A model generated the notes under the pieces. That model did no database searches and had not been told where the DNA came from. It saw nothing but the letters and a program-made list of their open reading frames with translations. 49,460 nucleotides of DNA, taken from assembly GCA_000310025.1 (NCBI GenBank), contig FN648657.1, forward strand, positions 8,509 through 57,968, read 5' to 3'. Shown here one piece after another: positions 1 to 49,460 of this stretch; within the stretch, counting starts at the first letter, position 1, and every line of letters starts with the position of its first letter. Made by a program: the position numbers and the translations under genes. This DNA is from Ectocarpus siliculosus. Taxonomy: Eukaryota; Sar; Phaeophyceae; Ectocarpales; Ectocarpaceae.

Positions 1-15
1 GGGGGGGGGGGGGGG
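1..15. repeat. Poly-G run at the window start
   Basis: Fifteen consecutive G residues open the window; a G run also closes it at 49451-49460. Such homopolymers often mark places where an assembly stops, so the edge is probably technical rather than biological. Confidence 0.9.
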
Positions 16-2710
<2,695 letters not shown>

Positions 2711-3175
2711 GGCTGAGGTTGGGGGTGGGGTCGAGAAGGATTCTACCTTCTGCTAATCCCAGACAAGATGAGCTCGAGGCGGCGCGAGAGCCATCCGAAA
2801 GCCGCGCAGGGAGGGGTTCTACAGAAGGCATTCCCGGGGGATGGGAGATGCGGGATGCGGGGGCTCCGGGACATGGGAGTTCAACAGACACAGCAGGCGG
2901 CGACGAAACGGTCTCATTTTTTTTTTCGCTCCCCCGCGAAGTCGAGGAATTTTACGAGAGACACAACAAATAATCACCACTTGCAGCAGAACGCCAAGAG
3001 AGCGGTGTCTCTCATGTTCCGAAAACGACGATGGGTGCAGAGGATATCCACCGCGTTTCGGCAGCTAACGCCCATGGGCAAGGAACACTGCCCAAAACAC
3101 AGTAACACTTGCGCAGGCATCACAACTAAGAGGAGTAACGTTAGGTTACTGCTGTAGTCTACTGCTGTAGCAGGC
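2711..3175. promoter_or_regulatory. Divergent intergenic promoter region (RPL4 / large plus-strand gene)
   Basis: Only 465 bp separate the RPL4 start codon (minus, 2710) from the plus-strand ATG at 3176, so both promoters and 5' leaders must lie here or overlap the genes. No clear TATA box is visible. Just upstream of 3176 is a direct repeat of TACTGCTGTAG (about 3148-3171), a motif that recurs elsewhere in the window. Its role is unknown. Confidence 0.55.
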
Positions 3176-3586
3176 ATGGCACTGGGTCATGCAGAGGGGG
3201 AAGGGCAAGAGGAGAAGAACATCTACAGCAGCAGCAGCAGCAGCAGTGATGAGGATGGCTCTGGTTCTGATAGCTCCGATGACGATGATGACTCTTCTTC
3301 AAGCGGATCGAGCTCCTCAAGGTCTTCGTCGTCTGGTAGCGGCAGCGACGATGACGACGACAGGGAGGAGGGGTCTGAGGACGAGAACTTCGAAGTGGGC
3401 TTCTGGGATTCACTCAAGGCGGTGCTACCGTGGACAGAAGCTGGCGCGAAGGCAAGAGAGAATGGCTGTGCTGGCTTTGCCTTGGGGGTGCCTCCTGCAC
3501 CCACATTTATCTATATCTGGCGTCTCAGCGAGTGTCTGCATCTTGCGACCATGTTCATCAACCAACTGGATGCTAAGCTCCTACAA
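3176..3586 (+). CDS. First exon of the giant gene: acidic Ser/Asp-rich N-terminus
   Basis: The ATG lies in a favourable context (GGCATGGCA). The product starts MALGHAEGEGQEEKNIY and runs into Ser repeats encoded by CAG/AGC triplets, then alternating acidic and serine stretches (DDDDD, SSSS, SDDDDDREEGSEDE) over residues 18-78, followed by FEVGFWDSLKAVLPW. This is a low-complexity acidic tail without a fold assignment; such tails are common phosphorylation targets. The donor is either GGG|GTGCCT (3487) or CAA|GTACCT (3586); both are phase 0, matching the next exon. The start is well supported. The link to the exon at 4525 rests on phase only. Confidence 0.6.
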
Positions 3587-6500
3587 GTACCTCGGGTTTT
3601 ATCGACCAGGACAGGCTTGATTAATTCCAGCAGCACTTGGAGTGATTGCGTCAAGAGTAACACACCATTGATGGAAGATCCAACACACGGACACAGCGGA
3701 CAGCAAAAGTCCAAATGTCTATTGAGATGTTGTGCGGTTGTTTGTTGGACGTGTGTTAAGACTATAATAATAGTCTATGACCCCTGGTGCCAGTGCCTCT
3801 TCTCCAATGTCTTTCAAACCGAGCAACGAAAATTTGCCGTAAATAGAGCAAACGGCACTGCGCTAATGTCAAATCGCCTCGTCAAGAGCGCGCGACGCTC
3901 GAGGATTCTCGTCGTGGTACGTTGGAGAAAGGGCGGTCCTAGCCGGGCCCGCACTTGTACACATTGTAGAGCGTCGTACGCATATGATAGAATTGAACGA
4001 TAAACGGGTCAACTCCATACATGTCATGTCGAAGAGCAGATCATACCAATGTTTCTAAAACCACCTGTGAATAATACGGTGTAACTTGACTGTTCCCCGA
4101 CTTCTTCTCTCACTTTACCTCCCGCTTGTTCTGCCTCTCCCAGCTGTGTTTTGTATCAGATCGTATGGCTTCGAACAAAATGCCCCGCGTTTGAATTTCT
4201 AGCATGATTCAAACAAATGAAAATACCCATGATACTCAAACATGGGACGTGCCACCCAACACCATTTCGTTTACACTCATTAACAACCATTGGCTCGAAC
4301 GACTGTTGTCTTGTGCGCTTTGAGGGTATCCCGTTTCCGACCTCTGATGTCTACCGCGCCGAGAAAGTGTTGCACGTTTTGTGACCGCACGGAAACACAA
4401 AAGACAAAAAACACAACTTTCGCATCTCTCCGGCCAAGTCACCTTCAAGCCATGTGAAAACGGTCGCTATCCGTGCTGTTTCGTTGTCGATGTGGTGCAA
4501 TCTGTCGGCGTGCCCATACGCCAGGCCGACTACGCAGAAGAGCGTCTGGATGCTCATCACGAGTTTCAGGAGGAGCTGGACGAAGCTCTCCGGATCCGGA
4601 AAATGGTCGAAACTGGCCTGCACGACATGGCCTTGGACCGGCTCATGGCGAGCACAGAGGCAAGGGCGCACTTCCGACACATTTTTTGCCAAACACGCTC
4701 CTTTGTAATGATCTTCTGCGAGGTAGCCGAAAACGCCACTATTTTCTACATGCAATGTGTGGCACATCAACCGACAAAAATACAGTACCGGCACTATCTA
4801 CGCGTTGAAAAGCTCCTGCTACCCTTCGCGGTGCCTCGATACCCCCCTCTCGGGACAGGGTCAAATGTACCACCACTTCCACAAGCACCGCTACCAGCTG
4901 GAGCAGACCGGGGAGTGGACCTTCGTTCCCCCTTCGGTGAAGCGACGATGGAGACATGCCGTCAAGAAAACTGACAAGGTGGAGAAGCTGCGAGCGTACA
5001 TGGCCATGCGAAGGGACAGATTTCTGCGAATAAGGTGATGTCGGAGGGAGCAAGTTCGCCTGTTTTTTGCCGTGCTTCCTGTTCCGATTCGAGGAAAAAG
5101 TGCATGCCGGAGTAACAGCTAGCCCCACGTAACCTCTGCACTGTCGAAGGGCTGCTTGAGCACCGCCACTGCTCCTACATTCTCTCTAACAAGATCCGGC
5201 TCATGCCCATCATTGTCGGGGGGTTGAAATCTATCCAATTAGTGCGCCTCGAGAATACATCTGAAAGCGGGAGCCCTCTCCTACCGAAGAAGCAAACCAG
5301 CTAACACACGCGAGATCGCCGCGAATCTTCTCGACCATGTGCACACCACACACATTTACGGAAACAGGGGTCTCTGCAGGCAGGTTAGGAACGCTCGTCT
5401 GAAGAGCAGCGATCTCTTGGTGACGGTAGAGCCGGAGAGTCTCATCGACGAAAACCTTCTCCAGGTCGCCGGCGGGGGCAAGAAAAGCAAACCTGCCAAC
5501 CCTTTCGGCGGGGCCCGCCTGAAGAAGTGCCATTGGCAGAACGTCAGTGAGTGGCTCCCGCTGTCGCAACCATGCCGGTCTTGCACGCCAGAACGGTCTT
5601 GCGTGCTTGTCGGCGGATGTATTTTTGTAGTCCTTGCGCCAGACCTAACACGGACCGTATCAGGATGTTTGTTGCTAGTCCCAGCACACCATCCGTTTCA
5701 TGTCTGGCCAAGGGTAGGACATGGCCAAGGGTAGGACAAGGTATGTACATATCGAGCTACCTTGCTGTAGTTACCTGTGACTGAACTCGAAGCGCTTTGG
5801 CGCCGAGAGGTCCTTTGTTTCTTGCCAACCACTACGAGAAGTCCATGACTGTGCTGTTTATCGCGTCACAAACTTGCATCCAACGTTTCCGCTTCTCTTG
5901 TTCACATGCGTCGTTTGAAGACTCGAAGGGGGAGCAGTGCTTCTGTACCAACAATCGCATGGTACACCCGCACCGGCTCTTCAAAGACGAGTTTGGCGTA
6001 CTGGTGAGGGGGTTGGCAGGATAACAGCGTTCAGATGTGAGGCTAGAAAGTGCAGGCAAGACCTCCGGAAACAATGTGCACTGTTTGATCCCTGCAGCAC
6101 ATCACCCTTCGCGTACGGTTGTCGTTCTGCACTTGCTACGGTAGTGCTTGGAACGGTCTTCCTCAACTATAATAAGCACACAACGAAGAGCACGTCGACG
6201 CCCTCGATTGAACGTGGCGTCACGGCTGTAACGGCATGCCAGCAGCGGTGCAGCGGTGCTCGCCACGACAGGTATGTTTCAGCAGATGGCGCGCTTCCAG
6301 TGATGGAACTCCTTGCTTGCCTTGACAGATCCACGACACCCTGGCCACCTGCGGCTGGCACGCGACTCGCTGCGTGTCCAACTCACACGGAGATGATCCG
6401 GTGGTAATCTCCACCGCGAACGAGGGCGCCTTGTGCAACGAATGTTTGGTCCAGGTGAGAGGAGCAGACGCTTTAGAGGACGCCAAGTGCCTTGGCACGA

Positions 6501-9500
6501 CAGGATGTAGAATAACACAAACACCAGTTTCGACGTAAACATGACGTTATGGTGACGGCCGTGTCCGCCAGTACCGTGTTCAGGGGGGTATTTTGCCTCG
6601 GAGTACCGTGGTAGCCTCTGCAGCACCTCAAAGAGCGACCACTCCAGCACATCAGTGACGGAAACAATACCCGCAGGGGAAAAACCTTTACCATGTGCTT
6701 GGATTGTCGAATACGGCTCTCATCGAGCTGCGAAAAATTGCACATGAAGCCACGGGGGAGAACATGGACGCTGGGAATGGTTCAGCCAAAGCTCGGGCGC
6801 GTTGTTGCATCAAGCGAGTACTACGTGGTATGACGATGTCCAGCCCCTGCCCAGGATACTTGCTTATGGTCAAGAACCCCCTTGATATGCGCTACCTGGC
6901 AAATGTTGAACAACGAAATTCGTTGTCCGTGCCTCCTGCAACCCGCTTTCCTGGTTCAGCTTACGAAAGGGCCTATCCGCAACACGACGGCTTTCGGCGC
7001 ACCAGGGGTTCGCTTCAAGAACAAGCGTTTGGGGAGCGCTGACACGGACCCTGGGACGGGCGGGGAGGAGTTCTTGGTGAGAGTAATTATTGGCTCGTTA
7101 GGGTGAATAATGTCCTCTGCCGTAGCTTGCCTGTGATTTCATTGGCCAGCTCTGGCAAATTTGAGCTGGCCAATCCTATGATGTTTGTACTGGCGGGAGT
7201 AGTGGGTGGCCTTCGCGAACATCCACGTGCTCGTTCTAGCAAGAGGAATTCCTGATTTCTTTCGTCAATTCTCTCGATGATGTATCCCTAAAACTGAAAA
7301 AATACTATTACCCAAAACAAAAAAAACACACCCAACCCACCCATACCGCGACGACTTGTTCGATCACTGACCTCCTCCCACCCCCGCTTTCACACCTGCC
7401 CCGCCCAGATGAACTAGTGAAGTTTCATTCACCCTACAAACAAAACGTTCGGTCTTCGTTTTCCAATCGGCACCCCGGTACACACACCATTCCTCCCATT
7501 CATCCTTCAGGCGTGGAATAAGTGGTTCATCAAGGGTCCCGGGCGAGCCCGCAAGAGCGCGATCCGTCCTCGACACCCGCAAGCGCCGCCGGGGTTGCCG
7601 CCCGCAGGCCTGCGCCCCCCTACCGCGTTTGTGCCCCCCCCGCCACCGCCGCCAGTATTTTCGATGGCCAACTTTCGGCGTCAGCAAAAACTGGCACAGT
7701 GGAGGGTGAGGAAGGCCAGAATGGCACGCACTCTCGGATAGATTCCGCCGCATGGTAGCGACTGATGTGTGGAAGTTCGTTTGGGGCAGGGTGGGCCGGC
7801 TCTTGGTCGCATTCAGGTGCTCGTTTTTGATGCTAGAGCGAGGAAGGTTCCCATGCGACCTGTATTTTTGAATGGGCAAACACTTTGTCGGGCGATGCAG
7901 ATGGGTTTTCCACGGTAGTCCCATGGAAGGCACCGCGCTTGGTTCTGGCAGTAAGCGTTTGACTCGGACCTCCCCTCCTTCTATCCCCGATCTGCGGACT
8001 CTCGCGTCTTCGCTGGTTTCGGCCAGCTGCAAAAGGAGAAAAACGGAGAGCGGGCGGCGAGAGCTGTGCAGAGAACCTATCGTGGCTACCGCGCAAGGTA
8101 AGCGAACTGCCCTTCCCCATACAAGGATTCATGTCCAGAGTTGCCGAAGAAGGGTTTGCTTCACCCGTATCACCTGTTCTTGAGGGATGTGAGTCGTGCC
8201 CCCAATTCTCGACACTGTGGAACGCCGCTGGCACCAACAGAGTCCACAGCTGGAACCCGATCTCACCAACTTTCAGAAGCTACGTACGGCTGCGACACAA
8301 ACAAAGCATATAATCATGGTCGGCCGCAGGTTCCACAAAAAAAAACGTAGAATGAATGAAGGGCTGACGATACCTTTCTATCGACTACCGTTCCTGAACG
8401 CACGCCCTTGGGGAAAGTTTTGGCATGTGACATGTAGGACGGGGTGGCAGTGAGAGAACTCTCGGCGTGAAGCTGATGTCGTTTCGGGGTTCTTGGTATC
8501 AGCTGCCGGTAGTAGGGCCTTGACTGAATCCACTATAGTCTAGATGGTTTCACTGCTGTGTAGTGCACACATGTTCTTGCGGAGAACCCATGGACGCGAG
8601 AGGCCTTCTTGAAAAAATTCATCATGTGCTCCGTGCATGAACGCTTCATTTATCATTGGTGTATCCGATCGTGTTTCGCTACATGCGCAGGCACCTGAGG
8701 GCCATGGTGGCCCTGGAGCACCCCTTGAGGGCTCTGCTTCGCGTCGAGTCGGCGATCGTGATGCAGTCCCTGGTCCGCCGGTTCCTTGCGAGAACTCTCG
8801 TGCGACAGGCGAGCACGCATGAATTCATATTAAGGCGGGGTACCTGAATCACCGAGGGGGCCCCCCGGTTGTGTTTGCGGGAACGAGAGCAAATTGATCA
8901 ACAGAAAATAGATGCCGCTTGTTGTACCTTCACGGAACGGAAATATCAGGAAGTTAGAGTGCCAACTTGTATTCTTTGTTGTGCAACTCTGGTGATTCTC
9001 ATACACCCGCATAGCCAAAACAGCAGGCCATCAAATCATAGCCTGTCAAAGGTGCTCCCTCCTTTCTTTCCGTTTCTAACGTACAACGTGGTTCTCGGGA
9101 CTAGCTTGCCCGTTGCGAAGCTCGCGCCCTCAATCAACGCGTGCTTGTCGACGGAAAACCACGATGCGGGGATCGTATCGTACCATTTTCGTGCATGATA
9201 TTGAATCCCCCCCCCCTCCCCATCCTTACTCGAGGCCACGCACCCCCCCCCCCCCAACGCCGCCACCTGCGCCGTAGATCTCGGCCTTCCGTAACATGAA
9301 CGCCACGGCGATCCAAAAAATGGCCCGAGGCATGCAGGCTAGAGCCCTCTTCCGGAGAAAGCGAGCACGGAAAATGGTGCAGCGGCAGATGCTCTTCCTC
9401 CTCGCCAGAGCTCACGTCGCCTCCGCCAAGGTGGCCAGGAGGATCCGCGAAGAAATGCGCAAGAAGAACGTGAGCAGCGGCTGGGGGTACATTTTGTTAC

Positions 9501-12500
9501 AGGAGTCCGTCACTTTGCGCGAGTTGATGTTGGCGGTCGAGAATGTAGTCGTGGCAGTCGGCGGGGGGGTGGACCGAGGGCGGCAGCGGGCTTGGGGTTT
9601 TTGGCGGTCAACCAAGTCATAGTCAACGCAAGGGGAGTCCTGTTCTTCAGTTGCCAACCTATTGGCGCGCAGAAATGCAGGGTGGAGATAGAAACTTGCT
9701 GTAGTCAGTCGCTGCACGAACGACGAACCGCACTGCTGACATCGTGCCATCAGCGAGGAAAGGTAATCGACTACGTGTAGATTCCGGATTAACCTTTATC
9801 TATCTGTTTAGTCGTCTCGTGTGCTATTCAAGCCACGGGTAAGCGGTGGTGGCGCGTTCGGCCTGCCCGTGTTTTTCGGTGTTTCAGGCTGTCGCGCTCA
9901 GTTTTCAGCGAGCTTGGAGGGGGAAGAAAGGGAGGGAGAAGGCGGCGATGTTACGGGCGATAACCGTGAGAAGGCACGGAGCGGCGATCACGACTCAGAA
10001 ATTGTGAGTCTTCACAACCACGACACACAAGCTCTTTGCGATCGTACGCATGCAACACCACACGCACCCTTCAGAACCGCGAATGGGGTCGTGGAATCAG
10101 GTTGCCAATAGGCGTGCGTGTGCGTGCGTGAGAGAACAAAGTTCATTGAGCAGGAAGAGGAACGAAAAGTGTGCGTGCGTAAGAGAACAAAGCCCATTGA
10201 GAAGGAACAGGAACGGAAAGTGAGCAGATGGCGGCGCCATCGAAATGTAAGAAACAACAGGACCGCCCGCGCGCGCGCGCAGTTGACACTATTCCTGCCC
10301 GAGGTTTAATCTATTTCGCCATGGTCGTACCAAGCTTCATGCTCGGCTCTGTCTACGCAAGATCTCTGCGTCGACTCTCGACATTTGAAATTCCACGTTT
10401 GAGCTTCGATCTTGGACACTGGACTCAGCTTGTGTGGCCATGCGCTGTGCATTATGTCGATGCCCGACTGCCAGGAAATGCGCGGCCATTCGTCAGAAAT
10501 AGGCATGATTTTGACAGACCTAACCTGCTCACTTGTCCCTTCACACGCCCTGGTCACTTCCCAACTGGGGACCGCAACACAGTTGGCGGTGTTATGTGGC
10601 GAGGCAAGAGCTTGGGACGCGGCGAGTGGCCCACCGGCGGGAGGTTTGGGCGGCGGTCGCGATGCAGAGCACCATAAGAATGTTCGCCGATAGGTGAGTC
10701 TATCGGCGTAGAATATAGCCACAAGGGGAGAGCAGTAGCTGCCGTGAAATTGTGCCGGCGCAAGCAAAAGAAATCGCATCCAGGTTGTGACATGAAACAG
10801 AGGCGTGTTTAATGGCTTGGGTTGTCGCGAGACGGCCGGGATACTTTGTTGCCGTGGTCTGCAGACCCCACGAACACTTTGAGGCTCTGCTGGTCGTGTC
10901 CAAAGTATTTTCGCGGTCAGCGAAAATGTTGCCGTTCATGTATACTGCATAAGGTTGGTGCGACAAGCTAGTTCACCTCCGTACTTATCTCCGTTGACGA
11001 GGGTGTGGGAAGCACGAAACTCCCGTACGGAGCACCATACCAACTGCTAGCTTACGTGCTTTCGGTGACCACGATCGTCCCCGCAGACACACTTCAAAGA
11101 AGACGGACGCAGGGTTTAACTCGTTTCATTCTCAGGACCTCTCTTTTGTATGGCTTTCCTGCGACATTTTATCTACAGGCGCCGCACCCAGAAGATGCGG
11201 CGAGAATTCGATGGTGCCGTTCGAACTCTTCAGCCACTTGTCCGGGGGCTGCTGGCCAGGGTAACGGCCCGTCGGGAAAGAGCGCTGCTAGGCCAGGTGA
11301 CGCGGTGTGGTTGACTGTGACCGATTCCCTTGACGATTTTCAAGGCATGCCTGATCAAGGAGGTATGGTGAAGTAGGTTGACATTAAAACAATTGACGAA
11401 CGTGGCACCTAGTGATGCTAACGGCAGAAGAGATTGGTATTGGATTCCTGGTGTCGGTTTAATACGATTTCTGGAGGTACATGAGCTTTGTAAGGCCGAC
11501 CGAGAAGGTCGAAAATACGCAAGACACAATTTTTCCGTACTTGCTGATGGCACACCCCCAACGACCACATACACTGGGTGTTGCGCATGCTGTTTCGGTC
11601 TCCTCCCGGAATAAACAGGGAAGGGCATCAACAACTATCAGCCTGTTGAGATGGTGAATTTTGTGGACAGGGTGAAAAGAGTACCCATTGAAAGCCCGGT
11701 TGATCCATTATGACTGTGCCGATTCGCTGCCAGCCATGCCAGAACTCCCAACAGAGAAAGCATCACTCCAACTCTGCAAACGTGTAAATGGTTCCCGATT
11801 GTCGTGCACTAGCAGCAACACGCTAAATAGCGGTTGCAACCACCAAAGATCATTTTCCCCCCTTCGCGTCCGTATTATTATTTCCTCTCTTCAACCTTCG
11901 CTTCGCGTTGTTACAGGTCTGGGGGTGGCTCGGAACGGACACCGTAACGGCCAACGGTATCTACGCCCGGTTCTTGCCCAAGAACAAGTACCTCGTTTCC
12001 AGAGAAAGCGCACCTTTACAACAGTTCTCTGCGTCCCAGTCCGCCAGCGGGAACGTCGATGCGGGGAATTATGACGAGTTACAGAAGGTGAACGCCGAGA
12101 TCAGGCAAGCAGCAGCCTGGTGCAAGTGCGTGTGCTGTCTGTACTTTGTCGTTCGACCTTTGCAGGTGTGGAAAGATCGACACCAGAGGGCAGCAGTCTT
12201 GTTTGTAAATCTGTTCCTGTAGTTGCAGTCCCGATTGCCCTGGTGGACAGCGTTCGTGCGGGACCTCCGTGACTCACGCTTAGGGTATTCGCTTCCATCC
12301 CGGAAATTGACTCACATACCACGTCCCAGCCTGCTCACAACACCGCCCCGCCAAGTGTTGTGAACGTAGCTTGCAGCAAGGATGCAGAGTGTACGCGGCT
12401 GACACCATGCTCGTTGCTCGTCGCATTGTAGGGACTCGGGTCCACCTCTTCTCTGGTCCGATCGACCCTGGAAGCACTCCCCGGGGAGAGACACTTCACG

Positions 12501-15500
12501 GAAAAGTTTGACAGGGACAGGACAGGCACCTGCTCCAAGGTCGAGTTCAAGATCGGTCTCGAGAGGTGGGCTTCCCTTGTAGCGGCGTTTTCGCGACAAC
12601 GATACCAACAATGGTAACAGCGATAGCACGGTGTGATCAATGAAAAAGTCGGTCCACACACATGCAACGAGTACTATTTTCCACATAGGCAAGCGAAACG
12701 TGCATTCAACTCCGCGTCCTCCCCCCCCATAACCTAGCAACAAAGCCTTGGTACGTATTTATTGTTCCCTTGCCTCGGATAGAAAAACGGAACGCAACGT
12801 CGGTCTAGCAACAACATCAATCTAGCCGGCATGCCGATTTTCCCGCGGTTGAGAGAGGCAAGAGTCGTTAAGGGAACACGCAAGGGGGAAACAAGTGAAC
12901 AAACCGCACCCCTCCCCCCCCCTCCCACTTGTTTGCCATCGGGGTTTGGGTTTTTGTCGTATGGCAACGTTTGCCATCGGGGTTTGGGTTTTCGTCGTAT
13001 GGCAAAGACGTTGTAAAACAAGCTGCTCCCCCCGGTGTTTGCCATGGGGGGTGGGTTTTCGTCACTTCGTGAGCTCGGCAACCAGGTTACCTCTTATTTT
13101 TTGCCATTAGTTGTTTTTTGGGTAACTATCATGGTGGTCGAGAAGATTACGTTGTGCGGGGTCGAGAACCCTCACTCCGCGCATAGGGGATAATCGCACC
13201 ACGTGATAAATTGGTCAAGCACCCTCGAGGCAGTTACACCGTGCTCACAACTGTCTCTGGAAGTGAAAGCACCAGAACATATCTTAATTCATACGCGGCT
13301 GTCATCCGAACGCAAGGAAGTAAGCACAAGATGCCGAACACCCTTAGCAGGATGCAGCGCACCGTTTATGCGATTTGCCAAATAGCTCACGGCGCTGTAT
13401 GCTTGGTGATGTGAGAGCCTGATCCCGTGAGAACCCGGCGTGCTCCGTCCCGGCTTGTTAGGGAGGCGAGGTCTAAATGGTGTAATGACTACGGCATGCA
13501 CGACTATGAGTACACCCCCCCCCCTCTCCCCCTCTCCGTCCTCCCGCTGCTGCCCAGCTTCCTCCGCGAAGCGGGCTATCCGCTCCAGAAAGAAGAGGCA
13601 GCCTTGATCGTGAAGCGTTACTTCGACGGAGACGGCTTTTGCGCCTGGCACTCGTTCCTGAACTCGTACCACAACGCGGGCTCCAAGTCGAGCGCCTGCG
13701 CCCGACATGGCCGCCTCCTGTGCACGCTGTGCATCCGGTGAATAGAGGCAATGCGGGGAGTGGAAGAGGCGGGGAAAGCAGGCGGGGATTTGGGCGAGGG
13801 TAGAGGAGGATGGGAGCGAAGTCATTGGAGTACTGCATGGTACTGTGCGCTAGCAATGGGCCATCAGTGCGTTCTTCTGAAGAAGAAATGTGCATACAAA
13901 GTGATGCACATTGTTCCTCTTTTCAACTCGGCGTGAAACAGTTGTCTCGATTATGTTGTAAGTGCTCTTTGCCCTTCACGTCTTCGAGATGATGCGCCGG
14001 TGATACTGTCCACGATTCAAAGAAATGAAATGGTTTGTCCTCGCTCCCCCGATTTTCCCAAGGCACGGACGGTGCGAAAAACCTGGGTGTGCGTGCACAA
14101 AAGCCCGTGCCGGCAGGACGAAGCAACTCGGCTTTAAGATGTGCGAATGTGGGCACGTGTTCGACGCCCATGAGCTGGTGGTGGGTGGATCTGGGCCTGC
14201 AAAAGGGGAAACCGTTCGGAAGCAGGACCAGCGTGGTCGGGTGGTTCCGCAGAAGCAGGTGCGATCCTGTCCTATCTTGAGGATAAAATAAGTTTCATCT
14301 TCTAAAAAAAGTAAGTCGTGATGACCTCTATCCGGAGATAAGAGCCCAGGAAACCAGCGATGAGTTAGTGCTGTATTCGACGTGAAAAAGGTTTTTCTAA
14401 TACTCGAAACCATGCAAAGACAGCTGCCCAGGGGGTAGAGGGGGAGAGCGCATGAGGACAGGGACGGGGGGCACCTTATGTGGAGCGGGTTGTTTATTTG
14501 AATATACATCGGTAACGTTGAAAACAATTGCTGGGAGCGTTTCCCTCTGACATATTGTCCCAATCTCCCGCACTACTGACAGTTTTGTTGCACCGCCCAT
14601 GGGCTGCCCATGGGTGACCCATGGACATGCCCATGAGCGGCCCATGGGCGGCCCATGAAGTGCCCACCGTGGGCACTTCAACCTAGAACTTCGCCACCGG
14701 CATATCAGCCTAGAATTTAGCCACCTTCACATCAACCTATAGTAGAACTCAGCCACCAGCGCCAACCTAGCACGTATTGTGTGGGCTTGGGGATAGGGTT
14801 AACGTTAGCGTTAGGGTTATAAGCCGCTATAGTGCCCGTTCCCAAGCAGATATACTATTGTCTGGTTCGGTTGAAGGGCTCTCATTGGCCGCCCATGGGC
14901 GTCCCATGGGCTACCCATGAGCACGCTCATGATGGACTGCCCATGGGCCTAAACGTCGCGCCCATGGGCGGCCCACGGATCATCCATGGGTCACCCATGG
15001 GAGTCCCGTGGGTCGTTTGGGAAAACTGTACAAAGTGTGGGAGACCCTATGGTCCTCGTATTGTATTGTGCGCGTGCCTACCGTAGGGAAGTGGTCGATG
15101 CTCGTAGTTCGATTGCGAGCACGCCTCACATCTACTGCTCTGACTGAGGACATCACCGATTCTTGCCCGTATAACCGACGCTTTGACCGGACTTGCTTGA
15201 GCAGTTTGCCGGTCATTGTCGCTTCACGTCATCTGCCGCCGCTTCCCGTGAATCGCGATTCATGATTTTAGTATCGACGCCTCCAAAGACAAGTACTGTT
15301 CTGGCACCCGTGCTGCCGACCCCAGACATGATACGCCGACCCCGAAAATCACGCCCCTTCGATATTCCCCTACAGCTCAGTGCTTTGCTGTCGAAAGGCC
15401 TGTCCAAGACCGTCGTCGACCGGCCAATCAACGTCGAGGGCTGCTCCGCAGCGTCAAACCTCCGCCGGGCTCAATACACCAATAACTCCCCATCTCAAGC

Positions 15501-18500
15501 GGCCCTCATCTCCGCTCAACGTCCCAACGGCTTCCGCGTTACCGGCGCGCGCGGGGGAACCAAAACGCCTCCACATGCGACAACGTCCAGTCGCGCCCGA
15601 CGGCGGTGGCGACGACAGAAGCCGGGCAGGGGATCAAGAAGCATCACCGAAGAAGCAAGTCAACCGGGTGGTATAACAGCGCTTTCTCTGGCAGAGCTTT
15701 CCCCTCCATTCTTTGGGCGTCGTACATCAGCCGATGGTGCTGATGGTTCTGGTGCTGCTGCGCTGTCACCGACTGCCACTGGGGATGTTGCGGGCTTCCC
15801 AAAGGAAAATTTGGACATGGTTCGTCCCGCAAACCAGGGTGCTACGTCTCCGAACAAGAGAAAAATCACCTACATACCATCGGTAGGTTTTGTGCTGTGA
15901 ACAATATCGCGTTTATTGCTACGCTCCAATCGTCCAACAAGCTTCATATGCCAGCACGGTGATATTGTTCTAGGCCATTTTTAGTCTTGAGAAAAGGGTG
16001 GCCCCCTCTCGAAGTTACTTTATACCGCAATTATTGTTCATCACTTGGCGATCTCTGTGGACGAGAGCATGGACGTTCGCGCAGTAACGTCTGCACCATC
16101 GGAAATGATTAGAACCAAAGGGGGTGTGAGTCAGGGGCAGAAATGCGCCACATTTTAACTTTAGAAGACGCCAACGCGTTCGTTCATTCTGACCGGCGGT
16201 TTCACATTCATTTAGGCTTTTTGGCAGTACTCGAGATGAAGTAATTCTGCATTCAACCTAACATGGGATCTTACCATTGTCTTTTTGTGAAAAGTTTCAA
16301 GAGGCGAGGAGCCAAGAGAAGGAGCGTCGTGACGCCTCGTGCGCGGGGAGGCGGGGGCAAGCGGAGAGAGCCGCGCTCGCCGAGATGAACAGCGCTGTCC
16401 AGGGAAAGAACGCCGCAGATTACGCCGCCAAATGTAAGGCATTGCGGTGCAGTGCTCGTTAGGTCCTTAGAGCGCCAGCTGAACGATGTGCAAACAGTTT
16501 TCCCACCTTCGTGAAAGAGAGTACAGGGCTAGCCCACAGTGTTTGACTATTCGGCGGAAGGCAATGGACATGGAATGCTTTCATTTATCGCCCCCAAGCT
16601 TTCATACTTTCAATCCGACGGTATCACGCGCAAAGAAGCGCGTAGAGCGCAAGTGCAGACATGAGGATCCGCACAATCATTCATGATGGGGTGTGCGTAA
16701 TGAACAAAAGCGTCGTTTTATGCGGTCGACCGCATAGAGAAAAAGAAAGGTCAATACCACATTCCGCTTTGCACGGTATCTCGATCGAAAGCCGGGAACG
16801 CATTGGATTAACAAACGCAGTTGTGTTGGCGCGTAGCTCACGATGAAACCACTCGAAACCACATGCTATTCACCACGTATTAATGTCGCAGAGGAAGCAG
16901 AGACCATGTGCAAGACGATCGCTGACTGACATATATGCTTACTACCAATGTTGACATTGGGGTTTTCCGCTTGTTAGTGCAAGATGACATCGCGACAAAC
17001 ACCTCGAGGGTGGATGGCCGGCTGTGCCTCGCTCCCGTCATGAGCAAGAAGGAGCTACGGCAAGGCTTTGCGATCTCGGCCGCCGTACCCTTCGTCAAGG
17101 CTGGCACACTAAAGGCGCGTGAACAACCGTGTCAATGACCATAAGTATCTGCAGCTGCTTTTATGGGATTGTTTCGCGTCTACATGTAGATGCCACATTT
17201 TACGCAATATTCCCATCTACCGATCCTCAGGGCGTAAGAACTCGGTTCCGTGCTTGCCCATTAGTCAGAATCAAGTACAAATTTGAGACGAGACTCAGAA
17301 CAACTTCTCGCCATTCAGCACTTGAGCAAACTAGAAGTGAATATTGACGTGCGCTGTTCGTGAATGGTTTTCAGGACCGGCAACCGCGTCCTTGGTGATC
17401 GCTAAGTAGCCCATCTATCCCTCTCTCTCGTACACTACTCACCATCACCCCTCCAGCCGCAGCAACTACTTTCTTTGACCGCTGAGTCTCTAGTCAGCGT
17501 CTAGGGCTCTTGCGAGAAGATGGCAAAAAATAATGTCATTGGAAGAATTATTGAATTCGACTAGTCCCGTGTATCCTTTCCTCTCTTGTTGGTTGGTAGC
17601 AATATTACCAATCGGCGTGCGTGTATATTGGTGGGCACACGAATACGCGTTGGGTGGAATTTTTCAACACCTGCAATAAGAGACGAGCATCGTCGTTGTC
17701 TCGCAATGATTGTGGCCTTCGTTGTGCCCGATTCTTGTGGCTGACGCACCTTGGTGCGTTATCAGATGGTGCGTTAAACGAAACAGGTCGGCCATGTTAA
17801 TCCTTTTCCTTGCCCCTTGTAGGAGACGGCAGATCCTCTCCAACGATACTTTGTGTGGATGGGACATAGTAATAGGTCTGGTTGTTTGGTACGACGCAGT
17901 AACCGGCCGTGCCTGTTGCTTCTTCATTTGTGCAGGTCACCACAGACCCAATCGGGCTTTACCTTTACCTCCTTAAGGCTCTGTCCGACGAGAGGCACGA
18001 GCTGCTTGAGGATGATAGACGTTTCACTGACTTCGTGGCAAGGTGACCCCAGAGAACCTTTCAACCCCTTGCGGCCGGTTTAGCAGTCTACGAATATTTT
18101 GGCGACGTACCCTCGTCAGAGAGTGCGGCTCATGAGCAAACCTGCTGTTGACGTTTGCACTATGTAGTGAAACGATTTTCATGGAGGAGGAAGGAGTTCA
18201 CGTCTTGTCCTGGCGGTCCTATTGCACCCCGTCCCTGGCAACGGGGAAGCGAGAAAAAACATCTACCTACTACTGTACGTCGTGACAATTTCTCGGTTCA
18301 AAGGCGAGGGATCCTAGCCTCTTACACGAAACTCACGGCCATGAAAGACACGTGTGTACGCTGAATTCGTTGGGACTGCTCCCCGTTCTTCTAATGTGTA
18401 CTGCGCCAGTTTGTTCTGGCCAAGAAGCTGTCGGTCGGCGGAGTTGGCGGTCTGTAGGTGTTGGGACCCGTCGGCCGGTTTTCCCAAACTGTGGTCTCCC

Positions 18501-21500
18501 TACAGACCATACGGAATTTCAGAGAGAACCTCCTTTCCGACCGACAGACGATACCTACGTAGTGCTATAACCTTTTTCGTGCTTCGTTTGAGAAGTACTT
18601 TGCGGATAACGCGAGCTGAAGCATCAAAACAAGGTTCAAATGCTGAACTATTCTCGCAGTACAGTAATGCTGGGAAACGGACTCACGCATATTCGCATGT
18701 CTCACAAGGCACAAACAGCGTGAACCTTCAACAGGTCCGGTGGCCTCAGGCGTGCGTGTCAGGAAGGCCCGCGAATGGAAATCACCTGCAGGTTTGGACG
18801 TGATTGTATTATCTTTTTTTATACCTTCCCGTACCGCGCTCGTCCGCCGTTCTCGACCGCGTTCTCGTCGACGTAACGACGACATCGTCCACGGCAGGCA
18901 TGCCGTGTTTTTGGAGAGGCATTGGTGCAAGCTCATCAAGGACATCAGGAACGGGGCGACAGACCCCCACCTCCCCATCTCGGAGGCGGAAAGGATGAGA
19001 GTCGAGGTGCGAGTGGAAATCGAAAGATCTGTGTACATGTCTTCCTTGCCCACGAGATCCCAAGAGAATATCTGCTGGTAATGTGAAATGAATTAGTGCC
19101 GAACGGCAACAGCTGTTGGGCTTGTTTACTAGTACCTGAGTGCATGGTTCAATGCATCTATCTGCTCTGCAAGGTACGGGCGAGGCTTGGGAAAACATGA
19201 TGCTACCGACTTGCCGAAGCTCGATCGCCTCTCTTTCTTGCCATGTTCCAACCCACCACACTCCTGCCCGTCCTGTCCTCAGCACAACCAACTGTCCAGT
19301 CTGACCCTTTCCGCGTACCCAACATATCGCACACCAAACACGTGGCAACTCCAGGGCCTAATGATTCCGAACAAGAAGCGGGCGCAACGGCTCGACGACC
19401 GCCTTCGAGCTCTAGGCTTCCATGCCCGAGCCTCCGGCATCTACAAAACAGCCGCGTCTGCTTCTGCCACTGGTACTACTGCTTCTGGTTCTGCAACTGC
19501 AAAACGACGCGCGCCGGGACAATCGTCAAGGAACGGTGGAGGAGGAGGAGGAGAAAGGAAAGATACTAGTAGCTCCGCGGGGAGCAGGCCACATACTCAG
19601 GAGGAGAAGCAGGAGTCCATGGCGAAGATGGTGGAAGCCTGCAGGAAGCGGAGGCCCGGGACCGCGGAGAGTGAAGCTGGCGGCACCCCCGAACAAAGGT
19701 GGATGAGCGCTTTGAAGCTGCTGCGCTATTTTTTCTTCGTCTCACCTCGCTTCTGACAAGCCAAAAGATGACTTGACGTTTCAAGAGCAAGAGAATCGCG
19801 TGCCTGTGTACAGTTTTTTGTTTGACACGTGCGGAGGGTTCAACAACCACTCACAAAGGTGCGTCGTGTTTATTCAAAATTCAGCCGTGTGTGAAGTAGC
19901 AGCCAGCGGACGTAGATGTCGTTTCGTGTACTGCTTGGACAGAATCCGACGTCCCACCAATCGAACTCGTCTTTCGCCCTGAACGTCACGGGCTCTCCGC
20001 GTCCTAGCGCCCGTCCGCTCTCGGAGCATTCCATTCGAGAAATACTTGTCGGCGTAACGCATTAGTGTCACCTTTTCCCCCACCACCTTCTCCAGTGTTC
20101 GGAGAAAGCGACGGACAGTGACAGGTGGAGAGATGGAGTCTGCAGTTCGTCTTTTGAAGTCTAGGGGGGAGTCTAGAGCGAGGAGTCCAAGCACCGGGGC
20201 TTGGCAGGCGGTAAGCGAACCTTACTTCGGAAGCCAGACCACCAAGATGGCTTTGCAATTGCCGCTGCCCTCGAATCATTTGTCCACAAGAACGAGTGTT
20301 TGTGTTGCCACCACTCGATCTTGCCGGTCATAGATGTGTGTCAGCGTAGGAAGGGAAAGCAGAGCTGGACCGTGTACCTCGGCACGGGCCTTACCCGATG
20401 ACGAAGTGCTGCCGCATCCTCTACCACCGTGGGTTGTCAATAGGGCTGGGTATTCTGGACGGGTAGCCGGTATTGAGCGAGTGACGGTTATTGGCGCAGG
20501 TAGAACAAGCACCTTGTCGTTTGTTTTGAAGACAGTGGGTGACTCCTACGGGGCAGGTGAACCAGCGTAGCACATGCTTGCCCGAAGAGAGGGACCACCA
20601 CTGTATCTCGATCCATCACCCCCCGGTCTTCCTCCTGCCTCCATCACAGTGAGAACAGCCCCTCTCTCAACGCGCCACTAGGCCTAAGGAGGCGGGCCGA
20701 TTCCAGCCCAGGCCACAACTCGAAGACCTCGAACTATGCCAAACCGGTCCCAAACGATGATAACTCGATCAGGTTCCTACGGTAGAGCAAGCCTCAAAAA
20801 CGGCCTACGGGCTCCTCACGGCCGCCTCGGCCAACGCCGCCGGAGTCGTCCAAGCGCCTTCGGGCCGCGGGTTCCGCAAGCACGTGTGCCTGCATCCCGG
20901 CTGCGGGAAGGTTTTCCATCTGAAGGCATCGGCGGACAGACACCAGGAGAAGGAGCACCGCTTCCGAATGAGACTCGGTGAGAAAAGGCGTGCGATCGCA
21001 AGAACCGCGGAGTGCCGTTGTTTTGGTCGAAAGGTCAAGGGAACTTTGTTGCCCAGAGAGTGCCGAAAATGTTGATGAGATGCCGACCGCGCTTGTCGTT
21101 CTCGTTGTCGTCTTTCTCTCTCTCTCTCTCTCTCTCGCTCTCGCTCTCCCTCTCTTCCCCTTCTGGCCACATGGCTTGTTCTATCCGCCCGTCAACCCTC
21201 CCCGCCCATCTCCTACCCCTTTCTGCACGCCCTCGCCGCAGCGGCACCAACGCCTCTCACCGACCAGTTCATGCTCCCATCATGGCCTTCGGATGGCGTA
21301 CCGTGGTCGTCAGGCCTGCCGGCGCCAGGCAGAGGAAAAAAACACACCTCCGTGAGCAAAGGGACGGTTACAGCTTGCAGGGGCCCAGCCGGAAGAACGC
21401 CAACCAAGACCGCCAAAACCGTCGGCGCCGGCGGGAGCGCCGGCGACACCGTCCTCGATCGCGGCGATGCTAGCCTTCACGCCCGGTTCGCGTGCGGGGT

Positions 21501-24500
21501 CCCCGGGTGCAGCCACCGGTTCCCGGAGGCTCGCCTACTAGGGCTCCACCTCCGCATGGGTCACAACGAGTTCGATTTGGAGAAGATGAAAGCGAGGAGG
21601 GATGGGACGGTGCCTACCCAGACCCTCGACGGCGTTACCGTCACGGCTGCGATCGACGTCGGCGGCCATGTCAGGTTAGTCGGGGGTACGCAGGAACCAT
21701 GGCAGAAACCTGTTTTGGTTTTGAAGCAAAGTCGTGGGGGGGCTGTAGGTAGCGGCCTGGACGAGGCACAAGGCTTTGTTGTATCTTTGACACAGGTCTC
21801 GTGGCCGCAAGTTTACAATATTTGCCGATAGTGAAGACGAACACGCAGCGAAATAGGCCAATTGAAACTCACGCCACTAATCACTTTTTCGTGCACGTCA
21901 CCGTCCACCCGCCCAACAGGGCCAGCTTCCTCGGCGCCTACCGCCTGGTTCCGCCATTCCAGTCTCCCACCGGGTGCCCGGACATCCCAGCGTGCGGTTT
22001 GCACGGCAGGCCCAAGCACGGGTGCCAGCGTTGTGCCGATATTGCGAGACAGTCGGCCGCGGTGGGGGCTGATGACGGAGGCGAGCCGGAAGACGGCAGG
22101 CCGCCGATGGGGTGGCCGCTTCCCCCGGCGAAGTTTTACACGCGAGCGATGGTGAGCTGGTCGGCCTCCCCCGCGGGTAGAGGGAGCAGGCAGCGTGATA
22201 AATGTGTCGCTATCACGAACAAAAGCCCCGAAATCACGCGCACGCTGGTTCAGTAGTCACATCTTATGGCCACCTTCAACATCGTTTGGGATTTGTCCTG
22301 ATTTCAGACGTAGTTGAGAGATGGAACTGGCAGGAAGTCGGGTACAGGCGACCTCAGAAGAAGAAATCCGTGAGGATTTGATAAGGGTTTGTGGGTAGAC
22401 CTGAGAACATGCTAGGATGCGTGGATTCCCCGAACACGCCAAGAATTAGGCGTTCGCCGAACGACATGCATTACCGAAGGCGTTAGCGCCGGGATGATAC
22501 ATTCCCATTGGGCTCGAGGATGCATTGTACAACAAACGTATCACCGGTTGAGGCCAGAGACATCGTTTGTTTTCGTCCATTCGGCATGTCCTTCAGTCAA
22601 AGCTTCTTCTTCTCTTCCCTAGGCCGTATCCTTGCGCAATCTCCCATAGGTTCTCCGCCCGGCACCCTAGACCACCTCACCCCTACCATCACGCTTCGCC
22701 AAACATGTGCTCTCGAATCTGCTTCTCGATACCCCGTACCCTCCGACCATCGCCCGGGCTCGCTTGTGCTCCTCTCAGGTTGTGGTGAATCACCACGGAA
22801 GGCCAATAAACCTCGATCTCGATTGTGCAGAGGAACTGCGGTGCCCCCTCCTCCGCTTTCCTCTCCGCTCTTGCAACCCTTCAACTGGTCCATCTGTTGA
22901 GCACCGTCGGGCCGACAATGCCACCGACGATAAAGCGGGTGGGGATGCGTTGCCCGATGTGGACTCCGTGCTGCCTGGCTTTGGTGATGGGCTGCAAGGG
23001 GGTCAAGAAGCGTCGAGAAACTTGACGGCGTCTTCAGGGGGAAGCAGGAAGGATCTGACCGATGATGGACAAGGCGCCAGCGCTCCGAAAAACGACACCG
23101 ATGGTGGAAGCGGCAGCTTTCCTGCGAGGAGCGGACCTAGTATTGATGCCTGCATCGACGACAACGGCAACGACGATGTTCTCCCTCAACATTTCCTGAC
23201 AGGCGGCGGAATCGATCCCGCGGGTTTGGGCGAGAACAATTCCCACCACCAACACGAACCACAACACCATCAAAACACTCACCATCAGCGTCACCACCAG
23301 CACCAGCACCAGCATCATGGGGCGCTGGTTCCAGCGCGGCTGGTTGCGGTGCTCGTGGATGGCTCAGGAAAGGGGTGGATGGCGGCGCGACGCCTGTGGT
23401 CCGTGCCCGACGTGGGACACCACGCTCTGGCTGAGGCCGGGTTGACGGCCGGGGATGTCGACCGGGAGCAAGAGGTGAGCTATTCCTCGTGTAGCTCTCA
23501 CGAACAACCCCATCGCATGTCGAGATATGAAGGTAGCAAGAGGTCACCACTCACCATGTACGTGTAGCAAACCATTCGGATAGCGCCGCAGGAAAAGGGA
23601 GCCCGTGAAAGACTGGCAAAAACAATCTGCGTTTGTTGGCTGGCATATGTTCTGCGTTTGAGAGGCACATACCTTTGCCGTCGGGGGTAGACGGGGTTCC
23701 GCTACAAAATGCAAGGAATCCTCGTATACCCCAGTGTGTGTCTTTTCATGGCTGTGTTCACGTTGGGCCTTGTGCCTACTGTAGCTCAGGAACCACTCAG
23801 TTTTCCTTGCAAGTTTCCGTACCTCGCGTACGCACGTTGTATCTAACATCATAAGCTGCCGCGCCCATTGCGTAACATGGCGTCACTCCATCGTCAGTTC
23901 TTTGTCGCGACAGAGGTGGAATATCTCCCGCTGTCCCTCGTGCGCGACACTTGCACCGTCACGGTTGACCGGAAAAAGGATGTACATTCCAAGCAGCGCT
24001 CAGGAGTCCTACCCAAGTCAATGAGGTGAAGAACAGTAAACTAATCTGTACTCTACTGCTGCTTTTTTACAACGTCAGTTTCTCTACATACTCGGTGGGG
24101 TTGTGTGCTGTGGGTGAGATATCACATGTCAGGTGGAACACCTTACCGGCAGGAGTGGGCGTATATGGTAGCATCTACACCCCCGTATCACAACTGCCCG
24201 TGAAGGCGTTTTGCTCGATAGCATCCTTCGCTGCGCCTTGCCTGGGGGCACACCGGAGTTGGCGGTAAGTATTATTGGACGGGGCAATGAAAAACTGTCA
24301 ATGTTGACTTAACAGCGCCATGGATAGCCGTTGAGAACATGTCGTTCCATTGCGCATCGGCTGAAGAAGAGTCAATGGCACAGTACCCAGTCGAACTCAG
24401 AGCTGGCTTCATCAAAAATAATAGTCATTGTTTGTGCGCCAATCCCCGATCTCTTCCGCAATGTCATTTTCCGGGTGGAGGTCACAGCGAGTAGCAGCAG

Positions 24501-24885
24501 CCGACCCACTGTGTGGAGGCTAAATAGACATTTTTTTAGGAAACTTTACGTTGCTTTTGTTTGGCCATCGGGGGACGGCATTTTGCGTATCTACATGGTT
24601 CATCCATTCCTTGACACTTTTAGTCTATTTTACTCATGAAACTGTTATGTACGCCCTCAACGGCTGTAATGGCAATGGGAGATATGTCAACCTGCGCTGA
24701 TACCAGGGTCACTCCCTATGTTGATGGGGTACACGTGAGACCCCCTGTTTATGCCTAACACTGATATTACTGCCCTTTGCCATAGGTACGTGAGCCACGG
24801 CGTGGACAGTGCAACCGGTGCGGTTATTCTGGAGTCAGAGCTAAGGCTGAGGGAGGAGCGTCTTGTTCTCCGAGAAGGACATTGA
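3176..24885 (+). CDS. Giant multidomain protein: acidic N-terminus, IQ motifs, EF-hand-like segments, Cys clusters, two C2H2 fingers
   Basis: Proposed exons: 3176-3586, 4525-4722, 4859-5034, 5380-5546, 5921-6003, 6329-6454, 6677-6817, 6960-7076, 7511-7705, 8027-8097, 8691-8808, 9278-9469, 9888-10003, 11179-11296, 11917-12087, 12432-12613, 13558-13737, 14063-14258, 15205-15882, 16295-16433, 16978-17118, 17946-18042, 18898-19077, 19300-19698, 20096-20210, 20773-20977, 21314-21674, 21920-22151, 22779-23474, 23856-24025, 24133-24264, 24786-24885. Every junction keeps phase; the total is 6,603 nt including the stop, about 2,200 residues. IQ motifs bind calmodulin or myosin light chains in known families and EF-hands bind calcium, so a calcium-responsive scaffold is inferred; no catalytic domain is recognised. 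Less certain points: the end of exon 1 (3487 is an alternative), exons 7, 22 and 24, a possible extra exon at 12163-12201, and whether exon 1 belongs to this gene. Confidence 0.7.
4525..7705 (+). CDS. Giant gene exons 2-9: helical and Cys/His-rich N-terminal third
   Basis: Exon 2 encodes a charged helical segment (ADYAEERLDAHHEFQEELDE). Exon 3 is very basic (KRRWRHAVKKTDKVEKLR). Exons 4 to 6 carry a Cys/His cluster: CHWQNV, then CFC...HPH, TCGWHATRC and ALCNECLVQ, which looks like a metal-binding module of unknown type. Exon 7 has LYHVLGL followed by a helix, faintly like the start of a J-domain but without an HPD motif. Exon 9 holds a proline run (PPPPPPPVFSMANF) and then the start of the IQ region (RRQQKLAQW). 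Phases at the junctions are 0,2,1,0,0,0,0,0. The donor of exon 7 (CGA|GTACTA) is the weakest choice. Confidence 0.65.
8027..11296 (+). CDS. Giant gene exons 10-14: IQ-motif (calmodulin-binding) array
   Basis: Five small exons encode consecutive IQ-type motifs (pattern IQxxxRGxxxR, often degenerate): AARAVQRTYRGYRAR (exon 10), AIVMQSLVRRFLARTLVRQ (exon 11), ATAIQKMARGMQARALFRRK (exon 12), AVALSFQRAWRGKKGREK (exon 13) and AVRTLQPLVRGLLARVTARR (exon 14). A weaker one, AAITTQKL, spans the 13/14 junction. In known proteins such arrays form a long helix that binds calmodulin or EF-hand light chains. Phase continuity is exact: AG|G, CAG|ATC, AAC|GCT, TT|G, CAG|GTC. Exon 11 appears to end at a GC donor (CAG|GCGAGC at 8808/8809); a GT alternative (CTC|GTGCGA) is also in phase. 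Confidence 0.82.
9243..9255 (+). repeat. Poly-C tract before a 3' splice site
   Basis: Thirteen C residues lie about 20 bp upstream of the predicted acceptor of the exon at 9278. Together with flanking C-rich sequence it acts as an extreme polypyrimidine tract. Confidence 0.8.
10120..10220 (+). repeat. Tandem duplication of a ~50-bp unit
   Basis: Two adjacent units share GTGCGTGCGT, AGAGAACAAAG, CATTGAG and GGAACGxAAAGT with a few substitutions. The duplication lies in the intron between exons 13 and 14 of the giant gene. It is a simple tandem duplication, not a known element. Confidence 0.85.
11917..14258 (+). CDS. Giant gene exons 15-18: EF-hand-like segments and a Cys cluster
   Basis: Exon 15 encodes VWGWLGTDTVTANGIYARF. 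Exon 16 holds an EF-hand-like segment: helix, then the loop DRDRTGTCSKVE (acidic at positions 1, 3 and 12, Gly at 6), then FKIGLERW. Exon 17 continues FLREAGYPLQKEEAALIVKR and YFDGDGFCAWHSF, which looks like an EF-hand loop shortened by two residues. Exons 17 and 18 join in phase (CG|G) to make CARHGRLLCTLC, HGRCEKPGCACTK and KMCECGHVFDAHELV: eight or more Cys plus His, probably a zinc-binding module. The 12432 acceptor (GCATTGTAG) and the 13558 acceptor (a long C/T tract, then CCCAG) are strong. Calcium binding is inferred from the motif only. Confidence 0.72.
12915..13514 (+). repeat. Dispersed element, copy 1 (in an intron of the giant gene)
   Basis: Begins with partial tandem copies of TTTGCCATCGGGGTTTGGGT (12934, 12970, degenerate at 13037), then runs through GTCACTTCGTGAGCTCGGCA and AGAACCCTCACTCCGCGC to CGACTATGAGTA, followed by poly-C. 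A second copy lies in inverted orientation at about 41032-41570. The two share many blocks over about 500 bp with substitutions and small indels. No coding sequence or clear target duplication is seen, so it is best described as a non-autonomous dispersed repeat. Its C-rich end abuts the acceptor of the exon at 13558. Confidence 0.8.
14591..15013 (+). repeat. Cluster of GCCCATGGGC-type palindromes flanking a short tandem array
   Basis: Two dense groups of CCCATGGG palindromes (14594-14680 and 14887-15012) surround a stretch where AACCTA...GCCACC-like units recur (14680-14775). More than a dozen copies of CCATGG or close variants occur in about 420 bp. It lies in the intron between exons 18 and 19 of the giant gene. 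Origin unknown. Confidence 0.85.
14796..14820 (+). repeat. Short interstitial telomere-like sequence
   Basis: The sequence reads TAGGGTTAACG, then TTAGCGTTAGGGTTATAA, i.e. degenerate TTAGGG units between the two palindrome groups. It is too short to be more than a scar or coincidence. Confidence 0.45.
15205..20210 (+). CDS. Giant gene exons 19-25: low-complexity and helical middle region
   Basis: Exon 19 is a 226-residue basic, Pro/Ser/Ala-rich segment (RRPRKSRPFDIPLQ, later SADGADGSGAAALSPT and SPNKRKITYIPS) ending in phase 0 at TCG|GTAGGT. Exon 20 is charged and helical (RSQEKERRDASCAGRR, QAERAALAEMNSAVQ). Exons 20 and 21 join as AAK-L-QDDIATNTS. Exon 22 encodes PIGLYLYLLKALSDERHELL. Exons 22 and 23 join at AG|G, giving FVARHAVFLERHWCKLIKDI. 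Exon 24 has KKRAQRLDDRLRALGFHA and a Ser/Gly-rich stretch. I recognise no family here. A second acceptor (17936) exists for exon 22 and one (19174) for exon 24. Confidence 0.62.
18428..18547 (+). repeat. Nested inverted repeat (fold-back)
   Basis: CTGTCGGTCGG (18428-18438) pairs with CCGACCGACAG (18537-18547), and inside it GGTCTGTAGG (18449-18458) pairs with CCTACAGACC (18499-18508). The approximately 120-bp unit could fold into a stem with two paired arms. It lies in the intron before the exon at 18898 and resembles a small fold-back repeat. Confidence 0.75.
20773..24885 (+). CDS. Giant gene exons 26-32: two C2H2 fingers and the C-terminal region
   Basis: Exon 26 contains CLHPGCGKVFHLKASADRH followed by QEKEH, a C2H2 finger with C-x4-C and H-x4-H spacing. 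Exon 27 contains a second one, CGVPGCSHRFPEARLLGLH then LRMGH, with identical spacing. Exon 28 adds a further Cys/His group (CPDIPACGLHGRPKHGCQRC). Exon 29 is 232 residues, acidic and Ser-rich, with a His/Gln-rich tract encoded near 23238-23319, then LVAVLVDGSGKGWMAARRLW. Exons 30 to 32 encode FFVATEVEYLPLSLVRDTC, WNTLPAGVGVYGSIYTPV and YVSHGVDSATGAVILESELR, ending REGH-stop at 24885. Junction phases are 1,2,0,0,2,2, all matching. Nucleic-acid binding is possible from the fingers but not shown. Confidence 0.78.
21114..21160 (+). repeat. CT microsatellite
   Basis: A run of CT dinucleotides with a few CG interruptions (CTCTCTCTCT...CGCTCTCGCT) within the intron between the two zinc-finger exons of the giant gene. 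Confidence 0.9.
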
Positions 24886-26452
24886 CCGACCCACGGCCAA
24901 GACTTGGTGGTGTTCAAAGCAACAGGCCAATGCGAGCGAGTCTAATGTGTTTGGTTGTGCACAGCCTCGAAACAAGGCATGATGCTTGGTCTTGGCCTGC
25001 TCAGCGCTTCGTTTGGAGGCCAGAACTGCACCGCAGCCGGATGCATGTGGTATAGTCTATGGGCATGCAGAGGATATGGGGGTTACCTCAACAAGCGTGG
25101 AGTTACGTGATACGCGTTTTATGTCGTTTCAAACGACATTTATTTCTTTGAAACGAAGTTCGAGTTGGTTCAGGGTGCCTGAAAATGGCCATACCTCGAA
25201 CATACTTCCGAAATGATTCGAATAGCTGCCAGGTTTCGAATTTATTTCAGTATCAATAAGCAATGGCGCAGGCAAATGTTGTCCAAATTTCGAGAGTTTC
25301 GCTTGAAACGGTCCTTAGAAGGGGCCAAGCCAGAACGTGCAACATGTGGTTACGAGGTCTCAACTCCTGCACATGGACGTCTCTTCTCACACAGTACGCT
25401 TTCATTTCCCACGGAACATATGGCAGCGCCAACAAGGCGGCGTCATGTTGTCACACCTACCTGTGTACGTGCCTCCTTGGCTTCAAAAAAACAAACTGAA
25501 AAGAAAACTTTGTAACTCATGCATGTGATCCGCCACACAGTCAATGTTTCCATCAGCATCCATTCTGTCAAAGGCGCGATGGTAGAAAGTTCAAAGCCAG
25601 GAAAAAAGAAGAAGAAATGTAAAGCACCACCCACGTAATACGCCAGACACCAATATTTTGCAATGTCGTACAATCACTTCACAAACACACAGCTTACATG
25701 TACACCCAGCAAACGAACACGCAATACGAAGAAAATGTCGTGAGAATCCGTATCAACATAGAAAGATAATTCAAACACTTGCAACTTGCAACCACCAAAA
25801 TGATATGATCTCAGCAACAATACACCTCAAGGAATAATCAAACAACACGATGAGCTGCCAGTTCATAGAAAACGCCGCAAGGCACTACATCAACAGGCAG
25901 CCTCTTTTCAGGCCTACCAACAGAGAAGCGTACACACAAAACGCTGACGGATTATTCTGTGCGGCAAAGAGCACCAAAGCCGAAAATTCAAGAAAAAACA
26001 AGACCCACCAAGAACCGACGGTTTCACATTATTTTCCCCTCTATAAACTCTCCACATTGTGATCCGACGTTCTTGCTCGCGACGAGACAGTGCCATTCCC
26101 TTCTGTGATCAACGAGGAAAGTCCACGGGCAGCATGAAACACCAGGCCTGGTCCGTTCAACCGACCACGAAAAACAAAATTGTCTTGCAGACGAAAAGAA
26201 GATAACGATATCCTCACTCCAAAAAGAAAACAAGAACTGCCTGGAGGAGGCTAACGTTCAGACCGCAACACCAAATTGATGCACACAACCCGAACACACT
26301 CACACAATCTAGGACTGGCGTAATTTCGTCCGCTCGGTACCAGCCAGTGCAGTTACTTAGGCGTGCGCATTGCAGAAACTTGCGCGCAGAAGTTGTTGCC
26401 AGCCAAAAGCAAACACCAAACGACACCCGTGTTAGGCGTGCCTGTCTTCTCT
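24886..26452. other. Convergent intergenic region, no gene seen
   Basis: This 1.6 kb lies between the stop of the giant plus-strand gene and the stop of the minus-strand membrane gene A, so it should hold both 3' untranslated regions. It is AT-richer than the exons (for example 25500-26050). No open frame here resembles a protein and I could not place a poly(A) signal with confidence. Confidence 0.6.
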
Positions 26453-29400
26453 CTAGTCGTCGTAGCCTTGCAACAACACCCGAAAAGAGTACGCCCCGAC
26501 CCCCTGCAGGAACACGCCGGTCGTTATCCCCAGCCACGCCACGCTGATGTAGTCGTCGAAGGCGGCGATCAGGGACATGAGCCACGCCAGGAGGACGTAG
26601 TGGTAGTCCCACTCGTCCCCCCTGCTGTAAGCGAACGCCGAGAAGAGAACAATGTACACCATGATCACGGTGATCGATGCCATGTACTGCAGGTATCGGT
26701 TTTCTGCTCGAGAAGGCGGAGGGGGCTCCGCAACCTGCCCTGAGACCATCCCCCACCCCAGCCACCCCCCGGGCAAGAACTTCCAGGCGAGGAAGTAGTG
26801 GTAGGCGAACACCAACGCGACCAAGACCAGGAGGATGATGGACAGTGCTGCTTCCGCGGGCGATAGTTCCCCTCCGGGGTCATGCAGGCCCTCGAACCCG
26901 TCGTTGTTCATGAGGGCGGAGGTAGCAAGACCGCTGTTTCGACAGTGGTAAGGTGAAAACACGCACAAGACAGCCGGTTGTCATTTAGCTATTTTGAGAC
27001 GTGCCCGGGATTAACGGTAGCGGGCAAGTGAGCCACAAGGATGGACGCCTTTCACGCACGACTACGTCGCGAGAACACGCGCTGTGTATATACGAACTGG
27101 AGGGGGAATGAGATCAAAACCATGGCCTACGTCAGAAACGTGGGCCTGTTATGGGTACGGATTTATTTCCAGGGTGAGAGGGGACCGATAGAGAAACAGG
27201 AAGAAAACAACCCTCAAAGCAGGCAGCCCGCGGCTCTTGGCCTGTCGAAGGGACTTTTCGCCAGTGGAAGATAGAACGCGTGAAGACACCGCGCTAGACA
27301 TCGTGGAACAAAGAGACGGAGAGTGCATATGGCTGCTGCTGCTGCTGCTGCTGTTGTTGTTGTCTTTGTATTCCCAAAACGAACCCTGCCCATCTCTGCT
27401 CAGCACCTTTGACTGCCCTTTCACTTCCCCTTGTGCACCCTCTAGAGTATGCGACACTCGCCGTGTGCCCTCAAAGTTGTTGGTGGTGAAAAGATTGTAC
27501 ACCTGTGACTTCCGCTTCCCCCTCCCTGCTAACCCGTCCGGAAATACGCATATCTCCCCCAGCAGTGAGAATCGAAGCCCCCTCATTTCACGATGATGGA
27601 CAGCGTCCTTTGGACCGCATCCCAACCGTTTTCACTATTATCTTCAGCGCCTGGAGGGCCTGGCGATGTGCTTCTACTGTCACTGTGAGACAGCGTTGTG
27701 AACTCAGGATGGTCGCGCCTACTCGCGCAACATCGAACAGATTTGAGTTGATGAAACGAATGGGATCGGCGGGAACGTGCTTCAAAATCTTCCGGCGAGT
27801 AACCAAAGCATACAGCAGTCGTATCGCCGGGTGTGTGTCGCGGGCGTGGCAGCGTTTCCTTGCCAAGGGGTGTCGCAAGGCAAGAAGGCCCGGGAGCATG
27901 ATGAGTTCGTGCAGTGAATTCACTGTCGGTGCCATATACCAATGTTGTACGCTGTAGGAAAACCTGCATTCGGCCCACGGAAAGCAGACTCACCTCGCTA
28001 TCACCAAAACAGGAAAATACATCTTCTTCGACAGGGCGTGGTACCTGTTTTCGTTGAGAATGCCGCACAAAAATGCCTGTGCGAGAACGACGAGACGGTG
28101 GGGGCAAGATCGTCGGTTTCCTGGTGAGGATACGTATCGGTATGTAGGAATCCTTCAGCGGGCTTACCAAATATAGGGCAGGTTTGTTGAAGGAGTACAC
28201 GAACCGTGGTATATTGAAGACGCTTCGAACTACCATGGATTTCATAGGGTTCGCTAAAAAGTACCGGTACTGCGGAAGCACGAGGCTCGCGAACGAGAGA
28301 ACGAGACAAGTCGTTCGACCACCCTGTCGACTCTAGGCGTTCACACAGAGACGTCAACAGAGAGGTAAATAGATATCGCAGCGTACGACAAGGGAGTAAG
28401 CGGACACCTGGGAGGCTTCTAGTGGTCAGCCAGCTTGAGGAGCTACAGCACAACAGAATCTGTATATATTGACGGAGAAAGGCAGAGACACAAAATAGCA
28501 AGGCAAGGAAATGTCTGAGGCGAAAAGGCCCTCTACCAAGTTGGACTCTATCTCTTTCCTCGGGGGGCAGGTAAAAAAACGAAGGAGGCATTTCGGAAGT
28601 ATTGCATTCACCCCATTGGGCCTTGGTTTCGACGCCAAATGTATTTTCCACCTCAGAAGAAAGAATAGACAGAGGTGCTGAAAAAGTGACAAAGTGTACT
28701 TGTGTAGACGAACAGCTACATATGTCCACCTATAGGCCATGCGGGCAGCCCGCGACATGGTGGTGGCCACAGACAGAGTCTCGGAAGGGTCGATGGGTGG
28801 TCACACTGCGGCCGGTAGGGCAGGTAGCCTTAGACCTACAAATAACAGCCGCTCCCGATGATTGAGAAAAAATCTTGTATTGAGAAAAAAACGTTTGGTC
28901 GGCGAACAACCATTGGCCGAAACGTTTCCTTTCATCACGCGAACGTGTATTGTATGCAAGGCGTGTGATCGAAGGAAACCTGGGGTTTGAGGCGCGGGAC
29001 TGAATCGTACAGCAGTGCAGCAGTGGCAAAGGAAGCAAGAAATTGTGGGGGAGTTTCATCGGGGGATTGGATAAGCAACGGCGGTGATGACGTAGTGGAG
29101 TACAATTGCAGCAGCAGCAGCAGCAAGCAGCAATAAGAAGTGCACACTGCACCTGCTCCTGTGAAACCAAGGAGTGATCTGCCGTAGAGGTCACCGCGTG
29201 GTGTTAGGAACGGTCAGGGGTGGGCTTCGGTTAGGTGATTGAGCGGAAAACCATAAAAAATGTCAGGCCCTTCGAAAAAACAAATTTCACGCGCATGGGC
29301 AAAGCGGCTGCAAGGACGGCATAGACTGACTGCTGCTGTGTTGGAAACAGGAAATGCGGCCTTGAAGAACTTCACACGAGGTTGACGCCGTACGTGAGGA

Positions 29401-32400
29401 CCTGGAGCGCGAGGGTATAGCGTGTGGGTTTGTGGGCCGCGGTGTGTAAGCCTATAAATTGTTGGCCCTGCGTGTGTCCGATTACAGGCGTGGAAACATT
29501 GTGTGAAGTTACTTGACAATACACCAGACGGCCAAAACGTTTCGGCGTTCGGATCCGAACGCCGAAAACGTGGTGGTGAATATGTTGATCATAGAACAGA
29601 CTGAGAAAACGTTTCCGCGTTCCGATCGGAACGCCGAAACTGCATTGGCTCACTTTCACGTGTTTGAGGTTTCGGAGGAACGGGCCGACGGCAGCAGACC
29701 AGCGTGATGTTTCAGAAAAATCCAAATCTGCATTTAAACCTCCGCTGGACAAATATTTCCCCGGCAATACCGTTTGGACACGAAATAACCCCCAATGAAT
29801 TCCGAATGAACCCTTCGGTCGTGTCTATGGTTGTCTGAGTTCCGACCAAACCCTCGGAGGTATTTTTTGCCACTCCAAACCTGAATTTTTAGTTTCACAC
29901 CTCCCTACTATCTTCTTTCATCGCGGTCGATGTGGATAGAATAGCAGAGAGAGGTTGTTGCCCGCGATGACCCTTTTCGTAAGTCTACCTGACCAGACAC
30001 TCCATGGTCCTTAGTAGTCCAGACAATCTAGCCTTCTTCGGCGCCGTAGCTGGCCCTGCCTCGGACCCCATCGAATTGGAGAAACTTCATCATCCTCTCC
30101 AGGCGCAGGAGAGCTTGCTTCTACGCCGCCGACAGAGCTTCCAAAAAAACGTCGGCGTGCCGAATCGAGGGATGTATCCTCCGTGGTCGCGGACAGTTGC
30201 TGCCTACAGCAATGTGGCAGGAAGTTTTCTGACCCTACAGAGAAGGACTACAGCTTAGAGCCGCTCAAGGCCGAGCAAGGCCGAGTGCCAGCAGTTTCAA
30301 GATTTGGAGAGCGAAGCCGCACGGAAGAGCTTCGCCATCCAACATGTTCCACTCCAAGCAAGCACAAGCACAGGCTGCATAAAGTCAATCGGAGGGCGTG
30401 TGGAAAGTTCTTCAAGGCTGTGTTTCTGTTTCCAACTACAGCAGTCTATGCCGGCTTTGCGGTCGCTTTGCCTAAGCGGCGTGAAATTTGTTTTTCCGCC
30501 GGGCCTGGCATTTTGGTATGTTCTCGTGGGAGGAAACGTTTCGGCCAATTGTTGTGCGCCGACCATTTTTTTTTTCTCAGTAAAAGACTTTTTCTCAATC
30601 ATCGGTAGGGCAGGTAGCCTTAGACCATTTAAAGATCAGTCGTCCAGCTGCCTCAACTACTCTATTTTCAGCATACTCTAACGATCAGTGAAAATGGTCA
30701 GTGAGAGGGCTTTAGCTGGTATTTGTACTTCTCTGTTATTCTCTGTCCCGCCCTCATGTGAGCCCTGCCGGGTCACTAGAGCTCCTGTTTCCCTCACAAT
30801 CACACCAGCACTCCAGCACACCAGCACACTATTACGAAGCGGCTTCCGAGGTTCGGGCGAGGGTACGAGGAGGTGATGTGTATTAACATGCATGCATAGT
30901 CTGTGCTATGTTGTTGCACTCGTCTATGCAGCTGTTGCGTGGTGTAGCAGCTGACACGATGAGTGTTGGATCTTGGGAAGGTACGATGGTAAAAAGATTG
31001 ATGCACCATACCACTGTATCCTGGCTTAGTCTGGGTATGAAATACCCTTTGTGCAGCCCTCCGCTATTTTGGATCAGTGGCTGCCTAGGTTCGGGCGAGG
31101 GTATACGTGGTGATTTGAGTTTAATATAAGTGCCTGCGGTACTGCGGCTCCGCAGTTATTTCTGAAAAAATTCTCTCAGCGCAGAATCTTCCGGGGCCAA
31201 TCTGCGGCTTGACGCAGAAAAATGTTTTGGCCGCACGAGGCGAAAAAAGGTTTTTTGCACCACCACAAATATCACTTTTACGCTTATTTTGATGATTCTA
31301 CGAAGCAACAACCCTCCGGCAGTCCTACGTGATCCTTCCGGGCCTCCGGGGGGGGGGCTGCGGGGGGCCGCATCTCGCCTTCGGAGCCAGCGCAGACTGA
31401 ACCTCCGGACTTTTTAAACGCTGCCTGTGATGTCTGCCTCTGTGAAATAGAATGTAGAGACATCAGGTTTGGCGTTTGCATTTAGCACATTGCGCATTTT
31501 TCGAATTTCGGCCCGCTTCCCGAGGCCTGTAGGTTTTACCCGCTGGGACTGACGCCCCTTTCCCAGTGGCCAGCCCGTTAGCGCGGTCGATGCTTAAAAG
31601 ACAGTCTACTGAACGCTTCCCAACACCCGGCGTGGAGGGCCACACAGGGCGGCAACTCCACGGCTTGCCACCGCCCCAGCATTTGCAAATGACCAATCAA
31701 TGATCCGTCAGTACGCCTGAAGGCCCAAATGGGTTAAGAGAAAAACACTTTCTCCCTCCCGGCCGGATCAACTTTACGGAAGGTGGCAGCGCACTGCCTG
31801 TTCGATGAAAGCCCCCCCACGACTCTAAAGTCAGTTTAGAAAATGCGTGCATTCCCGGGCTAAGAATGACCCAACCAGCGGGCCGCGTGCTCCTATTTAG
31901 ACCTTGCACGCGCACACACGGCGGTGGAGATATTCATTTCAGCGTTCATATCGAGCGCGTTGCGAATTCGAATTTCAGCTCTTTCCACGGACCGGCGTCT
32001 TTCATTGGTCAGCAGGTATCCAACCATTGTCGATGCTACTCTGTCCCGTACTGGAACTGGTACTCTATACTTGGTACAATGTTAAGTGCAGTACAGCAGT
32101 CCACCGCGAAGCCCGCCAGGCCGCGAAGCCAAACAAAAGAACTTGCCTGGCCCACCGCGAAAACCAACAGAAAAGGCAGCTCTGCCAACACGTCCATGGC
32201 GTCCGTGGCCCTTGTGCAGTTTTCAGGGACCCCAACCTGTGAAGCAGACAACCACGCGCGGGGTAAAGCAGTTGAACAGCAGTTGCTGAAAATGTTCCTG
32301 CCGTTGCGATAAACCATAGTCTAAGAGCGTCTGCCGCGTGTTGCTGCTGACATCATGTGCAGGCGAGGCGGCAGCTAGGAACAACAGGGTCCAAGCCAAT

Positions 32401-32619
32401 GCTAGGGCAGACTCTAATCCACCAACATTGATGACAACTTCCCCGCCGAGAGCAGCACCAGCCCTGGGCTGCATGCCCGAACATCACTTCCTCCAGGGAG
32501 ACCGCGCAATGCACTGGCTGTACCTCGCATGACGCCGCCATCAGAGCGTAAAAAAAGATGTAAAATCCAACCCAGCTTGCTGCCTTGACGCCTTGCTCGG
32601 CATCCCAAACCACAGCCAT
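26453..32619 (-). CDS. Multi-pass membrane protein of unknown function, copy A
   Basis: Proposed exons on the minus strand: 32619-32524 (MAVVWDAEQGVKAASWVGFY), 32236-32147 (ending AELPFLLVFAVGQ), a missing small exon, 28044-27994 (YHALSKKMYFPVLVIA), and 26933-26453 (from GLATSALMNNDGF to the stop after LLQGYDD). The protein would have about six hydrophobic segments, including LSIILLVLVALVFAYHYFLA, YHYVLLAWLMSLIAAF and SVAWLGITTGVFLQGVGAYS. It is clearly paralogous to the gene at 37187-39558. The second exon ends at a GC donor (CAG|GCAAGT). Exon 2 ends in phase 0 but the 28044 exon begins in phase 2, so one exon is required between them; I could not find it. The 4.1-kb gap is full of repeats. 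Function unknown. Confidence 0.72.
27329..27360 (+). repeat. CTG/TTG trinucleotide microsatellite
   Basis: Consecutive GCTGCTGCTG triplets changing to TTGTTGTTG, in the intron of membrane gene A. A similar GCAGCAGCAG run occurs near 29107-29127. Confidence 0.9.
28857..29378 (+). repeat. Left arm of an inverted repeat, split by an insertion
   Basis: The segments 28857-28945 and 29256-29378, read together, match the reverse complement of 30398-30603. Shared blocks include GATGATTGAGAAAAA, TTGGCCGAAACGTTTCCT, AACAAATTTCACGC, GGCATAGACTG and GGCCTTGAAGAACTT. The intervening 310 bp (28946-29255) is absent from the other arm and looks like a later insertion or a large indel. It lies in the long intron of membrane gene A. 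Confidence 0.75.
29540..29640 (+). repeat. Pair of long palindromes in a direct repeat
   Basis: 29540-29567 is a perfect 28-bp palindrome centred on GTTCGGATCCGAAC. 29611-29640 is a 30-bp palindrome with one mismatched pair, centred on GTTCCGATCGGAAC. Each is preceded by a related sequence (CAGACGGCCAAAACG and CAGACTGAGAAAACG), so the two are diverged direct repeats about 72 bp apart. Confidence 0.85.
30398..30603 (-). repeat. Right arm of the inverted repeat
   Basis: Uninterrupted inverted copy of the element at 28857-29378. Immediately outside it, at 30603-30626, is a 24-bp block beginning CGGTAGGGCAGGTAGCC that also occurs at 28813-28836 in the same (not inverted) orientation. Confidence 0.75.
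30847..31114 (+). repeat. Short direct repeats (GGTTCGGGCGAGGGTA)
   Basis: GAGGTTCGGGCGAGGGTACG (from 30847) and TAGGTTCGGGCGAGGGTATA (from 31086) are near-identical and both continue into a GTGGTGAT/GAGGTGAT sequence. They may be termini of the intervening 240 bp. Confidence 0.6.
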
Positions 32620-34361
32620 GGCTTCTGCCCGTTACGCGAGTGCTGTGCCACGAACAGTGCTTGTGCACCCCCTGCGGGTCAGGGGCTGCAGTCGTGTATG
32701 CATAGATGGTTGCCTACCAGGCGAGAAGAAAACCTGACAGTCCCGTTTGGCGGATGTTCTCTTTGTTGACCCGAAGTCTTGACGATTGACGACACACTTA
32801 TCTGCTGGGCATCGACCATGACGATTCAAAGTGCAGTTTTCGGGAGACATCCGGTGAGGAACGATGCAGGACTACAGCAGTAGTTCGCGGGAAAAACAAG
32901 AACCATCGCAAAGCGAGCTCCGGCCTGTTCCGGCAAGTTCCGGGCCACATGCCAGTCTTCCTGTGAGCCTCCTCTTATATATATGAGGAGCGGGGTGGGT
33001 CATTCCTACAAAGAATGGGCGATAGACTGCTGTTCAGATAGAGTGTAATTATAACACGTAGTCTACAGCAGTTGTTACCGTTTTGGTGCGAATCTATTTG
33101 ATTTCTCTATAACTGTAGTCTACCACGGTTTGTGACGGGCGACACGCAAATTACAGCAGTACAAAATTCTTCCTGTGTTTATGGACAGGGCAGGATCGGG
33201 TCGGCGGCATTTTGAAAAAGGTTTGTACGTCTAGTAAAACTACTGGTCTCTGATACTGCTGTTGTTGTGCCTTCAGTACAGAAACAGCATAGTACAATGG
33301 CCACCTCCATCTCGTACAGTCCGCAACATGTCTCGCTACACGTTCTGCCATCGCAGTCGTGTCCTTCAACGTTTTTTCCCCCTGTGTCAACCCCACCGTG
33401 CGGTTGACACTTTGTTCGTTCTGGCTCCTGTGCTCCCGTTTAGCCGATCGTACATAGTTGGCTGACCTTCTCTTCCTCCTTCCGCCAGGCGACCATGACC
33501 CTCCCCGCCCCCCGTGCTGTAGCACCTCCGCTTACCAAGGCACCCCCTCCTCTGCTGCAAGACTCCAGATGGCACGAGGAATCCCGTCCTCCTGTCGTCG
33601 TCCGTGGATTGTTCGGCTGTGTGTGGCGCCGAATTCTTGGGAATCGGCCCTCCGGGCACACACCCCTCCTCCCCCACGAGTTTCCCACACATCATTTGCT
33701 TCGGGAGCCGCCCGTCCGGTTGTCTGACCACGGTTCTTGCGAATGGCAGTCGCCGTAGCCGGACGGTGGCCTCCTAACCGTGGCATCCACCCTTAGGCGC
33801 AGCTAGCTGCCGATATTTGCCGCGCGTGTGTGCGGTACCCTACAAATTTATGTCGTAAATTACATGTCAGGTTGTATATCCTCCTCAGGTCGCGCCGCGG
33901 GGGCCGTGTATAGCACCCGCTTCAGAGGTCCGACCCTTAGTTCTGCACGATGTGTTTTGTCTGTCCAAGAGGCTCCGGGAATACGTGCGGATGTACGCCC
34001 GCGCAGCTCTGCTTCGGTGGTTAATATCCTGCGCGAGCTTTCCGCCTTTTCTGAACCGGCCACCCTGGTATCGGAGCTTTCCCGCTGCTTCAATCACCAG
34101 AGAGGTGCCTATGGTGGTAATAGTGGCTGACGCGCCCCGCTCGTCGGCTCCTTCACCGACACCCGATTCGGAGAGCCTCTGTGTTCTTCGCCGACAAACC
34201 AAGGCTCCAACAACGTTCACGATGATGTCCGTCGTCCTCGCCAGCTATTCGGATGATCTCGGTACTCGATGGGTGGTAGCCAGCGTCGTCGGCGTAGGAT
34301 ATTCCCCAAACCATCCTACGTAATTGTGCCAGCAGGGTCCCTGCCCTCACGCTCACGCCAG

Positions 34362-34542
34362 CCTCCTCCTTGAGGTATACCAGGCTCCTCCTTGAGGTAT
34401 ACCAGGCTCCTCCTTGAGGTGTACCAGGCTCCTCCTTGAGGTATACCAGGCTCCTCCTTGAGGTGCACCAGGCTCCTCCATGAGGTATACCAGGTTCTTG
34501 AGGTATACCAGGCTCCTCCTTGGGGTATACGAGGCTCTTGAG
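34362..34542 (+). repeat. Minisatellite, 22-bp unit
   Basis: About eight head-to-tail units of CAGGCTCCTCCTTGAGGTAT plus AC, with single-base variants (GTGTAC, GTGCAC, CATGAGG) and two shortened units near the right end. Because 22 is not a multiple of three, the frame through it cycles every three units. Confidence 0.92.
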
Positions 34543-35847
34543 GACGGCGTCTCTTGCGCTACCCTGAATGAACTGAATCGCGCAAGGATAATCTTGATGG
34601 CCGCTGCGAAGACGGTGTTGAACAGTAGATCAGCACACATCAAACCCTTGTCGCAGTTCCTGTGTGGCCTCAAACCGGCCACGGAGCTCCCCGCCACCCA
34701 TCCATGCGCACCCGGACTTGCGTGCCGTCGTGGAGTTGGCGGAGAATTGTGGCAACGCTGTTACACGCTGTGTGTGGTTTGTCCGTGACGGATTGTCATG
34801 GTGCATCATGCTGTGCCTTCGCGCAGTGGCAGGCAACAGCAACTAAGCTCATCTTCGATTTGACAGAAAAATAGTGCGTTTCACGGAGGGAGGTTGGTCT
34901 TTGGGACAATTTTAGGGTGGTCCGGGCGCAAGCACACACATGGAGGAAGATATGCAAACGGGGATATGGTGGACAATGCGTGCTTTGTTATGTGGTACTC
35001 GTTGGGTAACTGCGCTCATGCTGGTGGAACCTCTGTAACCACAAGTTGAGGCAATATCGTCGACGGAAACGATACAAGTACATGCATCGAGTGTGTGCAG
35101 CTGCAACTGTACATGAGGAAGAAATCATTGCCGTTTCGACCCAAAAAAAATGCTTGCGCTAATCGCTCTTCACCGTGGCGAGAACTCCGGATCTTTTCAC
35201 ACTACACCCTCTTCCTGCCGACGGGCATTTTCCTTGCAGAAAAAACATTTTACGATGAAACCCTGGGACCGCTACTCACTTTCTTCTTTAACCAACATAC
35301 AGCTCCAGGACTGGTGTTGAAGCCATAGAGGATTTTAACGTTTGAACCAAACCATGGTGCAATCTACGAAGGCGTCAAGCGCGTGTCCATCAAATGCCCC
35401 CTGACCCTCCGTCGCATCATCTCCCGAGCTGAACCTCCGCCTGATACCCCTACATCATGTGGCCACCTCAAATGCCTCGGGAACGAAAACCCGGGGTGAG
35501 AGGATCATCGACGCACGAACAACCAAGTTAACCAGGGCCAGTGCTGCTGACGCCTATCAAACGCATGATTGACAAATGGAAACATATCGTTGTAGATCCG
35601 TTTGGTATGTCATTGTACTGAACATGAAACCTTTGTGCAGCGTCGGACTCTCGAGACACGATGAAGCATGTCAAGATGTGGAAAAACATGTTCAGGACAA
35701 AATCAATTCCAGCCAGATCGAATCAAGCAGCCGATACAACCCGAATCAATCTTGAGCACGGTATCATCGCGAAACCAGGACATCAGCCGTTCGAACCGTC
35801 CACCCTCTCGCTCTCCTCTTCACTCCCGTTGGACAACGATTATCTAC

Positions 35848-36017
35848 CGTGCCGAATCAGAGAATCTGCAGACCAGTAGTCTCCCTCTCTCATCCACAAG
35901 GTGGATCGACACCTCGTCGCCCTCGACAAAGTTACCAACTTTGTCGGCAAACAGTCGGACGCTGTCGTTCGACACGTGCGACAGCAGGTCGGCGTCATGG
36001 GGCGACGGGTGCGTTGC
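35848..36017 (-). CDS. Exon-like block of an unidentified gene
   Basis: On the minus strand this stretch reads in one frame as ATHPSPHDADLLSHVSNDSV, RLFADKVGNFVEGDEVSIHL and VDERGRLLVCRFSDSA. Codon choice is like that of the confirmed exons and the middle looks like a small beta-rich fold (GDEVSIHLVD). It ends at CACG|GTAGAT in phase 2 and may begin after ACGAG at 36018, or a little further upstream. I could not connect it to other exons or name a family. It may be part of a gene whose other exons lie between 33 and 37 kb. Confidence 0.45.
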
Positions 36018-37186
36018 CTCGTAATTGATGTCGGTGGAGAGGCGGGGCTACCTCTTTTCCCACGCCGGCGGCACGCTATGAGTGCACGAGCTTGGTTGTC
36101 GGTTTGCTGAAGGCCAAAAGCCCGCAAGTACATGCCGCGCGTTGTGAGTGTGTTGTAGTGTGTATGTCGCTATTTAACAAAGTCTTGCAGGCGAGAAGCG
36201 ACGTAGTGTACAAATTAATTTATAGCCGACTGTTGGTGGTTCTATCACACAAGATCGCTTTTTCTCCAAAGCTACTTCTCTACAGTCCAAGAGCAGACAA
36301 CCCTCAAAACCCGCGTTCAGACCAGGCAATCAACAATCATCGCAAGGGCTCTGTGGCCGCCGCAAGAAGAAAACAGGAAGGAATGGCTGGCCATCTACAT
36401 TTTCAGCTCTGGAGAAAAGCACAACCCACGTTGGGCACACACGAGTAAAAAGAAGAACACACGAAGAAGCTAAACGCACGTAGCGATGTCCTGCCTAAGG
36501 CCTTGAAAACAATCTTGGCACGTCTACGCACGCACACAACACAACAGACACACAAGGAGGCTTCACAGCTGAACTTCTGCAATCCAGAACACGCTATTGT
36601 GCAACACGTCGCGTTTCTAGATCATTCATCGCTCGTGAGCAGAATCAGATGCATGTTTAGCCATTCGTTTGGCGTTTGCTACCGATACAGAACCCATGGT
36701 GTCTGTCCCTCTTCACGACGATAAAAACTGTTGCGTGTTGATCTCACAATTGATCTGCACCTCGCAAAAGTGCTTAGCCCCAGGTGCCGGGGAGACTGCA
36801 TGCACGCCTCTTTCGACCATACGCTAGAAACCCCCTTCGTCACAAGCTTCCGCACTGTACAAACTAGTCGATATTCGGGCAGAGTATTTTCATGTTGAAA
36901 TTTTGGGCTAAGCGGCTCGCCATGACAGCGGTTTCCTTTATACTGCCCTGAGAACCATCGAACACTCAAAAAAGTCTCACACAATTAACATTCACGAACT
37001 GCGTGTGTCCAACCGCTTTCTTTCACAGCACACGCTGCGATAAGACAGCCCACAAGGAAGGGAGGTTTCAACCCCGTACACTCCGATGAGACGAAGACCT
37101 ACTATTACTCCTTCGTGAAGAGCAGTGGACACTTCAAGAACAGCTGTTTGAGTACGATCGCAGCCGATTGATATCCTATGCTTGCC

Positions 37187-39558
37187 CTAGTCAGAACGGA
37201 ACAAGAACTGGAAGGAGTACGCGCCCACGCCTTGAAGGAACGCACCGGTGGTTACCCCTAGCCACACCACGCTGAAAGGGTCGTCGAAGCTAGCGATAAG
37301 CGACATAACCCACGCCAGGAGGATGTAGTGGTAGTTCCAATTGTCCCCCCTTCGGTGGGCGAACGCTGCGTAGAGTGCGACGAACGCCGCTACGAGGACC
37401 GCGGTGGCCATGTACTGGGCGAATCGGTTTCCGGACCGTACTGGAGCGGTTGCATCCTCGGGAGCGGCTACTCCCCCGGAGATCATAACTGCCCCCGGAA
37501 GAGTCTTCCAGGCGACGAAGAAATGGTAGACGAACGCCAAGCCGACGGCGATTACGAGAAGCGTGGAGACTACGTTGACCGCGGTGGTCATGCCGTCTTC
37601 GGACTCGTGGGTGTCCACGAAACCGTCGTTCTTCATCAGGGCGGAGGTGGTGATTCCGCTGTGGGACGCGTGCGGATGGGCGGGGGGAGTGGGGAACGGA
37701 GAACCACACGTGCTTGGAATTAGTGCCGTTACATGCCGCTTTCCACATTCCACGCCAAATCCGTCGTTTCATTCCGAAACGATACCTCACTCCATGATAT
37801 TGGGAAAGAGCGCGGTAGGTTAGGGTTGGCTGGATGGAAGAGTCTTTCAGGAAGTTACGACTCCTGCTACGCGATGTATCTTCCTGTCCGCTGAAGATGA
37901 AGATTGACACACATGCGCATGTACATGTTCACCACAGCACTATTGTGTCATGTGTTTAATTGGCGGTTGGCCTAGAAGGAGGTGCTGGGCGCTGGGTGAG
38001 TTTTCTCTTCCTCGTTTTTCCTGACGGGGGTCGTCGCCATGACAGTGCAGAAATAGTCCCGTCAACCGTGTGCCTCGGGACTTGTCTTTTTCCAAAATCC
38101 CTGAAATATGTATACTCCAGAACATAAATATTCAACAAACTAAACGTATTAATTCTTGCCGTTTCACAATACAAGAAGGTCATGAGTTGTTGGTTGAGAC
38201 TCACCTCCCAACTACGACCACAGGAAGGTACCACTGCTTGGAAAGGCTATGGAACCTTTCTGAGTCCAGAATGTCGCACAAGAACGCCTGCATGCAAGTG
38301 TTTGCAAGCGGGAGGAGTGCGGCGGCGGAAAGTCACGCGCGCGTTCAATGTCGAGTGTGCTATTCGTATCTGCCTTGAATGTTCGCACGCGCGCTCAAGT
38401 AGCAATCGGGGCCAAGGCAGCAGGATATTTCATCGGTCACATACAGTAGTCACATTACAATGTGCATCTCATCCAACACGCAAGAGATGAGTTTCAATAC
38501 AGCATCGCTTTGAACGATATCATTTGCACCTTCTGTTAGAGTTGTTAGCGTGACCCTCTACTCCCTGCACTGCACCACACTACACTATCGGTGGTTTGAC
38601 CCACCTGGAGCGCCTCACGATCACCCTAGCAATGAAACGCCATCACTTGATCAGAACCATGCTATGAAAATGTTCCCCAAATTTCTTAAGTGTTCCTTAG
38701 AAACACACGCGATTCCAGTCTTGGGGCGGGCGAAGTCCCGGGAAAAGGGCCACTGCAGTTGTTCTGGAATAAGTACCTGTAAGCACCACATGTGTCAACC
38801 TCGACCGGACTGAATGTGACATACGGTTGCAGTGGACGTACAGCAGTACACAGGCCCGACAGAGGTACAGCGAATGAATGAAGTCACACAATCACAAATC
38901 GGTTTATTCCCCTAACCATAACACGGCAGTAGCTCATGGCGGCCAGAGGCGAGCATGAAGAGCATCGCTTGAGGGTATTTTGCAGAATTGCCCTTGGATG
39001 CAGCCCAGAGTTCGGCCGGTCATAGAACAATTCAACCCGGAGCTGTTGTACTTGAAGTATGATGGACTCGTACACCAAGGATGACGTCTACTGCTGTTGT
39101 TGTAAAAATTAATGACGAAACACATGCCAATAATCTGCGACCTACACTGTACTTTCCGTGTTTACTCTGTAGGGTACTGTAGATAGCACTCGCCTGGCCC
39201 AGAGCAAAGGCCAGCAGGAAAGGCAGCTCCGTCAGGACATCCAAAGGCTCATACGCCCGGCGACAGTTTCCGGGAAGCTCAAGCTCACAGGAGACCTGCA
39301 ATAAATAGTACCAGGGCGTGCACACGTACGTGGAACGCACCACATCCTTCGGATCACCAATTCACTGCTTGGGGATTTCGAGCCGGACGAGAAACTATTC
39401 ACTGACTCACACTTTCGGACTGGCACACGACGCGTAGGTGATAGCCGCAGCTGTATGCCTTCGTGGGAGCTGACCTGCATTAGGAGCCAGCACAGAACAT
39501 AAAAGGAGAACCACACTGCAGCCTTGACTCCTCGCTCGGCATCCCAGGACGTACCCAT
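37187..39558 (-). CDS. Multi-pass membrane protein of unknown function, copy B
   Basis: Five exons on the minus strand: 39558-39475 (MGTSWDAERGVKAAVWFSFY...), 39295-39194 (VSCELELPGNCRRAYEPLDV, ending LAFALGQ), 39134-39076 (IIGMCFVINFYNNSSRRHP), 38255-38205 (FHSLSKQWYLPVVVVG) and 37658-37187 (GITTSALMKNDGF to LFRSD-stop). Phases match throughout (0,0,2,2) and the coding length is 768 nt, 255 residues. Hydrophobic segments lie in exon 1, across exons 2/3, in exon 4, and four times in exon 5 (NVVSTLLVIAVGLAFVYHFF, YMATAVLVAAFVALYAAF, YHYILLAWVMSLIASF, VVWLGVTTGAFLQGVGAYSF), giving six or seven membrane spans. The second exon ends at a GC donor (CAG|GCGAGT) with a 59-nt intron. No family recognised. 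Confidence 0.82.
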
Positions 39559-41012
39559 GTTGCTTGTGCGTTCTGTGGTTCAGGGCGTGTTGCTGGTGAA
39601 GACTACACCTTGTCGGTCTCGATCTTCTACGCACAGCCCAGCAGTGAAAGTGAAGAGGTGGACTGAACTCCTGTTGTGTTTGCAGCCGCCACCGCCGATG
39701 AGCGGGAGCGTTGAGTGCTGTGTACATACCGCCCCCCCCCTGTTGTAGAACAGGATGGTGGTCGCGCGGATTTTCATGGAACTCGCTCGTCGAGGAAACA
39801 CTGCCTGGCGGGGGAGAGAGAGAATTTGACAGTCCCGTGAGCAACCCCGTAGACGACAGCGCACAATCGCAAGCCGCCGAAAATAAGGCTTGGCAAATGA
39901 GGTTAGGATGCTCTCAGGTGAGGGTACGGAACCGCATTACGTGCAGCTCGCAACGCTCGGTGATTCATGCATGCTGGGTGGACTTGCATGGCGCAGTCTC
40001 TCCCTCGACTTGTTTGGCGGCAAAACTTCGAAAAACGAACGAATTCTGCGCAAAGGTGCAAAGAAAGGTGAAATTCGAAACGAGAAGTTTCGTTGGAGAC
40101 CACCTCTTTTTGTGAGGGAATCGGAGTGGTTCCCGGACGGGAACGGGCGCCCGCAGTCGCAGGTGATCAGGTGATTGGAGAATGTTCGGGCAGGTGTGCT
40201 CCGCACTATCGCACCAACCGGTCACCTCTTGTCGAAAGTCTGCGAAACTACTGTAAGTACCGTTCGGGTCATCGTATCTTCACCGCGTCAATCCGGTAAA
40301 CATGTCGAGCTTCTGGCAGTGAAATGCATTAGTAAATGAGCTACATGTAAGTAGACGAGCTGCTAGCCGGCATATACATAGGTTGCGAGGTTGGCGTCGA
40401 TGAACGAAACCTAGACATAAAGAATAGGGTCATGACATTATCATGTATAGATCATGGTGCACTCATTGCGACCCGGCTACAACACGACCACGACTCGGTG
40501 ACCATTCACCGATGGCTATGTAGGTCATGACAAGGGTCATGATCCAGCAGACTTGACGGTTGTATCACGAACGAACAGAAGTCGCGCAAAACTACACACA
40601 AGAACCTCAGCTGTTGCTGTGCTGATATTCTCATGTGAAACCTTTCCGATCTCAGCTCAGCACCTTGATCGGTACTGGTCCAACGGACGAAGAGAGAGAA
40701 AATATGATGTACAGTAATGCGTGTGTCACCTACCTACAAAAACTCATTACACAAGGTTACAAACGTCACATTAGTACGGCAGTCTTGACTGTAGAGGGGA
40801 TCTGGAAACCCTGGATTTTGCGTAAGATCTCAATCACCCACAGGCACGCGTCCAAACATATTTCCGGTACATCAAATATGCTTTCCATCCGTCCTTGCGA
40901 TGCCGGGGTATCAACGTCTTGCCGACTGATCCATTCCCGCTTCATTTTCTGTAGTGTTCCGTGTCCCACATGTCGCTACCGGCGCAAGCGGTAGAGAAAA
41001 AACGTCTACAAC
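39559..41012. other. Intergenic region upstream of membrane gene B, no gene seen
   Basis: It separates the start of gene B from the dispersed element and the PDI-like gene end, so it should hold the gene B promoter. The open frame at about 39890-40174 (plus) has no ATG at its start and mixed codon use, so I do not call it. A short C run (nine C) near 39731 and several CATGA motifs between 40430 and 40550 are the only visible features. Confidence 0.5.
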
Positions 41013-41031
41013 GGGGGGGGGGGGGGGGGGG
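41013..41031 (+). repeat. Poly-G tract (19 G)
   Basis: Nineteen consecutive G residues directly join the end of the dispersed element copy 2 (TACTCATAGTCGTGCATG...). On the minus strand it is a poly-C tail, as in copy 1. Confidence 0.9.
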
Positions 41032-41570
41032 TACTCATAGTCGTGCATGCCGTAGTCGTTCGACCATTGACCTCGCATCCCTACAAAGCCGGGACGGAGC
41101 ACGCCGCGTTCTCACCGGACCAGGCTCTCACATCACCAAGTGCGAAGCGCCGTGAGGTATTCGGCGAGTCGCATGAAGGGTGAACTGCATCCTGCTAAGG
41201 GTGTTCGGCATCTTGTGCTTTCTTCCTTGCGTACGGATGACAGCTGCGTATGACTTAATTTATTTTCTGGTGCGTTCACTTCCAGAGACAGTTATAAGCA
41301 CTGTGTAGCTGCCTCGAGGATGCTTGACCATTTTAACACAACGTCGTGCGATCATCCCCCTTGCGCGGAGTGAGGGTTCTCCACCCTGCACAACATGATC
41401 TACTCGCCCACCATTACTGTTCCCGCCAAAAAAAAAAACAGAGGTAAAAAAAACGGTAACATGGTTGCCGAGTTCACGAAGTGAATTGGCTTCTTTTACA
41501 ACGTCGTTGCCAAGCGACGAAAACCCAATCCCGATGGCAAACACCGAGGGGATCGGGGCGGCAACGGGGG
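41032..41570 (-). repeat. Dispersed element, copy 2 (inverted relative to copy 1)
   Basis: Read on the minus strand it follows the same order as 12915-13514: TTTGCCATCGGGATTGGGTT, GAACTCGGCAACCATGTTACC-like block, AGAACCCTCACTCCGCGC, TGTCTCTGGAAGTGAA, AAGATGCCGAACACCCTTAG, CTACGGCATGCACGACTATG, then poly-C. It carries small indels relative to copy 1. It lies just downstream of the stop codon of the PDI-like gene and may overlap its 3' untranslated region. Confidence 0.8.
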
Positions 41571-41666
41571 GGGGGGTTTCTCAATGTCGACAAAGACCTG
41601 TAAACCGCGATGGCGATGCTGGTGTGATCTTCTCTGTCAAGGATTTCCCGCGTAGAGAGGCCATGT

Positions 41667-44600
41667 TCACGACTCCTGGGAAGCCCTTGCGTTCAGCAGC
41701 TCTTGCCGTTCCCTCACTTGCTTGCGAAAGAGCGGCTTGTCTTCTTCGGAGAGATGCGGGAGCGCCGGCAGCTCGAACGGAGTTGACGAGTGCTCCTGCA
41801 GCCACCTCATTAGCGGCCCTACCTTGCCCACGCCAGAGAAGAACCTGTGTTCGTTGGGCACACGCGGAGAGGAGAGGGGGAGAGGTGGGGTGATGCCCGG
41901 AGACCGGCCAGGAAGAACCCTCTCCGGGGGGCTACAAATACAATAATAGCATGGCCAAAGAACGCCCGAACTAGGCGTGGGTGAAGAACCGCTGGAAAAA
42001 CTGCAGACAGTCTCAAAGGGGGCTACAAGTCTGTCCATCACCACGGAGTCAGGCAACGCACACCATTGGTCGCATAGCGCGCCCGACAACGTTAGCCGAC
42101 TAGCCTGAGGCCATGGCGTACAGAATGTCAGCACGGAGGGTCCGTATCGCGCATCGGGCTGGCTGTTTCCCGTCCTACCTGAAAGGTGCCTCCTTGTCGT
42201 CGCCCGGGAGAAGAACGATAGCCGGAAGGGTCGGCAACGTCATGGCTACTTCCGGGGGCGGCGTTTCGAGAGTCACGTCCATCGCCGCTATGAGGACCGA
42301 AGGTATGTCCAGGTCCAGAAATCGTTCGCCCACGCGCTGGATGACAAGTAGCAGCAAGTAGTTTGGCCGGGAGCAGACTTTTCTAGGAATTTTTTTTTGT
42401 ATCGACACCCCGCCAGCTCCTGTCCGAGACTTATGCACACAGCCTGACCTTTCCCATCGTCTATTTCTATCAGCAAGAGGTAGGTTCAGGCTCCTGGGTG
42501 GTGGATACAACTAGTAGTGGAGGCGGTCGCGTCATCGATGCAATAGTGGTTCTTCAGAGAGAATGGTAAAAACGCGTGACATGAGACTCGCCTTGTAGTA
42601 TGGCACCATGTTGCTGCATCTCTCACATTCCTGGAAAGCAAAGGGTTGAAAAATGGGTTGGATGAGGCGTTCTCCGGGGCCAATACGATTCATTATGAGT
42701 AACTGTTCTAACGACGGATTTCTCTGCAACGGTTTTTCCTGCATTCATCGTCTCTGTGGAAGAAGGGGACGATTGCAATGCTCTAAAGTTCATGTCATTT
42801 TTTCGACAGACAGGTGCGAAGTACAGGAGAGGCATTTAGTCCTACCTCCGCGTGAAACATGAGCAAGACATCCTTGTCGTTGTCGAGTACCGTCCGAGCG
42901 AAACTTTCCCTTGTAACCTGGTCAACAGATTTTTAAGAAGAACAGACACCAACGTTGTATGTTAGTGACGAAACAGACAAGCTAGCCGAAGTTTTTGTAG
43001 AGTGAAGAGTCTCAGGTGAAGCTGGCAGCACTCGACATCTGCTGCCGAAAAATGCTTCGCCTGTAACCCGATACCTCCTCTCACTCGGCAAATAGGCTCG
43101 GTCGTTGGCTCAATCGCAAAAGCTCGTCCGTCACCGGCTTGCCTGCGTTATCGCATCCTTCGGCTTCAGTTGTTCCGAAACCCCTCGAACCTCGGTCGGC
43201 GTTTCACGCCTGTCCTTTCGGCGCACGGTGTTGTGCGCGCTGAACGGCCGAGACACAACCATGGCCTTTCTTGCGTCGAGAGCCGACTGCAGTCGGCCGC
43301 TCAAGAACGCGGCCGCGAAGTGGAGCAGCGTCTCGCGGTTGATGGGGAGGTCCTCGGGGAAAGGAAGCTGCCTGCCGTCCATGGTGTTGAAACCCACTTG
43401 CGGGAGGCGCTCTCGGCTGCCTGCGGCACGATAAGCACACACACGGGGCGAAAACATATTTTTGCTGACGACCTCTCCAGCGAGTGCGCCGCACAAAGCA
43501 ACCATCATAATGTGAGCTTCTACATGCCCCGCCACGCTCTCACCAAATAGACCCAGCGTCTTCATGCTGTCGGCGAGAGCTACTCCATCGGCGTACAGAC
43601 AAGTGATGCTTCCTTTCTGAGAGCAGATTCACGTCGAAGGAAAATGTGTCAACTGAGGCAGTGTAAGGAGGCAAAAGATCGCGTCGAATCATAGTTTCCC
43701 AGACAGTCAAGCGAGGATAGCACGAAATCAGAAGAAGGCCTCTGACACTAAATTTATTCGGGTCGTAGTGTTTCTATTTTTCTTACGTGCTCGAGTGCGA
43801 CTTCCTTGAGCTCTTTCACGAGTTCGTCATTCCGCACCCCGCCGGATTTTCCACCAATCCGAGACCCATGAGCAGACCCGGCAGCGAAAGAGTCTGTCGC
43901 CACAATAAGAGTCAAACGTCGAGACACAAAGGCTGAGGAAAGGAAAGGCATTGCACGAGCTCTATTTTCTCGAGGACGCAAGGACGAGAAAAATTGTTGT
44001 GCTGGTTTGTATGATGAGTTGACGTAAGCCCTCGTGATGTCACGGGGTCGCAAGTCTTGTGAATAGAAACTCCTACAAGGGGAGGCTCGCGAACGCGTGG
44101 GGGGTGTTTCTGGGTTGAAACCCGTCCTTTTGGAGAAGAAAGCTGATGCTGCCAGGCATGCGACAACGTCAGTCTGTACCAGCACGAAGTTAGCTTTGCT
44201 GCTGCGGGTCCTCAATCTGGTCAAAACTTCTCGGACCACCGGTGAAAGTCTTTCAAGTTTGTCACGATGGATCGATTCGGTTCAGAAAGTGCAAGCAGGG
44301 GGGGGGGGGGGGGGGGCTTCGTGGTAGTATGGTCATCATGTGGGTATTTGTGACCCTCTGGGGAACTCAGGTCGTTTTCAGGAACGCTTCTGCTCGTGGA
44401 ATCGCAAGAAGAGACTTACAATACTTGCAACACAACCGCTGCTGAAGCCCTTCCGATCGCGGGGCAAAACAATACGAGCTTATGCTCCGACGGGCGAAGG
44501 CCCCAGAAAATAGTAGCTATATAGACCCTGCACCGCTTACCAGGAAGTTCGAGAAACATGATAAGCATCGGCAGATGCGTCCGCTCGTACTGCGCGAAGT

Positions 44601-47234
44601 TAGCGTTCGACAAGCGACCCACCAAAGGAAGGCTCTCCTGCAGGTAGCCAAAGACGAGTTTCATGAGTCGCACAAGGGGCCTGTTCATGCGTCTGGTCGG
44701 CCTTATTTCACCTTGAAGTTATCCTGACAAACTACCAGGCGTAGATACTTCTCTGCGGGCGAAGTATTGTGTTCTCGAACCCCTATGACGCCGCCCAACC
44801 CCATTCTCTGTGCGAACAACACGAAGCCCGACCTCATCCGTGATCTTACCCTGACCACCCAATCTTGAAATGAAAGATTGTCCTCCAAGATCGCCCATAA
44901 GGTCAGGCTTGGGGCCCGCGACAGTCCTGGCCTGAAAGGTCAAGAAGTTCATGTCAAAAGGTTTCAGCGAGGACCGAAACATTTTACAGTAGTTGTCGTT
45001 GACATCGTCACATCAATAATGCTCGTGCTTCAAAATTTCAGACAATCTTCTTCGAGGCTATAAACAGCAGAACGATGAATTTCGGCTCGTGCCTGTTATG
45101 GGCACTGAGGGTGCCGTGAGTGCCGTGGCATGCCACCCTCCGGAAAAGTGCCCGCGATGTCTGTTCGTGAGGCACTGTTGAATCGTGCAGTAGTAGTGCA
45201 TCCACATCTCACACGTGTATCTCGCCTAGTCAGAACCGCCTCAGATGCCCTCTGTATCCATCCAAGCTTCTTGAAGTGCCCGCAAACCTCTTCGTCGTCC
45301 ACGAAACCAAAGTACACGTCAGACCTGGGCTTCAAGTCGGTTGCTGCTTCCATGAAGTCCTCCAATTCATCTTCCTCCATTTCACCGGCACCCGAGAAGA
45401 ACCCCACAACCTTGGGCCGATTCGGCGAGCCCCCCAGGTTTCGCACAGAGGTTGAAAGGATGTAGGGATCGTCAGATCGAGGTGCCTCCCGTCAAGGCGG
45501 TGTGCAATTCCGGCCGCATTGTTCTGTAGCCGCTTAGGGCGGGCTGTAACATGAGGCTCGGCAACAGGAATGAAGGTGGGTAGACTAAACCAGCATTGAC
45601 ATCGTCCAAACAATACCTACAGGAAAGGAAGGCTGACACAACCCTAACCTGATCTACAACAAGTGTGGGCTGAACTTCTTCCGACCAACTTCAGCGAAGA
45701 ACTGGAGCAGACTTTCCAGGAATCGCCGGTTACCCCCCTTAGACTATTATTTCTTGACGACCTATCGCTTGGCCCGACACCGTACATCCATATGCAGATG
45801 CCATCGTTTCCTGTGCTGAAATGCTTGAGGTGCAACTGCAATCACGTCATGACCCCTCCTTGCTCGCTCGATGTGCTCCACCCAACGATTTTGAAGTACC
45901 GACACTTGCTTCAGCATCAGACTAAGTCTTTAGGGAGACAAGCCGAAAGCTCGGGTCTACTCTCGATTTCAGTGTTTGGCTTCGCTACGCGCAGTGTATG
46001 TCCCTTCTGCGGCTCATTTCCAGCAAACGAAAGCGGCTTACCGTCACTGCTTCCGAGGGAGCCGTACCCAAGGCCCCAAACTGAGGGTCTTTTATAAAGT
46101 TTTCCACGGCCGTGATGGTTGTAAGCCTTTTTGCGGGCGGTTCCAGTTGCTTGCGGACATATTCAACAATAGAATGCCGCTCGTGCGCGCCGTCGTACAG
46201 CAAAGCCTTCCTGGACTTGCGTGTTTCCGTCCATAAAAGGATGGCAGGGAGATGCTGTGCAGCTGCTTCAACTCCTCCCAAGATACGACCAAGGAGGGCA
46301 CGCTCGGCGTCAGCATCAATTCGCCCAATAATCACCTGGGCAAAATTGTTCGTTTCATGCAAGCATGTAAACAGGACGAAAACAACAACACACATGACAT
46401 GTCGTGGGTCACAGGTGCAATAGAAGCGTAAGAGCGCATTCAAAGCGTGGTAGGCAGAAAAGATCCACACAGACGGCCTGCTGAAAGTACCAGATGCATG
46501 CGTCGACTACGCACGACCGAAACGCACCCCTTTCTCCTTTAACTCAACGCTCGCGGACTGGTACTCCGTCTCGAGATGAATGCAGCGATGGCACGACGGT
46601 GATGTCGCAACCACAAGAAGACGCCCCGCATTGTGCAGTGTCTCGCGGAAATTCGAAGACGTCAGATTGACATCGCCAACGCTAAGAATCGGCAGGACGG
46701 TGTCACCGCCATCAAGATAACCTGCACAGGATTCGAAAGCGGGAGGCTACCTTTCAGTTTCGGCTCGAGAGTCAGGACCACTGGTTGCCACAGGTGTAGG
46801 TATAGTGTACCGATCACGATCTGCCAAGGGTTGGGTGCAGGGGTTGCGAAACCGGGATTGACCTTGAACACATATTGTGTGTGCTTCTGCCAGCCCACCG
46901 TATCAGTTGGAATGCCGACACTTTCCGAGAATACCTGCCCATTGCGGGGCGCAACCTCCCCCCCCAGATTGTAATCGGTGCCCAATCTACAGTGTACCAA
47001 CAATGTCCCGGCCACCAGTAATATAAAGACAAAGTTTTGTGCTGGCAGGGTAAGACATAGACTAGACTCAACGTTAGTGTCGTGTGGATGAACAGCGCAA
47101 CTTACAAAAACTGCAATCATCGCCGTCGTAGCCAGCGTCGCACTCGCAGGTGTAGTCGATACACCGCCCACGCCCTGAACAATTGTTGAAGCATACCGAC
47201 TGCCCAGCATCGTCCGGTCTTAGTAGTGATGCTC
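41667..47234 (-). CDS. Protein disulfide isomerase-like protein with EGF-like module and atypical active sites
   Basis: Exons (minus): about 47234/47218-47106, 46721-46528, 46335-46042, 45410-45226, 44931-44850, 44637-44541, 43932-43787, 43616-43544, 43420-43143, 42917-42846, 42630-42592, 42336-42179, 41844-41667; all phases match. The order is an EGF-like module (CFNNCSGRGRCIDYTCECDA then GYDGDDC), a thioredoxin domain with CHRC (LLVVATSPSCHRCIHLE) and VIIGRIDADAERALLGRI, b-type folds (VVGFFSGAGEMEEDELEDF; LPLVGRLSNANFAQY; ITCLYADGVALADSM), a second thioredoxin domain with CERC (VLLMFHAEECERCSNMVPYY), LPTLPAIVLLPGDDKEAPF, and a C-terminus ending ARASQES. Family knowledge: such proteins form and rearrange disulfides in the ER lumen. 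Odd points: neither site is CGHC, the Trp before the second site is replaced by Glu, and no KDEL-type tail is present. The signal peptide exon was not found. About 636 residues are visible. Confidence 0.88.
44298..44316 (+). repeat. Poly-G tract (19 G) in an intron
   Basis: Nineteen G residues within the intron between the 44541 and 43932 exons of the PDI-like gene. On the transcribed strand it is a C tract far from either splice site. Confidence 0.9.
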
Positions 47235-49450
47235 CTACCGAAGTGCCACTTGCACTGTATTGATATTCTCGGGTACAACCTGTGCAAGCGGGTGTGGAAG
47301 AGCGTATCGCTCTGTATATGTGAGTTAAAACATAGGACAATCGTGATGAGTCGGTTTACGCGCTGTCGACTCACGATGAAACGAAAGATACCGCCAGCAG
47401 CGCGTGCAGAGGGTAGGGAGGTCCTAACGCATCTCGAGTTAAACGATATAGCTCAGATCCGCAACTCCCTAAACAAACAAGTTTGGTTGGTACGAGCAGC
47501 AGCTGAATCAAGAACTGTTCGTCGCACCGTCGTCACGAGCAAAACGCGCGTCTCGCGATGGTCATGTACTGCTGTACGCATAACCTCCGACATTTAAACA
47601 CATCAATCGATACAGCTCGGTCGGGGCTCACCGCAGAAGGCGGCACAGGTAAGAAGACGAAGCATAGATAGAGAGCGAGGGGGCGGAATCTGCGCGAGGA
47701 CTGGGGCACAGACTCACATTGCCGGGATACACAGGATCCGGGACTGTCAAGATTCAAGATCGTAACGACCAGGCCCGGAGACCCCAGACCCTCCGCTTTG
47801 TGGGGGGAGGGGGGCTCCGCACTCCGCACCCACGAAACAGGTTGTAGCAACTCGATATGCCAGGGTCGGTCCTGGGATGGAAATTAATGCCATGTGTGTG
47901 CAGGTATAACCGTCGTTCGGAGATGTACGACAGGGCTCACGTACTGAGAACATAGAGGAAATATTGAGTATCCGCTGTACTGAGAAAGCGAAAATGACAC
48001 AGGATGTCACGCACGCACATGATGTGGTGCTGTATCAAGGATCCCTTCCAACAGCCCTTCCACTTTTTGCAGCGGCTGATGCTCGAGTGCAAAGAGAGAT
48101 GCTTCCAAGTATTGTTATTTTCAGGTTTTAGCATGTACGAAACCCACACGGGACACGAATAAGGCACCCAGGGCCCCCAGTGTCTTCCAGCGAAGCACCC
48201 AGTACAGCCGTACCCAACTCCAACTCCCGGTGCCATCTTTGCAGATGTTTCCATTCGTAGAAGCGGTCAAAACGATCAAAGGCTTTCGTGTGGTGCAGGA
48301 AGTTTACACTTATAAATAAGGATGTTGGTTTTCCGATGTGGAAAGCTCGCTTGATTCTCGCTTCGTTGCAGGTGTTCAAGATGAAACCAAAGACAAAATT
48401 GTCTTCGGAGAAAAAGAACGTGTCTGGAAACAAATGCACCTGCACCTGCATGCAGCAACGTTTAAAATGAAACGTCAACAACGTAGTGAAATGGGTTGGT
48501 TCCCACTGGCTGAAGGGGGCAGAGCCACCAACAATTGAGGGGAACAAGTCCAGGAACTTGCCATGTTCAGATATCTTTATAACCGCCGGTCAGCGCTACG
48601 CTAATGCTACGGTCACTTTTCATCCATCACGCCAACAGACACCCAACACCCAACACCGCGCGAGAACACTCGCGTCACGAAATCAACAAAAAGCTTCACA
48701 GCCTCTCCCGCGTCAAGTCAAACCTATCGGACATACCGTATTAGTCTACCCGAGACCTGCTGCAATCAAAGCCGTAAACAAGTCGCACAAAAGCCTCTCG
48801 ATCATCATCCAATACCTATCGTATCCCTCTTTCAGCGAAAAAGAAAGCAAGTCAAGTCAAAGACAACCAACGGCGCTCACACCCCAAAGGATTAAAAGCG
48901 ACCGGAGAAAATGCACCACCACACGCAAGATACGCACTCCACAATCAAACTATTTCGGCAACATCTTTCTAAGCCTAAATAAAGCAATAGCGGGAGATGA
49001 TGATTACCGGGATACCGGGGTCACAGCTATTGCTGTTGTTCAAGCAAACGTCTACATTCAGAGCGTAGCCACAACTACAACAGGCTAGCCAGCCTACGAA
49101 CCTCCGGTACCTCGCCTTCTTCGCTGGCCAATTGCAAGGGCGCAAGCGGCCGACACCAAAATACCAGGTACTGGACTTGATCCAAGCCTTGTCTGAGAGC
49201 TCTCGCTGTGCCGATGCGGCCACGGGCACCAGCAGCACGATGTTGGGAAACCACGAACGAGATATACGCAACCAGAGGTGAGCAAAGCCGATTGGTTTAC
49301 CTTGCTCATACGTCCCATCCGATCGATATCTAGGCACTGGCAGCCACACTTTCGGTGCCACACACGACACGCTTGGACCACAAAGAAGGGGGGGATGCAT
49401 AACATGCAAACATGCAAAGAGGGCTGGGCAGTTCCAATGCCACATACACA
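47235..49450. other. Upstream region of the PDI-like gene, no supported exon
   Basis: The 5' exon of the PDI-like gene with its signal peptide should lie here or beyond the window. A minus-strand frame at about 49190-49230 reads NIVLLVPVAASAQRE, which resembles a signal-peptide core, but it has no nearby start codon and no clean splice donor, so I do not call it. Other open frames here are short and overlap on both strands. Confidence 0.4.
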
Positions 49451-49460
49451 GGGGGGGGGG
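49451..49460. repeat. Poly-G run at the window end
   Basis: Ten G residues close the window, mirroring the fifteen at its start. Probably an assembly break at a homopolymer. Confidence 0.85.

Follow-up and report, generated by a model that had tools for sequence, protein, structure and literature searches.

A predicted Ectocarpus siliculosus gene joining an IQ-motif array to an EF-hand pair, Cys/His modules, a GH3-like stretch and two C2H2 fingers

Does the region between positions 3176 and 24885 encode one large protein, and if so, what kind of protein would it be? The window analysed here is the whole 49,460-nucleotide stretch of E. siliculosus DNA, corresponding to positions 8509–57968 of contig C160. 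A sequence-only reading of this window had proposed a single polypeptide of 32 exons and ~2,200 residues that combined calmodulin-binding, calcium-binding and zinc-finger features in an order not recognised from any named family. Here, we examine the gene model, its modules and the links between them.

Gene model and coding support

Candidate coding blocks were picked by eye from the first 26.3 kb of sequence (1–26.3 kb) and its open frames, located, and used in a splice-chain search between 3176 and 24885. We identified an in-frame chain on the forward strand running from an ATG at 3176 to a TGA ending at 24885, composed of exons with GT or GC donors and AG acceptors and containing no internal stops (Table 1). 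An in-frame TAG lies immediately 5' of the ATG. A first splice run, in which the exon penalty was too small, returned 134 exons and was discarded as over-permissive; stronger penalties gave chains of 34 exons (1,962 residues) or 30 exons (1,876 residues). Once doubtful exons had been removed or shortened, a working model of 31 exons and 1,847 residues remained; lengthening its low-complexity exon and including one optional exon yields a variant of 32 exons and 1,940 residues. GC donors are required at five introns of the former and four of the latter. The exon count proposed earlier was about right, the proposed length was 13–19% too high, and what had been described as an acidic tail is a head, located near the N terminus.

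Several exons were altered on the way to the working model. Exon 10154–10219 was dropped because it lies within a tandem repeat (10118–10222), and exons 18304–18351 and 18735–18791 were removed because the GH3 score described below rises without them. The longer exon 13462–13737 was cut to 13558–13737 on EF-hand spacing, a choice later backed by PDB comparison and a control, and exon 11917–12165 was trimmed by eye to 11917–12087. The codon test was applied to the 34-exon model and the whole-chain Pfam scan to the 31-exon chain; the 32-exon variant was built later.

Codon scores were computed by leave-one-out, with training on the other exons of the 34-exon model; long open frames had also been considered for training, looked mixed and were set aside. 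Of the 34 exons, 27 gave their top score in the model frame when all six frames were compared, and 30 did so when the comparison was limited to the three forward frames; the four exons that fail the test are those at 7511, 8027, 9888 and 10154. GC content is 0.612 in exons vs 0.517 in introns. For the phase test, six exons were omitted as weak, leaving 28 of 34 exons and 27 junctions, two of which could not be scored because they had no acceptor. The best splice sites chosen blind to phase agreed in phase at 18 of 25 scored junctions, compared with the one in three that equal use of the phases would give (binomial p 9e-5; permutation 3.4e-4), although this test is partly circular and not fully independent because the exon cores came from a phase-constrained model. 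Two of the seven disagreements (5546/6329 and 19698/20773) span an omitted weak exon. The earlier statement that every exon joins in phase is true of the model, but partly by construction. Together, the codon scores and the test of splice phase favour a genuine coding chain.

Table 1. Positions of the predicted gene and its features within the window. A slash in a motif marks an intron.
Feature	Start	End	Strand	Basis or remark
Predicted gene	3176	24885	+	31–32 exons, ~1,850–1,940 aa; TGA 24883–24885
Acidic Ser/Asp-rich N-terminal stretch, residues 25–70	3248	3385	+	Exon 1, sequence
N-terminal Cys/His module, residues 246–318	5528	6445	+	Over three exons
IQ motif 1 (VQRTYRGYRA/R)	8066	8691	+	Completed across intron 8098–8690
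IQ-like motif 2 (MQSLVRRFLAR)	8761	8793	+	Top-scoring stretch in Pfam scan of 341-aa piece
IQ motif 3 (IQKMARGMQAR)	9311	9343	+	Pattern and shuffle control
IQ motif 4 (FQRAWRGKKGR)	9903	9935	+	Pattern and shuffle control
IQ-like motif 5 (MQSTIRMFAD/R)	10662	11179	+	Completed across intron 10694–11178
IQ motif 6 (LQPLVRGLLAR)	11228	11260	+	Pattern and shuffle control
EF-hand loop 1, DRDRTGTCSKVE	12510	12545	+	Canonical ligands; Pfam under cut-off
EF-hand loop 2, YFDGDGFCAWHS, degenerate	13619	13654	+	Exon 13558–13737 gives pair spacing
Middle Cys/His module (C-x2-H-G-R-x2-C-x2-C then CEKPGCAC...CECGHVFDAH)	13697	14171	+	Spans an intron
Low-complexity basic region	15376	15882	+	Donor 15654 (GC) or 15882 (GT)
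GH3-like stretch	17972	19405	+	Exons 17936–18042, 18898–19006, 19355–19698; Pfam PF03321, weak PDB matches
C2H2 finger 1 (C-x4-C-x12-H-x4-H)	20887	20958	+	Pattern; PDB KLF10 E 0.054
C2H2 finger 2 (C-x4-C-x12-H-x4-H)	21493	21564	+	Pattern; Pfam 15.7 bits, under cut-off
C-terminal Cys/His module, CGLHGRPKHGCQRC	21993	22034	+	Pattern resembles middle module
Optional 51-base exon, RWNWQEVGYRRPQKKKS	22319	22369	+	Weak acceptor; frame kept with both neighbours
His/Gln-rich stretch	23244	23318	+	Within largest exon 22779–23474

Modules of the predicted protein

The six-motif IQ array of the predicted protein is secure. All six motifs fall within 230 residues (array residues 439–648) and none of 2,000 shuffles contained as many, the IQ pattern, like those used for the EF-hand, C2H2 and Cys/His shuffles, having been devised when the motifs were already known. 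Pfam IQ (PF00612, cut-off 20.3) scored 36.4 bits over five stretches in a 341-residue piece and 34.7 bits in a 186-residue piece; over the whole chain it scored 19.2 bits, just under the cut-off. The earlier claims of IQ motifs and of junction codons that complete them both held, the latter at motifs 1 and 5. A genome search with the IQ profile, in which the best 150 of 205 candidates were scored, returned four places, this locus not among them. Proteins with calmodulin-binding IQ arrays include myosins, ASPM and IQGAP. The predicted protein resembles PF00612 array proteins in its consecutive [FILVM]Qxxx[RK]-type motifs, with the following G present in four, and on this basis the array would bind calmodulin. 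Unlike myosins, ASPM and IQGAP, it shows no Pfam match to a motor, calponin-homology or RasGAP domain, and the array is joined instead to an EF-hand pair, Cys/His modules and C2H2 fingers.

The EF-hand-like loops read earlier proved to be unequal. Loop 1 carries the full 12-residue ligand pattern (positions 1, 3, 5, 9 and 12), and loops of this type arose in 3 of 2,000 local shuffles, under a pattern that allows the Cys of DRDRTGTCSKVE. Loop 2 is degenerate and lacks the first and last ligands (positions 1 and 12). When exon 12432–12565 joins 13558–13737 the loops lie 39 residues apart (744 and 783 in the 32-exon model), the usual EF-hand spacing being ~36 residues. In the PDB comparison, 16 of 17 matches to these joined exons were of EF-hand type, all of them weak (best E 0.038), and included calpain, centrin, calcineurin B, CaBP7 and MACF1, the last presumably an EF-hand construct. 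A control piece built with the longer exon 13462–13737 gave no PDB matches at E up to 10, and therefore both the shorter exon and the EF-hand pair are supported. Pfam EF-hand scores stay under the cut-offs in pieces as well as in the whole chain, where PF00036 and PF13405 give 14.8 and 17.1 bits against 25.4 and 25; the match spans loop 1 only, and the two exon choices differ little (17.1 vs 15.6 bits). As in the calpain small subunit, centrin and calcineurin B, the ligands of loop 1 and the order of the pair are present, and the displayed alignments cross the predicted exon junction; unlike in established pairs, the second loop lacks its terminal ligands and the score stays below the Pfam threshold. 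Loop 1 is probably the one Ca2+ site of the pair.

Neither the N-terminal nor the middle Cys/His module has a Pfam match. PDB matches between the N-terminal module and an adhesin from bacteria (E 0.04 or worse) were taken as chance. Paired C-x2-H...C-x2-C modules were absent from all 2,000 shuffles, and the modules would be expected to hold zinc. Both C2H2 fingers conform to C-x2-4-C-x12-H-x3-5-H with the core hydrophobics, and none of 2,000 local shuffles contained even one. They come closest to fingers of the TFIIIA/KLF type (PF00096), with which they share C-x4-C-x3-F-x5-[LA]-x2-H-x4-H, present twice here, and a weak match to KLF10. In contrast to TFIIIA/KLF proteins, the fingers are only two and non-tandem (90 residues start to start, 66 residues between), and PF00096 scores 15.1 and 15.7 bits in pieces, under the cut-off of 25.2, and is unlisted for the whole chain. 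The two zinc fingers claimed at the outset are present, regular in spacing and alike in geometry, but below the Pfam threshold. Judged by these motifs, the predicted protein may bind Ca2+ or nucleic acid.

The same genome is rich in another Cys/His family, EsV-1-7 (PF19114), with at least 150 matches, all above cut-off, among the best 150 of 880 candidates scored; none of 14 control genomes gave matches to this motif. PMC7457493 describes the family as expanded in brown algae. The predicted protein resembles EsV-1-7 proteins in its Cys/His-rich module and its genome of origin but has no Pfam match to PF19114.

A GH3-like stretch, overlooked by the sequence-only reading, precedes the fingers. 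Residues 1081–1178 of the 31-exon chain match positions 184–278 of the 304 of PF03321 (30.5 bits, E 2.8e-7, cut-off 23.6), and scores across chain versions (24.7, 28.5, 27.1 and 30.5 bits) all exceed this cut-off. The lowest was obtained with the two doubtful exons inserted and 28.5 bits without them (158-residue piece); the match therefore helps to choose the splice form. It crosses two junctions, 18042/18898 and 19006/19355. Plant GH3 enzymes occupy four of seven rows in the PDB comparison, weakly (E 0.0078–0.37; GH3.5 and GH3.6 at E 0.008–0.01). The likeness to GH3 acyl-acid amido synthetases extends over ~95 positions of the profile for their N-terminal domain, but the rest of that domain, hence the enzyme, is unmatched: Pfam found neither positions 1–183 and 279–304 nor any other GH3 part in the whole chain, and an NCBIfam search returned nothing. 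A coarse GH3 search of the genome gave no match and missed this locus too. PMC10015382, which deals with the GH3 proteins of land plants and of streptophyte algae, states that few algal members have been reported. We treat the stretch as GH3-like in sequence; its reading as an enzyme is unsupported.

One gene or several

Three exon links are crossed by similarity, namely 12565/13558 by the EF-hand pair and the two GH3 junctions given above. For the single protein proposed earlier, these links and the completion of IQ motifs 1 and 5 across introns are favourable, but the predicted connections from one module to the next depend on phase and the splice model, with the gap 14259–15375 as the weakest point. 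It is possible, though in our view doubtful, that the model has fused two or more adjacent genes on the same strand, for example an IQ/EF/Cys gene at 3.2–14.3 kb and a GH3-like/C2H2 gene at 15.2–24.9 kb. The gap (1,117 bases) is the longest intron of both the 34- and 31-exon models and contains repeats, and the similarity-backed junctions all lie within modules, none spanning it. Against such a fusion, the best splice sites flanking the gap are in phase, with a fair donor (5.6) before it and a fair acceptor (4.5) after it. Much less probable is a gene in decay or a series of open frames that line up by chance: poor codon usage in some exons and the candidate exon inside the tandem repeat at 10118–10222 would fit it, whereas the 27 of 34 exons with coding bias, the phase agreement and the motifs kept across introns speak against it.

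Proposed function and relatives

In the best reading, to which we give about an even chance, the locus is one gene for a ~1,900-residue, Ca2+/calmodulin-regulated, scaffold-like brown-algal protein with zinc modules. Because the domain order matches no searched family, the product looks like an uncharacterised calcium-responsive scaffold, nothing outlandish. In such a protein, the acidic head and first Cys/His module would be followed by a helical IQ array carrying calmodulin or calmodulin-like light chains, and then by the EF-hand pair with its one probable Ca2+ site. The further Cys/His modules would hold zinc and bind partners, and beyond the GH3-like stretch the two C2H2 fingers could make contact with protein or nucleic acid. 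Calcium would act at two places, the IQ-bound calmodulin and the EF-hand pair, and make the scaffold stiffer or change its arrangement. The binding of ligands, switching by Ca2+ and any localisation are what we infer from these sequence features.

The same modules could be arranged for gene control: the C2H2 pair would bind DNA and the IQ array and EF-hand pair would confer a calmodulin response, making the protein a calcium-responsive transcription regulator functionally like CAMTA. Two well-formed fingers suit this role, and outside this locus the genome's nearest matches to the pair (E 0.19) lie together at a site that holds a number of comparable fingers. CAMTA transcription factors carry CG-1, TIG and ankyrin domains beside their IQ motifs, but none of these three has a Pfam match in the predicted protein, and its fingers number only two with 66 residues between them, so we regard this role as unlikely. 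Still less credible, and in our judgement very improbable, is that the gene acquired, or evolved from, a GH3-type acyl-adenylase of which one piece was kept; the match to PF03321 184–278 (30.5 bits, E 2.8e-7) and the plant GH3.5 and GH3.6 matches (E 0.008–0.01) speak for it, but PF03321 1–183 and 279–304 and the other GH3 parts are unmatched, NCBIfam gave nothing, and the coarse genome search that also missed this locus found no GH3. The scaffold reading can be extended, speculatively, to a brown-algal and perhaps stramenopile-wide family outside the named ones, which would unite an IQ array loaded with calmodulin, a pair of EF hands, recurring Cys/His modules, a helical piece of GH3 origin serving outside the enzyme and C2H2 fingers in a dual-input Ca2+ scaffold; we consider this extension rather unlikely as it stands.

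The E. siliculosus genome (189 Mb, 492 contigs) was searched with five protein pieces and no second copy of the gene was found; only the best candidates were scored, and a diverged copy could therefore be missed. The remaining matches were weak, at E 0.08 or worse (C2, 0.08; C33, 8.3; C21, 0.40 and 0.19; C25, 0.19 twice). We rejected C25 as a paralogue, since several C2H2 fingers lie there and the other modules had no convincing match when the 31-exon chain was compared with it by tblastn, and C2, where tblastn matches were low-complexity-like only (best E 0.028). By tblastn, no relatives were found in viral_contigs (two pieces) or genome_contigs (one piece), and no description of the protein was found in the literature searched, which covered few subscription journals. 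The earlier view that the domain order is unfamiliar agrees with the Pfam families and PDB sequences searched, in which no such order occurs, but calling it an unknown family goes beyond these two sources; the protein may well belong to an annotated but uncharacterised stramenopile family.

If the locus does encode one protein, a lineage with independently evolved multicellularity would possess a large scaffold linked to calcium, with a domain order absent from Pfam and from the solved structures searched. The protein would offer a concrete target for studying the coupling of calcium signals to structure or to gene control in brown algae, and its GH3-like piece would exemplify part of an enzyme domain within a non-enzyme chain.

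Rfam gave no match in the window. About 0.5 kb upstream of the predicted gene lies what appears to be the first exon of a divergent RPL4 gene, spotted by eye and scoring 21.6 bits in Pfam, under the cut-off of 25.8. Downstream, a gene-like open frame occupies 26,453–26,980 on the opposite strand.

C2H2 fingers elsewhere in the genome

On another contig of the same genome, we identified a locus with several C2H2 fingers (L015, C25:2748000-2757900), which is the closest in G000 to the finger pair of the IQ and EF-hand gene (E 0.19). The other modules of this gene showed no convincing match at that locus.

Neighbouring features and repeats

The first exon of ribosomal protein L4 is oriented divergently to the studied gene and scored 21.6 bits with Pfam Ribosomal_L4, below the cut-off of 25.8. 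The palindrome GCCCATGGGC lies in an intron region, in numerous copies with near variants.

Features in the window
Feature	Position	Strand
Ribosomal protein L4, first exon	2525-2752	-
Palindrome GCCCATGGGC and near variants	14595-15010	
Membrane-protein-like frame	26453-26980	-
Similar fragment	~32.0-32.7 kb	
Tandem array (22-base unit, ~8 copies)	34358-34537	
Membrane-protein-like frame	37187-37768	-
Similar fragment	~39.0-39.9 kb	
Frame with hydrophobic stretches	46662-47219	
EGF-like domain (CFNNCSGRGRCIDYTCECDAGYDGDDC)	47074-47355	-

Membrane-protein-like and EGF-like frames

The two membrane-protein-like open frames are mutually similar, an apparent duplicated family, and matched Pfam 7TMR-DISM_7TM weakly (17.4 and 22.5 bits; cut-off 29). 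Fragments resembling them were noted by eye. The EGF-like domain scored above the Pfam EGF cut-off, and its frame is overlapped by another in which hydrophobic stretches were seen by eye.
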